Positions 1-59,694 of a stretch of 59,694 nt of DNA are shown here, piece after piece. The first letter of the stretch is position 1, and each line of letters begins with the position of its first letter. The translations under genes were made by a program, and so were the position numbers. Below the pieces are notes generated by a model, which was not told the DNA's origin, did no database searches, and saw nothing but the letters and a program-made list of their open reading frames with translations. The DNA is from Hyphococcus sp. (GTDB lineage Bacteria; Pseudomonadota; Alphaproteobacteria; Caulobacterales; Parvularculaceae): NCBI GenBank assembly GCA_028285645.1, contig JANQOV010000094.1:1-59694 (forward strand), written 5' to 3'.

Positions 1-217
1 CGATGCGTGCAGTTTCCGACACGCAAAAGACCAGCGCGTCCGGACTCTCATTATCATCCGCCCACCAAACGAAGCGGGCGATGTTATAGAGCATTGCGAC
101 GCGCATCTTGTCCTCGCGCGGGCTTTCGGCTGCTGCGCCGGCCGGGCTAGCCGCTGAAAGCGCGGCTGCGAGAAACGCCAGGGCTCGCATCTTCATGGTT
201 GTGAATAACTTCGCCAT
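1..217 (-). CDS. YfiR-like (DUF4154) periplasmic protein, 3' part cut off
   Basis: Only the first 72 codons are in the window; the gene runs off the left edge. The start at 217 is chosen because GGGAG lies about 7 nt upstream. The N-terminus is a signal peptide (hydrophobic ALAFLAAALSAASPAGA, about residues 12-28). It is followed by DKMRVAMLYNIARFVWW and then LVFCVSE, which fits the start of YfiR/DUF4154 proteins (KAAFLYNFAKFVxWP, then a short strand with a cysteine). YfiR members are periplasmic and in Pseudomonas repress a membrane diguanylate cyclase. The gene starts 11 bp after the stop of the TonB receptor upstream, so the two are probably co-transcribed, a pairing known for this receptor class. 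The call rests on about 45 mature residues. Confidence 0.7.
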   Translation of the reverse strand, partial: MAKLFTTMKMRALAFLAAALSAASPAGAAAESPREDKMRVAMLYNIARFVWWADDNESPDALVFCVSETARI

Positions 218-228
218 CGCCCGCTCCC

Positions 229-2322
229 TCAAAACCGCACAGCCAATTGAAGCGCCGCATGGCGTTCAATGAAGCCTTGTGTTGTCATCAGGAAATTCAA
301 ATCCGTCGCAGCGGGGCGGCGGGCTTTTATCAAGTTTTCTCCAAGCAGCGTGACTTCGACTCGATTGGTTGGCCGCCAGCCGACGCGCAGATCAAGCTCA
401 GTGCGCGGCTCAATGCTGGTGTCGAGGACGCGGCCGGTGCGGCGCACCCAGATAGACGCGTCAAGGTTACGCGTAACCTGAAAGTTTGACTGCAACCCGA
501 CCTGATAAGTAGGCGAACGCCGCAGAAGATAAACGCCAAAGCCCACCATTGTTTGTTCTGACGCGTCCAAACCGTCAAAGTGACGAGCGTCGCCGATGAG
601 CTTGATGTTCCAGAAGTCTGTGATCGTTGCGTCAATCGCCGCTTCGACGCCATAAAGCGTAACGTCCCTTGTGTTGGCGAAACTCGCTGTCACATCTAGG
701 GCGACCGGCGCCGGCGTTCCGCCAGGCCCAACCGGCGCAAAGATCAGCTCAGGCGGGAGCAGTGCGACATCGACCAGTTCGCGATATTGATGGGCATAGA
801 GCGCTAAATCCAGTGATATGCCGCTGTCCCACTTTTTGCGCGCGCCAAGTTCGTAGGCGATGAGCGGTTCGGATTCGAGATCGAGATTGCCGCGTAACGT
901 AAGTTGGGCCGGTAAGGGGCTCTCATTGAAGGGAGAAAGCGGCGGCAGCGCGCCAAGGTCAAAGACGCCGCCCATTTCAGACAATGCCGGGGTCCGCGTC
1001 GCCCGCGATACCGCGGCCCATAGGCGCCAATCATCCGGCGCGCGCCAAAGCGCTCGAATATGCGGGTGAACTTCCCATTGGGTGTACGGATTGTGCTCCA
1101 CGCGCACGCCGGCTGACACAAGGAGCCGATCGTCGAATAGATGCGCGTCATTATGTAGAAACCCGAAAAAGTTGTTTTCCCTAACTTCCGTTTGATCGAT
1201 CGCAACGAAATCGTTGCCGGTGGCGTCGGCGTATGCGCGATTATAGCCGAGGCCCCAGACGACGGTGTTAAAGCCGGCGAGGGGAAAGTAGTGAGTCGCT
1301 TCTATGCTGTAAGTGCGTGCATTGCTGACGAGATCATTATCGATCTCCTGCCGCGAAAGGTGCTCGAAATAGACCTGAATGTTCAGCCCGCTGTCATCGC
1401 CGAGGCGCCGCACCCAGCGGCCGAGAATGTTGGCGCTATCGCCAAGAACCGGTTCGTTACGACCAATCGGCGTCGGCGATGACGCTGTAAAAAACTCAAG
1501 CGGCTGTTCCGCTTCGAAATCGATAATGTCGCCTTGTAGCGTGAAGGCGTCATTGCTGGTGGGTTCCCAGTCGAAGCGAAAGCCGAATTGGCCGCCTTTG
1601 GAATCCTCGGTTAAGTCTTCGCCGGCGTCATCGACAAGCGCCGGGTCGCGCCTGCCAGTCGCGTAAAGACGAAGGGCGCCATTGTCGCCGACGCGAAACC
1701 CTTGCCGCACGTAAAAGCGGCCAGCGTCATTGGCGCCATACCGGATCGTCGCGCGGCCGCCGAGACTGTCGACGGCGTGTTTGGTGACGATATTGACGAC
1801 GCCGTTGACGGCGTTGGCGCCCCATAACGCAGCGCCGGGTCCGCGTAAGACTTCAATACGTTCAATTTCCTCGACGGCGATGATCTGCTGGTCCCACAAG
1901 ACTCCAAGAAAGGCCGATCTGTAGACGGAACGGCCGTCGATTAAGATCAGGAGTTTATTCGAAGAGCGCCAATTGAACCCGCGCGCCGCGACAGCCGAAT
2001 AGCTGTTGTCGATATCAGCAACTTCAAAGCCCGGCACCAGTCGAAGAAGCTCGGGAATCGTCGTTGCGCCGGTGCGGCGGATATCTTCCTGCGTGATGAC
2101 GAAAGAGGCGGCAGGCGTTTCGTCGGCTTTCATAGGGCGGCGCGCAACCGATGTGATGTCGAGTTGCATGAGCGCGTCGAGATCCATGTCGACGAACGCT
2201 TCCTCATCAGCACGCGCCGGAGCTGCGGCCAACAACAAGGCCGCGACAAGCGACGCTATCGCTGCGATCTGTCGGCTGCGACTGCATTGCACACACGCCG
2301 GGATCAATTTGAATTTGGCCAT
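229..2322 (-). CDS. TonB-dependent outer-membrane receptor (YfiR-associated type)
   Basis: A 697-residue outer-membrane receptor. The start at 2322 is preferred over a longer reading frame because GGGAG lies 6-9 nt upstream and a signal peptide follows directly (hydrophobic core about residues 19-35, cleavage near ARA-DE). The mature start has the DLDALMQLDITSVARR segment typical of receptors that pair with YfiR proteins. The plug spans about residues 65-180 (ETPAASFVITQEDIRRTGA, IERIEVLRGPGAALWGANAVNGVVNIVT) and the rest is a beta-barrel ending in aromatic F (LQLAVRF). The following gene is YfiR-like, 11 bp away. Function is probably uptake of, or sensing linked to, an unknown ligand rather than a defined siderophore. 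It differs clearly from the four other receptors in the window. Confidence 0.88.
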   Translation of the reverse strand: MAKFKLIPACVQCSRSRQIAAIASLVAALLLAAAPARADEEAFVDMDLDALMQLDITSVARRPMKADETPAASFVITQEDIRRTGATTIPELLRLVPGFEVADIDNSYSAVAARGFNWRSSNKLLILIDGRSVYRSAFLGVLWDQQIIAVEEIERIEVLRGPGAALWGANAVNGVVNIVTKHAVDSLGGRATIRYGANDAGRFYVRQGFRVGDNGALRLYATGRRDPALVDDAGEDLTEDSKGGQFGFRFDWEPTSNDAFTLQGDIIDFEAEQPLEFFTASSPTPIGRNEPVLGDSANILGRWVRRLGDDSGLNIQVYFEHLSRQEIDNDLVSNARTYSIEATHYFPLAGFNTVVWGLGYNRAYADATGNDFVAIDQTEVRENNFFGFLHNDAHLFDDRLLVSAGVRVEHNPYTQWEVHPHIRALWRAPDDWRLWAAVSRATRTPALSEMGGVFDLGALPPLSPFNESPLPAQLTLRGNLDLESEPLIAYELGARKKWDSGISLDLALYAHQYRELVDVALLPPELIFAPVGPGGTPAPVALDVTASFANTRDVTLYGVEAAIDATITDFWNIKLIGDARHFDGLDASEQTMVGFGVYLLRRSPTYQVGLQSNFQVTRNLDASIWVRRTGRVLDTSIEPRTELDLRVGWRPTNRVEVTLLGENLIKARRPAATDLNFLMTTQGFIERHAALQLAVRF

Positions 2323-2526
2323 GTCGGCTCCCGACGAATACAAAAGGAAGCGCTGGCCATGGTTACGGGTTTGGGTTAAAAAACCACTACTTTTAGTAGA
2401 GTAGGATACTTGCAAGCTCGCAAAACGAGCATTTTGCGCTAGACGTTTTGTGAGCCGGCAACCGCCAGATTATTGAGGCCGCGAAACGACATTGCAGCCG
2501 TTATGACCGCAGTTTGAATTTGGTTT

Positions 2527-4368
2527 CTAATTCGCCGGTTTCACGATCTTCCAGATATCATACGCCGAGCTGACATTCGCCGGATCGACTTCGCGGACAA
2601 TATGATTGGCGAGATATTCGAGCCGCGCTGATTCCATGCCGATATTCGCGGTTATAGCGACATGGATATCGCTGAGATCGCGGCCGTCTGAAGTTTTCGC
2701 ATTTGCGGGAAACATCGCGACATACGCCGTTCCGTCGTCGCGTTTTCCATGATGTTGCAGCCGGCCATGGTCGCCTTTGAACCATCCGATGGCGTCGAGC
2801 AAGGCGTTGGGATAAAGCGTGTCTAGCTTGTCGGTAATATAAAGAATATCGCCCGCCGATGCTGTCCAGCCGCCAGCGGCAAGACCGCGTTCCGTATGGC
2901 CTTGGGTCACGTAGGAGCGAGAATAGGGCGTGAATTTTGTCACGCTGCCTTTCAGTTCCTTGTGCCCCCAGGAATCGCGAGCGTCCGCGTTAGTCGTAAG
3001 CGGACGCACGTGGTTTTTCATGCCCATGGGCTGAAGGTAGTTGTTGACTGCGTAGTTTCGGTAAGACTTGCCGGATATTTGCGGCGTCAACAGAGTCCAC
3101 ACGCCGAAATTCTGATTGTCATAGGTATAGGTTCCGGGCGCCCATCGCAGCTGCCGTGTACGCAGAACATAACGATGGATTTGCTCATAGGTTATGCTGC
3201 TGGTGTTCGTATTGAACATCGCTGCGATGCCGGATTGCGTGCTGCTTGATCGAAATCCGCTGGTGTGATCCATCAAATCTCTAATTGTTATGTCGTAATA
3301 CCAGGTGCGAAGATCGTCTGGTCCGCCAAGCGGCGGCGTATTCGGTACGCTGTAATTGTATGGCGCGCGATACTTGTCGAGGTCATTGCTCATGCCCGAT
3401 TGCGCTTTGCCATTGGTGTGCCATGTGTATACGTGATCATTCGAAGCAATGCCCATGGCGCGGACGCCATAGCGCGACATGCCGATCGCCAACGAGTATG
3501 ATTTATCTGAAAAATGCTTCGTGAAGTCCGTCGACGAGCCGGAACTTAAGGTGCCGTCATCGTACCAGACGAAAACATGGTTGTTTGATTTGGCGATTCC
3601 GATGCCGACAACATTAAGGATTGTTTTCCCAGTCGGCATTTTCGGCGTAACCGGATCTTCGCCGTCTTCGTCCATGAGGATGCCGCTGTAATTATCCAGC
3701 TTCGTGGATGATCCGATGCTGCGTGATCCGTCTTTATACCAGACATAAGCGCGGTCGTTGTTCGCGATGGCGATTTCGTGAATGTCAGTAACGGATTTTC
3801 CAGCTGGAAGCGTAAAGGGTTTTGGCGCCTGATATTCTGTGAGATTGTCACTCGATCCTACGCTGACAGTACCATTCGCATACCAAGTGTAGACCCAGTT
3901 CTTAGTGTTGATCGCCATCGCGACAATTGGATAAAAGCGCTTTGAACCCGTGCCGATTTCTGCGAAGAACCGGTTGTTAAAGACGCCATTCGCGCCATAT
4001 ACTTTGTCGGTCAAAGACAAGTTGTTTTCTTTCAGCAGCTTGTATCCCGCTGGCCCGGTGATCAGCGCTTTGGAAACTGAACCGATGCGCGTGCGCATGT
4101 TGAACTTCATCGGCGCTACTTTCGCAGGCGTGGCGCGCTGGTCATAAAGAGCGTAGCCGTAGCCCTTCCACAAAATGAGTTTTCCATTCTTGGAAACTGC
4201 GACGGTCAGGCCGGGGATTTTATAGGCCTGCATGACGTTTTCGACTTTCGGGTCAATCAATGCTTCAAGCTGGTCCCAGCCATAACCGTCACCGGCGGCA
4301 AAAGCGTTTGCGGCGCTGGCCGCCCAGACCGCGGTGGCGCCCGCCAAAATTTTGCAGAATCTGTCCAT
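2527..4368 (-). CDS. Serine hydrolase (class C beta-lactamase/PBP4 family) with an inserted four-repeat domain
   Basis: A 613-residue exported protein. The start at 4368 has GGAG upstream and a signal peptide (about residues 1-25, ending AFA-AG). The beta-lactamase fold is split. The SxxK motif (SVSK, 97-100) lies N-terminal, while YxN (YDN, 416-418) and the HxG that replaces KTG (HHG, 539-541) lie C-terminal. Family members normally have SxxK and YxN about 90-110 residues apart; here it is 316. The extra roughly 200 residues (about 141-345) hold four copies of a 22-residue unit, [VA][YF][TV]W[YH]xxGxxxxGxSxxxxxY, at 158, 206, 264 and 312. These resemble beta-propeller or lectin-like blades. 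All catalytic motifs are kept, so the enzyme is probably active on an ester or peptide in the periplasm. Substrate unknown. It is transcribed toward the TonB receptor, 204 bp away. Confidence 0.82.
   Translation of the reverse strand: MDRFCKILAGATAVWAASAANAFAAGDGYGWDQLEALIDPKVENVMQAYKIPGLTVAVSKNGKLILWKGYGYALYDQRATPAKVAPMKFNMRTRIGSVSKALITGPAGYKLLKENNLSLTDKVYGANGVFNNRFFAEIGTGSKRFYPIVAMAINTKNWVYTWYANGTVSVGSSDNLTEYQAPKPFTLPAGKSVTDIHEIAIANNDRAYVWYKDGSRSIGSSTKLDNYSGILMDEDGEDPVTPKMPTGKTILNVVGIGIAKSNNHVFVWYDDGTLSSGSSTDFTKHFSDKSYSLAIGMSRYGVRAMGIASNDHVYTWHTNGKAQSGMSNDLDKYRAPYNYSVPNTPPLGGPDDLRTWYYDITIRDLMDHTSGFRSSSTQSGIAAMFNTNTSSITYEQIHRYVLRTRQLRWAPGTYTYDNQNFGVWTLLTPQISGKSYRNYAVNNYLQPMGMKNHVRPLTTNADARDSWGHKELKGSVTKFTPYSRSYVTQGHTERGLAAGGWTASAGDILYITDKLDTLYPNALLDAIGWFKGDHGRLQHHGKRDDGTAYVAMFPANAKTSDGRDLSDIHVAITANIGMESARLEYLANHIVREVDPANVSSAYDIWKIVKPAN
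3370..3897 (-). repeat. Four-copy protein repeat inside the serine hydrolase
   Basis: This stretch codes for residues 158-333 of the hydrolase. Four units begin at about residues 158, 206, 264 and 312, each with an aromatic strand (VYTWY, AYVWY, VFVWY, VYTWH), then xxG, then a small-residue turn (VGSS, IGSS, SGSS, SGMS) and a D/N-L-x-x-Y end. Spacing is 48, 58 and 48 residues; the longer one includes an acidic DEDGEDP loop. The DNA copies are diverged, so this is an old protein duplication, not a recent DNA repeat. Confidence 0.8.
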
Positions 4369-4523
4369 CCGTTGCTCTCCCGACTTTCTTGCGTTCCTTG
4401 CGCGTTCAACCGTTCGGCTGCGCTCTGTCATGGGAACACGCGCGCCGTGACGCCGCCGTGAAAAATCGCCGTAAAAGGGCGTGAAAAAAGCGACAAAAAT
4501 GCGCTAAAATGCGTATTTCATGA

Positions 4524-5885
4524 GTGAGGCGGCGCAAACGGCGTTGGTTCATTCCGGCTGAAACCAGGATTGCAAATTTGGAAGTTGATCACGGAACAGA
4601 TGGCCAGTCGGCAGGCGCGACGCATCCGCGGTTGCGCCTTGATTATGGCGGCATGTTTACGGCTGCGTTTTCAGACGGCGCACCTGTTGAAATCAGTTCG
4701 CTGAAAGCCCGTGCGCTTTTGGCTTACCTGGCGCTTTCGCCGAACATGTCTCATTCGCGCGAGCATCTGGCGGCGCTTTTATGGGATAGAAGCGACGACG
4801 AACGCGCGCGCGCTAGCCTGCGTCAGGCAGTCGGCGTATTGCGCCGTGCGCTCGGGCCCTTGAGCGATGAAATTTTTCTCACAAAAAATGCAGACTTTCT
4901 CGCGCTTGACCCATCGAGAATCGATGTGACGCTGCCAGATTCTAAGGCTAGGGGAAATGGCGCGTTGCTTCAGACCGAATTTTTGGAGGATTTAAACATT
5001 CGGTCCGAACCTTTTGAAGAATGGCGTCGCGATTATGCAGCGCGGCTTTATTCTCAGGATGAAAACCGCGCCCAAAGCGACTATGAGGTTGAGGCTCAAA
5101 AAAGTGCGTCGCCATCCAACGGCAGGGCGCAGGCTGCTCCTGGTAAATCAATGCGGTATCGTGTTCCGATGCGCTTCTCGCTTGTACTGTTTGCGGGCGC
5201 AGCATTGGTTGGCGCACTTGTTCTTTTCGGCGGGGGCGGCTTCGAACTTGCGCGCAAGCCATATACGCACGGACAAAACTCTATTGAAATCACACGCCAG
5301 ACAGCAGCGAGACAAGCACACCCGGAACTCAATCAGTATATTGATCGGTGTGAATTTGATCGCGCCGACCCAGATGACGCCATCGCCGCGTGTACACGCG
5401 TCATCGACACCCTTGCGAACGACGATCCCTACAAGGCAATTGCATTAACAATCAGGGGATCGGCCCATCGCTGGAACGGCGATTTTAGTCAATCAACAGA
5501 AGACATCTCACAGGCTTTGCTGATCGATCCGACCTATCACAACGCGCATCATCACATGGCCTATTCCTATTTTCTTGAGGGCGATTATGAACAGGCGCTA
5601 GATCACTATGACCGGGTAAAGGAGCTGTTTCCGGTCCACGTTATGTCGCTCTATCGCACCGGTGAAGTTTATTTTGCGATGCAGGACTTTCGAAAAGCGG
5701 AGGCTGCATTTTCAGAAGCGATCAAACTGGCCCCTGATTTTGGCCACGCCTATTTAATGCGCGGCAAGGCAAGGCTCGAACTTGGCAGATATGAAGCCGC
5801 GAAATCTGATTTGCGTCTTGCGGCGTCGCTGCGCCCGTCCTTGCGAACGGACGCGCAGGAAGCATATGCCGCTATCACGAAATAG
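4524..5885 (+). CDS. Membrane-anchored SARP/CadC-like winged-helix protein with periplasmic TPR repeats
   Basis: This 453-residue protein has an N-terminal winged-helix of the SARP/BTAD kind at about 35-135 (VEISSLKARALLAYLAL, HLAALLWDRSDDERARASLRQAVGVLRRAL). A charged linker, one transmembrane helix (about 218-237) and a C-terminal domain with at least three TPR-type repeats (about 300-440, e.g. YEQALDHYDRVKELFP and FRKAEAAFSEAIKLAPD) follow. The layout is like CadC/ToxR one-component regulators: cytoplasmic DNA binding with an external sensing domain. The frame opens with GTG at 4524 without a clear ribosome site; a TTG near 4578 is possible. A 13-codon ATG frame at 4519-4560 overlaps the start and could be a leader. 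It is divergent from the serine hydrolase (155 bp between starts), its most likely target. Confidence 0.75.
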   Translation: MRRRKRRWFIPAETRIANLEVDHGTDGQSAGATHPRLRLDYGGMFTAAFSDGAPVEISSLKARALLAYLALSPNMSHSREHLAALLWDRSDDERARASLRQAVGVLRRALGPLSDEIFLTKNADFLALDPSRIDVTLPDSKARGNGALLQTEFLEDLNIRSEPFEEWRRDYAARLYSQDENRAQSDYEVEAQKSASPSNGRAQAAPGKSMRYRVPMRFSLVLFAGAALVGALVLFGGGGFELARKPYTHGQNSIEITRQTAARQAHPELNQYIDRCEFDRADPDDAIAACTRVIDTLANDDPYKAIALTIRGSAHRWNGDFSQSTEDISQALLIDPTYHNAHHHMAYSYFLEGDYEQALDHYDRVKELFPVHVMSLYRTGEVYFAMQDFRKAEAAFSEAIKLAPDFGHAYLMRGKARLELGRYEAAKSDLRLAASLRPSLRTDAQEAYAAITK

Positions 5886-6156
5886 GGCGCTGACGACTTT
5901 ACGGGGCGGGGGCGACGCAGATTTGGGCTACCCTTATTCGACAGCGGAGATTCTTGCTTTTAGCGGCGCAGTGCGCGCCAGGCCCTGGCCCTGCCAATAC
6001 ACTCTTCTCACTGCGTTTCCTGATCCTATTAAGTTGATTGATTTTTCCCCGACAGTTAAGTGAAGATATTCTCCGACGCCGAAAAGTGTGCCAAAAGGTC
6101 GGCGAAACTCTAAGCGAACAGGGACCCGCAAGGGCGGGGCAACAAAGGCGGGATCA

Positions 6157-7044
6157 ATGAAATATTTATTGTCAGTAACAGCGGCGTTTGCGCTCATGGC
6201 GTGTGCGACGGAAACGGATAGTGCAAATGCAGCCGCGGAATCAGAAAAGGCAATGGCTAAAGCTTCCGCGCTCGACGCAGTTCTTGCTGCGCAATCCGAC
6301 GAAGCCAAGGCGCGTTACAAATATCGCAATCCAAAAGCGACACTGGATTTCTTCGGCATTGAGCCGGGCATGACCGTTGTCGATACGTTGCCGGGCGATG
6401 TCTGGTATGCGGGCATTTTGTCCGATTACTTAGGAGCAGACGGCCAGGTGATCGGCGCGAACTTTGCGCTCGACCATCGCAAAGCCATGGGCGGCCGCTA
6501 TGCGTCGGACGAGTATCAGACGAAAAACGCCAACTGGCCGGAGACTTGGTCGGCGGAACGGAACGGCGAGCGAGGCGAGGAGGGCGCGCCATATGCGGCG
6601 TTTTTCTATGGAGCCATACCGCAAAACATGCATGGCAGCGCCGACGCCGTGTTGATGATCCGAGCAGTCCACCATTTGATGCGCATTGACGAGGGCGTCT
6701 TCTTTGAGGAAGCAGCAGCGGACATTAACGCTGTTCTGAAGCCGGGCGGTATTGTCGGCGTTGTTCAACACCGTGCGCCGGAAGCGGCGAGCGATGAATG
6801 GGCTGTCGGCGGTTCGGGCTATGTGAAACAGTCCGCCGTTATTGCGGCTTTTGAAAAGGCGGGGTTTGAGTTGGTCGAAACCAGTGAAATCAACGCCAAC
6901 CCGAAAGATCAGCCAACGGAGGAAGATTTCGTCTGGCGGTTGCCGCCTTCTCTTGGGACAAGCCGGGACGACGGAGACTTGCGCGCCAAGATGATCGCCA
7001 TCGGCGAGTCAGATCGGATGACGCTGAAATTCCGCAAACTTTAA
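6157..7044 (+). CDS. Predicted SAM-dependent methyltransferase with lipoprotein signal (COG4798-like)
   Basis: A 295-residue protein. The start at 6157 follows AAGGCGGGATCA. The N-terminus MKYLLSVTAAFALMAC is a type II signal peptide with lipobox LMAC, so Cys16 would be lipidated. The mature part has YKYRNPKATLDFFGIEPGMTVVDTLPGDVWYAGILSDYLG, where motif I is changed from the usual ExGxG to DTLPGDVWY. DAVLMIRAVHHLM and LKPGGIVGVVQHRA follow, as in COG4798 predicted methyltransferases. Members are often exported, which is puzzling because SAM is cytosolic. It stands alone, 271 bp after the TPR gene, and ends at a strong terminator. The family is fairly sure; the reaction is unknown. Confidence 0.75.
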   Translation: MKYLLSVTAAFALMACATETDSANAAAESEKAMAKASALDAVLAAQSDEAKARYKYRNPKATLDFFGIEPGMTVVDTLPGDVWYAGILSDYLGADGQVIGANFALDHRKAMGGRYASDEYQTKNANWPETWSAERNGERGEEGAPYAAFFYGAIPQNMHGSADAVLMIRAVHHLMRIDEGVFFEEAAADINAVLKPGGIVGVVQHRAPEAASDEWAVGGSGYVKQSAVIAAFEKAGFELVETSEINANPKDQPTEEDFVWRLPPSLGTSRDDGDLRAKMIAIGESDRMTLKFRKL

Positions 7045-7065
7045 GCTAGCGAACTTGTTGCCCAC

Positions 7066-7099
7066 CGCCAGGCCTTGACCCAAGGCCTGGCGTTTTTTT
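7066..7099 (+). terminator. Rho-independent terminator
   Basis: A perfect 12-bp stem (CGCCAGGCCTTG at 7066-7077 with its complement at 7081-7092), a 3-nt loop and seven T residues directly after. It lies 22 bp past the methyltransferase stop codon and ends that unit. Confidence 0.93.
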
Positions 7100-7144
7100 G
7101 GTCGGTTACCTCATTATAATACCAAAGCGCGTTGTAGCGTTTGG

Positions 7145-7480
7145 ATGGATGACTCAGTGGAACGATTGGCGACATACGGGACCCTGGCGCCGGGGCGGCA
7201 GAACAATCATGTGCTTAACGGCCTAAATGGCAGCTGGCGGAAAGGCGTTGTGAAGGGAAGTCTCGAGCAGGACGGGTGGGGCGCCGAGCTTGGATACCCT
7301 GGATTGGTGTTGGACCCGGCAGGCGACGCCATTGAAGTCGATGTTTTTGAATCCGCCGACCTGCCAGCCTATTGGGATCGGTTGGATCGATTTGAAGGCG
7401 ATGGTTATCGCCGTGTCGTTGTCAGCGTGAATACCAGGGACGGTGACATCGACGCCTACATATATGTTTTGAGCACATAA
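7145..7480 (+). CDS. Gamma-glutamylcyclotransferase-like (AIG2/GGCT fold) protein
   Basis: A 111-residue cytoplasmic protein. The fold is shown by YGTLAPG at 11-17 (the substrate loop YGTLxxG), a middle AxELGYPGLV segment, and LDRFEGDGYRRVVVSV near residue 80, where the Glu matches the catalytic acid in the family. A C-terminal strand DAYIYVL completes it. Members cyclise gamma-glutamyl groups or act on gamma-glutamyl amines, but many are uncharacterised. It sits 45 bp past the terminator and 80 bp before a VOC gene; no pathway link is visible. Confidence 0.8.
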   Translation: MDDSVERLATYGTLAPGRQNNHVLNGLNGSWRKGVVKGSLEQDGWGAELGYPGLVLDPAGDAIEVDVFESADLPAYWDRLDRFEGDGYRRVVVSVNTRDGDIDAYIYVLST

Positions 7481-7559
7481 CACGTGTTTGAACAGTGGTT
7501 TTGCGCAACACAACATCATTCACGTGTGGTGATAGCGCAAACGGCGCTCGGAGGTTTTC

Positions 7560-7931
7560 ATGGTAAAACGAGGTCCGGTAGTTCCAAGCCTGTTTACCGC
7601 CGACATGACGGCGACGCTTCGTTTCTATGAAGATGTGCTCGGCTTTACCCAGACAGGCAAATGGGAGGATGAGGGTCAGATCACCTGGGCCGAGGTCAAG
7701 CGCGACGATGCAACGATTTGGTTTTTCGCCAATCAACTCGATGCGTTTCCCAGCGCCGTCTTTAGCGGATTGATTTATGTCTTTGTCGATGCGGTGGACG
7801 CCCTTGCGGCGGCTCTAAAAGACAAAGTTGAGTTCAGTTGGGGACCGGAAACCCAAGACTACGGCCTGCGCGAACTAGGGCTTAAAGACAATAACAACTA
7901 CTATCTCGTCTTTGCGCAAGAGATCGATTGA
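7560..7931 (+). CDS. VOC-fold (glyoxalase/bleomycin-resistance) protein
   Basis: A 123-residue single-module VOC protein with a good GGAGG site 6-10 nt before the ATG. It has the typical start PSLFTADMTATLRFYEDVLGF, a central WAEVKRDDATIWFF, and the C-terminal GLRELGLKDNNNYYLVFAQE, where the usual DPxGxxxxF is replaced by KDNNNYYLVF and the last Glu (FAQE) could be a metal ligand. The length fits one beta-alpha-beta-beta-beta pair, so it would work as a dimer. Substrate unknown; in this family roles run from lyase to drug binding. Confidence 0.78.
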   Translation: MVKRGPVVPSLFTADMTATLRFYEDVLGFTQTGKWEDEGQITWAEVKRDDATIWFFANQLDAFPSAVFSGLIYVFVDAVDALAAALKDKVEFSWGPETQDYGLRELGLKDNNNYYLVFAQEID

Positions 7932-8036
7932 ACCGACTTATGCTTTCGGTTCATCATGATGGATGTGAATAGCCGGCGGCAATAGGGATCATTCGAAACC
8001 GCAAAGCAACCGGCGCTCAGTTTGGCGCCCCCGCAT

Positions 8037-8810
8037 TCATAATATGTCCCGGATTTTATCCGCGACGTCATTTAGCAATGTAGTGATTTTCTTGCGAAAA
8101 GCGCCGGCAGCGAGATCCTCGCGGACAGACGCGGCGGAGACGGCGCCAATTGTCGTGTTATCGCACATTGTAACAGGCACGGCGATACAAACGAGGTCTT
8201 CACGAATCTCTCTGTTGTCGACGCCATAGCCGCGTCGCTTTGTCTTTGCGATCTCAAGCCGAATTTCTTTTGGGTCGGTAATGGTGTTTTCAGTCAGTTT
8301 CGGAAACTCGAAAGCGGAAAGATACTCGTTTAGTTTGTTTGAAGGCAGCGTTGCAAGCAGCACTTTGCCAATGGCGGAGCAGTAGGCTTCGAGTTGCATG
8401 TCCTCTTTCGTAAACAAATCCATGTTGTGATGATCGACCTTCGAGATGTATGTCACCATATCGGCTTCAAGTACGCCAAAGTGGAACGTCGCGGGTATTT
8501 GTCTTGCTGCTTTTTCAAGCGGGGGACGTACGATTGATCTCAGCACGTCTCGAGCAGTGAAAGACTCCAGGGATTTTAGGAAGCGTGGATGAGGAAGGTA
8601 GTGGCTTCTGCGCACTCGGACCAAGAGACCGCTTTTCATGAGCACATCAAGATGCCGATAGAGATTCGGCGTTGGTATGCCAAGGCGCGTGCTCTGTTCC
8701 TTGGGACTGAAGGGGGCGCCTTCAAGTGTGATTATTTCTCGAAAGACACGCAGTGCTTTTCCTGTGGGGACATCGGCGTCGGGCATTTCGTGGCTATCCA
8801 AGAATCTCAT
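8037..8810 (-). CDS. IclR-family transcriptional regulator
   Basis: This 257-residue regulator has an N-terminal winged helix at about 15-75 (GKALRVFREIITLEGAPFSPKEQSTRLGIPTPNLYRHLDVLMKSGLLVRV). An IclR effector domain follows (LEAYCSAIGKVLLATLP at about 140-156, KRRGYGVDNREIREDLVCIAVPV near 190-212, IGAVSAAS). IclR proteins often control aromatic catabolism and bind the substrate or an intermediate. It is divergent from the mhpF-type gene with 93 bp between the starts, a region holding an inverted repeat, so control of mhpFED is the natural inference. It starts at 8810 without a strong ribosome site. Confidence 0.92.
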   Translation of the reverse strand: MRFLDSHEMPDADVPTGKALRVFREIITLEGAPFSPKEQSTRLGIPTPNLYRHLDVLMKSGLLVRVRRSHYLPHPRFLKSLESFTARDVLRSIVRPPLEKAARQIPATFHFGVLEADMVTYISKVDHHNMDLFTKEDMQLEAYCSAIGKVLLATLPSNKLNEYLSAFEFPKLTENTITDPKEIRLEIAKTKRRGYGVDNREIREDLVCIAVPVTMCDNTTIGAVSAASVREDLAAGAFRKKITTLLNDVADKIRDIL

Positions 8811-8851
8811 TAATCGAGAATATTATGAGAAGCGGATTTTGCTGCGTCAAA

Positions 8852-8885
8852 CATTTTCACTAGGTTTGGGACACTATTGAAAATG
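8852..8885. promoter_or_regulatory. Candidate IclR operator between iclR and mhpF
   Basis: A perfect 8-bp inverted repeat, CATTTTCA at 8852-8859 and TGAAAATG at 8878-8885, separated by 18 bp, in the 93-bp divergent promoter region. A further TGAAAA follows at about 8895. IclR proteins bind such palindromes as dimers or tetramers. No protection data can be inferred. Confidence 0.45.
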
Positions 8886-8903
8886 AATAGGCAGTGAAAA
8901 CCT

Positions 8904-9848
8904 GTGTCGGAAAAGGCCAAAGCAGCGATCATCGGTTCGGGAAATATTGGAACCGATCTCATGATCAAGATCATTCGAAATTCGGATCATCTTGAGATGG
9001 CGGCCCTCGTTGGCATTGATCCGGCATCCGATGGATTGGCGCGGGCCCGCAAACTTGGCGTTGATACGACGCATGAAGGCATTGATGGCTTAACGTCAAT
9101 GGGTGTCTGGTCAGACATTGATATTATCTTTGACGCCACTTCAGCCGCCGTCCATGCAAAACACAGCGAAATTGTAACGTCCGCCGGGAAGCAAATGGTT
9201 GATCTCACGCCTGCTGCGATCGGTCCTTACGTTGTCCCGGTTGTTAATGGCGATGCGCATCTGGGCGCGCCGAATGTCAACATGGTGACATGCGGGGGGC
9301 AGGCAACGATTCCGATAGTATCTGCGGTGTCTTCGGTTTCAGACGTTCACTATGCGGAAATTGTAGCGTCAATAGCATCGAAGTCCGCCGGTCCCGGCAC
9401 GCGCGCCAATATCGACGAATTTACGGAAACGACGGCGAGGGGTCTTGAAACAGTTGGCGGCGCCGCGAAGGGCAAGGCGATTATCATCCTTAATCCGGCC
9501 GAGCCGCCGATGATCATGCGCGATACTGTTTTCACCTTATCGAGCGGCGCGGAAGAGGCGGATATCGAACGCGCCATTGAAGACATCGTCGAAAAAGTCC
9601 GCGCTTATGTGCCAGGCTACAGGCTTAAACAGAAAGTGCAGTTCGAAAGGTTTGGTTCCAACAATCCGGTCCGCATCCCGGGCCTCGGCGAATATGAAGG
9701 GATTAAAACAAGCGTCTTTCTGGAGGTCGAAGGCGCGGCGCATTATTTGCCGGCCTATGCGGGCAATCTCGACATTATGACATCTGCGGCGCTCGCTACG
9801 GGAGAAAAGTTAGCGCAAAGACGGTTTGTGATGGACTGCGCGTCATGA
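8904..9848 (+). CDS. mhpF: Acetaldehyde dehydrogenase, acylating
   Basis: A 314-residue enzyme converting acetaldehyde, CoA and NAD+ to acetyl-CoA, the last step of catechol meta-cleavage. The Rossmann motif [13 protein letters not shown] is at 11-23, VxxxGIDPxSDGLxxAxxLG near 36-52, and the nucleophile Cys130 lies in [11 protein letters not shown]; the length is normal for the family (DmpF, MhpF, BphJ). The start is GTG at 8904. The 3' end overlaps the aldolase start by ATGA (9845-9848), as expected because both form a substrate-channelling complex. The equivalent names BphJ and HsaG apply to close relatives; the mhp name marks function, not proven orthology. Confidence 0.96.
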
Positions 9849-10888
9849 CGTTCAACCCCGTTGCTGAGCCGGTTTATATTCAGGACGTCACTTTGCGTGA
9901 CGGCATGCACGCCATCAGACATCAATACGGCGTCGAAGCCGTTTGCGACATTGCCCGCGCGCTCGACAATGCCGGCGTTGACGCTATTGAGGTCGCTCAT
10001 GGCGACGGGCTGAATGGATCCAGTTTCAACTACGGATTTGGCGCCCATACGGATTGGGAATGGATCGAGGCCGTTGCAGACGTTGTAGACAAGGCGACGA
10101 TTGCGACACTGCTGTTGCCTGGCATCGGTACGATTGAAGAGTTGAAGCAAGCATATAAACTCGGCGTACGCTCTGTCCGAATTGCGACCCACTGCACTGA
10201 AGCGGACGTCGCCAAACAACATATTGGCGTCGCCCGCGATCTTGGGATGGATACTGTAGGCTTTCTCATGATGAGCCACATGGTCGAACCTGAGGCCCTC
10301 GCTGAGCAGGCAAAGCTGATGGAGTCTTATGGCGCGCAATGCGTCTATGTCACGGATAGCGGCGGCGCGCTTGATATGGACGGGTATATTGCACGGTTTG
10401 AAGCGTATGACCGTATTCTGAAACCTGAGACAGAGCGCGGCGTTCATGCGCATCACAACCTTTCACTCGGCGTTGCGAACTCCATTGTTGCGGTCCAGCA
10501 TGGCGCGCGCCGGGTCGATGCTTCGCTTGCCGGCATGGGCGCTGGGGCCGGCAATGCGCCATTAGAAATTTTCATTGCCGCGGCCGAGCGAAAAGGATGG
10601 CGTCACGGTTGCGATCTTTACGCGCTGATGGATGCAGCGGAAGAGCTCGTTCGTCCCTTACAGGACCGTCCGGTACGCGTTGACCGGGAGACGCTATCGC
10701 TCGGCTATGCGGGAGTTTACTCGTCCTTTCTGCGACACTCGGAAAAAGCGGCGGCGGACTATGGTCTTGATACGCGCGAAATTCTTGTCGAGCTGGGCAG
10801 GCGCCGCATGGTCGGCGGGCAGGAGGACATGATTGTCGACGTGGCGCTAGACCTGTTGAAAGCAAAAGAGGCTGGACCCGGCGCTTGA
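9845..10888 (+). CDS. mhpE: 4-hydroxy-2-oxovalerate aldolase
   Basis: This 347-residue TIM-barrel enzyme of the HMG-CoA lyase-like family splits 4-hydroxy-2-oxoacids into pyruvate and an aldehyde. The sequence shows [17 protein letters not shown] with Arg18, Asp19 and His22 in the catalytic places known from DmpG, a metal site HAHHN with His201 and His203, the VTDSGGAL strand, and the C-terminal [12 protein letters not shown] used for binding the dehydrogenase. It overlaps mhpF by 4 bp and precedes the hydratase by 26 bp, giving an order dehydrogenase-aldolase-hydratase. Confidence 0.96.
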
Positions 10889-10914
10889 CGCTCGGCAACC
10901 TGTAGAGATTCAAC

Positions 10915-11691
10915 ATGAGCAAGATTGAAAACGCAGCAAAAGCGCTGAGGGAAGTTTATGCTGGCGCGGAGCCCATCGCGCCTTTGCGTGATTTGTTTGA
11001 TGATCCGAACATCGAAACGTCCTACGCTATTCAGAAAGTCAACACGCGTTTTTGGCTGGAAGAAGGGCGAACCATAGCAGGCCGCAAAATCGGTTTGACG
11101 TCGAAGGCCGTGCAAAAACAACTCGGCGTTGATCAACCTGACTACGGCATTCTCTTTGACGATATGGAAATTGAGAATGGCGGGGAGGCGGCCGTCTCCG
11201 CTATTTGCCAGCCAAGAATTGAAGGCGAAATCGCTTTTGTGATGGCGCGCGATATCCAATCCGAAGAGCCGTCGTTAGAAGAAATCGAAAGCGCAATTGA
11301 TTACGCGGTTGCCGCCTTTGAAATTGTTGGGAGCCGCATCCGCGATTGGGATATCAGCATCTTTGACACGATTGCCGATAATGCGTCGTCCGGAAAATAT
11401 GTCCTTGGCGACGAGCGGGCGAAGTTAGTTGATCTCGATCTCTTGGGTTGCAAGATGACGCTTGAAGCAAATGGGGAAGCTGTTTCTTCCGGTCAGGGCT
11501 CGGCCTGTCTCGGAAGTCCGCTCCTGGCGACGCAATGGCTCGCAAAGGTAATGGCTAAAGCCGGGCGGCCATTAAAGGCGGGTGACATTGTTCTTTCAGG
11601 CGCCTTGGGTCCGGTCGTTGGCGTTGAGGCGGGGAGGACCTACGATTTGCATATCGAAGGTCTTAGCCCCGTACGAGTTTCTTTCGTCTAA
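10915..11691 (+). CDS. mhpD: 2-oxopent-4-enoate hydratase (2-hydroxypentadienoate hydratase)
   Basis: A 258-residue enzyme of the FAH-like hydratase/decarboxylase family. It adds water to 2-hydroxypenta-2,4-dienoate to give 4-hydroxy-2-oxovalerate, the substrate of the neighbouring aldolase. Signatures are AGRKIGLTSKAVQKQLGVDQPDYG (55-78) and PRIEGEIAFVM (100-110), which carries the metal-binding glutamates (Glu103, Glu105), plus the C-terminal GDIVLSGALGPVVGVEAG. It could also be an oxalocrotonate decarboxylase paralogue, but the absence of a tautomerase and decarboxylase favours hydratase. It is the last gene of the unit and ends 17 bp from the convergent wrbA. Confidence 0.93.
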   Translation: MSKIENAAKALREVYAGAEPIAPLRDLFDDPNIETSYAIQKVNTRFWLEEGRTIAGRKIGLTSKAVQKQLGVDQPDYGILFDDMEIENGGEAAVSAICQPRIEGEIAFVMARDIQSEEPSLEEIESAIDYAVAAFEIVGSRIRDWDISIFDTIADNASSGKYVLGDERAKLVDLDLLGCKMTLEANGEAVSSGQGSACLGSPLLATQWLAKVMAKAGRPLKAGDIVLSGALGPVVGVEAGRTYDLHIEGLSPVRVSFV

Positions 11692-11708
11692 AACGAAATG
11701 AGGTATGT

Positions 11709-12308
11709 TTAGGACGCAACTTTGCTGGCGAGCGCGGCGATCAAGGCGCCTTGATGACGCGCGCCGCCAAGATCAACTTCTGACGGTTGCCGCTGCCCTT
11801 TTCCGCCGGCAATTGTCGTCGCGCCATAGGGTGAGCCGCCGGCAACTTCATCAAGGGTCATCTGCGCCTGATAGCTATAAGGCAGGCCAACAATGGTCAT
11901 GCCGAGATGAAGCATGTTCGTGATCAGGGAAAACAAGGTTGTTTCCTGACCGCCATGTTGCGTTGCGGTCGATGTGAAGGCGCCGCCGATCTTGCCATTC
12001 AGCGCGCCGCGCGCCCAAAGCCCGCCCGTCTGATCGAGAAAGGCGGCCATTTGCGACGGCAGACGGCCGTAACGGGTTGGCGCGCCGAAGATGATTGCGT
12101 CGTAATTTGGAAGATCGTCGACCGCTGCAACCGGCGCTGCTTGATCAACTTTAAAATGCGCATCCTTGACGACGGCGTCAGGCGCTGTTTCCGGCACGCG
12201 TTTGATGTCGACTTCAGCGCCCTCTGATTGCGCGCCCTCGGCAATTGCTTGCGCCATCGTCTCGATATGGCCGTAACTTGAATAGTAAAGCACCAGTACT
12301 TTCGTCAC
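11709..12308 (-). CDS. wrbA: WrbA-type NAD(P)H:quinone oxidoreductase
   Basis: A 199-residue flavodoxin-fold protein of the length typical for WrbA. The FMN phosphate loop is [12 protein letters not shown] (9-20), followed by [26 protein letters not shown] (74-98) and [15 protein letters not shown], and ends in [13 protein letters not shown]. It uses NAD(P)H for two-electron reduction of quinones, which fits protection from catechol/quinone cycling next to ring-cleavage genes. Start is GTG. It is the last gene of the minus-strand operon with the two dioxygenases, 40 bp after the VOC dioxygenase. Confidence 0.93.
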
Positions 12309-12348
12309 CTTCGCCGCCTCATGTTTAGATTGAAATTATTGCTAGTTG

Positions 12349-13272
12349 CTACTCGGCTTCGTAGTTCGTGCCGAAATCTTTTGGGGGCGGACCATCCGCG
12401 GCCCATAAGAACATTCCGTCTTGCTTGGTGAAGTCGTCAACTTCCCAGTTGTAGTCACCTGCGACGTAGTCGATATCGAAAAAATACTCCGCCATGCCGT
12501 TCCAGGGGTCGCGGAAGTAGTGAAAGTAGTTTGAGCCGACGCCATGGCGACCCGGTCCCCAGGCGTGTTTAAATCCACCGCCCAAAAGCCGCTTTGCGGC
12601 GACTTCCGTTTCGTCGATGGAGCCCATTTCAAAACTTGCATGATGAAAGCCTGGCGCCGACGAATTCAGGAATCCTAGAACGTGGTGATCGCTATCTCCG
12701 GCGCATCGAAGAAACGCGGCATAGTCGCCAACGATACGTGCGCTCAATTTCATGCCAAGGGCTTCGGTGTAGAATTTTGTCTGCGCTTGCACGTCGGGCG
12801 TAAAGAGGATCATGTGACCAAATCGCCGCGGGCGCGGGTTGATGTCGAAAGGCGGACATCCATGCGCATTCAGTCTGTTGACGACGCCTGGCCGATTGAC
12901 AGCGGGCTCTTCTTCTTTCGGCCGCGGCTTAATCGATGCAACGTGGATGTTAACAAGATTGCCTTCAGGGTCGCGAAACCAAATGCCATCTCCTGCTTCT
13001 TTGTAGGGCGGATCGAGCAGCGCGATATCGCGCGCCTTTAGGTTGCTCGTTATGGTTTGCAGTCCCGCCTCGTCTGTCGCAAATGCGATATGATGAAACT
13101 TCCGAGACTTGCCGCTTTCGACGAGCACGATCTCATCGTGATCGCGGTTGTCACACCGAAAAGCGAGAAGATCGTCGCCCTCGCGCATGTTCATGCCAAA
13201 AGTCGTATAAAACTCAGCGCCCTCTTTAAGATCAGGCACGCTGAGCGCTAAATGCTGGAGTGATTGCACCAT
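12349..13272 (-). CDS. Type I extradiol (catechol 2,3-) dioxygenase, VOC fold
   Basis: A 307-residue two-module VOC enzyme. The Fe(II) 2-His-1-Glu triad can be placed in the C-terminal module: His153 (RRFGHMILFTPD), His211 (PGFHHASFEMGS) and Glu262 (GMAEYFFD). The second-sphere residues His197 (DHHVLGF) and Tyr252 (NYFHYFRDP) are also present, so it should be active ring-cleaving dioxygenase. RBS GGGAGA precedes the start. It lies between the MhpB-type dioxygenase (71 bp upstream) and wrbA. Having two extradiol enzymes of unrelated folds in one operon suggests two catechol substrates or two pathway levels. The exact substrate is unknown. Confidence 0.9.
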   Translation of the reverse strand: MVQSLQHLALSVPDLKEGAEFYTTFGMNMREGDDLLAFRCDNRDHDEIVLVESGKSRKFHHIAFATDEAGLQTITSNLKARDIALLDPPYKEAGDGIWFRDPEGNLVNIHVASIKPRPKEEEPAVNRPGVVNRLNAHGCPPFDINPRPRRFGHMILFTPDVQAQTKFYTEALGMKLSARIVGDYAAFLRCAGDSDHHVLGFLNSSAPGFHHASFEMGSIDETEVAAKRLLGGGFKHAWGPGRHGVGSNYFHYFRDPWNGMAEYFFDIDYVAGDYNWEVDDFTKQDGMFLWAADGPPPKDFGTNYEAE

Positions 13273-13343
13273 TCATTCATCTCCCTGGTTGCCCGCCAAG
13301 CAGGCGGCGCGTTGACAATGACTATCGCTGCGTTCGAGCGCAT

Positions 13344-14294
13344 TTACACTGACTGTCGCACCGGATCAGCAATCGCAATCCCCATCCCGGCGTTCCATTC
13401 AGCAATGTCATGATAAAACAACGTTTCCGATTGATAGGGTCCTGCAGCGGCAAGCGCCGCATAAGCAGCAACCCATGTACGAACTTCATTGCCGCCGCAT
13501 CCGGCTACGCTGGTAATCTCATCTTCGGTCACATTGTCAAGAAACCCGTACGCGCCGCTTGCCATTTGCGCCATGAAGTCCTTGTCCCATTCCGGAGATA
13601 ATGGCAGTGCGTCGCCTTCGCCCCGTGCAAGCGCGCGCGCGGTTTCAAAGTTCTGTTCTTCGCGGGCGCGCATTTCTTCAGGCGACGGATTATGGTTAGC
13701 GATGAGTTTCTCGGCGACCTGCGGCGGCGCGGTTTTCAGATTGGGGATCGGCGGATCATGAGACAACCCGCCGGACCCAAGCACCAGTACGCGTTTATTC
13801 TGCAGTATCGCCCAATTTCCGATGGCCTTGCCAAGTTTTCTCACCCGGGTGAAAGGAGGGAGCGGCGGGCCGGCGCAATTAATATGAATGGGGATAACAG
13901 GATACCGGTCAACCGTTTCTCCGAGTAGCACCAGGAGCTGAGAAAATCCGTGATCGGCGCGAAAACGATAAGACATGCCCACATCAACATCCTGGGCGAA
14001 GACAGTGCGTATGCAATCGACCGCCAGCTCCTCCGGAACGTTGTAGGCGCCTGAACCGATGCCGTAGTCGCCAATTGCTGTTGCGCGCACGCCTATCGTG
14101 AATGCTGGCAGGATGTCGTAGAACACGCCCCGAAAATGATCCGGCGAGAAAATAATAATAAGCTCCGGATCGTAATCGCGTACAACCTTGGCGAGGTTGC
14201 TGAAATGATCGCGCACTTGTGCGTCAACCGTCGGATCGGTTTCTACGTGATCCATCAAAGGCGTGTGTGATGCACAAATCAGCTTAATCGACAT
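13344..14294 (-). CDS. mhpB: Type III (LigB-fold) extradiol dioxygenase, 2,3-dihydroxyphenylpropionate 1,2-dioxygenase type
   Basis: A 316-residue enzyme. The start at 14294 is chosen from AAGGA 8 nt upstream. His10 (CASHTPLMD) and His53 (SPDHF) fit the metal site. His115 (RADHGFSQ) and His179 (GGLSHDPP) fall at the same positions as the acid-base pair known for E. coli MhpB, which strongly supports the call. The C-terminal EVRTWVAAYAAL...GMGIAIA is also family-like. It cleaves the ring of a 3-substituted catechol next to the hydroxyls. The upstream hydrolase gene ends at 14321, leaving 26 bp, so the product would be handed to that hydrolase. Confidence 0.93.
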   Translation of the reverse strand: MSIKLICASHTPLMDHVETDPTVDAQVRDHFSNLAKVVRDYDPELIIIFSPDHFRGVFYDILPAFTIGVRATAIGDYGIGSGAYNVPEELAVDCIRTVFAQDVDVGMSYRFRADHGFSQLLVLLGETVDRYPVIPIHINCAGPPLPPFTRVRKLGKAIGNWAILQNKRVLVLGSGGLSHDPPIPNLKTAPPQVAEKLIANHNPSPEEMRAREEQNFETARALARGEGDALPLSPEWDKDFMAQMASGAYGFLDNVTEDEITSVAGCGGNEVRTWVAAYAALAAAGPYQSETLFYHDIAEWNAGMGIAIADPVRQSV

Positions 14295-14320
14295 GCGACG
14301 CATTCCTTGCCATTTTGGCG

Positions 14321-15181
14321 TCACCCATGCTCAGTCAAAAATTCTAGATGAAGCGCGTTAAATTCGTCGGCTTTTTCCCATTGCGGCCAGTGCGCGCAAT
14401 CGCTCATGACAACCATCCTTGAATTCGGAATTGCATCCACGAAACGTTGCCCCGTCGCCGTTGGCGCTGTCGGGTCGTGATCGGTCCAGACAACAAGCGT
14501 GGGCGCCTTGATCGTAGAAAGCGTTTCTTCCGTGAGCACGTTACGCATGCGAATATCCATGTGCTGAAGACACAGGATGTGTTCCATGGCTTGTACGAAA
14601 CCCGGCTGCGTGTAGATCTTGTGCCGCAGCTCAATCAAGTCGTCGGTGACGCGCGCGGGATCATTCATCAGCCACTCAAGGCGTGCACGGACCGTTTCAG
14701 GACTTGCTTCAGCGACAGCCTTCATTGTGATGTCGTAAACGCGTTTCATCACTTTCGGGTCAGTATTGAGACCGCCGGCGGTGTTGAGCGTTAACGTGGC
14801 GACGCGGTCTGGATGATCGATTGCAAACTGTGCAACGATCCAGCCGCCAAGCGACTCGCCGTGAACATGCGCGCGTTTAACACCCACAGCGTCGCAAAAG
14901 TCGAGCAGGTGTTGAACATAGTGTTTGATCTCATAATCATGATCTGGTTTATCGGAAAATCCGTGTCCGATCATGTCGAGGGCGATGGTGCGGTAGCGTT
15001 CGGCGTGAGGCAGTAAGTTGCGTGTAAACGCTTCTAGATGGCCGCCCGTGCCGTGAATAAAGATTACGGCTTCATCCGCATTGGAATCTCCCGCTTCGAC
15101 ATAGCGCGTCCGGACGCCTCCGGCGTCTGCAAAGTCGAGCGTGACAGCTCCATTCGCGATTTCCGGCCAGATAAACGCCAT
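14321..15181 (-). CDS. mhpC: Meta-cleavage product C-C hydrolase (alpha/beta fold)
   Basis: A 286-residue hydrolase; GGAGGG 6 nt before the ATG at 15181 fixes the start. The triad is Ser110 (HGESLGGW), Asp236 (TDHDPTAP) and His264 (DCAHWPQW), almost the positions of E. coli MhpC (110, 235, 263). The oxyanion segment FIHGTGGHLEAF and IALDMIGHGFSDKPD are typical of the MhpC/BphD/CarC group. It hydrolyses the vinylogous 1,5-diketone made by extradiol cleavage into a carboxylic acid and 2-hydroxypentadienoate. First gene of the unit hydrolase-mhpB-VOC dioxygenase-wrbA, facing away from a GntR regulator. Confidence 0.92.
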   Translation of the reverse strand: MAFIWPEIANGAVTLDFADAGGVRTRYVEAGDSNADEAVIFIHGTGGHLEAFTRNLLPHAERYRTIALDMIGHGFSDKPDHDYEIKHYVQHLLDFCDAVGVKRAHVHGESLGGWIVAQFAIDHPDRVATLTLNTAGGLNTDPKVMKRVYDITMKAVAEASPETVRARLEWLMNDPARVTDDLIELRHKIYTQPGFVQAMEHILCLQHMDIRMRNVLTEETLSTIKAPTLVVWTDHDPTAPTATGQRFVDAIPNSRMVVMSDCAHWPQWEKADEFNALHLEFLTEHG

Positions 15182-15205
15182 GAAAGCCCTCCGTTCAATA
15201 TTATA

Positions 15206-15221
15206 CATACTAGCATGTAAG
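15206..15221. promoter_or_regulatory. GntR operator site, mhpC side
   Basis: CATACTAGCATGTAAG, 25 bp upstream of the mhpC start. Read on the other strand it gives CTTACATGCTAGTATG, which aligns with the sites at 15342, 18026 and 19539 around the core GCWAGyATG. It lies where it would block mhpC transcription. Confidence 0.6.
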
Positions 15222-15341
15222 TTGTGGTTGTAAAGGCGTTTTTGCTCATCGCGTCGAGAAGGCGATTAGCCCGCTTTTTGGCTTTAATCTGATGCGATCG
15301 ATTGGGTTAGCTTGATGCGAACACAGAATTAATTCAAAAAG

Positions 15342-15353
15342 CTAGCATGCTAG
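15342..15353. promoter_or_regulatory. GntR operator site, gntR side (perfect palindrome)
   Basis: CTAGCATGCTAG is a perfect 12-bp palindrome ending 17 bp before the GntR start codon, which suggests autoregulation. It shares the core with three other sites in this region. Confidence 0.65.
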
Positions 15354-15370
15354 GTAGTTGAAACACCTGA

Positions 15371-16039
15371 ATGAGCAAAAGCAACGAAGTTTACGACTTT
15401 ATCGTCGATCGGCTTGTGAACGCCCATTATCGGTTTGGCGACCGGCTATTGGTCAAAGAGCTGAGCGTTGAGACGGGCGCAAGTCGTCAACCGATTATGT
15501 CAGCGCTCAATCGATTGAGTGTTGAGGGTTTTGTCAACATTATCCCACAGGTCGGATGCGAAGTGATTAGTCCGACGCGGGATGAAATCGGCGACTTCTT
15601 CCAGCTTTTTCAAGAAATAGAAGGTCTGCTTGCAGAGCTCGCTGCGAAACGGCGAACCGAAGACGATATCGAACGCTTGGAGACAGCGCAAAGGCAAATC
15701 CAAATGCTCGCTGAGTCGAAAAAACCATCGACAAAGCAGTATGTTCGGCTCAATCGGGATTTTCACCGCGCTCTGCATCTTATGGCCCATTCTCCGTTGC
15801 TGGATCGAAAACAGCGCAACAATTTCAACATGGCGGACTTTTTCATCACCCATTCCGTCGGATTCAACGCGCTGATTTCTGACGCTGTCCGTGAGCACGA
15901 TCGGATCATCGACGCCGTGGTTCGACAAGACGCCAATCGCGCTCGGCTGGAAGCTGAATCGCACTTTGCGTCGATCGCCAGCGCGGTGCTTTCAAATCTT
16001 GAGACCGGCTCGGTTAAAGTATCGTCGCAAGCCGGTTAG
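15371..16039 (+). CDS. GntR-family (FCD subfamily) regulator of the meta-cleavage island
   Basis: A 222-residue regulator with an N-terminal winged helix (about 5-65; ELSVETGASRQPIMSALNRLSVEGFVNI) and a C-terminal FCD effector domain (LNRDFHRALHLMAHSPLL near 126-143 and REHDRIIDAVVRQDANRARLEAESHF near 176-200, with the metal-binding Asp/His pattern). FCD regulators usually repress catabolic genes and release DNA on binding an aromatic or organic acid. It is divergent from mhpC, with operator-like palindromes at both ends of the 189-bp region. No Shine-Dalgarno is visible, so it may be translated from a leaderless or short-leader mRNA. The same palindrome lies before the BVMO and the TonB receptor, so those are likely targets. 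Confidence 0.9.
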   Translation: MSKSNEVYDFIVDRLVNAHYRFGDRLLVKELSVETGASRQPIMSALNRLSVEGFVNIIPQVGCEVISPTRDEIGDFFQLFQEIEGLLAELAAKRRTEDDIERLETAQRQIQMLAESKKPSTKQYVRLNRDFHRALHLMAHSPLLDRKQRNNFNMADFFITHSVGFNALISDAVREHDRIIDAVVRQDANRARLEAESHFASIASAVLSNLETGSVKVSSQAG

Positions 16040-16041
16040 CG

Positions 16042-17865
16042 CTATTCTTTGAGCCGCGTCACCGTCGTTTCGTCATAGACGCGCTCGTTCCGCCAGTCGT
16101 GGATAATACGTTCATATTCGACCGTGCCGCCGCCAAAATTGCTGCCGAGAAAAGAGGGTTTGGATTCGGTATCGCCTTCATTGTTGAGGAAACCCGGCGT
16201 GCAGTTTTCGAAATAGCGCTGTATCCCCATATTGTGGTTTTCTTCCATCGTAGCGATCCAGCGATCTTCCGCCTCGGGGGTTACCTCCATGCTGGTGACC
16301 TTATCATCAATACATTTGGCGATAATCTCGACAGCATGTTGCGCTTGAATGTCGAGCGCGTGCATAAAATTGAACGCTGTTGTGCCTTGCGTAAAACCGC
16401 CGACGATATGGAAATTCGGAAAGCCGTTGAGTTGCGTGCCGTGAACGGTTTTGAGATCATGTGACCACTTATCGTCAATATGGAGCCCGTTGCGCCCGAC
16501 GACATCGTAGCCGCCGACCTTATACGCTGCAGCGGCGACGTCGAAACCTGTTGCGAAAATCAGGCAATCAATTTCATATTCGCGGCCGTTCGCGACAACG
16601 CCCTTTTCCGTGATCTCCGTCACGCCAACACCGTCTGTGTCCACTAGAAAGACGTTGGGTTTGTTGAAGGCCTCTAGATAGTTGTCGCTGAACAGCGGGC
16701 GTTTGCACAAATAGTTGTACCAGGGTTTTAGAGATTCCGCCGTTGTCGGGTCGTCGACAACATCGTCGATCCGGGCGCGAAGCTCATCCATTTTTTCATA
16801 ATCGATCTGTTGCATGATGGCGAGGGGGTCCTCGTCAGAAGAGCCTTCTTGTTTCTTTTCGGCGGCCAACACGGCGATACGCTTCCAGTAGTCCGTCCAT
16901 TGATCGTGAACGAGGTCGATGTCTTGTGACTTGTGCGACAAGAGTGCGAGGAAGTTGTTCATGCGCTCTTGCTGCCAGCCCTTTGGCAAGCTCTCATACC
17001 AATCGGGATCGATCGGTCTGTTGTTGCGTACGTCAACGGCCGTTGGCGTGCGCTGGAAGACGTAAAGCTCCTTCGCGTAGTCGGCTGCGACGGGAATAAT
17101 CTGAACGGCGGTCGCGCCCGTGCCAATGATGCCGACCTTCTTTGTTCCAAGATTGACCAGCCCGCCATTGGTGTCGCCGCCAGTGTAATCATAGTCCCAG
17201 CGGCTCGAATGAAACATTTTTCCCTTAAAGCGCTTGATGCCTGGAATGCCGGGCAGTTTGACTTTTGCGAGGGGGCCTTGGCTTACGGTCACATACCGCG
17301 CGCGAATTTCGTCGCCGCGATTTGTCTTGATGACCCATCGCGACAAAGCCTCGTCCCAGGTGAGGCTCGTGACTTTGGTCTCGAACAGCGCCTGTCGGTA
17401 GAGGTCAAAATGGCGCCCGAGCGTTTGGCAATGCGCGTAGATCTCTGCGCCGTGGGCGTAATGTTCCTTCGGTCTAATTCCCAATTCTTCGAGATAGGGA
17501 AGATAGATGAGCGATTCGATATCGCATCGGATGCCGGGATAGCGATTATAGTACCAGGTGCCGCCAAAATCGCCGGCCTGATCAATAATTCGAAATGAAT
17601 TGACGCCGGCCTTTCTCAATTTGATTGCGGTGATCAGGCCGCCAAAACCGCCGCCGATGACAGCGACGTCAATGTCTTCAGAGGCGGCCTTGCGCTCAAG
17701 AGGTACTTTGACAAAAGGGTCTTTTTCAAAGTCTTCATAGTCGCCCGAAGCGTCTATGTATTGCTTTTCCCCGTCCTCGCGAAGGCGCTTCCTTTTTTCT
17801 TCATCGTACTTTCGTTGCAGCGTTTCAGCATCGATCGTTGAACGAGGTGTTTCGGCGTCCGCCAT
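16042..17865 (-). CDS. Baeyer-Villiger monooxygenase (type I, FAD/NADPH)
   Basis: A 607-residue flavoprotein. FAD-binding GGGFGG is at 71-76, the BVMO fingerprint FxGxxxHxxxW at 213-223 (FKGKMFHSSRW), and the NADPH-binding GTGATA at 248-253. GGTWYYNRYPGIRCDIES, CKRPLFSDNYLEAFNKPNV and LIFATGFD also fit the group of phenylacetone, steroid and 4-hydroxyacetophenone monooxygenases. The enzyme inserts oxygen next to a ketone to give an ester or lactone. An N-terminal helical extension of about 60 charged residues is present, as in several ketone BVMOs. The start has GGGAGG upstream. It converges with gntR (2 bp apart) and carries a GntR-type palindrome 161 bp upstream. Substrate unknown. Confidence 0.93.
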   Translation of the reverse strand: MADAETPRSTIDAETLQRKYDEEKRKRLREDGEKQYIDASGDYEDFEKDPFVKVPLERKAASEDIDVAVIGGGFGGLITAIKLRKAGVNSFRIIDQAGDFGGTWYYNRYPGIRCDIESLIYLPYLEELGIRPKEHYAHGAEIYAHCQTLGRHFDLYRQALFETKVTSLTWDEALSRWVIKTNRGDEIRARYVTVSQGPLAKVKLPGIPGIKRFKGKMFHSSRWDYDYTGGDTNGGLVNLGTKKVGIIGTGATAVQIIPVAADYAKELYVFQRTPTAVDVRNNRPIDPDWYESLPKGWQQERMNNFLALLSHKSQDIDLVHDQWTDYWKRIAVLAAEKKQEGSSDEDPLAIMQQIDYEKMDELRARIDDVVDDPTTAESLKPWYNYLCKRPLFSDNYLEAFNKPNVFLVDTDGVGVTEITEKGVVANGREYEIDCLIFATGFDVAAAAYKVGGYDVVGRNGLHIDDKWSHDLKTVHGTQLNGFPNFHIVGGFTQGTTAFNFMHALDIQAQHAVEIIAKCIDDKVTSMEVTPEAEDRWIATMEENHNMGIQRYFENCTPGFLNNEGDTESKPSFLGSNFGGGTVEYERIIHDWRNERVYDETTVTRLKE

Positions 17866-18167
17866 AGTTTATCCTCCCAATCTTCGGCGTTCTTCGCCAT
17901 TGCGCCGAACAGCGACGCCAAGCTGATAGGCCTTGCGTCGCGATGGCTAACGCAAAGCATGCCGACTATTGGTCGGCTCAGTTTGCGACCCTATTCGTAG
18001 CGCCCATACTATTCATTTGTAACTAACATGCAAGCATGCTAATGAAATTCTCGGATCGTTATTATCACCCCGGGGGATGGATTGATACTCGCGCACGCGC
18101 TGTGCGCGCATCCCCGGTCGCTCAGAATGCGCTAAAACAGAATCGAAAATGGAGGCGGCGGCAATAG
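17866..18167. other. 302-bp divergent promoter region, BVMO / SDR
   Basis: No open frame of note. It holds both start regions (BVMO ribosome site at 17870-17878, SDR leader with GGAGGCGG at 18151-18158) and the operator-like palindrome at 18026-18042. A GC-rich stretch with CCCCGGGG lies at 18068-18075. Confidence 0.7.
18026..18042. promoter_or_regulatory. GntR operator site, BVMO / SDR promoter region
   Basis: ACATGCAAGCATGCTAA: this 17-mer is repeated without change at 19539-19555 and contains the core GCAAGCATGC, matching the palindromes beside gntR. Its position between the BVMO and SDR genes suggests control of both. Confidence 0.7.
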
Positions 18168-18914
18168 ATGGATTTTGGAATTTCAGGTCGCAACGCAATT
18201 GTGTGCGCGGCCAGCCAGGGCCTCGGCAGGGCTTGTGCAATGGCGCTTGCCAAGGAAGGCGTAAACGTTGTCATCAACGGTAGAAATCTAGAAACGCTTG
18301 AAAAGACCGCGGACGAAATTCGCGCAGAAGCACCAGATGTAAACGTGCGGACGGTTGTGGGAAGCGTGACAGATCCTGACTGCCGCGCGGCGATGGTCGA
18401 TGCGGCTGGCGAACCGGATATCCTTCTGAACAATGCCGGCGGACCGCCGCCGGGCGACTTTCGTGATTGGGATCGAGACGCCTGGATTGAGGGGCTCGAC
18501 ACAAACATGTTGAGCGCCATTGAACTGATCCGGCTCACCGTTGACGGCATGGCGAGCAGAGGGTTTGGGCGCATCGTCAATATTACATCGTCGACGGTTC
18601 GCGTTCCGATTCCAGTGCTCGGAATGTCAAACGCCGCACGCGCTGGATTAACCAATTTCGTTTTTGGTCTCGTACCCGAATTGTCGAGCAAAGGCGTGAC
18701 GATCAATAATATTCTTCCGGGACCGTTTGACACTAATCGGCTTCGCAACTCCAAAGAATTGACGCGCCATCTTACGAAAAACCCTGTTGCCGGGCGCGTT
18801 GGGGACCCTGCGGAGCTTGGCGCCGTTTGCGCATTTTTATGCAGCACCCATGCGGGCTATATTTCCGGGCAAAACATTCAAATAGACGGCGGGCTCTATC
18901 CCGGCGCTTTCTAG
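18168..18914 (+). CDS. SDR-family protein lacking the usual Tyr-Lys catalytic pair
   Basis: A 248-residue Rossmann protein. The cofactor motif is CAASQGLGRACA (13-24) in place of TGxxxGIG, NNAG is at about 89-92, and the catalytic Ser stands in NITSSTVR. At the site where the YxxxK motif should be, the sequence reads GMSNAARAGL, so Tyr is Met and Lys is Arg. Other SDRs annotated as beta-ketoacyl reductase-like have the same LSNxxR form, and their chemistry is unclear. The C-terminus VPxxxxSGQNIQIDGGLYPGAF is normal. It is divergent from the BVMO and may act on the same ketone/alcohol, perhaps as a non-standard reductase or a binding protein. It ends 16 bp from the convergent GlcG-like gene. 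Confidence 0.85.
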   Translation: MDFGISGRNAIVCAASQGLGRACAMALAKEGVNVVINGRNLETLEKTADEIRAEAPDVNVRTVVGSVTDPDCRAAMVDAAGEPDILLNNAGGPPPGDFRDWDRDAWIEGLDTNMLSAIELIRLTVDGMASRGFGRIVNITSSTVRVPIPVLGMSNAARAGLTNFVFGLVPELSSKGVTINNILPGPFDTNRLRNSKELTRHLTKNPVAGRVGDPAELGAVCAFLCSTHAGYISGQNIQIDGGLYPGAF

Positions 18915-18930
18915 CGCTTCGGGCGATTAT

Positions 18931-19359
18931 TCAATCGTTGCTGAATGCTGTTAAGCCTGCCTGCGCAATTGCGTTGTCTTCATCGCCGCTGCCGCCGGAG
19001 ACGCCGACGCCGCCAATGAGTCGACCATCTTGGTGAATTGGAAAACCGCCGGGCAGGGGCGTTGCTTTTGGATGCGCAAGAAGCCCGTCGCGAACAAGGG
19101 GTTCAAAGTCTTCGACAAGCTGGCCAAAGCTGTGGCTGGGCATGCCGAAGCTCGCTGCTGTCCAGGCTTTCCACTGTGCGTAGTCGACCGATGCGAGAAA
19201 GCTTCCTGGCATTTTCACAAAACCAGTCAGCACGCCGGAGGCGTTCACAATCGCGATCGCGACTTTCGCGCCTTGTTGCTCCGCCTCTTCCACCATGCAT
19301 CTCACTGCGTTTTGAACGCTGGCGCAATCAAGCTCATCGTTGAATTTTGGGTCGGTCAT
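18931..19359 (-). CDS. GlcG/HbpS-like protein
   Basis: A 142-residue GlcG/HbpS (DUF336) protein. Typical elements are VQNAVRCMVEEAEQQGAKVAIAIVNASGVLTGFVKMPGSFLASVDYAQWKAWTAASFGMPS and the C-terminal PLPGGFPIHQDGRLIGGVGVSGGSGDEDNAIAQAGL. The fold binds haem or small effectors in HbpS. In catabolic clusters its role is mostly unknown; some members in degradation operons are enzymes. There is no signal peptide, so it is likely cytoplasmic. It is divergent from the TonB receptor and shares the operator at 19539. Confidence 0.88.
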   Translation of the reverse strand: MTDPKFNDELDCASVQNAVRCMVEEAEQQGAKVAIAIVNASGVLTGFVKMPGSFLASVDYAQWKAWTAASFGMPSHSFGQLVEDFEPLVRDGLLAHPKATPLPGGFPIHQDGRLIGGVGVSGGSGDEDNAIAQAGLTAFSND

Positions 19360-19538
19360 GCTTTGGAGGTTCTTATTCGCTGCGGCGCCGCAGAAACTGG
19401 TTTGGGACGTTTATTTCAATCGGTTGTTACTGTGCTGGATCGTATTTGCTTGAGAGTGCTGAGCGTTGCGGACGGCGGATTCAATTCCCATTATTCGAGA
19501 ACGCGGGCTAAGCCTGCGGGTGCGTCATTTTGCTTCTT

Positions 19539-19555
19539 ACATGCAAGCATGCTAA
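19539..19555. promoter_or_regulatory. GntR operator site, TonB receptor / glcG-like promoter region
   Basis: ACATGCAAGCATGCTAA, identical over 17 bp to 18026-18042 and 70 bp before the TonB receptor start. The preceding TTCTT extends the match to the rc of the 15206 site (CTTACATGC). Confidence 0.7.
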
Positions 19556-19624
19556 AAGGCAATTGCGAGCGTCAATGAATATAGCGAAGTAACCAATAGG
19601 CGCTCATATAGTTGGGAGGGAAGA

Positions 19625-21880
19625 ATGAGGCTTACCACAGCATCATTGTTGGCGATTTCTGTCGCCCTGGGGCCGACGGTCGCGGCGGCTCAAGAAGAGG
19701 ACGGCGGCGAAAGGGGGCGCGTCGGTATCGACAGCGTTGTCGTCACGGCTGAAAAGCGTGAGAGCACCCTGCAGGATACGCCGTTCGCCATATCCGCTTT
19801 TGGCGGCGATTCGCTCGAAGATCGCGGCATCGACGATCTTTCGAACTTTCAATCCTATGTACCGGGATTTCATGTCGGTCAGGAACAGGATGGTTTTAAG
19901 GTCTCGCTGCGCGGCATCGGCCTGCAGGGAACGTCATCCATCACCGACCCCGGCGTCGCGTTTTATATCGACAATCTTTACATCCCCCGGCCAGCCGGCG
20001 GCAGTGCTATCTTCTACGATGTCGATCGAATCGAAGTGCTGCGCGGACCGCAGGGAACGCTCTATGGTCGCAATGCGACGGGCGGCGTCGTCAACGTCAT
20101 ATCCAATGAACCGACTTTCGATTATGAGGGACAAATCGGCGCGACTTACGGATCTCGCGATCTTTGGGAAGTGCGGGGTACGGCGAACATTCCGCTAAGC
20201 GAGAACACAGCAACACGATTTTCAATCGTAAGAACGGAAGAAAACGGTTACGTCGATAACGTTTTTTCCGCCAGCAGTGACGACGATCCGTTCGGCACGG
20301 AGGGTGACTTCACCGCCCGCGGACAACTTCTCGTCGATGGCGGCGATGATGATTGGTCGATTTTGGCGAGCGCCACCTATAGCGACCTGAACGGCTCCGG
20401 CGTCGCCATGCACTTTCTTGAACGCGTTACAGGCGGTCCGCCGCCGGTCCAGGGGCTGATTGCTTCAATGGTGCCGCCGGACCCGACCGACCCGCTTATC
20501 GTCAATAATGACGCGGAAGCTTTCAACGACACGGAAACGCTTTCGACCTTCTTGCGCTTTGAAAAGGCCGTCGGCTCTGTTGATCTGTGGATGCAGGCGG
20601 GGATGTTGTGGCAGGATACAAGCCTGCAACAGGATTTTGACGGATCACCGATCGACGTCAGCATCTTCAACAAAGAACAAGAAAACGAAGCCGAGAGTGT
20701 CGAACTGCGGTTGTCGTCCAATAATGACAGTCCGTTGGAATGGATCCTCGGCGCCTATTACTTCCATGAAGACACTTTCATATTCCGCCGCGTGCGGTTG
20801 AACGGATTTGTGCCGGCGCCAGGACCGGGCATGATTAGCCTGCCGGATTTCCTTCTGGATGAGTTCGGCGCATCCCGAACAATCGCCGGGTTTGCGTCTG
20901 CTACTTATTCTCTATCCGACGCGCTTCGCCTTACAGGCGGCGTCAGATACACGGCGGACAAGAAGACGGGGTCCCTGTTCAACACGTCAAACTTTGGCTT
21001 GCCAACGCGTCCTGACCTTACTGATATCGAAGAAACCTTTACAAAAGTTACTTGGAGAGGCGGACTCGAATACGACATCAACGATAACGCGCTTGCTTAC
21101 GCCAACGTCTCTAGCGGCTACAAGGCCGGCGGATTCAACATCACGTCCAATGGTGATCCGTATGACGAGGAAAATGTCATCGCGTATGAAGCCGGCTTGA
21201 AATCAAATCCATTCGACGGCCGGGCGCAAATCAATATCGACGCGTTCTATTATGATTACACCGACCTGCAGTTGACGACACTTCTCTTTATTGGCGGCGC
21301 GCCGGGCCAATTCACCACCAATGCCGGTAAGGCGACGCTGTGGGGCGTTGAACTCGATACGCAATATGAGTTGTCAGATAATCTGCTGGCGAATTTGACT
21401 TACTCTTACATCGACGCAGAGTTCGACGAATATTGTAATCTAGATCCGCGGTTCCCATCGCCGGGCGCTATGGATCCGAGCGATCCCGGGTGTCCGCTAG
21501 GCGGGCTTACCAATCTCGCCGGGAACAAAATTCCCTATGTGGCGGACCATACGATTACGGGCGGGCTGCAATATGCATTTGATCTCGGCAGCGCAGGAAG
21601 CGTTGTTGCAGCGGTTAACACGTCGTGGCACAGCGAATTGTTCCTACGCGAATATAATGACCCTGTCATTGATCGCGTTGGGCCGAACACAAAAACGGAT
21701 ATCACCTTGACGTATTTCGTCGCCGATAGCGGCCTGGCGATCACCGGGTTCGTGACCAATCTCGAGGATGATGTTGAGCGGAACAACATTTACATCACGC
21801 CGGGCTTTATCGGCGAAAGCGCAACCACGGCCTATACGAAGCCGCGCACATTCGGCGTCAAAGTGGATTATGAATTTTAG
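19625..21880 (+). CDS. TonB-dependent receptor, first of a paralogous receptor-SBP pair
   Basis: A 751-residue outer-membrane receptor with GGGAGGGAAGA before the ATG and a signal peptide ending AAA-QE near residue 22. The TonB box region is VVVTAEKRE (about 38-46). The plug follows (TLQDTPFAISAFGGDSLEDRGI, RIEVLRGPQGTLYGRNATGGVVNVIS) and the barrel ends in FGVKVDYEF with terminal Phe. The plug is closely similar to that of the receptor at 29486-31762. Receptors of this class take up hydrophobic or sugar compounds as well as iron chelates. It is followed after 16 bp by a lipoprotein binding protein, then by a small exported protein and two GSTs on the same strand. Confidence 0.94.
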   Translation: MRLTTASLLAISVALGPTVAAAQEEDGGERGRVGIDSVVVTAEKRESTLQDTPFAISAFGGDSLEDRGIDDLSNFQSYVPGFHVGQEQDGFKVSLRGIGLQGTSSITDPGVAFYIDNLYIPRPAGGSAIFYDVDRIEVLRGPQGTLYGRNATGGVVNVISNEPTFDYEGQIGATYGSRDLWEVRGTANIPLSENTATRFSIVRTEENGYVDNVFSASSDDDPFGTEGDFTARGQLLVDGGDDDWSILASATYSDLNGSGVAMHFLERVTGGPPPVQGLIASMVPPDPTDPLIVNNDAEAFNDTETLSTFLRFEKAVGSVDLWMQAGMLWQDTSLQQDFDGSPIDVSIFNKEQENEAESVELRLSSNNDSPLEWILGAYYFHEDTFIFRRVRLNGFVPAPGPGMISLPDFLLDEFGASRTIAGFASATYSLSDALRLTGGVRYTADKKTGSLFNTSNFGLPTRPDLTDIEETFTKVTWRGGLEYDINDNALAYANVSSGYKAGGFNITSNGDPYDEENVIAYEAGLKSNPFDGRAQINIDAFYYDYTDLQLTTLLFIGGAPGQFTTNAGKATLWGVELDTQYELSDNLLANLTYSYIDAEFDEYCNLDPRFPSPGAMDPSDPGCPLGGLTNLAGNKIPYVADHTITGGLQYAFDLGSAGSVVAAVNTSWHSELFLREYNDPVIDRVGPNTKTDITLTYFVADSGLAITGFVTNLEDDVERNNIYITPGFIGESATTAYTKPRTFGVKVDYEF

Positions 21881-21896
21881 CGTGGGGACGCACAAA

Positions 21897-22925
21897 ATGC
21901 TTGTCTCGCCGCCGGTTGATCAGCCGGCGGCGGCTTGCGTTTGTACCGTACGGATTTCGCGGCGACTAACCTCCCTGTTCGCTGCACTCCTGCTCGTCGC
22001 TTGCGGCGAGCAGGAGACCGGCGTTTCTGATCCCGCTCTGACAATCTATTCTCCAGCCCCGCCGACAATTATGCTTCACCGGCACAATGCGGCCTTTGGC
22101 GAGTTGCTCGCTGCCTGCGGCATTGAGAACACAGTCGTCCCGCTTGCGTTGCCTCAGTCCATCAACCGCGCGGCGTCCATGACGGGCGAAGAAAAGAAAA
22201 ATGATCTTCCGATTGTTACAACGATCGACTTTTTGCCTGCGGTCGAACAGGGCGGTCCTCAATGGCACGCTTATGATCGGGCGAACAGCGATCTCAAATT
22301 CGTCGCGTCTCTCTATGACGTGGTCTTTGGCGTCCTGGCCTTCAATGAGAATATTACGTCACCGTCTGATCTAAAAGGAAAACGGATTGGTGCGCCGCCA
22401 CGACCAAGCGCTGTTCGGTTGTATACAGAAGCGCTGTTGCAAGACGGGTGGGGCATTATCGACGACGTTGAAATTATCGACATGCGACCGCCGGACCTGG
22501 CGGACGCAATCGCAAACAAGACGATCGACGCAACCACGTGGAATTTGATAAGCATCTCCGAGGGTGGACTTGAGGCAATGGCGCCGGGCCTTCTCGATGT
22601 TGAAGGCGCACGCTGGATCGCCGTTGGTGAAGCGTCTGTCCGCGCGATCAATGCTGCGAACGTATTTAAAGTTGAAAACACGCGCATCGAAAATCCTGAA
22701 GGCGAAGAAACCGGCTTGCTGTCATTTCGCCAGGCGCTCGCAGCATGGGATGCGACGCCGAATGAAACCGTAAGCGCCATTCTCGCCTGCATGGAACAAG
22801 ACGACGCCTCCAACATCTTTCCAAGCGTCGCGAGCGAGATGGCGCATTGGCCGGATCTTGCACAAAAAAACGTTCACGCCGCCGCCCTCGAATTCTACAG
22901 CCAGCGCGGCGTTGTCCTTGACTAG
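21897..22925 (+). CDS. Lipoprotein substrate-binding protein (NMT1/TAXI-like), no ABC partner nearby
   Basis: A 342-residue periplasmic binding protein. The start at 21897 is set by GTGGGGA upstream and by the lipobox LVAC (Cys36) after a hydrophobic stretch (27-35). The longer frame would run inside the TonB gene. The mature sequence has TIYSPAPPTIMLHRHNAAF, DLPIVTTIDFLPAVEQGGPQW, SDLKGKRIGAPPRPSAVRLYTEALL and TIDATTWNLI, the NMT1-type binding fold. No permease, ATPase or TRAP subunit is near. It is a clear paralogue of the gene at 28379-29419, and both follow a TonB receptor, so it probably receives the ligand released by the receptor into the periplasm. Confidence 0.85.
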   Translation: MLVSPPVDQPAAACVCTVRISRRLTSLFAALLLVACGEQETGVSDPALTIYSPAPPTIMLHRHNAAFGELLAACGIENTVVPLALPQSINRAASMTGEEKKNDLPIVTTIDFLPAVEQGGPQWHAYDRANSDLKFVASLYDVVFGVLAFNENITSPSDLKGKRIGAPPRPSAVRLYTEALLQDGWGIIDDVEIIDMRPPDLADAIANKTIDATTWNLISISEGGLEAMAPGLLDVEGARWIAVGEASVRAINAANVFKVENTRIENPEGEETGLLSFRQALAAWDATPNETVSAILACMEQDDASNIFPSVASEMAHWPDLAQKNVHAAALEFYSQRGVVLD

Positions 22926-22956
22926 GTCTTGAAGCAAGCAAAGAGGAAATCATACG

Positions 22957-23226
22957 ATGAAAAGAACAGTTTTCATTACAGCCCTGATGACGGCGGCCGC
23001 GACAATGAACGCACAGGCAAGCGATGAGGGCGCTGCTTGGTGTGAAAGTTTTACAGAAGCCAGCGGCATTTCCGATGAGCCGTGCGCTTGTGTTGTCGAA
23101 ACGGTTGAAACCGACGCCAACCTTGCAGAAGAACTTTATTCCTTCGCAACGAGAGATGAGTTTGTCGCCGACGGATCAAGCGAGCTGAAGGCGCTCCTCG
23201 AGCCTTGTGTCGGCGACGCGTCCTGA
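22957..23226 (+). CDS. Small exported cysteine-rich protein, unknown function
   Basis: An 89-residue protein with AGAGGAAAT before the ATG and a signal peptide (MKRTVFITALMTAAATMNAQA-S). The mature roughly 68 residues are acidic with four cysteines (WCESF, EPCAC, EPCVG), enough for two disulphides. I do not recognise a family. It is 31 bp after the binding protein and 44 bp before a GST, so it belongs to the same unit and likely sits in the periplasm beside the binding protein. Confidence 0.7.
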   Translation: MKRTVFITALMTAAATMNAQASDEGAAWCESFTEASGISDEPCACVVETVETDANLAEELYSFATRDEFVADGSSELKALLEPCVGDAS

Positions 23227-23270
23227 TTGGACGAAGCGCCTGTTGAGATTGTCGCTCGGGAGAGCAGGAT

Positions 23271-24083
23271 ATGTCCTTAACGCTCTACCATCACGGGGGC
23301 GCGACCTGCGCTGCGAAGGTGCGAATGTGCCTTGCAGAAAAGGGTTTGGAATGGGAGGGCGTTTATCTCGATATTCTGAAGGGCGATCAATTTGATCCGG
23401 AATATCGAAAGCTCAATCCGAAAGGGGTCGTGCCGACGCTCATTCACGATGACAAAGTGATCGTCGAATCAACCGTCATTAACGACTATCTCGACTATGT
23501 TTTTCCGGAGCCGCCGCTGACGCCGACATCGCCCTATGAACGAGCGCAAATGCAGATTTGGTTGAAGGCGCTGGACGAGTACATTCATCCTTCGTTCGCG
23601 GAGGTGAATTTCTCCTCATGTCTTCGTCACCTCATCAACAAGGATGAAAAAGAAAAGGTTGATGCTTTTCTAAGCGGCACCCCGAACCAATCCATTACGC
23701 CGCGATGGCGCCATCGCAGGGCGGAGCTCGTGCGGCTAGGATTTGACGCGCCCGGTCTCGCTGAGAATTATAAACTCTTCGACTCCTATCTCACCAAAAT
23801 GCATGAATCGTTGTCGCGGCATGATTGGTTGGCGGGCGATACATTTTCGCTGGCGGATATCGGCCTTGCTCCCTCCATTGCTTGGCTCTCTATGCTGAAC
23901 ATGGACGAGTGGTGGGAAAAGGATCGGTCCACAATTGCAGACTGGCTTGAACGCGTCCGAGCGCGCCCGGCATTCGACGCTGGCGTCACAGATTGGCTTC
24001 CGGCGGAGATGCGCAAGACATTCGGTGAGATCGGGAGCAAGTATTGGCCCGACGTCAAGAAAATTCTTGCGACCTTTTCCTGA
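23271..24083 (+). CDS. Glutathione S-transferase, LigF-like
   Basis: A 270-residue GST. The thioredoxin-like N-domain holds LNPKGVVPTLIHDDKVIVESTVINDYLDYVFPEP (about 44-77), which places the cis-Pro and the glutathione gamma-Glu site (ES). The C-domain has WRHRRAELVRLGF and SLADIGLAPSIAWL. By eye it resembles LigF beta-etherase of Sphingobium, including the ESTVIxxYL segment and the FxxVDEY-like helix (KALDEYIHP). LigF opens aryl beta-ether bonds with glutathione. The likeness is moderate; another GSH-dependent isomerase or dehalogenase is possible. RBS GGGAGAGCAGG precedes the start. Confidence 0.82.
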   Translation: MSLTLYHHGGATCAAKVRMCLAEKGLEWEGVYLDILKGDQFDPEYRKLNPKGVVPTLIHDDKVIVESTVINDYLDYVFPEPPLTPTSPYERAQMQIWLKALDEYIHPSFAEVNFSSCLRHLINKDEKEKVDAFLSGTPNQSITPRWRHRRAELVRLGFDAPGLAENYKLFDSYLTKMHESLSRHDWLAGDTFSLADIGLAPSIAWLSMLNMDEWWEKDRSTIADWLERVRARPAFDAGVTDWLPAEMRKTFGEIGSKYWPDVKKILATFS

Positions 24084-24135
24084 ACGGAAGGCCGCTGCAT
24101 GTCGGGCGTTGGTCTCGACAAGGTAAGAGAACCCT

Positions 24136-24834
24136 ATGCCAAACATAAAACTCTACTACTATCCCGGCACGTGCTCGCGCGGGCCGATGGTCGGTCTTGA
24201 GGAAGCCGGCGCTCCATACGATATGGAGCTCGTGGTTTTTGTGCGTGGCGAAAACAAATCGCCGTCATATCTGAAGCTCAACCCAAATGGTAAAGTGCCA
24301 ACCATGGTGGTCGATGGCGTATCGATTACCGAAACGTCGGCGATGATGCTTTTTCTTGCGCGGGCTTTTCCAGAAGCGCGTTTGCTGCCGTTCGGTAAGG
24401 GCGAAGTCGCGGACGCGAAGATCACCGCCGACGTGATCTGGTGTTCCGCCAGCGTCCATCCCAATGTGTTTCACACTCGATTGCCGCAGTTCTTTTGCGA
24501 CAATGAAGCGGGAATGACGCGCGTGCGTGAAATGGCCATGGAGCGGCTCGCCCGAGATTTTCAGCAAGTCGAAGATCGGCTCTCCGCCGGCCCCTGGTTT
24601 TTCGGCGAGCAATGGTCGGTTGTCGACGCCTATTTGTCTTGGGCTTGGTACCGCTTGAACGGAACCGATTTCGACTTTTCACCCTATCCCCGTTTTGCGG
24701 ACATGTATGAGCGTGTTCTCAAACGCCCAAGCGTAGAGCGAGCCTTGGCGAAAGAACAAGAAGCCTATGACTGGCTCGAAGAAAACGACTTGATGGTGAA
24801 TTTCAAAACGCTCAATCCGCAAAGCGGGCAGTGA
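24136..24834 (+). CDS. Glutathione S-transferase, beta-class-like
   Basis: A 232-residue GST with N-domain KLYYYPGTCSRGPMVGLEEAG (Cys13 at the place used by bacterial beta-class GSTs) and LNPNGKVPTMVVDGVSITETSAMMLFLARAFPE with the ETSA glutathione site. The C-domain has FFGEQWSVVDAYLSWAWYRL, the usual N-capping segment (SxxD). It could conjugate or isomerise a pathway intermediate. It lies 52 bp after the LigF-like GST with AAGGTAAGAGA before the start and is the last gene of this unit. Confidence 0.87.
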   Translation: MPNIKLYYYPGTCSRGPMVGLEEAGAPYDMELVVFVRGENKSPSYLKLNPNGKVPTMVVDGVSITETSAMMLFLARAFPEARLLPFGKGEVADAKITADVIWCSASVHPNVFHTRLPQFFCDNEAGMTRVREMAMERLARDFQQVEDRLSAGPWFFGEQWSVVDAYLSWAWYRLNGTDFDFSPYPRFADMYERVLKRPSVERALAKEQEAYDWLEENDLMVNFKTLNPQSGQ

Positions 24835-24874
24835 TGGGCCGATTTGCGGCTCGTATGCTTACGCGGCAGTCGCC

Positions 24875-24981
24875 CTAGAGCGTTTTGAAGGAAAAGTGGT
24901 TCACCGGTTTTCCGTCTCAAAACGCGCAAACAAAGATTCTAGAGCATCCGACTGAATCGCGCAGTGATCAGGATGCTCTAG
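24875..24981. repeat. Alphaproteobacterial CTAGAGC-type palindromic repeat (two hairpins)
   Basis: Two adjacent inverted repeats. The first has arms GCGTTTTGA and TCAAAACGC (about 24880-24926) around GGAAAAGTGGTTCACCGG and TTTTCC. The second has arms CTAGAGCATCC at 24939-24949 and its complement at 24971-24981. Such 'CTAGAGC...GCTCTAG' elements are frequent between genes in alphaproteobacteria. The second element runs into the 3' end of the MFS gene and supplies its last codons and stop (24968-24970). Confidence 0.8.
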
Positions 24982-26302
24982 TATTTCGGAATCGGCTGGC
25001 GATCGCCGCCGCAATAAAGGGAACAATCGCAACGCTTGCGAAAGTCCATTTCATGGGCAGCGCGAAAGAAAGCAATGCTGGCATGATAAGCGGGGCGGCG
25101 ACGGTCCCTATCCGCAACGCCGCCGCGCCGCCGCCAACGCCTGATGAACGGATCGCTGTAGGATAAATGAGCGCAGAGAGCGCATAGCCCGCCGATGTTG
25201 TGATCCCAAGGAAGAGGCCCATCACCGCCGCAGCAAGAATCGCAAGCTGCGTACCTTCAATGAGACCCAGCGACGCCGTGGCAAATGCAGCGACCAAGAA
25301 CGCCATACTGATCGTCAGGCGCGGACCAACGCTGTCGAGAATGCGCCCCGCCGCCGCCATGCCTAAAACCGCGCCGATATTGATCGCGCCGACAATTCTT
25401 GAGGCGTAACCGACAGAATAACCCGCTTCGTTGAAAATTGTTGGCAGCCAAACCAGCACCACATTCGAAAGAATGCCGCTGCAGAAGAGAAGCGTCCACA
25501 ACATCATCGTTGGCGTTATGAATTCCGCTGTGAAGAGCGCGCGTATCTCGGGCGGCGTGCGGCGTTGGTCGCGTTCTGATTCCGGGATCAGCGATTTCGA
25601 AATGGGTTCCCACAATGTGCTCGCATCAACGTTTGGAACAAGTCGCTTCATCGTCGCACCAATATAGCGCGCGCGATTGTCGTTGAGGGCGAGAAAGCGC
25701 GGCGACTCAGGCAGGGCGTAATAGATAATGACGGCCAATATGAGCGGCAGTGCAGCGCCAAAATAGAAAACAGCTTTCCATCCGATGGTTTCGGCAATGA
25801 CGCCGCCGGCGAGGCTGCCAATCGCAGCGCCAAGAGGAAAACCAGCGACCACGAGCGAGACAACCGTCGCGCGATAACGCTCGGGCGCGAGTTCAGATGT
25901 GAGCGCAAGCGTCGCCGGCAGAGCTCCGGTGAGTGCAAGGCCAACCAGAAACCGAACGACCAAAAGCGTCTCGAAAGTTTTGGCGACGGCCGTCATCCAG
26001 GTGAACGCTGCGATTAGGAGCAGCGAAATGATGATCAACAGTTTTCGGCCGTACCGGTCGGCGGCTTTGCCAAGCGCCAGCGCGCCGATCGCCGCGCCAA
26101 TTTGCGTGAGCGCAAGGATCGCGCCAAGCTGCCCCGCGGATAGATTCATATCTTGCATCATCAATGGCGCAACGACGCCAATCGCCACAAAGTCGAGCCC
26201 GTCAACGACGGCGACCAGAACGCAAAGGGCGATTGCGAATCCGCGATAGGCCGTAAACGGCGCATGGGCGAGTACTGTACTGACGCGTGCTGGGTTAGCC
26301 AT
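24968..26302 (-). CDS. MFS transporter, AAHS (aromatic acid:H+ symporter)-like
   Basis: A 444-residue 12-TM carrier. The first helix has DGLDFVAIGVVAP, the DGxDxxxxG pattern typical of AAHS transporters (PcaK, MhpT, BenK), where the Asp residues are needed for aromatic acid uptake. Loop 2-3 has GKAADRYGRKLLI and loop 8-9 AGRILDSVGPRLTIS. It should take a carboxylated aromatic through the inner membrane. It lies at the end of the operon TonB-SBP-ABM-hydroxylase-MFS, 27 bp after the hydroxylase. Its C-terminal residues TRAS and stop codon come from the palindromic repeat. Confidence 0.9.
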   Translation of the reverse strand: MANPARVSTVLAHAPFTAYRGFAIALCVLVAVVDGLDFVAIGVVAPLMMQDMNLSAGQLGAILALTQIGAAIGALALGKAADRYGRKLLIIISLLLIAAFTWMTAVAKTFETLLVVRFLVGLALTGALPATLALTSELAPERYRATVVSLVVAGFPLGAAIGSLAGGVIAETIGWKAVFYFGAALPLILAVIIYYALPESPRFLALNDNRARYIGATMKRLVPNVDASTLWEPISKSLIPESERDQRRTPPEIRALFTAEFITPTMMLWTLLFCSGILSNVVLVWLPTIFNEAGYSVGYASRIVGAINIGAVLGMAAAGRILDSVGPRLTISMAFLVAAFATASLGLIEGTQLAILAAAVMGLFLGITTSAGYALSALIYPTAIRSSGVGGGAAALRIGTVAAPLIMPALLSFALPMKWTFASVAIVPFIAAAIASRFRNTRAS

Positions 26303-26329
26303 AACGAATGTCTGTTGCCGGTCGCTGCA

Positions 26330-28015
26330 CTATTCAGCGGCAATTTGTTGGGTGTGTCGTGTCTTTTGGCCCGCGCCGAATTCTGCGAGGAATTGCCGAC
26401 ACGCCCCAAAATCGAAACCCGTAACGCGCCACGCGACATAGTTATCCGGGCGGATCACATAAAGCGCCTGGCGATTTTCACCTTCATCGACGCCGTAACA
26501 ATCAAACACGTCGGGATTGCTTGCGAAGATACACTCGTCGTCACGCCCGAAGGCGAGGCGGGTGATGAGCGACGCCGCCGCGCCCGGATATTGGCTCTTT
26601 AGTGAGTCCAGATCGTTCCGTATTTGGGCGCGTTCATCTGCATTCAAAGGCTGTCGTGAAAATGCGACCAAATGAAAGCGATACCCTTTGAGTAGCGCAA
26701 ACATGTCAAGGTCGTCATTGATCCGTATGTTCGGCGCCCGCTCGCCAGCCCGCGGTCCTTTGTCGGGCCAGCGCGGCCCTTCGCCAACATACCGGCTGAT
26801 CTCGTAACTGATGTTGCGCTCCGAGACATTGAAGAAACCCTTGCGATGAAACTTCGCGGCGCGAGATGCAATGGGCAAAAACACCTTGGCCATCGCGTCG
26901 CGCATCGTCGCTTTCCAGCCCGCTTGTCCAGCGGAAGCGGCGAAGAGTTTGCCGGTTGTCCGCAAAAGCAATTCGCCGACCGGTTTTCGCTCGTCATGAT
27001 AATTGTCGAGCAGCTCATCGTCCGCGCCGTGTCTGAGAACGGCCCCTAGTTTCCAGGCGAGATTGGCTGCATCCTGCAGGCCAGTGTTCATGCCCTGGCC
27101 GCCCGCTGGGGAATGAATATGCGCTGCGTCACCGGCAACGAACATCCGACCCGCCCGATACTGTTCAGCCGCACGGTGATGCGCGCGATAGCGCGTTACC
27201 CATATTGGGCTAGAAAGCTTTGCAGGCAGACATATGGATTTCTCGAAGGCGTCTTGTAGCTCGGAAAGATCAAGTGCAAGTCCTTTACTCGCATCGCCGT
27301 CTTCATCACTTGAGAGATCCGTCGCCATGACGCGCGAAAGGTTGCTGCCGCCGAGCGGAAGAAAGAGCCCGATGCGGCGACCATTGATGAACACGCGAAA
27401 ACGATGGTGATCGAGCGGCCAGTCAACTTTGCAATCGGCGAGCAAAAAGCTCTGCGCAAATGTCCCGCCGGTGAAATTGATACCAGCGGCCTTTCGGACA
27501 ATGCTCCGCGAACCGTCAGCGCCGATAACATAAGCGCACCGCAATGTTGATGTCGCGCCGCTTTCGCCGCGAAGTGTCACAGAAACGCCAGTCGCATCTT
27601 GCGCGATGTCAGTAGCTTCCATCCCTCGTTCAACATTAAGGCCAAGAGCGGCAAGGTCTTCGATGAGGATCCGTTCCGTCTCCGACTGTGCGATCATCAA
27701 TATGAAGGGGAAGGGCGTATCGGTGGCTTGCGCGCGATCTGTATTGAGACCGCCGCAGAATTTTCCCTGCACGTGAATATCGACACCCGTCGTCATGACG
27801 CCGCACGCCAGGAATTCATCCGACAGCCCAATCGATTGCATCAATTCAAGCGTACGCGCCTGCACCGCGAAAGCCCGCGACTCCCGCGTTGCTTCCGTGC
27901 GCTTTTCAACAATGCGTACATCGACACCGGATCGTTTCAAAAGGTCAGCAGCAATGAGGCCGGTCGGCCCGGCGCCGACCACCAACACTTCGCAATCGAG
28001 AACATGTTTTGACAT
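26330..28015 (-). CDS. FAD-dependent aromatic hydroxylase, MhpA-like (class A)
   Basis: A 561-residue flavoprotein monooxygenase of the PHBH fold. It shows GAGPTGLIAADLL (14-26), the DG motif GADGSRSIVRKAAG (about 168-181) and the GD motif VAGDAAHIHSPAGGQGMNTGLQDA (about 293-316). A C-terminal thioredoxin-like domain (about 440-545) is normal for the MhpA/phenol hydroxylase branch. It likely hydroxylates a phenol to a catechol that feeds the extradiol dioxygenases 12-14 kb away. It follows the ABM gene after 34 bp in the unit run by the second GntR. Confidence 0.9.
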   Translation of the reverse strand: MSKHVLDCEVLVVGAGPTGLIAADLLKRSGVDVRIVEKRTEATRESRAFAVQARTLELMQSIGLSDEFLACGVMTTGVDIHVQGKFCGGLNTDRAQATDTPFPFILMIAQSETERILIEDLAALGLNVERGMEATDIAQDATGVSVTLRGESGATSTLRCAYVIGADGSRSIVRKAAGINFTGGTFAQSFLLADCKVDWPLDHHRFRVFINGRRIGLFLPLGGSNLSRVMATDLSSDEDGDASKGLALDLSELQDAFEKSICLPAKLSSPIWVTRYRAHHRAAEQYRAGRMFVAGDAAHIHSPAGGQGMNTGLQDAANLAWKLGAVLRHGADDELLDNYHDERKPVGELLLRTTGKLFAASAGQAGWKATMRDAMAKVFLPIASRAAKFHRKGFFNVSERNISYEISRYVGEGPRWPDKGPRAGERAPNIRINDDLDMFALLKGYRFHLVAFSRQPLNADERAQIRNDLDSLKSQYPGAAASLITRLAFGRDDECIFASNPDVFDCYGVDEGENRQALYVIRPDNYVAWRVTGFDFGACRQFLAEFGAGQKTRHTQQIAAE

Positions 28016-28049
28016 GAGGTCAGCTCTTTCTTCCTGTCAGCGCGTTTGT

Positions 28050-28382
28050 TCAACCGGCTAGTTCCGCTTCCTCAAGTTCCGCCTGTTTTGTCGTCAATAT
28101 CTGTGTGCGCGTAATCTCGTAAGGCTTGACGAACAAATCCGGTTGCGATGCTTGAACCCACTTTGCAACCTGACCTCCAACGTGCGCTTGCAGCGCTGCT
28201 TCGTCAACGAACAAATTGAATATAGCAAACTTTCCGTCGCCAATTTCCATGGCGTAAAAATTTGTCGTGCCAGGTTCGCTCCCAAGGCGCCGAGCGGCCT
28301 CTCGCAAAAATGCGCGAGCTTCATTTTCTTTTCCGGGATGCGCTTCCATCGTCGCCCAAACGGCGTATTGATCATGGCTCAT
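28050..28382 (-). CDS. Antibiotic biosynthesis monooxygenase (ABM) domain protein
   Basis: A 110-residue ferredoxin-like dimeric protein: QYAVWATMEAHPGKENEARAFLREAARRLGSEPGTTNFYAMEIGDGKFAIFNLFVDEAALQAHVGGQVAKWV is a standard ABM domain (EPGT, aromatic strand, FxDxxAxxxH). Members are cofactor-free quinone-forming oxygenases or regulators of monooxygenases. It overlaps the binding-protein gene by ATGA and precedes the hydroxylase by 34 bp, so it may help that hydroxylase. Good AAAGGGA ribosome site. Confidence 0.87.
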   Translation of the reverse strand: MSHDQYAVWATMEAHPGKENEARAFLREAARRLGSEPGTTNFYAMEIGDGKFAIFNLFVDEAALQAHVGGQVAKWVQASQPDLFVKPYEITRTQILTTKQAELEEAELAG

Positions 28383-29419
28383 TTCTGTTTCCCTTTGTCA
28401 GAGTGCTTTAAAAATTGCGGATCCTTGCTGCGGTAGTAACGTAAAGCGGCGGCGTGAACCGCTTCCTCTTCAAGCCCCGGCCAGTCATTGATTGCTGTTG
28501 CAGTTCCGTTTTGATCAGTATCAAGACACTTAAGAATATCGGTGATCTGCTCATCGCTGGTTGAAGACCACGCGGCCAGTGATTGACGGAAAGAAAGGAG
28601 GGTTGGAGCGGCTCCCGCACTTGTCCCAGCCTGTTTCGCGGCGCTTTTGACGGTCACTGTCCGGGTGACGAAGTCATTATTTGCGTTGATGCGTTTCACG
28701 TCAGCCTCGCTAACCGAAAGCCAGCGACCCGTCTCCGGCAATGACGGCAACAGCGGGCGATACCCGTTCGGCGTTTCCACCATCATGTTCCACGTGGTCG
28801 CGTCAATCGTTCCAGCCGCCGCCGCGTCAGCAACCGCGTTTGGCGGCAAGTCAATCAGGACGACATCGCCCAGAACACCCCAACCGTCGCCCAACAACGC
28901 TTCCGCCATGACGCGTAAACTACTTGGGCGGCGCGGAACCGCGATTGTCTTGCCTTTTAGATCCTTCGGCGTTTGGATTTCATCGTCAAAGACCATCATG
29001 CCGATGCCGACCTCATAAAGACTGGCGACGAATTTCAGGTCCTCGTGCGGTCGCGCATAGTGATGCCATGCTGCGCCGGTTCCTTTTACGGCCGGCAAAA
29101 AGTCCGCTGTGGTAACGATGGGAAGATGCACGCCGCGTTCGGACAGCTTTCCGATGGCGTTGATGGAATCCGGTAGGGCCTGCGCGATAACGGCGACGTC
29201 GTCGTCAGCACTGCAGGCATTCAGTTTTGCGGCGATCTCTTCATTGATTGACCAAAGCATGTTTGGCGGCGCCGCGGGCGAGTAAATAGTAATTGCCGGA
29301 TGCGTCGTGCGACTCGAGCGGGAGGTTTGCTCCGACACGGCGCACCCGGTGATTATTACTGCGATCAAGGCTGCAGTAACACAGTAAGAAAGTATCTTTA
29401 TCCCAATTACGTTGAACAA
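28379..29419 (-). CDS. Lipoprotein substrate-binding protein (NMT1/TAXI-like), paralogue of the 21.9-kb gene
   Basis: A 346-residue periplasmic binding lipoprotein, lipobox IITGC (Cys26). It starts with TTG at 29419 with AGGA 11 nt upstream; no ATG fits. Matches with the other binding protein include LPIVTTADFLPAVKGTGAAWHH, EDLKFVASLYEV, DLKGKTIAVPRRPSSLRVMAEALLGDGWGV and TIDATTWNMM. No permease or ATPase gene is near. It lies 66 bp after the TonB receptor and overlaps the ABM gene by 4 bp. Inference: it hands a compound brought in by the receptor to the MFS carrier, or senses it. Confidence 0.85.
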   Translation of the reverse strand: MFNVIGIKILSYCVTAALIAVIITGCAVSEQTSRSSRTTHPAITIYSPAAPPNMLWSINEEIAAKLNACSADDDVAVIAQALPDSINAIGKLSERGVHLPIVTTADFLPAVKGTGAAWHHYARPHEDLKFVASLYEVGIGMMVFDDEIQTPKDLKGKTIAVPRRPSSLRVMAEALLGDGWGVLGDVVLIDLPPNAVADAAAAGTIDATTWNMMVETPNGYRPLLPSLPETGRWLSVSEADVKRINANNDFVTRTVTVKSAAKQAGTSAGAAPTLLSFRQSLAAWSSTSDEQITDILKCLDTDQNGTATAINDWPGLEEEAVHAAALRYYRSKDPQFLKHSDKGKQK

Positions 29420-29485
29420 AAGAGTTCACATCCTGCTCTTGGCGGAAACAGCCGCAGCTTGTGAAAAGCAGGTCCAGTCATAGTT

Positions 29486-31762
29486 TTAGAATTCGTAATC
29501 AACACGAATGCCCCAGCTGCGGGGTCTGGTGTATGTTCCAACGGCGTTGGTGCCGAGAAAGCCAGGGCTGACCTGAATGTTGTTCAGCGCTGGGTCGTTT
29601 TCGATGTTGGTGACGTATCCTGTAATGGATAAGCCTTCCTTTGGCGGAAGATAGGTAACCGTCACATCCGTTTTTGAAAACGAGCCCTGCCTGTCAACGA
29701 CCGGATCGTTGTATTCCCTGGCGAAATACTCGCTTTGCCACGACGTATTGACAGAAGCGACAAGTTCGCCCGCGCCGCCCAAATTCGCCGTGTATTGCAG
29801 CCCCGCCGTGATTGTGTGATCCGAAACAAAGGGGAGGGTGTTGCCGTTCAAATCCGAAAGGCCAAGAGGGACGGCGGGGGGCGCCGGGTCCAGCGACTGG
29901 CATACGCCTTCACTGATATCACCCGGCCCGGGATCCCCGAACCTGTCGTCGCGATTACAATACTCGTCAAACTCGGCGTTGATGTATGAATAGCTGAAGT
30001 TGAAAAGCAACGCTTCCGTAAGCTCGTAAAGCGTGACCAACTCGACGCCATAGACCGTCGTCGCCGCGGCGTTGGTGATGATTTGCTGCGGCACGTCGTT
30101 TATCGGCACTGTCGCCGACAACTGCAGGTCTGTGTAGTCATAGTAAAACGCGTCGATGTTGACCTGTGCGCGACCGCCAAGCGGGCTCGACTTCATGCCG
30201 ATCTCGTAGGCCGTCAGAGTTTCCGGCTCGTAAGAATCTGTTGAGACGCCGGAAATGTTAAACCCGCCGGCCTTATAGCCCGTGGAGACGTTGGCGTAGA
30301 GCAGAACGTTTTCGGCCGCGTCGTATTCCAGGCCGCCCTTCCAGGTGACCTTGTCGAATTTTTCTTCTAACGGCAGCACCGGCGGAGCCGGCGGTCCGAA
30401 GAAAAACGAGATGGTCTCGTTTGATCCGCCTTTCTTATCGCGCGTATATCGAACGCCGCCCGTCACGCGGAGTTCATCCGTCAACGAATAAGTTGCAGAC
30501 GCAAAGCCGCCAATCGTTGAGCTGTCGCCAAACTCGTCAATCACAAAGGGCGTCAGATCCACCGGCATCGGCGGGGCCGGCGGCGGGAGAAACGATCTCA
30601 GCGTTACTTGCCGGCTGATCGTCGTGTCTTCGGTAAAATAGTATAAGCCGGCCAGCCACTCCAGCGGTCCTTCGGTATTGGACGCAAGACGAAACTCGAC
30701 GCTAAAGGCTTCATTGTCTGTCTGCTTTCCAAGGTTGGAGATTTCTGAATCCGATCCGTCTGCATCCTGCAGCAGATTGGTGTCTTGCCACAGACCGCCG
30801 ACCTGGAGGAAAGCATCGACCGGTCCGAAACCCTTTTCGATGCGCGCAAACGCCGACAGGGATTCGGTATCGTTGAACGTCGGACTATTGTGGGCGACTT
30901 TCAGCACGTCAGGGTCTTCCGGCGGCAACATGTTGAGAAGCGGTATCACGCCGCCGGCGGCGCCCTGCGTGTTGCGTTCCAGATACTTCAACGGCGCGCC
31001 CGTGCCGTCGAGATCGCTGTAGGTCGACGAAAGCAGAATTTTCAGATCGTCGCTCGGTTCGAACAACAACTGGCCGCGGATCGTCAGATCGCCGTCGGTT
31101 CCGAGCAAGTCGCTGGTTCCCGGCTGCGTGGATAAATTCTCCACATATCCGCCTTCTTCCGTGCGAACGATAGAAAATCGCGCAGCCGCCACATCGCCGA
31201 GCGGCAGATTCAAAACGCCTCGCCCTTCGATAAGATCGCGGCTTCCATAGGTGAAACCGACCTTGCCGCCAAACTCGTCTTCCGGTTCTTGCGAGATGAC
31301 GTTGATGACGCCGCCCGTGGCGTTTCGGCCGTAAAGCGTGCCTTGGGGGCCGCGCAGAACCTCAATCCGATTGATGTCGTAGAATATCGCGCTGCCGCCG
31401 GTCGGGCGCGGCATATATAAGTTGTCGATGTAAAAAGCGACGCCCGGGTCGGTAAGGCTTGTGGTTCCTTGCGTTCCGACGCCCCTGAGCGCGACGCGGA
31501 AACCGTCCTGTTCCTGCCCCACATGCAGATTAGGAACATAAGATTGCAGGTTTGACAGATCGTCGATGCCGCGATCTTCCATCAGCTCGCCGGAAAAGGC
31601 GGAAATCGCGATCGGCGTTTCCTGCAAGGTGGTTTCGCGTTTTTGCGCCGTGACGGTGATGACGTCGTCGGTTTCCGCGCCTTGCGCAATGCTCGTTGAC
31701 GGAACGGCAAGCGCCAATGCGAAGACCGATGCGCCGCCCGCGATGACAGATTTTCTGGCCAT
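29486..31762 (-). CDS. TonB-dependent receptor, second of the paralogous receptor-SBP pair
   Basis: A 758-residue outer-membrane receptor. The start at 31762 is chosen from GAGGAAAA directly upstream; an ATG 15 bp earlier would put the ribosome site inside the gene. The signal peptide ends near SIA-QG. It has VITVTAQKRE (TonB box region), the plug TLQETPIAISAFSGELMEDRGI and RIEVLRGPQGTLYGRNATGGVINVIS, and a barrel ending GIRVDYEF. The plug is nearly the same as in the receptor at 19625-21880. First gene of an operon with binding protein, ABM, hydroxylase and MFS; divergent from a GntR gene (118 bp). Confidence 0.94.
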   Translation of the reverse strand: MARKSVIAGGASVFALALAVPSTSIAQGAETDDVITVTAQKRETTLQETPIAISAFSGELMEDRGIDDLSNLQSYVPNLHVGQEQDGFRVALRGVGTQGTTSLTDPGVAFYIDNLYMPRPTGGSAIFYDINRIEVLRGPQGTLYGRNATGGVINVISQEPEDEFGGKVGFTYGSRDLIEGRGVLNLPLGDVAAARFSIVRTEEGGYVENLSTQPGTSDLLGTDGDLTIRGQLLFEPSDDLKILLSSTYSDLDGTGAPLKYLERNTQGAAGGVIPLLNMLPPEDPDVLKVAHNSPTFNDTESLSAFARIEKGFGPVDAFLQVGGLWQDTNLLQDADGSDSEISNLGKQTDNEAFSVEFRLASNTEGPLEWLAGLYYFTEDTTISRQVTLRSFLPPPAPPMPVDLTPFVIDEFGDSSTIGGFASATYSLTDELRVTGGVRYTRDKKGGSNETISFFFGPPAPPVLPLEEKFDKVTWKGGLEYDAAENVLLYANVSTGYKAGGFNISGVSTDSYEPETLTAYEIGMKSSPLGGRAQVNIDAFYYDYTDLQLSATVPINDVPQQIITNAAATTVYGVELVTLYELTEALLFNFSYSYINAEFDEYCNRDDRFGDPGPGDISEGVCQSLDPAPPAVPLGLSDLNGNTLPFVSDHTITAGLQYTANLGGAGELVASVNTSWQSEYFAREYNDPVVDRQGSFSKTDVTVTYLPPKEGLSITGYVTNIENDPALNNIQVSPGFLGTNAVGTYTRPRSWGIRVDYEF

Positions 31763-31880
31763 TTTTCCTCGCCCCATGAGTTGTTATTTCTTCTTGCATT
31801 GGCATTCTGCGCACAGTATTTAGTAAAGTGTCAACAGTTATGTATTTGTTATTCCCGATTTTTGAGAGTATACGCCAATT

Positions 31881-32717
31881 ATGAGCACAACTGTCGCCAC
31901 TTCTGATATCGGGGGCTCCCGAGAGAACGTTATGTCCGTCTATCGCCGCATCCGTCGGATGATCCTCGCTGGCGATATCAAAAGCGGTCAGCCCTTGTCG
32001 CAGGTCCAACTCGCTGTCGATTTTGAAGTCAGCCGAGGGCCCGTTCGCGAGGCATTGCGGATGCTGCAGCGGGAAGGGTTGATCGAGGCGGAAACCAATC
32101 AAAGGGGCCGTGTCGCAACATTCTCTGCGGCGGATATGGAGCAGGTCTGCGCGATGCTTGTTCTTAACGTCGCGGCGGCGATTTCCATGGGCGACGGGCT
32201 GTTCTCGGAAAAGGACGTTGCGCGTATCAAATACCGGATCGATTTGATTGAGCGTCTGGCTGACGACGCGCCCCATTCACGAAGGCGGATCTTTCGGCGT
32301 CAGTTGGCGTTTCGCCGACTGGTGACAATGCTTTGCCAATATTCCGGCCCGGTGATTGTTGAAACCATCGACGGACTTCTGGATCGCATCGCGCTGTTTC
32401 GGCAAATGTATGAAGCGGTGGGGGATTCTCCGCCCTATCCATTGGCCAGCCGCTTTACGGAGCTGCGGCGCGCTAGTGAAGATTATGATGCACAGGCGAT
32501 GGCGCGGGTTGCGGTTGAGAAAATTGCTGAAGTCTCTCGTAAAGCGCTTGCCTATGTATCCAAAAGCCATCAACCGGCGGTGCTAAACGCGTATGTGGAC
32601 AAAGCCTATAAGTCATTGCGCGACGCCGCTCATGAAGGCGATAACTTGGGTGAGCTTACCATTAAAGTGCGCGGCAAGCCGAATTCCCAACTTGAATATG
32701 TTGTAACGCACGACTGA
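31881..32717 (+). CDS. GntR-family regulator of the TonB-SBP-hydroxylase operon
   Basis: A 278-residue regulator with the GntR winged helix at about 18-85 (MSVYRRIRRMILAGDIKSGQPLSQVQLAVDFEVSRGPVREALRMLQREGLIEAE). The C-terminal all-helical domain is FCD-like but less typical, with an extended basic tail (about 230-278). It is divergent from the TonB receptor operon, its most likely target. The 118-bp region is AT-rich with TATTTAGTAA and TATTTGTTATT repeats, unlike the GCWAGCATGC sites of the first GntR, so the two regulators probably have separate operators. No Shine-Dalgarno is visible. Confidence 0.88.
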   Translation: MSTTVATSDIGGSRENVMSVYRRIRRMILAGDIKSGQPLSQVQLAVDFEVSRGPVREALRMLQREGLIEAETNQRGRVATFSAADMEQVCAMLVLNVAAAISMGDGLFSEKDVARIKYRIDLIERLADDAPHSRRRIFRRQLAFRRLVTMLCQYSGPVIVETIDGLLDRIALFRQMYEAVGDSPPYPLASRFTELRRASEDYDAQAMARVAVEKIAEVSRKALAYVSKSHQPAVLNAYVDKAYKSLRDAAHEGDNLGELTIKVRGKPNSQLEYVVTHD

Positions 32718-32777
32718 ATTGTCGGCGAGGGCGCGCTTGGCTGCCAATAAACCCGAGCTAAAGCCCAAAGGATTGAA

Positions 32778-33284
32778 ATGACAGACGCGGAAACGAAATT
32801 CACCGATAGATTGCCCATTCGCGTGGGTTCAAGACCGCAGACCACTGATTGCGCGCCCCACAGCCAGATCGATCAGCTTCCGGAGCAAGCTACTGGCAAG
32901 AAACTCAGTGAGTTTATGATCGAGAAGATTGCGTCGTTTTCCGATGTTAAAACCGGCGCCAGTCGGCGGGCGCCGCCGGGCACCGTGGGATTTTATCTGG
33001 ATCCCAAATGCGCCGCCAGCGACGTGCGTTGCTTTCTCCTCGGCAACGAATTTGCGCATGTGCATATCAGTGACGACGGCAGTCTCCACGCCATTTTGGC
33101 CGAGCCGCTAAAAAGCGAGGCGATGGAGAAGGGCTGGGCTGAGCTCCACCCGCTTGCGGGCCAACCGACGGTTTCGCCAGACACAGTGATGATTTATGCG
33201 CCCCGCGACGAAAAAGAGGCGACGCTAATCGTCGATCTTGTCAAGGAAACCTGGCGCAACGCCCGGCAGCCTTGCGAGTCCTGA
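32778..33284 (+). CDS. DUF5519 (luciferase-like domain) protein
   Basis: A 168-residue protein. From about residue 50 it matches DUF5519: GTVGFYLDPKCAASDVRCFLLGNEFAHVHISDDGSLHAILAEPL, then GWAELHPLAGQPTVSPDTVMIYAPRDEKEATLIVDLVKETW. Members are widespread and uncharacterised, though a C-terminal 'luciferase' name is used. AAAGGA lies 5 nt before the ATG. It sits 60 bp after the GntR gene on the same strand and could be in its transcript, but no functional tie is visible. Confidence 0.75.
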   Translation: MTDAETKFTDRLPIRVGSRPQTTDCAPHSQIDQLPEQATGKKLSEFMIEKIASFSDVKTGASRRAPPGTVGFYLDPKCAASDVRCFLLGNEFAHVHISDDGSLHAILAEPLKSEAMEKGWAELHPLAGQPTVSPDTVMIYAPRDEKEATLIVDLVKETWRNARQPCES

Positions 33285-33359
33285 ACTGAAGCTTAGCGCG
33301 CATCCGCTGAAGGCGCCGTTGGATGAATGCGGAATGATGTGGGGCTAAAGTTCAATAAT

Positions 33360-33920
33360 CTAAGCTGCTTTCTGCTGCAGGAATTGAACCGTGAATCCAT
33401 TTTCAGTATGGCGAAGAACTTTTCCAGGAATAGAGCCAACGCGGATTTGTGCGCCAACATACGGACGCTGGCTTGACGAGATAGCAGCGCCGCCTTCTGA
33501 GATATTGTCGATCCTGCAGATAAAGCACTCGCCATTTGCGACCATTCTCACAGGAGCCTCGATGTTCAATGCGCTCCGAAGATTTGAGCGCCTGTCGGCG
33601 AGGCGCAGATATGATCCCCCAGCGAGCGCTGCTTTAATTCTCTTGTCGAGAAATTCCCGGTAGGAATCGGAAATTGCGAATTCAACGCCGACGCCGCCAG
33701 ACCTTTTTGATACAATAGTGCCTTCCAGGCGGCCCAACTCGTCCGGGTAGATAACAACTTTGTCGCCAATATTGGCTTCAGCATCCGTCATCATGAACAA
33801 GCCGCCCTTGGAAATATCCGTCAGCAGCGCCGACGCTTCAGCGCCTCCATTAACGCTAAATCGCGCCTGCTTCTCTATCGCCTTGCGCTCATATGCGCGT
33901 CTGTCAGCCCCCTGTTGCAC
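33360..33920 (-). CDS. Tandem PilZ-domain protein
   Basis: A 186-residue protein with two PilZ domains. Domain 1 has RRAYERKAIEKQARF and DISKGGLFM; domain 2 has RRSNLRSALNIEAPVR and NISEGGAAI, i.e. the RxxxR and (D/N)xSxxG c-di-GMP motifs in each. The start is GTG with CGGAGG 5-10 nt upstream. It is probably a soluble c-di-GMP effector for motility or surface polysaccharide. No diguanylate cyclase is in the window. It shares the layout with the gene at 37675-38274. Confidence 0.88.
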   Translation of the reverse strand: MQQGADRRAYERKAIEKQARFSVNGGAEASALLTDISKGGLFMMTDAEANIGDKVVIYPDELGRLEGTIVSKRSGGVGVEFAISDSYREFLDKRIKAALAGGSYLRLADRRSNLRSALNIEAPVRMVANGECFICRIDNISEGGAAISSSQRPYVGAQIRVGSIPGKVLRHTENGFTVQFLQQKAA

Positions 33921-34195
33921 AATGGCCTCCGATGTTTGTTACGAACACTAGCGGCTTGAATCTATGAAACATTGACGTCAGGAAACACCCGCGTTTGAGG
34001 GTGAGTTTCGAGCGCCGAACAACACTTAAACGCAGCCCAGTTATCGGCGTAAACAGGAGGTTACCGAATTTACACTGGCTAAGGCGGAGCGGAAACGACT
34101 GAGCGTGGAGCTTAAAGGGGGATTAGGCGACCAGTTTAGTTGCGGAGCAATGATGCTTCGTTCCACCTGGTTTGTTGGCGTATTGACGTTAGAGT

Positions 34196-35338
34196 TCAGG
34201 CGGCCACAGCAGCGGAAGCTTTGGTCAAAGGCACCTCAAAGCCCGCTGTTGTCCCGTGACCGGGCGTGCTTTCCAAAATCAGTTTGCCCCGCATCAGTTG
34301 CAGAAGCCGTGCGCAAATCGACAGACCGAGCCCGAGCCCGCTTCTGAGTTCTTTGCCTGGTCTTTGCCACTTGTTCGATCCATCGAGAATTGCGGCGACT
34401 TTTTCTTCGCTCATTCCGACGCCGTTGTCTTTCACAAGCACGGTAAAAACCCCGTTGTCGATAGATGCAGAAACCGTGATTGTTCCCATATCCGAATATT
34501 TTACAGCGTTTTTGACCAGGTTTATGAGCACTTGTCGGATTCGTACTGAATCGCCGACAAACATCTCGCTTGTCGAAGGATCGAATTCTGATTGAACGGT
34601 TATCTCCTTGTGCTTTGTATAGGGAGAGAAGAACTCGATTGTTTCCTGCAACAGCGATTGGGGACGAAACTCACCGTTGCAAATCTCACCGCCCCCCTTG
34701 TTGAGGCGCACATACTCTGAGAGATTTCGCAGGAAGTCCTCAAGGTGGACTGCGGCAACCTTCATTTTCCCTATCGATAAACGCGTCCCATCAGTTTGGC
34801 AGCTTTCGGCGATTTGGTCGCAATATCCGATTAAAGAGCTGACGGGCGACTGCATTTCGTGGCTGACGACGGCTAAGATCTCGCGATTGATCGCTGCCTG
34901 CTCCTCGGCCTCTTTCATGGAGTTTCGAAGTTGGCGTTCGTATTTGTGCGAGGAAATCGCAAACTGTATGGATCGATCAACGAGCTCTCGCGTTAAAGCA
35001 ATCTTGTCGATGTAATCATAGGCGCCCGTTAAAATTGCCTCCTGATTAAGGATGCCGGAATCAATTCCTGTCAAAATAATGGAAGGAAAATCCGCTTCCC
35101 GGCCGCCGAGCTCCTTGATGAAATCCAGACCGGAATTTCCATCAGAGAGACGGTAGTCGATAAGCGCCGCCGCAATGTCAATTCCAGTTATCATATCGCG
35201 CGCGTCATTTGCGCATTTTGCGCGAATTAAATCATATCGACGTGGAAACAGGCTCCCAACATGCCGTTCTAGCACTTGAAAATCCAAGTCATCATCTTCG
35301 AGTACGAGTATCTTCAGAATATCTTGCGCAGGCGCCAT
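34196..35338 (-). CDS. Hybrid sensor histidine kinase, N-terminal receiver (REC-HisKA-HATPase)
   Basis: A 380-residue soluble kinase. The receiver domain (1-125) has EDDD at 14-17 and phospho-acceptor Asp61 (LIDYRLSDG). A short coiled region leads to HisKA with His160 (AVVSHEMQSPVSSLIGYCDQI), and HATPase_c follows (NLVKNAVKYS, DNGVGM, SGLGLGLSICARLL, GHGTTAGFEVPL). There are no membrane segments, so it is controlled by phosphorylation of its receiver. It is divergent from a REC-PAS-LuxR regulator (96 bp), its likely partner. In this layout a separate kinase phosphorylates REC. Confidence 0.92.
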   Translation of the reverse strand: MAPAQDILKILVLEDDDLDFQVLERHVGSLFPRRYDLIRAKCANDARDMITGIDIAAALIDYRLSDGNSGLDFIKELGGREADFPSIILTGIDSGILNQEAILTGAYDYIDKIALTRELVDRSIQFAISSHKYERQLRNSMKEAEEQAAINREILAVVSHEMQSPVSSLIGYCDQIAESCQTDGTRLSIGKMKVAAVHLEDFLRNLSEYVRLNKGGGEICNGEFRPQSLLQETIEFFSPYTKHKEITVQSEFDPSTSEMFVGDSVRIRQVLINLVKNAVKYSDMGTITVSASIDNGVFTVLVKDNGVGMSEEKVAAILDGSNKWQRPGKELRSGLGLGLSICARLLQLMRGKLILESTPGHGTTAGFEVPLTKASAAVAA

Positions 35339-35434
35339 CTTTCACTCACCAAGGGTTGTATTTTTTTAAGTCTTTAGGGTTATTTATTGCTTAAAGAGAC
35401 GTCTGCGTTCAGCGGTGTTCGGAAATTACGCCTA

Positions 35435-36409
35435 ATGAAATCGCTTCGGTTGATCTGTGTTGACGATGAGCCGCTCGCCCTTGAGCAGGTTCAGTTGGTG
35501 TTGAGTAAAATCGAAACCCCCATGAGCTGCCGTTTTTTTGGAAGCCCGAAGCGGGCAATCGAAGCGCATCGGGAAGAGCCCGCTGACATTGTTATTTCTG
35601 ATCTAAAAATGGGAAGTACAGACGGTCTTGATCTGATCACAGAAATGCGAAAATTCGCGCCGGACGCAATCTACATGCTGCTGTCGGCTCAAGCTGACCT
35701 GCAATCGGCGCTCATCGCTGTAAACAAAGTCCGCGTTTTTCGTTTCCTCACCAAGCCAGCGCAAGTCGACGACATCAGTATCGCGATTGTTGACGCCATT
35801 CGAGAGCTGAACATTAAGAAAATGCGCACGATCGCACATTCTACGCTGGATGCGATTGAACAACAGAATACGCCGGTTGCTGCGATCGATCTCAATGGCA
35901 AGTTGATTTATGCAAATAGTCCTGCTGAAGAGATCCTCCGCGACAAAAACGTCTTCAGTATTTGCAAAGACGGCGCGATCCATTCGGTGGATTTGGCGAC
36001 AACAAAAAAATTTCGGGAATTCCTGACGACGCTTTCGAGCTCGGACCCTGATGTCAAGATCAACAATTTGTTTCGCTTTTCCAGATCCAATGACGATAAG
36101 CCAGTTGTTGTATCAGCAGTTTATTTTGATGGTTCAAATGGCGGCACGCCGCATTTCAGCCTTCTTATCTCTGATCCGACGCGAAAAAACATTGTTAATC
36201 CTGCGTCTATTGCAACGGCGTTGCACCTTACCCCCAGCGAGGCGCGCGTGGTGCACGGTCTTGTGACCGGAGGCGGCGTTGCTGAAGCGGCGAAACATGC
36301 GGGCGTTTCGCTTAGCACGGCGCGTTCATATCTCAAAAATGTGTTTCACAAGACCGGCGTATCAAAACAGGCGGAACTGGTGCGGCTTGCCATTTTGAGC
36401 GCAGCGTAG
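35435..36409 (+). CDS. Response regulator REC-PAS-LuxR
   Basis: A 324-residue regulator from the ATG at 35435 (a TTG at 35387 is an alternative). The receiver has DDE at 10-12 and Asp56 (VISDLKMGS) and K in FLTKPAQ. A middle PAS-like segment is TPVAAIDLNGKLIYANSPAEEIL (about 156-178). The C-terminal LuxR-type helix-turn-helix is LTPSEARVVHGLVTGGGVAEAAKHAGVSLSTARSYLKNVFHKTGVSKQAELVRLA. It binds DNA when phosphorylated. It is divergent from the REC-histidine kinase and precedes an Rcp1-type regulator on the other strand. Confidence 0.88.
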   Translation: MKSLRLICVDDEPLALEQVQLVLSKIETPMSCRFFGSPKRAIEAHREEPADIVISDLKMGSTDGLDLITEMRKFAPDAIYMLLSAQADLQSALIAVNKVRVFRFLTKPAQVDDISIAIVDAIRELNIKKMRTIAHSTLDAIEQQNTPVAAIDLNGKLIYANSPAEEILRDKNVFSICKDGAIHSVDLATTKKFREFLTTLSSSDPDVKINNLFRFSRSNDDKPVVVSAVYFDGSNGGTPHFSLLISDPTRKNIVNPASIATALHLTPSEARVVHGLVTGGGVAEAAKHAGVSLSTARSYLKNVFHKTGVSKQAELVRLAILSAA

Positions 36410-36478
36410 GCCCGCCTTCAAGCGATTTTGGGCTTGCCTACCGAAGCTCGCCGATAGATCTGTTTTTGCGTCTGGCGT

Positions 36479-36925
36479 CTAACCAACTGATGGCGGAAGA
36501 GAAGCAACGTCGAACCAGAATTGATCGACCTCCCGAATGACACGGATGAATTTCTCATATTCGACGGGTTTTGTGATGTATGAGTTTGCGCCGCACTCAT
36601 AGCTTTTGATGATGTCTGATTCGCGCTCTGATGTCGTCAAAATGATGACCGGCAACAGTTTTGTTTTAGGATAGCTGCGTATGTTCTTAAGCGTTTCTAT
36701 GCCGTTAAGGCCCGGCATGTTGAGATCCAGTAAAACCAGGTCAGGGGGCGCAGGTTTGCTCGATGCATATGCTCCTTCATGTCTTAAAAAATCGAGCGCT
36801 TCTTGACCGCTTGAGACGATCTGGAGCCGCGCTGAAGTCGCGCCTTGATCGACGATGCGCCGCACGATTTCCTGCTCGCGAACGTCATCTTCAACTAACA
36901 GGATTGTTGCTTGGCGACCTTTCAT
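36479..36925 (-). CDS. Single-domain response regulator, Rcp1 type
   Basis: A 148-residue stand-alone receiver with EDD (12-14), phospho-acceptor Asp67 (VLLDLNMPGLNG), Thr in ILTTSE and Lys in YITKPVEYEKFI. The long loop before Asp and the end motif FIRVIREVDQFWF are those of the Rcp1 group. Start at 36925 with GGGGG 6 nt before the ATG. It has a close paralogue at 41225-41677 (shared EALDFLRHEG/EGLDYLHRKG, TTSExESDIIxSYExGANSYITKPV). These act as phosphate shuttles between kinases. Confidence 0.92.
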   Translation of the reverse strand: MKGRQATILLVEDDVREQEIVRRIVDQGATSARLQIVSSGQEALDFLRHEGAYASSKPAPPDLVLLDLNMPGLNGIETLKNIRSYPKTKLLPVIILTTSERESDIIKSYECGANSYITKPVEYEKFIRVIREVDQFWFDVASLPPSVG

Positions 36926-37087
36926 CAATTCCCCCTTTTAACGGCGCCTCAAACTATGCGCCACCTTAGCGTTGTAGAAATTTTCTACTTTCAGTTTTTT
37001 ACTGAATGTGCAGATTGAATTCTGCGCCGTCCGTCACTGTCAACTGACTCAGCCGTCGAACAAACAATGATCCACTAAATTTTTTTT

Positions 37088-37107
37088 TGACCATACTGTC
37101 ATGACAA
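37088..37107. repeat. Duplicated 20-bp element, copy 1
   Basis: TGACCATACTGTCATGACAA with the palindrome TGTCATGACA. It occurs again at 37250-37269 with one change. A T-run of eight precedes it; both copies follow a TTTTT stretch. Confidence 0.75.
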
Positions 37108-37249
37108 ACGTACAGTCTGTTTGTGTACTTAAAATTGTTAAGTTGTCCTGCTTGCAGCTTTACCTAGTTCGACGATTGAAAATCTTTGCTGCTCCTCTCT
37201 TTAACCTGAATCAACTGTCAAACGCACAAAGTTCTGCTGCACTCATTTT

Positions 37250-37269
37250 TGACCATATTGTCATGACAA
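37250..37269. repeat. Duplicated 20-bp element, copy 2
   Basis: TGACCATATTGTCATGACAA, 162 bp from copy 1 on the same strand and one base different. The centre TTGTCATGACAA is a 12-bp perfect palindrome. It may be an operator site. Confidence 0.75.
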
Positions 37270-37411
37270 TAGAACAACTTGTTGGGGTTCTAAGCGACCG
37301 ACATAAGAGATATTGGCCGCTTCAATAAGAAACGAACCATGTTCCCAGTTCGATGCCTGATTCCACCCTAATCTCTCCGCCAACGCTTTCTACCGCGTTT
37401 TTTTGCTGATC

Positions 37412-37443
37412 GCGAGCCTGAATTCGGTGCTCGCATATTTTTT
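37412..37443 (+). terminator. Possible plus-strand terminator
   Basis: GCGAGC (37412-37417), an 11-nt loop, GCTCGC (37429-37434), then ATATTTTTT. The stem is short but GC-rich. No plus-strand gene precedes it, so an unseen small transcript is implied. Confidence 0.5.
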
Positions 37444-37586
37444 GATTTGCAATCGCTTTAAATTTCAAAAAACCCTATTCGCATGATCTGGATCAACTCC
37501 AACGTCGTTGTCCGCAATTTATAATGTTATATCGTCTTCTCGATGTACACGTCGGGAGATGGATCGTAGTAGCTTTAAGCTAGGAT

Positions 37587-37622
37587 AAAAAAATCCGACC
37601 AGCACGCAAGGCGATGGTCGGA
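37587..37622 (-). terminator. Rho-independent terminator of the second PilZ gene
   Basis: On the minus strand, TCCGACCA (37622-37615) pairs with TGGTCGGA (37601-37594), with a 13-nt loop, followed by seven T residues (37593-37587). It lies about 50 bp after the PilZ stop codon. Confidence 0.85.
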
Positions 37623-37674
37623 CAAGGAACGAAGCTGGAGACGTAAAAAAGGGGCTAAGGCAATATAATAGTTG

Positions 37675-38274
37675 TCATGCAGCGTGATTTATCGGGGCGG
37701 ACTCCTTTTGAGCCGGCTGCGCGGCGATTTGAGCAAATTGAACGCCGAACCCGTCTTCTGAATGCCGGCGCACCGTTCCGCGGCGCTTGTTGACAATCAC
37801 CGGCGCGCCGATTTCCGGTTTTTCATCAGACTTTATAAAGCATCCTGACCGGGACATGTCGAGCACGATGCAATTAAACGTTACGTCTGTTCCATCAATG
37901 CGCACATTGATCTCGACTGCGCAAGGAATCCGTTCGTACGCTCGCTTTTCTCCGCCGTTAGGTTCGAGAAGATCGGCCATGAAAACATATCCCGAAGAGT
38001 GGTGCGTCGTCTCCGGCCGCGCCAAAACATCAAGCTCTATAGCGACCCCTCCGGAAAATACCCTCGCAACCCGACCAGTCAGCCGGCCGGTCTCCGCTGA
38101 TAGGACTGAAATTTTGTCGTTCACATCAAGATCAACGTCAATCAAGAGCGCTATGCCGGTTGTTGACCGGTCGATAACGCGCCCAATACCGCTTGCGCCA
38201 TTTTCGAGAACAAACTGAACGCTCAGTTTGCTTGCACGCCGTGAAGTGTTTCGACGATCAGCCTTGTACTCCAC
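37675..38274 (-). CDS. Tandem PilZ-domain protein
   Basis: A 199-residue protein. The GTG start at 38274 is preferred over a longer frame because GGGAGG stands 6 nt upstream. Domain 1 (about 8-95) has RRNTSRRASKLSVQF and VIDRSTTGIALL, where the DxSxxG motif is kept as DRSTTG. Domain 2 (about 108-185) has KRAYERIPCAVEINV and LDMSRSGCFI. Arrangement and length match the PilZ protein at 33360. Likely a c-di-GMP effector. It ends at a strong terminator. Confidence 0.85.
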   Translation of the reverse strand: MEYKADRRNTSRRASKLSVQFVLENGASGIGRVIDRSTTGIALLIDVDLDVNDKISVLSAETGRLTGRVARVFSGGVAIELDVLARPETTHHSSGYVFMADLLEPNGGEKRAYERIPCAVEINVRIDGTDVTFNCIVLDMSRSGCFIKSDEKPEIGAPVIVNKRRGTVRRHSEDGFGVQFAQIAAQPAQKESAPINHAA

Positions 38275-38734
38275 CTTTTGCCTCCCTGTGTTCGCTGCCT
38301 TCGATTTCAGCGACAATAAAATGAAACCGAAAGACAAAATACCTCAAAATGGGGGTGACTTTGAGACATCCCTGTCGTCCTGTGGGTTGCTGAGTAAATT
38401 CACAGCAAACGATTGCGCGACATAAGAACACGGCCGCCGGGGGGGCGGCCGCGTTCAGTTTTGTATAGGAACAACTCTGTCAGACTAGTTCGCGGAGTGT
38501 GACCCAGAAACGCCGAGCGCGCCATCCTCAAATGGGGGTGATATGTGCAACGCGCACCAAATGGGGCCTCATGACCGTTCATCAAGTGGGCGGCTGTCCG
38601 CGCCTTAGATGCGACGGCAGTCGGTTAAGCCTATTGAAAGGAGTTGGTAACTCTATAATAGCGCTGGCCGCGCATACTGTGGCGCCGCAATTTCGAACTA
38701 TCAAAAAGCTATAAACTCAATAACGGCGCCCGCC
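38275..38734. other. 460-bp intergenic region with hairpin and short direct repeat
   Basis: No gene is supported. CTCAAAATGGGGGTGA at 38343-38358 returns as CTCAAATGGGGGTGA at 38527-38541. A strong GC-rich hairpin lies at 38426-38456. A 61-codon minus-strand frame at 38400-38585 runs through the hairpin and has no ribosome site, so it is not called. Confidence 0.6.
38426..38456. terminator. Strong GC-rich hairpin, possible terminator or small-RNA end
   Basis: Left arm GAACACGGCCGCC (38426-38438) pairs with 38444-38456 with one mismatch and a 5-nt G loop, then AGTTTTG. No gene on either strand clearly ends here. Confidence 0.5.
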
Positions 38735-40918
38735 ATGACCACAAAAATCAACCGTATTACTTTGGGCCTCGCATGGCGCTACGCGATTGGGCTTTTACTG
38801 ATCGCCTTGCTCGCCACATTTGCTTTTTTTTCTCATCAATTCGTCATCAAGCAAAACAAGGGGAACGGCGCTGTCATCAATCTCGCCGGCCGGCAGCAAA
38901 TGCTGTCGCAACAGATAGCGCTTAAGGCGAGCCAACTGCAACAATCCGTCGACGCCGAACAATTGACGGCGTTGCGCGTTTCGGTCAGCGAAATGACCCA
39001 TGCCCATGAAGCGCTTGCCCATGGCGCGCCGCATCCTTTCCTCATGCGCCCCGTTAGAAATTCGAGTGCAGTGAGCGCTGTCTATTCGCAATCGCCGCAT
39101 GCGACTGATGAACAGGTAAGGGATTTTCTGGCTGCTGCGTCGGTTGTCTTGCGCAAGGCTGAGCGGGGCGCGCTGCCGGCGAATGACAGCGATGTTAAAA
39201 CCGTTGTGAACTTAAGCGGCGGGCCCTTGTTGGAATCTCTTCAAGCGGCTGTGCTCGCGCATGAGCGGCAAGGCGAAAGAGAATTCGTCCGGATTGCACA
39301 GGTCGAAACAGCGATCTGGATCGCCATTTTTGTGTTACTAGTTAGTGAAGCCTTCTGGATTTTCGCGCCAGCCGTACGCCGCGTGAAACACAGCATGACC
39401 AAAGCAGAAGAAGTGAGCGCTAAACTCGCAAAAAGCGAAGTGAATTTGCGCAACGCGGCGGACGGAATGGCGCGCGCTCAACACACCGCCAAGCTCGGAA
39501 GCTGGGAATGGCATGTTCAGGAAGATAAATTGCACTGGTCTAAAGAAATGCACCGTATCTTCGGCACCGATGCTAAGACGTTCAAAGAAACCTATGAGGG
39601 TTTTATTGAAAGAGTCCATCCAGGTGATCGCGACAGGGTGAACGCCGCTGTCAGGGAAACGCTCGAAAACGGAATTCCTTATGACATCGACTATCGCATT
39701 CTGCCAAAAGACAGCGGGGGTGAAGAGATCATCGGCAACGCGCGCGGCGCCGTCGAAAAGGATGCAGACGGCAAAGCAATTCTATTTTTGGGTACAGTAC
39801 AGGATGTGACTGGGCGCCGCAAACTGGAAGAAGATGTCAGACGGCGCACGGAAGAGTTGGAGCTCATCTTAAACAACGTTCCTGTGCGTATCTGGTTCAA
39901 GGACGATATGAATCGAATTATCCGCCTCAATGAGCAGGCTGCAGAATCCATGGGCATGAGTGTTGCTGAAGCCGAGGGCGCGAACGCTTACGATCTTTTT
40001 CCAGACATGGCGAAGAAATATCATGAGGATGATCTCGAAGTCATCGAGTCCGGCGCGCCAAAGCTCGGCATCATTGAAGAATTTACGCCAAAGCATGGCG
40101 ATCATGGCTGGATCAGCACCGACAAAACACCCTATATCGACCCCGAGACAGGCGATCGGTTTGTCTTTGTCGCCGCAACTGACATCACGAAACTAAAACA
40201 AACCCAGAGCGCGCTTGAACAATCCAATGCAGAGTTGGAGCAATTTGCCCGGGTCGCCTCCCATGATCTCCAAGAGCCTTTGCGCAAAATGATGATCTTT
40301 AGCGAGTTTTTAGCGCAGGATCTCGGCGAGGAAATCCCTGACAAAGCCAAGGCCGATCTCGATGCTATCTCAAGTTCGGCGCAGCGTATGCAGCGTCTCA
40401 TAAAAGATATTTTGAGCCTTTCACGCCTGCAAACAGGCGAGCGCAATTTACAGCCTGTCGATCCGCAGGAATGTATCAGCGAAGCCATGGCCACATGGGC
40501 CCATCGTTGCAAGGAACTCGGTGCGACAATCCTCTATGACGATCTGCCCTTGGTCATGGCGGACCCGGTCCTACTAATGCAAGTCTATCACAATCTCATC
40601 GGTAACGCGCTCAAATTCGTCTGTAATGATTGCAAGCCGGAGATTCGCTTCACTGCTGAGATGGTTGGCAGGCAGGCGATCCTGGGCGTTCAGGACAACG
40701 GGATCGGAATCGCCGCTGACCATCGCCAAAAAATCTTTGAGCCTTTGGCGCGCCTCCACGCCCGTGAAGAATTTGAAGGCACTGGCATCGGGCTTGCCAT
40801 CTGCAAAAAGGCGATTGAGCGCGCCGGCGGGCGTATCTGGGTCGACTCAACGCCAGGGGCGGGCGCTCATTTTCGATTTGCGCTTGCCCGCGCCGTCTCG
40901 ACGCAATCGGCCGCTTGA
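38735..40918 (+). CDS. Membrane sensor histidine kinase with PilJ-type sensor and two PAS domains
   Basis: A 727-residue kinase. Two membrane helices (about 15-33 and 194-213) enclose a periplasmic domain with NLAGRQQMLSQQIALKASQLQ (49-69), the signature of the PilJ/NarX-like sensor domain. PAS 1 (about 245-365, with LGSWEWHVQEDKLHWS and TVQDVTGRRKLEEDV) and PAS 2 (about 375-490) follow. HisKA has ARVASHDLQEPLRKMMIFSEFL, and HATPase_c has NLIGNALKFV, DNGIGIAADHRQKIFEPLARLH and GTGIGLAICKKAIERAGG. The LQEPLR type of HisKA is known from phytochrome-like kinases that work with Rcp1 regulators, and such a regulator gene follows 306 bp later. Confidence 0.92.
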   Translation: MTTKINRITLGLAWRYAIGLLLIALLATFAFFSHQFVIKQNKGNGAVINLAGRQQMLSQQIALKASQLQQSVDAEQLTALRVSVSEMTHAHEALAHGAPHPFLMRPVRNSSAVSAVYSQSPHATDEQVRDFLAAASVVLRKAERGALPANDSDVKTVVNLSGGPLLESLQAAVLAHERQGEREFVRIAQVETAIWIAIFVLLVSEAFWIFAPAVRRVKHSMTKAEEVSAKLAKSEVNLRNAADGMARAQHTAKLGSWEWHVQEDKLHWSKEMHRIFGTDAKTFKETYEGFIERVHPGDRDRVNAAVRETLENGIPYDIDYRILPKDSGGEEIIGNARGAVEKDADGKAILFLGTVQDVTGRRKLEEDVRRRTEELELILNNVPVRIWFKDDMNRIIRLNEQAAESMGMSVAEAEGANAYDLFPDMAKKYHEDDLEVIESGAPKLGIIEEFTPKHGDHGWISTDKTPYIDPETGDRFVFVAATDITKLKQTQSALEQSNAELEQFARVASHDLQEPLRKMMIFSEFLAQDLGEEIPDKAKADLDAISSSAQRMQRLIKDILSLSRLQTGERNLQPVDPQECISEAMATWAHRCKELGATILYDDLPLVMADPVLLMQVYHNLIGNALKFVCNDCKPEIRFTAEMVGRQAILGVQDNGIGIAADHRQKIFEPLARLHAREEFEGTGIGLAICKKAIERAGGRIWVDSTPGAGAHFRFALARAVSTQSAA

Positions 40919-41224
40919 GCCGGAGAAAAGCATTTTCGAACCTGTTTGATAGGATTTTCTGTCAACATTTGTCTTCCAATGATCCGCCCGTGCGTGCGCT
41001 GCGTAATACGTTCTAAATAAAACAGATGAAATCAGCGTTGTGGAAGGCGAAGCTAAACCGCTACTTCAAGGACTGTCCGATTACGGAATGAAAATGCATA
41101 TCTATAGGCGCCCTAGTCAATTCACTGCGCTGCTGCGCTTTTCTTGAATATCTTGGGAGGCGCCCAAATCGACGAGCACTAGCGGTTAAGGTCGCTTAAT
41201 CACAAAAGCAGAGATGAAAACGGA
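40919..41224. other. 306-bp intergenic region
   Basis: Between the kinase and the Rcp1 gene. I see no gene; the longest ATG frame is about 22 codons near 41026. AACGGA before 41225 may serve as ribosome site for the regulator. No strong hairpin or repeat. Confidence 0.5.
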
Positions 41225-41677
41225 ATGTCAAAATCCTCGCCGATAGTCCTTCTTATCGAGGACGATCTTGCGGACCAGGAAATCTTCAAACGCGCGGTTG
41301 GCCAGGGTGTCATGCGTGCGGATTTGCACATTGCCTCTGGCGGCGAGGAGGGACTCGATTACCTCCATCGAAAAGGCGATTTCGCCCCGCCTGCGGCGGC
41401 GCCGGCGCCGGATCTGATCCTTCTTGATCTCAATATGCCGGGCTTAAGCGGTCTTGAGACTCTGGCCCGCATTCGCAGCAACAAAGATACGCGGGCGGTC
41501 CCGGTTGTTGTATTGACGACATCTGACAGTGAAAGCGACGTTGTTCAGAGCTATGAACTGGGTGCCAACTCCTATGTCACGAAACCGGTCAGGTTCGAAG
41601 AATTTGTCAGAGTTATCGGAGAGCTGGACGAATATTGGTTTGATCACGTCGTATTGCCGTCGGCCAAGAGCGCCTGA
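41225..41677 (+). CDS. Single-domain response regulator, Rcp1 type
   Basis: A 150-residue receiver with EDD (12-14), Asp68 (LILLDLNMPGLSG), VVLTTSDSESDVVQSYELGANSYVTKPVRFEEFVRVIGELDEYWF. The regulator at 36479 is a close paralogue, and the tail FVRVIGELDEYWF is the Rcp1 type. With the kinase 306 bp upstream having an LQEPLR HisKA, the two likely form a phospho-relay. Confidence 0.93.
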   Translation: MSKSSPIVLLIEDDLADQEIFKRAVGQGVMRADLHIASGGEEGLDYLHRKGDFAPPAAAPAPDLILLDLNMPGLSGLETLARIRSNKDTRAVPVVVLTTSDSESDVVQSYELGANSYVTKPVRFEEFVRVIGELDEYWFDHVVLPSAKSA

Positions 41678-41992
41678 CGCGATCATCTCTCAAGGAGCGC
41701 TCGGCTTCAACGCTGCTGTTCGAATTCAGCAGGCGCGACGCTCTAGTTCATGAAAGTAGACATTTTGTCTGCTTTCTATATTCGCCGCCCCGAACGATCG
41801 ATCGGAGACAAGGGCCTAAGGTTACATCGCATGCCGTTTTGCGCCCTAAGGATGGTTGCAGCCACTCACCTGTTGGGGAGGTAGAATGATCCCAGTTGAT
41901 TAGAGCAAGATATTCGCTAACAGTAGACTGAATACGCTACCCGAAGCTCTTTCCCCGGAACATTGGCGACAGGCTCAAATGGAACCCGCAAT
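41678..41992. other. 315-bp intergenic region
   Basis: Two small hairpins: CTGCTG / CAGCAG at 41713-41732, and GAAAGTAGAC (41752-41761) with GTCTGCTTTC (41767-41776), the latter followed by TATATTC. They may end the regulator transcript. No gene supported. Confidence 0.5.
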
Positions 41993-43582
41993 ATGACGAC
42001 AACTCAGGTTCAGGCAAAGGCGCAAAAGCGCAACGCATTCACTCGATTTCTCGATGGCGTCGAATGGCTCGGCAACCTCTTGCCGCATCCGGTAACGCTC
42101 TTTGCGGTCCTGGCGTTGGGCATCGTGCTGCTGTCGGGATTTTTCGGCTGGATCGGTCTTGCGGTTGAAGACCCAAGACCCGCCGGTGCGCGCGGCGTTG
42201 CGGAAGACGGCATGATCAGGGCGGTGAGTCTTTTGAACGGAGACGGCGTCCGGCGCATCTTCACGAATCTCACCACTAATTTCACGAGCTTTGCCCCCCT
42301 TGGCGTTGTGCTCGTGGCGATGCTCGGCGTTGGCGTCGCCGAACGCTCGGGTCTTTTATCCGCCGCCGTGCGCGCTATGGTTCTGTCCGCCCCGCGTCAC
42401 GTCGTAACGGTCGCCATCGTTTTTGCCGGCATTGTTTCCAACACCGCGTCGGAAGTCGGCTACGTTGTTTTGATCCCGCTGGCGGGCGCGATCTTTTACG
42501 CGCTCGGCCGACACCCTCTAGCAGGCATGGCCGCAGCGTTCGCCGGCGTTTCAGGCGGCTATAGCGCCAACCTCTTGATCGGCACCATTGACCCGCTGCT
42601 TGCCGGCATCACCCAAGAAGCCGCGCGGCTCATCGATCCCGATTACATCGTGGTGGCGACCGCCAACTGGTACTTCATGGTCGCCTCGACTTTTCTCATC
42701 ACAACGGTCGGCTCGCTCGTGACGATCTTTATCGTTGAGCCGAAGCTTGGCGCCTATGACGCATCGCGCGCCGACCCCACCATTCTCGACAAGCGCATGA
42801 TGGAAAAACTAACCAAGGAAGAAAAGAAAGGCCTTCTTTGGGCCGGGCTCGCTGTGCTCGGCGTATTTGCATTTATGGCGCTGACGCTCCTGCCGGAATG
42901 GGGCGTCTTACGCAATCCGGAGACGGGAGATCGGATCAATTCGCCGTTTTTCCGCGGTTTCGTCGTCTGGATACTGATTTTCTTTATCGTGACCGGCTAC
43001 GCCTATGGGCGCGCTGTCGGCACGATGAAAACTGATCGCGACGTGATCGACGCAATGGCGGCGGCGCTTGCATCGCTTGGTCTTTATATCGTTCTTGTCT
43101 TTTTCGCTGCGCAGTTTGTGGCGTTTTTCGGCTGGACCAATCTCGGCGCGATTAGCGCGGTAACGGGCGCGCAATTCCTCAAGGACACGGGGATGACCGG
43201 CCCCGGCGTCTTCTTCTTTTTCATTTTCATGTGCGCGCTGATCAACCTTTCGCTTGGCTCAGCGTCGGCGCAATGGGCGGTTACCGCCCCCATCTTCGTG
43301 CCTATGTTAATGCTGATTGGCTACGCGCCGGAAGCAATACAGGCCGCGTACCGGATTGGCGACTCCACCACGAACATCATTACGCCCATGATGAGTTACT
43401 TTGGACTGATCCTCGCCTGGGCGACGCGATATGATAAGAATCTCGGCGTCGGCACCCTCATCGCCATGATGCTGCCCTATACGATCTTCTTTATGCTGAC
43501 TTGGTCGACCTTCTTTGTCTTTTGGACCTTCGGACTCGACCTGCCTGTCGGTCCCGGATCACCGACATATTATTCGCCCTAA
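41993..43582 (+). CDS. AbgT-family transporter
   Basis: A 529-residue inner-membrane carrier. FLDGVEWLGNLLPHPVTLFAVL is the AbgT start signature, followed by LTTNFTSFAPLGVVLVAMLGVGVAERSGLL, SNTASEVGYVVLIPL, and near the C-terminus GSASAQWAVTAPIFVPMLMLIGYAPEAIQAAYRIGDSTTNIITPMMSYF. E. coli AbgT imports p-aminobenzoyl-glutamate; some relatives (MtrF, YdaH) export sulfonamides or PABA. The start at 41993 is chosen as the first ATG before MTTTQVQ; a TTG at 41963 extends it. It stands 222 bp before the AraC gene. Confidence 0.93.
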   Translation: MTTTQVQAKAQKRNAFTRFLDGVEWLGNLLPHPVTLFAVLALGIVLLSGFFGWIGLAVEDPRPAGARGVAEDGMIRAVSLLNGDGVRRIFTNLTTNFTSFAPLGVVLVAMLGVGVAERSGLLSAAVRAMVLSAPRHVVTVAIVFAGIVSNTASEVGYVVLIPLAGAIFYALGRHPLAGMAAAFAGVSGGYSANLLIGTIDPLLAGITQEAARLIDPDYIVVATANWYFMVASTFLITTVGSLVTIFIVEPKLGAYDASRADPTILDKRMMEKLTKEEKKGLLWAGLAVLGVFAFMALTLLPEWGVLRNPETGDRINSPFFRGFVVWILIFFIVTGYAYGRAVGTMKTDRDVIDAMAAALASLGLYIVLVFFAAQFVAFFGWTNLGAISAVTGAQFLKDTGMTGPGVFFFFIFMCALINLSLGSASAQWAVTAPIFVPMLMLIGYAPEAIQAAYRIGDSTTNIITPMMSYFGLILAWATRYDKNLGVGTLIAMMLPYTIFFMLTWSTFFVFWTFGLDLPVGPGSPTYYSP

Positions 43583-43804
43583 CGAAGCGAGCGTATTGTC
43601 GGATCGCAAGAGAAGAGACAGTCTGCCCGTTGGCGGCCGTCATTCCGTGATATGGATGATGACTTTACGGTGCGGATTGACGCTCGCGGAGCCAGAGAGA
43701 CGAAGCGCTGAACGGGGCGTCGGCGGGCGCTAAACGCCCCGAAGCGAGCTGGCGCTGCTTGCGCAGAGTTGCGGCGATCGACATTAATCGGCAAAACCTC
43801 CTTC

Positions 43805-44857
43805 ATGAACGACCGGATTGATCAACCTATTGCGGTTTCGGCTGAGCGCTTAACGCCCTTGTTTGATCAAGCAAACGCCGCCGACCTTGATGTTGGCGCG
43901 TTGTTGCAGTCTCTTGACCTTGATCCCGCTTTGGCGAAGGCGTCAAAAAGCAAAACAATCTCGCTGGCGGATTACTACCGGATTCAAAATCGACTTGCGA
44001 TATTGTTTGGCGATGAAACATTGCATCTATCATCGCGGCAATTGCTCCAGGGCAGCACAGATTTTGTGCTTAAGAACGTCGATAGCGCGCAAAATCTGTT
44101 TGACGCAATGCGCATCATTGCTCGGTCATACAATCTCCTTCACGGCGGCGAATATAATTCGGTCGCGAAACGCCGCGGGTCGGTCGATTATGTGATTGAC
44201 GATCGCGAGTTTACATACGCGCCTGAGTTGGAGATTGAATATCAGTATTTTTCGATCGAAAGCACGCTGATATTTCTGCACTGCATGCTGATGACGCTTT
44301 CTTCAGATGCGGAGAATGCAATCAATTCATTGCAGATTCGGCGCCCGCTGCCAGGAGGGGATTGCGCGCATCTTGCCTATTGGAACGCGCCGATAAAATT
44401 TGGCGCTGATGCTTACAAAATTAGCTTTGATAGGACGATTGCATTAAAGCAAATTTCAATGCCGCCTGCGGATGCGCTCACCTCGAACGCGGTTTATCAG
44501 AAGATTGTGGACGTCGTCGCGGGAAAGCATGCGCAATATGAAGAGACGTTTTCCATCGCAGCGCGCGTGCGCGACGCCCTTTCGCGCGGCGTTGTTGAAC
44601 AAGGCGATGTCGCCGAGCAAATGGGCGTCAGCGCCGCCACGCTTCGAAGGCGCCTGTCAAACGAGGGCGCGAGCTTTCGAGACCTTCGTCGAGAAGTTTT
44701 GAACGAAACGGCAAAACGGCTCCTCTTGGAAAAGCAATCGGTCGCTGACGTGTCGGAAACCCTTGGGTTCTCCGAGTATCGGGCCTTTAATCGGGCCTTC
44801 AAGGATTGGAATGGCGTGACCCCGAAGGCGTTTATTCGCCAGGCGGGGCGGGCCTAA
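43805..44857 (+). CDS. AraC-family regulator (N-terminal Arabinose_bd type)
   Basis: A 350-residue regulator. The N-terminal ligand domain has LLQSLDLDPALAKASKSKTISLADYYRIQNRLAILFGDETLHLSSRQ, typical of the OruR/VirS-like group. The C-terminal HTH_18 (about 250-345) has EQMGVSAATLRRRLSNEGASFRDLRREVLNETAKRLLLEKQSVADVSETLGFSEYRAFNRAFKDWNGVTPKAF. Start at 43805 is not supported by a ribosome site; a short N-terminal extension is possible. It is 164 bp before the TonB receptor on the same strand and may activate it. Confidence 0.92.
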   Translation: MNDRIDQPIAVSAERLTPLFDQANAADLDVGALLQSLDLDPALAKASKSKTISLADYYRIQNRLAILFGDETLHLSSRQLLQGSTDFVLKNVDSAQNLFDAMRIIARSYNLLHGGEYNSVAKRRGSVDYVIDDREFTYAPELEIEYQYFSIESTLIFLHCMLMTLSSDAENAINSLQIRRPLPGGDCAHLAYWNAPIKFGADAYKISFDRTIALKQISMPPADALTSNAVYQKIVDVVAGKHAQYEETFSIAARVRDALSRGVVEQGDVAEQMGVSAATLRRRLSNEGASFRDLRREVLNETAKRLLLEKQSVADVSETLGFSEYRAFNRAFKDWNGVTPKAFIRQAGRA

Positions 44858-44873
44858 TGCCGGGCCTTTGAGC

Positions 44874-44914
44874 ACATTTTCGATCGTATTACGCGGCAAA
44901 ATGAGCGAAAATGT
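44874..44914. promoter_or_regulatory. Candidate AraC operator before the TonB receptor
   Basis: A perfect 9-bp inverted repeat, ACATTTTCG (44874-44882) and CGAAAATGT (44906-44914), plus two direct AAAATG copies one helical turn apart (44898 and 44908). AraC proteins bind direct repeats with such a spacing. Confidence 0.45.
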
Positions 44915-45021
44915 CCACAAATGATGAGCCATCCTGTCATTATGCAGGCGCCGCCGGCGGCATATTTTGATCCCAAAGCAAGGTCGGCTGAATCCAGACC
45001 GGCGTAAGCAGGGAGGCGGAA

Positions 45022-47367
45022 ATGTCGAGAATTTCAAAAACACGGATCGCGAAAGGCGCGCTGAAAGCAGGGCTTTTTGCGGCTTGCTCAACGATCTCAT
45101 TATCAGCCGGGGGAGGCGTCGCCCTCGCACAGAGCGAGGCGGCGAACGCCGACTCAGCCGACGTCATTGTCGTGACGTCACGCCGGCGCGAGGAATCGCT
45201 GCAGGACGTGCCGATCGCGGTCACCGCCTATAGCGGTGAGGCGTTGGAAGCGGCCGGCGCCCTCGACCTAACGGCGTTGCAGCTGACGACGCCGAACACC
45301 ACGCTTGAAGTGTCGCGCGGATCAAACTCAACGATCACGCCCTTCATCCGCGGCGTTGGTCAGCAAGATCCGGTCGCCGGCTTTGAGCAGGGCGTCGGTA
45401 TTTATGTGGACGACATCTATATCAATCGTCCGCAAGGCGCCGTTCTTGAAATCTACGACGTCGAACGCATTGAGGTGCTGCGCGGCCCGCAAGGGACGCT
45501 CTATGGTCGAAACACCATCGGCGGTGCGATAAAGTATGTAACGCGTCGGCTGAACCCGGAAGAGCCGGAAGTTAGACTGCTGGCGCGGGGCGGTTCTTAC
45601 GCACAGGCTGATGTTATCGGGACCGTCTCGCTGCCCTTGACAGACACCCTGCGGGTCGGCGGATCGGTCGGCTACTTCCATCGCAATGGTTTCGGCGACA
45701 ATCTGTTTCTTGATGGCGTCGAGAACTACAACAAGGAAATCCTCGCCGGACGCTTTAGCGTCGAGTTTGAGCCTAACGAGAACTTCTTTTTCCGTGTTGC
45801 CGGCGACTATCTGAATGACGACTCCGATCCGCGCCAGGGCCACCGCCTCATTGACGGCCAGTTCACGCCCGGCGCCTTTCCTGTGCTTGATAATGTGTTT
45901 GACACACGCGCCGGCCTGAACGAACCGCGCCAGGAAGTTCAAACGCGCGGGCTTTCAGGATTGGCGGAATGGTATGTCACCGACGAGATCACCATCAAAA
46001 ACATCCTTGCCTATCGGGACGGATGGTCTGAATCGCCGATCGACTTTGACAGCTTGCCGATCGCAGATCTGGACGTGCCTGTTCGTTATGAAGACGATCA
46101 GTTTTCAGAAGAGTTCCAAATCATCTACGAAGGCGACCGCCTGCAAGGTCTTGTCGGCTTCTACTACTTGGACGCACGAGCATTCAACATCTTCGAGTCG
46201 ATCCTTGGTACGCTGACGGAGCTTAGTTCGCCGCCGCTCACCGGTCTGCGTATTGGCGACGTTAATACAAAAACCTGGGCGGTCTTTGGTGACTTCACCT
46301 ATTCGCTTACAGATGAGCTTTCGATTTCATTCGGGGGCCGATACACCGAGGATGAAAGAACAGCCCTTGTCGTCGACCAGTTGTTCATCGGCGCCGGCAC
46401 CGGCCTTTTGACCGGACCGCCGGGAACCCTGTTGAGCACCGACACCAATCAAACGTTCAATGAAACATTTACGGACTTCTCCCCGCGCGCCAGCATTACC
46501 TGGGAACCGACTGACGATCTGACGATATATGCGAGTTACAGCCAAGGCTTCAAAGGGGGCGGCTTTGACCCGCGCGGCGACGTCGATACAGTGCCGGACG
46601 GAAACAATGATGGCTTTGTTGATGACGCTGAAATCAATGCCTTCATCGGCTTCGAGCCGGAAGAGGTCGATACTTACGAACTTGGCGTGAAAAAGAGCCT
46701 TTGGGACAACCGTTACACGTCGAGCTTCGCATTTTTCTACAGCGATTATGCGAATGTGCAGATTCCAGGCTCGGTCGGCGTTGACGCAGACGGAGACGGC
46801 ATTGCCGAGGACTTCGCCGGCGTTACAACGAACGCCGCCGAAGCGCGCATTCTCGGCATCGAATATGAAGGCAATGCGCTTTTATATGAAGCGGAACGTG
46901 GCGGCGGCCTCAACGCGCGCTGGTCGCTCGGTTGGATTGACGCGGAGTATCAGGAGTTCATCGGACCGGACGGCACGGATGTCTCTGACGAAAGGTTTTT
47001 CCAGAACACGCCTGAATGGTCGGCCAGCGTCTACGCAACTTGGTCGCAACCTTTTGGCATCGCGAAACATGAGGGCGACCTCGCCTTAACGAGCGGCTTT
47101 TCCTATCGCAGCTTCACGAACAACTTTGAAGTCGAAACGCCGCTTGATCAGCCGGGATATGTTCTTTTCGATGCGTCGCTGGTCTGGACCTCCACGGACG
47201 GCCGCTGGCAAGTTGGCGTTCACGGCAAGAACCTGACCGATAAAGAGTATATCGTCGCAGGCTACGACTTTTTCACGATCCCGCCTTTTCTCGGTCTCGA
47301 AGGAACGCTTACGGCGTTTTACGGCAATCCGCGCCAGATCTTCGGCACAGTGGGCGTACAGTTCTAG
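45022..47367 (+). CDS. TonB-dependent receptor
   Basis: A 781-residue outer-membrane receptor. GGGAGGCGGAA precedes the ATG, and the signal peptide ends ALA-QS (about residue 37). It has VIVVTSRRREESLQDVPIAVTAYSGEALEAAG, the plug IRGVGQQDPVAGFEQGVGIYVDDIYINRPQGAVLEIYDVERIEVLRGPQGTLYGRNTIGGAIKYV, and a barrel ending FGTVGVQF. It belongs to the large family of sphingomonad-like receptors for hydrophobic or xenobiotic compounds. A hydrolase and an MFS gene follow on the same strand, after a hairpin. Confidence 0.94.
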   Translation: MSRISKTRIAKGALKAGLFAACSTISLSAGGGVALAQSEAANADSADVIVVTSRRREESLQDVPIAVTAYSGEALEAAGALDLTALQLTTPNTTLEVSRGSNSTITPFIRGVGQQDPVAGFEQGVGIYVDDIYINRPQGAVLEIYDVERIEVLRGPQGTLYGRNTIGGAIKYVTRRLNPEEPEVRLLARGGSYAQADVIGTVSLPLTDTLRVGGSVGYFHRNGFGDNLFLDGVENYNKEILAGRFSVEFEPNENFFFRVAGDYLNDDSDPRQGHRLIDGQFTPGAFPVLDNVFDTRAGLNEPRQEVQTRGLSGLAEWYVTDEITIKNILAYRDGWSESPIDFDSLPIADLDVPVRYEDDQFSEEFQIIYEGDRLQGLVGFYYLDARAFNIFESILGTLTELSSPPLTGLRIGDVNTKTWAVFGDFTYSLTDELSISFGGRYTEDERTALVVDQLFIGAGTGLLTGPPGTLLSTDTNQTFNETFTDFSPRASITWEPTDDLTIYASYSQGFKGGGFDPRGDVDTVPDGNNDGFVDDAEINAFIGFEPEEVDTYELGVKKSLWDNRYTSSFAFFYSDYANVQIPGSVGVDADGDGIAEDFAGVTTNAAEARILGIEYEGNALLYEAERGGGLNARWSLGWIDAEYQEFIGPDGTDVSDERFFQNTPEWSASVYATWSQPFGIAKHEGDLALTSGFSYRSFTNNFEVETPLDQPGYVLFDASLVWTSTDGRWQVGVHGKNLTDKEYIVAGYDFFTIPPFLGLEGTLTAFYGNPRQIFGTVGVQF

Positions 47368-47391
47368 GACATCCTCCGTTCTGGAACCTCG

Positions 47392-47426
47392 GGCGGCGAT
47401 CGCGTAATGATCGCCGCCTCGTTCTT
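47392..47426 (+). terminator. Hairpin after the TonB receptor
   Basis: GGCGGCGATC (47392-47401) and its complement (47409-47418) with a 7-nt loop, then TCGTTCTTTT. The T-run is imperfect, so it may only attenuate read-through into the hydrolase. Confidence 0.65.
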
Positions 47427-47449
47427 TTCCCAGCGCAGGCTGATCTGTC

Positions 47450-48409
47450 ATGAAAAAAGTTCTATTTGTTATTCTTGGATTGCTCGTTCTGGGCGCAGCC
47501 GCCGCCGGGGTGCTCTATTGGCAGGCGACAAAGGGCGTTTCCGCGAGCGCGCTCGAAGCCACATATGCAAGCTCCGCAGATCGGTTTGTCGATGTCGCCG
47601 GCGCGCGTGTGCGCATCCGGGAGGAGGGCAATCCGGCGGCGCCGCCGGTCGTGCTCATCCACGGGTTTAGCCATAGCCTTGAAACCTGGGACGGGTGGGC
47701 AAACGCGCTTAAGACAGAATATCGCGTTATTCGCTATGATCTGTTGGGGCACGGGCTAACGGGACCTGATCCGCAAAGCCGGTATTCGCCGATTGAGCGC
47801 GCCGCATTCCTTGGCGAAATCTTGAACGCGCTTGACATTGAACAAGCAGCGATCGCTGGAAATTCGCTCGGCGGTCTTGCCGCATGGCGCTTTGCGTCTG
47901 AAAACTCGGCGCAAGTGAGCGCGCTGATCCTCATTTCGCCGGGCGCTTATCCGCTAAACAGCGTGAGTGATGAGCCCGCTGATATCCCCGCCGCCATGAA
48001 GGCGTATCTGATGACGGCGCCGGAAGCTGGCGTGCGCGCGAGCGCCGAGCTGATTTACGCCGACGATGAAAAAATCGCTGAAGAACGCCTCGCCGTGATG
48101 CGCGACATGATACGCCGAGAGGGCAACGGCGCTGCGTTGATCCAATCGCTGGAAGAATTCACCTTGCCGGACCCAACGGAGGCGCTCGCCCAAATAGAAG
48201 CGCCAACGCTTATTTTATGGGGTGAAGACGACATCATCATTCCCATAGAGCAGGGCAGAAAAATCGAAAGCGCCATTCCTGACGCACGCTTGATCGCCTA
48301 TCCGGGCGTTGGCCACGCCGCGCAGGAAGAAGCGCCGGAACAAACCGTCGCTGATGCGATTGCCTTTCTTCAAACGCATCGTGAAGCAGCAGAAACCGGC
48401 GCAGAATAG
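47450..48409 (+). CDS. Membrane-anchored alpha/beta hydrolase
   Basis: A 319-residue hydrolase with an N-terminal hydrophobic helix (4-24), which may be a signal anchor placing the domain in the periplasm. The oxyanion segment is VVLIHGFSHSLETWDGW, nucleophile Ser in IAGNSLGGLAAW, acid in WGEDDIIIP and His in PGVGHAAQEE, a full triad. IRYDLLGHGLTGPDP is typical of esterases and C-C hydrolases. The stop is directly followed by the MFS start (TAGATG), so the two are translationally coupled. Substrate is likely an ester imported by the receptor. Confidence 0.9.
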   Translation: MKKVLFVILGLLVLGAAAAGVLYWQATKGVSASALEATYASSADRFVDVAGARVRIREEGNPAAPPVVLIHGFSHSLETWDGWANALKTEYRVIRYDLLGHGLTGPDPQSRYSPIERAAFLGEILNALDIEQAAIAGNSLGGLAAWRFASENSAQVSALILISPGAYPLNSVSDEPADIPAAMKAYLMTAPEAGVRASAELIYADDEKIAEERLAVMRDMIRREGNGAALIQSLEEFTLPDPTEALAQIEAPTLILWGEDDIIIPIEQGRKIESAIPDARLIAYPGVGHAAQEEAPEQTVADAIAFLQTHREAAETGAE

Positions 48410-49729
48410 ATGAGCGACAAGCCAGCCTCGTCATTCTATCGGGCCTATGTCCTTTTCATTCTGGTTGTCGTCTATACGTTCAATTTCATCGACCGTCAGA
48501 TTGTCGGCATTCTTGCCGTCCCCATAAAAGCGGACCTTGGGCTTTCGGACACGCAACTCAGCCTCATGGGCGGGCTTGCCTTTGCGCTTTTCTACACATT
48601 TCTCGGCATCCCGATTGCGATGCTGGCGGATCGATACAGCCGCACATGGATTATGACCGTCGCGCTTTCGGTCTGGAGCGCGATGACGGCAGTGTGCGGG
48701 TTTGCGCAAAACTTCCTGCAGCTCTTTCTCGCGCGCCTTGGGGTCGGCGTTGGCGAGGCTGGCGGGGTCGCCCCGGCCTATTCGCTGATTGCTGATTACT
48801 TTCCGCCGGAAAAACGCGCCCGCGCGCTTTCGATTTACTCTTTCGGCATTCCGATCGGCTCGGCGCTCGGCATTTTGCTCGGCGGGGTGTTAACAACCTA
48901 TCTTGGTTGGCGCGCCGCGTTCATCATTGTCGGTCTGGCGGGTCTTGCTATTGCGCCAATTTTCCGCCTGACCATGCGCGAACCAAAGCGCGGCGGCTTC
49001 GATAGCGCGAGCGCTGTTACAAAGCCGGCAAAAGTTTCAGATGTTGCAAAGACGCTTATGCAAAAGCCAAGCTTTTGGGGACTATCATTCGGCGCCGCCA
49101 GTTCATCCATGATGGGCTACGGCCTGATCTTCTGGTTGCCCTCGTTCTTTGTCAGAAGTTACGGGGATGCGCTGCCGGAATTTTTTGCGTGGATGCCGGC
49201 GTTTTTGATTCCGGCCAACCCAAGCGCGTTGTTGTTTGCGTCTTACTTCTATGCGACCGTCTTGCTGATCGGCGGCATCGCCGGCATTTGGCTCGGCGGC
49301 GTCATGGCGGACCGATACGGGCCTGACAAAAAGGCGGCGTATGCCATTGTGCCGGCGATCGCTTTTTTAACGACAATCCCGTTTTTCATTGTTGGGGTGT
49401 TGGCGCCAAGCTTGTGGATTGCTTTTCCTGCATTTCTGGTGTTGCAGGCCCTAAGCCTTGTCTGGCTCGGGCCTGTCTTGTCCGCCTTTCAGCATCTGGT
49501 GCAGCCAAACATGCGCGCGACCGCGTCAGCGATTTTTTTGTTCATCAACAATCTGATCGGCATTGGCCTTGGCAATCTCGCCATCGGCGCCATCTCCGAC
49601 GGCTTAAGCGCGCAGTTCGGGGATGAAAGCCTCAGATACGCCATTCTTTCTGGGACGGTGTTCTATATTCTCGCCGCGGTTTTGTTCATTGTCACGGCGC
49701 CGCGGTTAAAGCGCGATTGGGCGTCTTAG
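48410..49729 (+). CDS. MFS transporter, spinster-like
   Basis: A 439-residue 12-TM carrier. VVYTFNFIDRQIVGILAVPIKADLGLSDTQLSLMGGLAFALFYTFLGIPIAMLADRYSRTWIM is typical of the bacterial spinster-like branch often found near TonB receptors. The second half has GGVMADRYGPDKKAAY. It starts at the base after the hydrolase stop. It may import the hydrolysis product. A terminator follows at 49788. Confidence 0.93.
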   Translation: MSDKPASSFYRAYVLFILVVVYTFNFIDRQIVGILAVPIKADLGLSDTQLSLMGGLAFALFYTFLGIPIAMLADRYSRTWIMTVALSVWSAMTAVCGFAQNFLQLFLARLGVGVGEAGGVAPAYSLIADYFPPEKRARALSIYSFGIPIGSALGILLGGVLTTYLGWRAAFIIVGLAGLAIAPIFRLTMREPKRGGFDSASAVTKPAKVSDVAKTLMQKPSFWGLSFGAASSSMMGYGLIFWLPSFFVRSYGDALPEFFAWMPAFLIPANPSALLFASYFYATVLLIGGIAGIWLGGVMADRYGPDKKAAYAIVPAIAFLTTIPFFIVGVLAPSLWIAFPAFLVLQALSLVWLGPVLSAFQHLVQPNMRATASAIFLFINNLIGIGLGNLAIGAISDGLSAQFGDESLRYAILSGTVFYILAAVLFIVTAPRLKRDWAS

Positions 49730-49787
49730 TCCTAAGTGCGGCAAGTAAATGGAAGTGAGATAACAAGACGAAACGCGGATTTCCGCC

Positions 49788-49818
49788 GATACAGTGATAG
49801 GTACTGTATCACCATTTT
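49788..49818 (+). terminator. Rho-independent terminator
   Basis: GATACAGT (49788-49795) pairs with ACTGTATC (49803-49810), 7-nt loop, then ACCATTTTT. It ends the TonB-hydrolase-MFS unit. Confidence 0.8.
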
Positions 49819-49890
49819 TGGCCATCCCTTGTTTTTGAAAACGCTAAGGGGCTGCGCAGGCGCGACTGCGGCGGCCATATCCCGCGGGCT

Positions 49891-51429
49891 TTACGCCATG
49901 CCCATCTTTTCTTTGTATAGCTTGTAGAAGTGGCGGATCTTAGTTTCCTGGTAATTGGCGAAGATCACTTCCTTGTTTTTCATCGCCTTCAACCCCTCTT
50001 GCACTTTCGGCATGTTGTGCACGTCCTGATTGAAGACTTTCGCCAGGAGGCCCAATTCCGGCGCGTCGGTATAATCCGCATCCGCTCCAAGCCAATGCAC
50101 CGGCGCCGGGTCGGGCCGGTCCTCGCCATCTGGCGACGGGACCATGAACCAGCATTCGTGGACGCACTCCTCGGGATTATCCCCATGCGGACGGAAACGG
50201 TAGAAGATCGGGTTGAAGGACCCCCAGGGACTAATATTCGGGAAGACGCTGAAAAAGATGGCGTCGATCAGTTCAGCATCTGAGATGCGCGCTGTGTCAT
50301 CGCCTAGAAGCGGGCGAAGCTCTTCGCGGCGGGCCGCAGCCGCAATAGCGCGTTTGGTTTCGCCGGGCCCCGGTTCCCGCGTCCGCGTCAGCGGCAAGTG
50401 CTCGCTGTCCGGCAAGAGTTTCCCGCCGATCCAATTGCACATATTCGGGTCCGCATGGGTGAGGGGGCCCTCGATCCACGATCCGTCAGCGTGAAATTTG
50501 CTAACGGCGCCGTCCTTGTCGGTGACATGAACGAGATCGTCGCCCGCTCTTTCGTATAGCAGTCCAGTGATCGGGTGTTTCCATCGCGTATATTCGCGCG
50601 CGTCTGCGTCCGGCCTATACGGTCTGATATGCGGGCTTTCTACTTCCTGCGGCGAGATCGCCCGAGAGTAATTGCCGAAGACGTCATATTTCGAATTCAC
50701 GTCGCCAAGGAAATCCAGAATGGTCGGGTGTGTTGCGATCACGTGATAGGCTTCCATGAACGCTTCTTGGGCGACCTTCCAATTGCAGCGCAGGACTTTC
50801 GCTACATGGGCGGCCTTGTATCGCCGCTCGAACGGCAACAGCGTGAAATGGTCGGATAAGTTGCCGAGATAATCGCTTAGCGGTTCGGCGTTTTCATCCG
50901 GGTTAATGAAGACAAAGCCGCCCCACCGGCCGACTTTGACGGCGGGCAGCGAGTACTTCTTGGCGTCAACTGTTGGAAAATCCCACTGAGCCGGAATTTC
51001 ACTCAGTGTACCATCTATTTTCCAGGACCAGCCATGAAAAGGACATCGAAACGCACGCGCCGACTTGCCGTCATGATCGCAAAGTTTTCGCCCGCGATGA
51101 AGGCAGGCATTGTGAAACGCTTTAATCTCATCCTCGCCAGTTCGAGCGATAATGAATGACAAGGATGCAATGTCATAGACGGCGTAATCGCCAACATTCC
51201 TGATTTCGTCCTCGTGACAGGCGAGCTGCCATGTCTTCTTCCAGATGTTTTCTATTTCTTGCTCGTGTACCTCCCGAGCGTAGTATATTTCAGCCGGCAT
51301 GGTGGTCGGCCCTGGCGTCATGGGCGCATCAACACGCAAAATGTCCCGCACCGGATGCGTGTCCGCATCCAAATAGTCGCTGTAAGGGGTTCCCCCCGAC
51401 CGGTTTGTGCCTGTGGTTGTTTCGACCAT
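49891..51429 (-). CDS. Rieske non-haem iron oxygenase, alpha subunit
   Basis: A 512-residue protein. The Rieske [2Fe-2S] motif C-x-H-x17-C-x2-H is Cys109, His111, Cys129, His132 (CLHRG...CPFHGW). The mononuclear iron site is His229 and His234 in EAYHVIATHP, with a carboxylate later in LLAKVFNQD, and Glu226 as likely bridging acid. The protein is longer than a typical 430-460-residue alpha subunit. No beta subunit, ferredoxin or reductase is in the window, so electrons must come from elsewhere. ATG at 51429 is chosen; TTG at 51441 is an alternative. It likely hydroxylates or demethylates an aromatic or polycyclic substrate. An operator-like dyad lies upstream. Confidence 0.93.
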   Translation of the reverse strand: MVETTTGTNRSGGTPYSDYLDADTHPVRDILRVDAPMTPGPTTMPAEIYYAREVHEQEIENIWKKTWQLACHEDEIRNVGDYAVYDIASLSFIIARTGEDEIKAFHNACLHRGRKLCDHDGKSARAFRCPFHGWSWKIDGTLSEIPAQWDFPTVDAKKYSLPAVKVGRWGGFVFINPDENAEPLSDYLGNLSDHFTLLPFERRYKAAHVAKVLRCNWKVAQEAFMEAYHVIATHPTILDFLGDVNSKYDVFGNYSRAISPQEVESPHIRPYRPDADAREYTRWKHPITGLLYERAGDDLVHVTDKDGAVSKFHADGSWIEGPLTHADPNMCNWIGGKLLPDSEHLPLTRTREPGPGETKRAIAAAARREELRPLLGDDTARISDAELIDAIFFSVFPNISPWGSFNPIFYRFRPHGDNPEECVHECWFMVPSPDGEDRPDPAPVHWLGADADYTDAPELGLLAKVFNQDVHNMPKVQEGLKAMKNKEVIFANYQETKIRHFYKLYKEKMGMA

Positions 51430-51449
51430 ATCGTTCGCCAAACCTATTT

Positions 51450-51473
51450 GAGTATTGTCTTATAAGAATACTC
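51450..51473. promoter_or_regulatory. Candidate operator upstream of the Rieske oxygenase
   Basis: Outer arms GAGTATT (51450-51456) and AATACTC (51467-51473) are perfect complements around an inner palindrome CTTATAAG (51459-51466). It sits about 20 bp before the start codon, a typical repressor place. The binding protein is unknown. Confidence 0.6.
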
Positions 51474-51551
51474 CACAAAGGCTGGCCGGTGACCTGACAA
51501 AAACGGCAGCCTGCGAATTGACATAAATCAACAAATTGAAGCGGTGATCTG

Positions 51552-52706
51552 TTAGGGGGCCGGATCAGAGTGGGAGCGTGCATTCGCCAAATCGCTGGGC
51601 GGCAGCAGAACTGGTTTGACGCAGCGGCCCGCCGCCTGATCGCGCACCGCCTCATTGATGTTTTCCAGGGAATAGGTCTTGATCATCTTGTCGAAAGGAA
51701 ATCTGCCGGCGCGATAATGATCAAGCAGCATAGGGATCAGTTGTCGAGGATCGCTGTCGCCTTCGATGACGCCGACAATGCGTCGCCCATATCCCATCAG
51801 ATGGTTGATTGGAACGTCAAAGGTGGGCGCTTCGTCAGGCGCGATGCCAAGGCAGGCAAGGACGCCCCGTTTTGACAATGCGTCGACGCCTGCTTCGATC
51901 ACCTCCCGCCGCCCCGTCGTGTCAATCGCGAAATTAACGCCGCCCTTTGCAAATGATGTGACGGCTTCGCGTAGCGGCGCCTCGTTTGGGTCATGACTGT
52001 GGGTTGCGCCAAAATCAATCGCTGCTGTTCGGCGTTCGTGCATGGGATCCGAAACGATGATAGGCGCGCAGCCGGCAAGGGCCGCGGCCATGACGGCGCT
52101 GAGGCCGACAGCGCCGGCGCCGGCGATGAGGATTGCGGCGCCCGCCGGCGGTCGCATGACATTTAAAACCGTCCCGGCGCCGGTTTGTATGCTGCACCCA
52201 AATGGACCGAGCAGTGCAAGCGGCGCGTCATCAGGCGCTTTGACGATATTGTTCGCGTAAACAACCGCATGAGTGGCAAAGCTTGATTGACCGAAGAAAT
52301 GGCTGGCGACGGCGCCCTGTTCGCCGCCAAGCGCGCTCTTTCCGTTGAGGCGCGCGCCCGCGTAGTTGAGGGCTGCCGCCTGATCGCAATATCCCGGCGT
52401 ATGATCGCGGCATGCGCTGCATGCGCCGCAGGAGGCGAAGGAGAGGATGACGCGATCGCCGACTTTGACATCATCGATATTCTCGCCGACGGCTTCGACG
52501 ACGCCAGCGCCTTCATGGCCCAAAACCGCGGGAAGGGCGGGCGGGAACGCGCTGTCCTTGACCACCAGATCGGTATGGCAAAGGCCCACGCCCTCAATTT
52601 TGACCAAGACTTCGTCCGGGCTCGGACCGCTTAGGATTAAGCTTTCTATTGAAAAAGGCCCTTTCGCTTTGCGGGCGACGGCGGCGATGACGTTTTGTTG
52701 GCGCAT
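51552..52706 (-). CDS. Zinc-dependent alcohol dehydrogenase (aryl/benzyl alcohol DH-like)
   Basis: A 384-residue MDR enzyme. Catalytic zinc: Cys43 (GLCHTD), His64 and Glu65 (LGHEGAG). Structural zinc: Cys93, Cys96, Cys99 and Cys107 (CGACSACRDHTPGYC). The NAD-binding GAGAVGLSAVMAA lies near 197. FGQSSFATHAVV and the class III-like PFGCSIQTGAG fit the XylB/AdhC-like long-chain aryl alcohol group. It oxidises an alcohol to an aldehyde or the reverse. It lies 122 bp before the Rieske gene on the same strand and after a terminator of the TonB gene. Confidence 0.93.
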   Translation of the reverse strand: MRQQNVIAAVARKAKGPFSIESLILSGPSPDEVLVKIEGVGLCHTDLVVKDSAFPPALPAVLGHEGAGVVEAVGENIDDVKVGDRVILSFASCGACSACRDHTPGYCDQAAALNYAGARLNGKSALGGEQGAVASHFFGQSSFATHAVVYANNIVKAPDDAPLALLGPFGCSIQTGAGTVLNVMRPPAGAAILIAGAGAVGLSAVMAAALAGCAPIIVSDPMHERRTAAIDFGATHSHDPNEAPLREAVTSFAKGGVNFAIDTTGRREVIEAGVDALSKRGVLACLGIAPDEAPTFDVPINHLMGYGRRIVGVIEGDSDPRQLIPMLLDHYRAGRFPFDKMIKTYSLENINEAVRDQAAGRCVKPVLLPPSDLANARSHSDPAP

Positions 52707-52743
52707 GGGCGTTTCAGTCCGGGGGTTTTAAAAGCCGCTCTGT

Positions 52744-52778
52744 CAAAAGCGCCGCGCAGCCAATGGCCGCGCGGCGCT
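52744..52778 (-). terminator. Rho-independent terminator of the TonB receptor gene
   Basis: Minus-strand stem AGCGCCGCGC (52778-52769) and GCGCGGCGCT (52757-52748), 11-nt loop, then TTTT (52747-52744). It lies about 60 bp after the TonB receptor stop. Confidence 0.85.
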
Positions 52779-52837
52779 GTTCCTATCAACCGCCCCGGCG
52801 CCTTGGAAAGAGGCGCATAGGCGAAAGGCGGGCCCGA

Positions 52838-55210
52838 TTAAAACGCGGCCTTGACTTCCACGAGCCAGTTCAAATCGTCAGCCCACCGCTGGAAATAGAC
52901 CGAAGGAAGCGAGTTCACTCGGTAGTCCTTGTTGGTGAGGTTGCGTCCGCTGAGCGAGATGCCGAAACGATCATTGAAGTCATAGCCGATATAGGCGTTC
53001 AACAATCCGTATCCCGGTTCAATGTCTTGCATTCCAAAAGCTGAGCCGAGGGCGTGATCGTCGATGTAGTTATACCCCAACGACATGGTGAGCCGCCCAG
53101 GGCCCAAGTCGGCGACGTAGGTACCGGTGATGTTGAAGTTGTAATCGGCGATGCGGATAAGGACGTTGTTCGTACCGGTAAAGTCGGCGACCGAGCCCGG
53201 AGAGCCCGCAGTAGCGCCCGCATTCAGCGGAACTCGCTCACCCGGCACAACGCCGTCTGTGATTTCCGCATCCTGAACACCCAAAAGTCCTGTCAACGTA
53301 AAGCCTTCAAGCGCTTCAGGCTCTAACACCAACTCTAGCTCGAGGCCTTTGATGACGACTTCCGGCAGATTGCTGAGATAGGTGTTGGTGCCGGGACCAT
53401 AGCCCGGCGTGACGACGACCTGGCTGAACTGAAAGTCTTCAATCTTCGACCGGAACAGCGCGAGATTGAACACCACCTGATTGTCAAAGAACGTATTCTT
53501 CGTACCGATTTCATACGCGGTTACACTCTCTGGATCATAATTCAGGAAATTATTATCGGGACACAGAATTTCATTCGGGGTAGCGTCGCCGTCGTCGGGC
53601 AAGCAGTTCGACTGGCCTTCCACCTGTTCGGATAACGTCCCGCGAATGGAAAAGCCGCCGGAGCGGAAACCTTCGGCCCGCGAAGCGTAGAGCAAGGTAT
53701 TGTCAAGCGCCTGCCAATCAATTGCAAAGCGCGTAATGACATCGTCAAACGAAACGCTGTCGTCAATCGGCGTTACGATCGGAACCGAAACGCCAGGCGC
53801 CGGCATCACGACAAAGTTGTTGGTGTAATCTTTCGACTCGTCGATATAGCGAACGCCAGCGGAGATGGTCAGGTTGTCGAAGAGTTCGTAGTCGAGATTG
53901 CCGAACAATGACCAGGAATCATTGTTTTCAGTAGCGTTCTGAAAGACCGCGCCATTGGTGTCCTGAAGGAAATCAATTTCGTGATCATAGTAATAAAAGC
54001 CAAGAAGGTAATCGAGCCGGCCGACATCGCCTGCGAGCCTGATTTCCTGGGTAAACTGCTTGTATTCCTGATCGCGCTGCGTGTGCAGTATGCCGCCGGT
54101 GGGCGCCAGCGCCAGATTGATGAGACCGGCCGGACATCCCGCCGCCCCAAGACAGGTGCCGTCAAAATCCTGCGCGACGAAATCTTCCGAGTCCAGATAG
54201 CCGGTAACGGAAACGAGTTCGCCAAGCGGCGTATCGAAGGTCAACGTCGCATTGAAAACATCAGTGTTCAACGCGCCTTCATCGTTGAAGTCATTGAGCA
54301 CTTCGCGCGGGCCAAGGCCGGCGAGGCTGCCGGTTTGCGCATTATATCCAGGTGTTAGAGTCAGGTCAGTCATCAAGGCTTGGCTGAAGAAGTTGGTCGT
54401 CAGGATATTGCCGTACTGAATAGGCGTGCCGCCGCTGTCGAGATCAAAGTGATCGTAGATGACCTGAACGTTGAGCCAGTCGGCCAAGTCATAATTCAGC
54501 GCCACATTGATCCCGTAATACCGGTAGCCGTCATCGGGATGACCGGTGAAGAGATTTTCCGTATAGCCATCGGTCTGGCGATAAACGCCGCCGACTTTGA
54601 GGCCGCCATTTTCGCCGAGCGGCGCATTGGCGACGCTCTTCAGAATAATCTCTTCGTTGGAGCCGTAGGCGGCTGATGCGCGAACGCCGAATTCCCGCGT
54701 TGGTTTTGTACGCGTGACGCTGACAACGCCGCCGGTAGTGTTCTTGCCAAAGAAGATGCCTTGCGGCCCGCGGCCGACTTCGACCTGCTCGACGTCGAAC
54801 GCATCGACAAGTTGCCCGGTGTTGGTGCCGAGGAAGAGCCCGTCCACGTTAACGCCAACCGCCGGGTTCTGGGTCTTTTCAACCTCAGAATAGCCTTGGC
54901 CGCGAATAAAGATCGCGCCGCCGCCGGGCACGGCCGTCGTCTCGCCGATAAAGGTGTTCGGTGCGAGACCCGTAAGATCGCGAATGTCACGCGGCTTGAT
55001 AATCTCGATTTTATCGCCGCCGATTGCCGTAACGGATATCGGCACCTCTTGGATGCTCTCCTCGCGCCGCGTACTCGTCACGATAATTCTATCGGGATCG
55101 CCGTTTTCTAGCGCTTCGTCTTGTGCGTTCGCTGTCGCCGTCAATGCGATGGTTGACGCGCTTAGCGCCAATGATCCTGCTAAAGAGCTTTTAATCAGTC
55201 GAAACATCAT
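52838..55210 (-). CDS. TonB-dependent receptor
   Basis: A 790-residue outer-membrane receptor. Start at 55210 with AGGGAGGGA before the ATG; the signal peptide ends ANA-QD. DRIIVTSTRREESIQEVPISVTAIGGDKIEIIKPRDIRDLTGLAPNTFIG is followed by FIRGQGYSEVEKTQNPAVGVNVDGLFLGTNTGQLVDAFDVEQVEVGRGPQGIFFGKNTTGGVVSV. The barrel ends WLVEVKAAF. The plug varies from the others (GRGPQGIFFGKN in place of LRGPQGTLYGRN), so ligand and partner may differ. Located between the SDR gene (divergent, 258 bp) and the alcohol dehydrogenase. Confidence 0.94.
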   Translation of the reverse strand: MMFRLIKSSLAGSLALSASTIALTATANAQDEALENGDPDRIIVTSTRREESIQEVPISVTAIGGDKIEIIKPRDIRDLTGLAPNTFIGETTAVPGGGAIFIRGQGYSEVEKTQNPAVGVNVDGLFLGTNTGQLVDAFDVEQVEVGRGPQGIFFGKNTTGGVVSVTRTKPTREFGVRASAAYGSNEEIILKSVANAPLGENGGLKVGGVYRQTDGYTENLFTGHPDDGYRYYGINVALNYDLADWLNVQVIYDHFDLDSGGTPIQYGNILTTNFFSQALMTDLTLTPGYNAQTGSLAGLGPREVLNDFNDEGALNTDVFNATLTFDTPLGELVSVTGYLDSEDFVAQDFDGTCLGAAGCPAGLINLALAPTGGILHTQRDQEYKQFTQEIRLAGDVGRLDYLLGFYYYDHEIDFLQDTNGAVFQNATENNDSWSLFGNLDYELFDNLTISAGVRYIDESKDYTNNFVVMPAPGVSVPIVTPIDDSVSFDDVITRFAIDWQALDNTLLYASRAEGFRSGGFSIRGTLSEQVEGQSNCLPDDGDATPNEILCPDNNFLNYDPESVTAYEIGTKNTFFDNQVVFNLALFRSKIEDFQFSQVVVTPGYGPGTNTYLSNLPEVVIKGLELELVLEPEALEGFTLTGLLGVQDAEITDGVVPGERVPLNAGATAGSPGSVADFTGTNNVLIRIADYNFNITGTYVADLGPGRLTMSLGYNYIDDHALGSAFGMQDIEPGYGLLNAYIGYDFNDRFGISLSGRNLTNKDYRVNSLPSVYFQRWADDLNWLVEVKAAF

Positions 55211-55468
55211 CAAATCCCTCCCTGCCAAATCCGTTTGATTTTTTAAGATTTCGGCATTTAAATTTTCGTTCCGTTCAAAAAAAAGTCAAGACTGTCTAAA
55301 ACAGATATACCTAACGGTTTTGGCAGTGTGGAGTAGATGGCACACTTAGGTAACGGGCAGGCGAAGCGTAAAGCGATACGACAGTCGATATAGAGCGACG
55401 CTTGTTGTGCGACGCAGCATCGCCGCTAACGATCGGTCGGCGCAACAGACAACATGAGGGAGCAGGCA

Positions 55469-56257
55469 ATGGGTAAACTGAGCAGTAAAGCTGCAATTGT
55501 TTTGGGCGTAGCCGGCGCCGGCAATATGGGGCAGACGATTGCGCGGCGCTTCGCTGAGGAAGGCGTGAAGGTTCTGGCAGCCGGGCGCCATGAGGACGAA
55601 CTCAATCGTCTTGCAACGGAGCTTAACGGCGCCTACGCGACTTGCGACATCACAAAACGATCAGACATTGATGCGATGTTTGCAAAATGCGTAGAGACAT
55701 TTGGCGGCGTCGACATTGCGGTTAACGCGACGGGATGGGGGCTGCTGGCGCCCTTTGCAGAAACTGCTGATGACGATCTTGAGAAAATGATCGCGCTGCA
55801 ATTCAAGGGACCTTTTCAGTTCATGCAAGCGGCGGTTTTGGCAATGCGTGAACATGGCGGCTCGATCATTCAGATTTCGTCGGCGACGGCGACCATCATG
55901 TTGGAAAATCACGCAGCTTACATGGGCACGAAAGCCGGCATTGATCATGTGGTGCGATGCGTTGCGAATGAGTTCGGCCAATACAATGTGCGCGCCAACT
56001 CCATTTCTCCCGGCCTTACCGAAACGCCAATGACCGCCGGCGCCATGGCGGCGCCCGGCCTCGAGGACGCGTTCAAAAAGGAATATCCGCTCGGACGTAT
56101 AGGGACATCCGATGACATTGCGGCTGCGGCGGTTTTTCTTGCCTCAGACGATTGCTTTATGACTGGGCAGAACTTGCAGGTAAACGGCGGCCTGACCTTG
56201 CGACGCAATCCGACCCAGTCGGAAATCGAAGCGGCGATAACCAAGGCGAGCGGTTAA
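55469..56257 (+). CDS. SDR-family oxidoreductase
   Basis: A 262-residue protein with GGGAG 6 nt before the ATG at 55469. The cofactor motif is the less usual GVAGAGNMGQTIA in place of TGxxxGIG. Catalytic Ser is in QISSATAT and YxxxK in AAYMGTKAGI. RANSISPGLTETPM and TGQNLQVNGG are typical of the SDR family. It likely oxidises a secondary alcohol. It is divergent from the TonB receptor (258 bp) and convergent with the next SDR (16 bp). Confidence 0.9.
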   Translation: MGKLSSKAAIVLGVAGAGNMGQTIARRFAEEGVKVLAAGRHEDELNRLATELNGAYATCDITKRSDIDAMFAKCVETFGGVDIAVNATGWGLLAPFAETADDDLEKMIALQFKGPFQFMQAAVLAMREHGGSIIQISSATATIMLENHAAYMGTKAGIDHVVRCVANEFGQYNVRANSISPGLTETPMTAGAMAAPGLEDAFKKEYPLGRIGTSDDIAAAAVFLASDDCFMTGQNLQVNGGLTLRRNPTQSEIEAAITKASG

Positions 56258-56273
56258 GGCTTGAACCTTGCCC

Positions 56274-57050
56274 TTAGAGAGTTTGTCCATCGTCGATTGT
56301 GAAGACCGAACCGGTAACGCCCCGCGCTGAATCGGACAGAAGAAAACAGACAAGGTGGTCAAGATCGCTCGGCGTCATGAGTCGCCGCCGCGGCCATTTG
56401 GCGATCTGTTTCTTGCCGCCTTCGGTTGCAAACCAGTTGCTGTTGAGTTCGGTCTCAATATAGCCGGGGCAGACCACGTTGACGTTAATGCCCGCATTCG
56501 CCCACTCTCGCGCAAGCACGCGGCCCATTTGCAGCACGCCGGCCTTGCTGGCGCTGTAAGCAGCGAGGCCTCCCTCGACGTGGCTTGCCGTAATCGAAGA
56601 AATGATAACAATCCGGCCGTGCTCGCGGTCCTTTGCGCCGGCGGCTTTCATGCGGCGCGCGCCTTCCCGGGCGGTCAAAAAAGCGCCAGTAAGATTAACG
56701 TCGAGGGTGCGCGCAAAGTCCGCAGCGGGAATATCAAGCGCCAATCCTTCAGCGGCCATGCCCGCATTCGCGAGCACGCTATCTATGGGGCCGAGTTGTC
56801 GTTCCGCTGCATCAAATGCGGCGATGGCGCTTGCTTCCTCGGAGACATCCAATTCAATCGCCGCGGCCCGCCCGCCCGCGTTTTCTATTTCTTCGCGCAA
56901 TGCTTCAAGGCGCTCTTTGCGCCGCGCGCAAAGAGCGACGGCCACGCCGGCCTCAGAAAAGACGCGTGCGAAATGGGCGCCCAGCCCGGAAGAGGCGCCA
57001 GTGATCAGCAATGTTCTGCCTGAAAGGTCGATAGCAAGGGGTGACGGCAT
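56274..57050 (-). CDS. SDR-family oxidoreductase (classical)
   Basis: A 258-residue classical SDR from the ATG at 57050: TLLITGASSGLGAHFARVF (TGxxxGxG), NAGMA, catalytic Ser in IISSITAS and YxxxK in AAYSASKAGVL, then NVVCPGYIETELN and TGSVFTIDDGQTL. The long-chain hydroxyacyl dehydrogenase branch is likely. Last gene of the minus-strand unit ligase-SnoaL-ABM-SDR; 40 bp after ABM. Confidence 0.93.
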   Translation of the reverse strand: MPSPLAIDLSGRTLLITGASSGLGAHFARVFSEAGVAVALCARRKERLEALREEIENAGGRAAAIELDVSEEASAIAAFDAAERQLGPIDSVLANAGMAAEGLALDIPAADFARTLDVNLTGAFLTAREGARRMKAAGAKDREHGRIVIISSITASHVEGGLAAYSASKAGVLQMGRVLAREWANAGINVNVVCPGYIETELNSNWFATEGGKKQIAKWPRRRLMTPSDLDHLVCFLLSDSARGVTGSVFTIDDGQTL

Positions 57051-57090
57051 GTCTGTCAATCAATCTTGCGGCTTAGCGCATTCATACACC

Positions 57091-57438
57091 TTATGGCGCG
57101 GAGAAGAAGTCCGCCCGCGGAACGCCTTCCGGATCATAAACAGGTTCTGCGTGGTCGACGCGATATTTTTTTGTCTCCGCCGCCAGAATGCCGATTTCCG
57201 CCAAATGCGCCGCCATGTTTTTGTAAGGCTCTGCGCTGAAATGGAAGGCGAGTTCTTTCTCGCCGGTCCATTCCTCAAAAACATGGATGCGCTGCGGATT
57301 GTAAGGATCAAGCGACCAGTCATAAGCGACGCATCCTGGCTCTTCCAGAGCGGCGCGAATAAAAGGCTCCGCCTCGCGCAAAGCCGTTTCGCGTTTTTCC
57401 GCAGCGACATCGATCGTGCCGGCGATCAAGATTGGCAT
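57091..57438 (-). CDS. ABM-domain protein
   Basis: A 115-residue protein; the start at 57438 has AAAGGAG 8 nt upstream. ILIAGTIDVAAEKRETALREAEPFIRAALEEPGCVAYDWSLDPYNPQRIHVFEEWTGEKELAFHFSAEPYKNM is a clear ABM domain (EPGC, VFExW). It is 13 bp after the SnoaL gene. It may aid an oxygenase or act on a quinol. Confidence 0.88.
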   Translation of the reverse strand: MPILIAGTIDVAAEKRETALREAEPFIRAALEEPGCVAYDWSLDPYNPQRIHVFEEWTGEKELAFHFSAEPYKNMAAHLAEIGILAAETKKYRVDHAEPVYDPEGVPRADFFSAP

Positions 57439-57451
57439 AAATGAAACTCCT

Positions 57452-57862
57452 TTATGCGGCGGCGTCATGAAGAATGCTGTAGGCACGCTTTGTAAAAACC
57501 CATGCGCCGCTTATTTTTTGCAATTGGTCGTGATAGGCGCCCTCGACCCGCCTGACTGCGTCGGCGCCGTTTTCGATGAGCGTTTCACGCACATAAACGC
57601 GCGCCGAGGCCCTGTCGCCGTCGACTTCGATGGCGCCGGGCGTTGCGCTGAAACCGACATAGGAAAACGTCGCCATGGCGCCCAGCCAGGTTTCGACAAT
57701 GGCGTCGCGACCGGTTACGATATGTCCCAGCAAGTCCCATTCAGCATTTTCGCTCCAGGTTGCGCGCCAGGCTTCGGCGTCGCGTCGGTGAACAGCATCA
57801 TTGTAACAGTCAATCAGTTCACGGATCGCCAGCCGATCCTCAATTGGCCCGGTAAACGCCAT
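57452..57862 (-). CDS. SnoaL-like (NTF2-fold) protein
   Basis: A 136-residue protein with IEDRLAIRELIDCYNDAVHRRDAEAWRATWSENAEWDLLGHIVTGRDAI at the start, the standard SnoaL_4 pattern, then RRVEGAYHDQLQKISGAWVFTKRAYSIL. The pattern is common among dehydratases and the small subunit of oxygenases. The ATG overlaps the ligase stop codon (ATGA, 57859-57862 on the minus strand), which shows translational coupling. Confidence 0.88.
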   Translation of the reverse strand: MAFTGPIEDRLAIRELIDCYNDAVHRRDAEAWRATWSENAEWDLLGHIVTGRDAIVETWLGAMATFSYVGFSATPGAIEVDGDRASARVYVRETLIENGADAVRRVEGAYHDQLQKISGAWVFTKRAYSILHDAAA

Positions 57863-59445
57863 CAATTCACCGCTCTTTCTTTGCCTTGCCAATATTTTTC
57901 ACGAAGTTCGCGACGTAAAATTTTGCCTGACGGGTTGCGCGGCAGCGCGTCAATGAAGTCGACTGATTTTGGGCATTTGTAAGATGCGATGCGCTCGCGG
58001 GCGAACGATATGATGTCGGCTTCCCTAAGAGGCGCATCTTCCTTTAAGACGACGCAGGCCTTTACTGCTTCGCCCCATTTTTCGTCGGGCACGCCGATCA
58101 CCGCCACATCAGCAATTTCGGGATGGCCGTAGATCGCGTTCTCGACTTCGGCGGGGTAAATATTCTCGCCGCCGGAAATGATCATGTCTTTCACCCGGTC
58201 GTGGATATAAACGTATCCATCTTCGTCGAGATACCCGGCGTCGCCGGTGCGCAGCCATCCGTCATCGGATAATGTCGCCGCGGTTGCGTCAGGCAGGTTC
58301 CAGTACTGCGTCATGTTCATGTCGGAGCGGGTTGCGATCTCGCCCACCGCGCGCGGCGGCAATCGTTTCCCCGCATCATCGAGAATAGCGACCTCAACGC
58401 CGGCGAGGGCTTTGCCGGCCGAGCGCATGCGTTCATTTCCATTCGGGTCGTGATCTTCCGGGGGCAGGGCGACAATTGTGCCGCTGGTCTCCGTCATACC
58501 GTACATTTGCACGAAGCCGCATTTAAAGACGTCCATGCATTGCTTGAGGAGTTCAAGCGGGATCGGCGAGGCGCCGTAAAGCATAAATTTAAGCGGTGAG
58601 AAATCGACGTCTTTCGCGCGCGGCTGATTCACAACAATCTGCATGGCGGCCGGCACCAGAAACAATTTCGAAATACGGTGCGCGTCGATGAAGTCGAGCA
58701 CCTTTAAGGGATCAAACTCGCGCATGACGACCCCGGTCGCGCCGTAGGAAAGGCCGGTAAGGCCCCACGCAGTGCCGCCGATATGAAAACACGGCATGGC
58801 GACCAGGCTGACGTCATCGGCTGTCCATCGGTTCCACTCAGGATTTTCATATTTTTGACTGCGCTCGTAAGAGGCGAGAAGCGCGCGATTGGAAATCACG
58901 GCGCCCTTTGGATGGCCTGTCGTGCCCGATGTATAAAGCTGCACCGCATCGTCTTCGCGAGTGCGCGCAATGCGCGGGTCGGCGTCGTCGAAGGCGTCGC
59001 GCCAGGAAACGTAAGTGAGTGGATCGCCCTTAATGGGCTCCATGGGAATGATTTTCCGGAGGGTTTTCAGTCGCGGCTGCAAGCGGTCAAGCAGCTCGAC
59101 GAATTCCGGGCCGATGAACAAAATGCGCGCGTCGGCGTCATTGAGAATATAAGCGATCTCCGGCGCGGCAAGGCGCCAATTCACCGGGCACATCACGCCG
59201 CCGGCTTTGGACGCGCCAATCAGGAGTTCGAAATAGCAGTGGGAATTTTTGCCAAGATATCCAATGCGCTCGCCCTCTTTCAAACCGAAACTGATGAGCG
59301 CATTCGCCGCTCTGCTGGCGTTTGCGTCGAATTCGGCGAAAGTGACCTGCTCGCCCTCAAACTTAAACGCAGCCTTGTCCGGTTGCGCGCCGGCCTGGCG
59401 GCGGGCGAAATCGGCAATGGTCGTTAGGTCCGCATCCGCCGACAT
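57862..59445 (-). CDS. AMP-dependent acyl-CoA ligase/synthetase
   Basis: A 527-residue ANL enzyme from the ATG at 59445. The AMP-binding motif YTSGTTGHPKGAV is at 171-183. YGMTETSG, TGDAGYLDEDGYVYIHDRVKDMIISGGENIYP and the catalytic Lys in PRNPSGKILRREL also fit. It activates a carboxylic acid (fatty, steroid side-chain or aromatic) to its CoA ester. First gene of a unit with SnoaL, ABM and SDR; divergent from a DUF35 gene (110 bp) whose relatives work with thiolases on such CoA esters. Confidence 0.94.
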   Translation of the reverse strand: MSADADLTTIADFARRQAGAQPDKAAFKFEGEQVTFAEFDANASRAANALISFGLKEGERIGYLGKNSHCYFELLIGASKAGGVMCPVNWRLAAPEIAYILNDADARILFIGPEFVELLDRLQPRLKTLRKIIPMEPIKGDPLTYVSWRDAFDDADPRIARTREDDAVQLYTSGTTGHPKGAVISNRALLASYERSQKYENPEWNRWTADDVSLVAMPCFHIGGTAWGLTGLSYGATGVVMREFDPLKVLDFIDAHRISKLFLVPAAMQIVVNQPRAKDVDFSPLKFMLYGASPIPLELLKQCMDVFKCGFVQMYGMTETSGTIVALPPEDHDPNGNERMRSAGKALAGVEVAILDDAGKRLPPRAVGEIATRSDMNMTQYWNLPDATAATLSDDGWLRTGDAGYLDEDGYVYIHDRVKDMIISGGENIYPAEVENAIYGHPEIADVAVIGVPDEKWGEAVKACVVLKEDAPLREADIISFARERIASYKCPKSVDFIDALPRNPSGKILRRELREKYWQGKERAVN

Positions 59446-59511
59446 GGATGGTTTGTCTCCCTGAATCGCATACCGTCCGACTGACTGGAAAAAATCAGAG
59501 GTGTCGTTTTT

Positions 59512-59525
59512 TACCGCAGACGGTA
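59512..59525. promoter_or_regulatory. Candidate operator in the ligase / DUF35 divergent region
   Basis: TACCGCAGACGGTA is a dyad of 5 bp arms with 4-nt spacer, in the 110-bp region between both genes. A related TACCGTCCG lies at 59471. TetR-type repressors often bind such sites; no regulator gene is nearby in the window. Confidence 0.45.
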
Positions 59526-59555
59526 TCACCGGGCTTTATTAATAGGGAAGCGTCC

Positions 59556-59694
59556 ATGCCCCTCATTTCTGATAGCTTACTCGATGAAAGCGGCGCGCGC
59601 CCAAGACTGATCGGCGGGCGCTCCAAGGTAACCGGCGAAATCGTTTTTCCGATGCCCGAGGGCGCTGATGCCGAGCGCTACGAGCCTGTGAAGT
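59556..59694 (+). CDS. DUF35 (Zn-ribbon/OB-fold) protein, truncated by window end
   Basis: Only the first 46 codons are in the window. Start ATG at 59556 follows AATAGGGAAG. The text MPLISDSLLDESGARPRLIGGR...TGEIVFPMPEG fits the N-terminus of OB-fold DUF35 proteins (PRLIGGRCxxCGxxxFP), but the zinc-ribbon cysteines are changed (SKVTGEIVF). DUF35 proteins form complexes with thiolases or MaoC-like hydratases in steroid and polyketide breakdown. It faces away from the acyl-CoA ligase. Confidence 0.7.
   Translation, partial: MPLISDSLLDESGARPRLIGGRSKVTGEIVFPMPEGADAERYEPVK

Follow-up and report, generated by a model that had tools for sequence, protein, structure and literature searches.

The window analyzed here, a stretch of 59,694 nucleotides, is contig C147 of a Hyphococcus sp. 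genome (G000; 3.55 Mb, 86.6% complete). It contains two modules, A and B, in each of which a TonB-dependent receptor gene is followed on its own strand by a gene for a paralogous NMT1/TAXI-like lipoprotein (Table 1). This arrangement had been noticed in an earlier sequence-only reading, and it was borne out by our analysis: the lipoprotein gene starts 16 nt past the receptor stop in module A and 66 nt past receptor B in module B, the two lipoproteins are 42% identical, and the NMT1 model PF09084 scored above its cut-off in both. Both receptors matched the plug (PF07715) and the TonB barrel (PF00593) above cut-off. They are 58% identical overall and 56% identical past the plug region; for the plug domain, which had been described as nearly the same in both, the identity is 82% (88 of 107 aligned positions). 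Homologs of receptor A reach 79% identity in genome G039 and 83% in genome G519.

Table 1. Features of the two modules and of the adjoining catabolic genes in the window
Feature	Position	Strand	Evidence
Ring-cleavage island beside module A	8904-18914		Pfam/NCBIfam matches
TonB-dependent receptor A, 751 aa	19625-21880	+	PF00593 4.1e-34, PF07715 1.3e-16
TAXI/NMT1-type binding lipoprotein A	21897-22925	+	PF09084 1.4e-9; lipobox LLLVAC-GEQ
Glutathione S-transferase 1	23271-24083	+	GST-type NCBIfam matches below cut-off, best maiA 1.4e-22
Glutathione S-transferase 2	24136-24834	+	PF13409, PF02798, PF13410 above cut-off
MFS carrier, aromatic acid:H+ symport type (module B)	24968-26302	-	PF07690 3.5e-54
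FAD aromatic-ring hydroxylase (module B)	26330-28015	-	PF01494 2.6e-87
TAXI/NMT1-type binding lipoprotein B	28379-29419	-	PF16868 2.5e-7, PF09084 3.5e-6, both above cut-off
TonB-dependent receptor B, 758 aa	29486-31762	-	PF00593 3.8e-39, PF07715 3.3e-16
GntR-type regulator, divergent from receptor B	31881-32717	+	PF00392 1.5e-16

Besides the receptor and the lipoprotein, one module was said to carry two glutathione S-transferases (GSTs) and the other a hydroxylase and an aromatic acid:H+ symport (AAHS) carrier. The corresponding domains were found, the AAHS assignment coming from matches to TIGR00895 (2.3e-84) and to an MhpT model (1e-71) that are both below the curated cut-off. MhpA-type models were among the matches of the FAD hydroxylase, all of them below cut-off. 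GST 1 has a 94% identical homolog in the same place in G039, where the GntR-type regulator also has one (71% identical), and homologs of GST 2 were found near the receptor/binding-protein pair in G039, G285, G289, and G519. A small "Luciferase"-domain protein (PF17648, tested for the window copy) is encoded at 32778-33284; it travels with the island in G000, G039, and G109, with relatives at locus L019 (9945-10469) and locus L086 (1561-2079). Two further secondary carriers, absent from the sequence-only reading, were detected in the window with Pfam, an AbgT protein (41963-43582) and another MFS protein (48410-49729). They belong to a second transport and catabolic group at 41963-55228, which also includes an AraC regulator, a TonB receptor, an alpha/beta hydrolase, a Rieske oxygenase alpha subunit, a zinc alcohol dehydrogenase, and another TonB receptor.

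The island beside module A encodes an acetaldehyde dehydrogenase, a hydroxy-oxovalerate aldolase, an oxopentenoate hydratase-like protein, WrbA, two extradiol dioxygenases, an alpha/beta hydrolase, a GntR-FCD regulator, a Baeyer-Villiger-type monooxygenase (BVMO)-like protein, and an SDR protein. The 4-hydroxy-2-oxovalerate aldolase and WrbA scored over cut-off and the 2-keto-4-pentenoate hydratase-like protein below it. One of the dioxygenases is of the glyoxalase type, and the other is a 3-carboxyethylcatechol 2,3-dioxygenase (MhpB type) for which one of its models was over cut-off. Judged by these domain assignments, the genes around module A encode a meta-cleavage pathway. The BVMO, the enzymes of Mhp type, and a pair of arginines that are invariant in the binding protein (see below) suggest that its substrate is probably a phenylpropanoid-like or aryl-ketone aromatic acid. 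An HbpS-like protein is encoded at 18931-19359 (PF03928, tested for the window copy); homologs accompany the island in five of the six further genomes discussed below (loci L014, L015, L017, L019, and L041), and the contig of the sixth, G289, stops short of that side.

Next, we examined the conservation of the receptor/binding-protein pair. A profile of the binding protein was searched in overlapping samples of the family, order, class, and phylum, with only a few candidates scored per genome, so that misses are possible. Matches were obtained in 3 of 62 genomes of the family, 7 of 398 genomes of the order sample, 2 of 385 of the class sample (G000 and G519 only), and 1 of 398 of the phylum sample (G000 only). 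The order to which G519 belongs is represented by two genomes, one of which has the binding-protein gene. Altogether, nine distinct intact binding proteins were found in seven genomes of two alphaproteobacterial orders. This count leaves out a remnant in G020 and a second copy in G390, which lies on another contig with the same scores and neighbors and was counted once with the first. In the G020 case (G020:C1, L020 8713-9697), what is left of the protein matches roughly the C-terminal half of the profile and is overlapped on the opposite strand by an open reading frame (ORF) with a weak receptor match, and it reads as a decayed remnant; the island hydrolase was not found in this genome at the threshold used. 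A contig scan with a single protein returned a 62% identical relative in a Marinicaulis metagenome-assembled genome, already among the seven, and a tblastn search of plasmids with lipoprotein B (E 1e-8) gave no match.

A receptor of this subfamily was present near the binding-protein gene in all nine distinct intact cases. It is the adjacent gene on the same strand in six of them (modules A and B of both G000 and G039, G390, and G519). In the others, the genes in between are a GST (G289), a GST and an oppositely oriented metallo-hydrolase (G285), or an oppositely oriented metallo-hydrolase (G109). The metallo-hydrolase has a metallo-beta-lactamase fold (PF12706) and a lipobox-like N terminus, and its gene adjoins that of the binding protein in both G109 (L019 7809-8897, minus strand) and G285 (L017 9193-10467, plus strand). 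It may hydrolyze the imported compound in the periplasm. It was considered as a constant part of the module and rejected, since it was seen in these two genomes only.

The genes for the hydrolase, the MhpB-type and glyoxalase-type dioxygenases, the BVMO, and the GntR-FCD regulator lie beside the pair in all seven genomes; those of the lower pathway (aldolase and dehydrogenase) were seen in G000, G039, and G519 only, within the stretches read. The BVMO gene of G285 (L017 2278-4438) is broken up into two ORFs that overlap and differ in frame, possibly by a frameshift or an assembly error. The island hydrolase occurs in 6 of the 398 genomes of the order sample, exactly the six that have an intact binding protein. 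The probability of this overlap by chance is 1.9e-13 with genomes as units and 2.2e-6 with genera as units (four of 59), both figures being too optimistic because of relatedness and block transfer. Strong receptor matches were confined to 5 of 328 genomes, all with a binding protein; G390 was not among them, perhaps because it lies outside this smaller sample. The pairwise identities of the receptors and those of the binding proteins were correlated (r = 0.73), a value as high being reached in none of 10,000 label shuffles. Their trees agree except in how G109 and G390 are placed relative to each other, and both join the B modules of G000 and G039. In 34 of 36 pairwise comparisons, conservation was lower for the binding protein than for the receptor; the exceptions were G390 versus G285 and G390 versus G289.

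We then asked what kind of protein accompanies the receptor. Both lipoproteins scored for the TAXI model TIGR02122 (2.6e-12 for lipoprotein B, whose gene has a TTG start, and 7.9e-9 for lipoprotein A) and for SsuA models, in every case below cut-off. They are the only PF09084 matches in the G000 genome, and other proteins matched as well in the other six genomes. One of five structure predictions was good, that of lipoprotein B (AlphaFold mean pLDDT 78.6, pTM 0.77); the other four had a pLDDT of 61 or lower. The best seven PDB fold matches of this model were TAXI type, with TM scores normalized by the query of 0.60 to 0.64. They include two structures titled TAXI (8s4j and 8u79), VcGluP (9ibo), and three entries that we take to be TAXI-like (4ddd, 9ibp with two chains, and 1us4). 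The predicted fold is thus nearest to that of TAXI-type TRAP binding proteins. Thi5 structures were also among the fold matches, and a sequence search of the PDB gave weak matches only, one of them 4,5-dihydroxyphthalate decarboxylase.

Export signals and lipoboxes were judged from the sequence pattern by reading rather than with a signal-peptide predictor. A lipobox was present in eight of the nine homologs (IITGC-AVS in lipoprotein B), although the pattern had to be loosened to include that of G390. Asp does not occur at position +2 in any of these eight. Besides the lipobox cysteine, two cysteines and two arginines, the latter in a PxRxSxxR stretch, were invariant in eight aligned homologs, and a disulfide bond and an anionic ligand are plausible from these residues. 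The G519 homolog (L041, G519:C3:208500-228400, 9412-10431, minus strand) has no lipobox cysteine and reads as having an ordinary export signal; the lipid anchor was probably lost in this lineage, with Ser standing about where Cys would be. The anchor is therefore dispensable in some cases. According to PMC12344293 and PMC11574862, lipoproteins make up a large share of the TAXI proteins, and binding proteins in general are periplasmic or are anchored so as to face the periplasm. The lipid anchor found here is thus no evidence for a role at the cell surface.

Binding proteins of the NMT1/SsuA and TAXI types would be expected to have a cognate ABC or TRAP permease. The window had been described as lacking such genes. 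In agreement with this, neither PF00528 (ABC permease) nor PF06808 (TRAP DctM) had a match in C147, and no ABC ATPase was found among the ORFs scanned with Pfam, a set that excludes, among others, those at 33360-33920, 34196-35338, and 37675-38337. GltS was likewise absent from the window genes scanned with Pfam. The search for PF00528 and PF06808 also covered six genomes (all but G519), the permeases of G109, G285, and G289 being read in part. In G000, PF00528 matched an adjacent pair of genes that is followed by an ATPase-like ORF and whose second member is Opp/Nik-like by model, and the PF06808 matches were one protein of the dctM type (C41) and one of the DASS type (C65). Neither a cognate permease of the NMT1/SsuA type nor a fused TAXI (QM) permease was found in this assembly, whose completeness of 86.6% limits these negative results. 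The four PF00528 matches of G390, a genome with a completeness rating of 100%, comprise an adjacent pair that looks PstC/PstA-like by position and score, one that is nitrate type by a model below cut-off, and one that is ModB sized.

In none of the six genomes searched did a PF06808 match adjoin the pair. In G039, G390, and G109, the DctM match is preceded, in the stretches read, by small membrane and exported ORFs, which we read by eye as putative DctQ and DctP; the exported ORF of G039 matched no NCBIfam model at E 1e-20. A PF00528 match near the pair was found in one of the six genomes, G039, as part of an ABC set that shares the strand of module A and lies about 4 to 5 kb downstream of it. 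It lies beside nitrate-assimilation-like genes and, reading these neighbors by eye, appears to be nitrate type. As a candidate for the cognate permease it was rejected, since the other five genomes searched have no PF00528 match in the vicinity of the pair. At C7, G039 also has an SsuC/TauC-like permease together with an SsuA-type protein of its own. The AAHS-type carrier is linked to module B only (G000 and G039). No close relative of it was seen around the A-type loci outside this genus in the stretches read, namely about 30 kb on each side in G109 and G519, the whole 44-kb contig of G285, one side in G390, and the 10-kb contig of G289. G109 has two MFS genes about 16 to 28 kb away whose products are about 24 to 25% identical to this carrier, and G519 has another multispan carrier near its A-type locus. 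The pair thus recurs outside this genome, in six others, beside the same ring-cleavage genes and without a conserved permease in the genomes searched.

We consider it about evenly balanced that each module provides the outer part of a route by which an aromatic compound is taken up across both membranes, with a periplasmic relay that dispenses with a TRAP or ABC permease. In such a route, the TonB-dependent receptor would bring the aromatic ligand across the outer membrane, and the TAXI-fold binding protein, usually lipid tethered in the periplasm, would take it over, prevent it from leaking back, and ferry it to the inner membrane. Entry into the cell would then proceed through a secondary carrier, such as the aromatic-acid-type MFS protein adjoining module B, or by passive diffusion. 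The observations behind this proposal are the gene order, the co-occurrence, the correlated divergence, the predicted fold, the lipobox in most homologs, and the lack of a matching permease in the data searched; from them we infer that the protein faces the periplasm and receives its cargo from the receptor, and likewise the nature of the ligand and of the inner-membrane step. Several points speak against the proposal: the AAHS-type carrier adjoins module B alone, no close relative of it was seen around the A-type loci read outside this genus, the carriers known to partner binding proteins are elevator type or likely so (PMC12344293), the G000 assembly is incomplete, an ABC permease lies near module A in G039, and only one of the five structure predictions was good.

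The binding protein could instead serve an ABC or TRAP permease whose genes are unlinked to the pair. Both proteins do score as NMT1/SsuA- and TAXI-like, the G000 assembly is incomplete, G039 has the permease at C7 and a second one close to module A, and orphan TRAP binding proteins are known (PMC12344293). However, the PF00528 matches of G000 amount to a single Opp/Nik-like pair, those of G390 look like PstC/PstA, nitrate-type, and ModB-sized proteins, the SsuC-like permease of G039 already has a binding protein, and proximity of a PF00528 match to the pair is peculiar to G039 among the six genomes searched, so that we regard this alternative as unlikely. The sequence-only reading had suggested an arrangement in the manner of SusCD, in which a surface lipoprotein would cover the receptor as a lid or help it to capture the ligand. 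In SusCD systems, a TonB receptor gene is located next to a lipoprotein gene, and by the rule established in Escherichia coli, the absence of Asp at +2 would allow sorting of a lipoprotein to the outer membrane. The conserved pairing, the divergence in step with the receptor, and the lipoboxes would fit such a function. The analogy with SusCD was not supported, since Pfam (complete lists, E <= 0.1) detected neither the SusC-type N-terminal domain in the receptors nor the SusD domain in the lipoproteins, the nearest predicted folds are periplasmic binding proteins of the TAXI TRAP type, and the G519 version, without a lipobox cysteine, is apparently soluble. We think a lid of this kind quite improbable.

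We also considered that the binding protein might work as a sensor in the periplasm or, despite its binding-protein fold, as an enzyme that acts on the imported compound. Enzymes with such a fold exist, as the matches to Thi5 and, weakly, to 4,5-dihydroxyphthalate decarboxylase show, and an exported-looking metallo-hydrolase adjoins its gene in G109 and G285. Since the best fold matches are solute-binding proteins, and no partner sensor kinase lies next to the pair in the loci read, such a role seems very improbable. Still less credence is given to the possibility that the binding protein is a bystander, carried along with the island but functionally unconnected to the receptor. The island apparently moves as a block, receptor A of G519 being 83% identical to that of G000 in spite of belonging to another order, and co-occurrence inside one block is not independent evidence. 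On the other hand, both duplicated modules of G000 and G039 retain the pair while other genes differ, and the reading frame of the binding protein has stayed intact across 40 to 60% identity in most pairs. The periplasmic relay remains our preferred reading.

Among described systems, TAXI-GltS of Bordetella pertussis (BP0403/BP0402) comes closest; there, a TAXI protein is assigned by genome context to a non-TRAP carrier, GltS (PMC12344293). It is a predicted lipoprotein of the TAXI family without a TRAP membrane component, and in this it resembles the TAXI-like lipoproteins described here, for which no such component was found; unlike here, the partner is an inner-membrane symporter, and BP0403 has extra domains (same source). 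In our case, the constant neighbor is an outer-membrane TonB receptor, and the binding protein is of conventional size. That source also cites a TAXI system transporting orthophthalate, an aromatic acid. TAXI-TRAP systems such as VcGluP (PMC11574862) resemble our proteins in the predicted fold, and lipidation is common in that family; in contrast to them, no fused QM permease was found here, and the sequences fall below the TAXI model cut-off. DdvT/DdvK of Sphingobium SYK-6 also combines a TonB receptor with an MFS carrier for a ring-cleavage pathway, and a search of the main text of PMC6874591 found no mention of a periplasmic protein, binding protein, or lipoprotein. As that system handles one aromatic compound with these two components, the binding protein here would be an added periplasmic step.

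The claim that no system of this exact kind has been described agrees with our literature search, which returned no pairing of a TonB receptor with an NMT1/TAXI lipoprotein, most subscription papers and preprints being outside its reach. The pairing itself is real, recurrent, and new in the literature searched, and it is built from known parts. More tentatively, it may represent a new architecture, in which a TAXI-fold protein is the dedicated periplasmic partner of a TonB receptor and feeds an MFS carrier or the bare inner membrane. To our knowledge, MFS carriers are not of the elevator type, and for most aromatic substrates it is not well understood how they traverse the periplasm once a TonB receptor has let them in. 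If the relay reading is true, a receptor for aromatic uptake would have a dedicated periplasmic partner, the jobs of TAXI binding proteins would extend past TRAP and GltS, and TonB-energized outer-membrane import would be the step served by a binding protein, replacing a TRAP or ABC permease. Carriers known to partner binding proteins are elevator type, or likely so, according to PMC12344293. A binding protein working without an elevator-type carrier would test the suggestion, published there, that binding proteins need such carriers, and the module that would provide this test is small, recurrent, and genetically testable.
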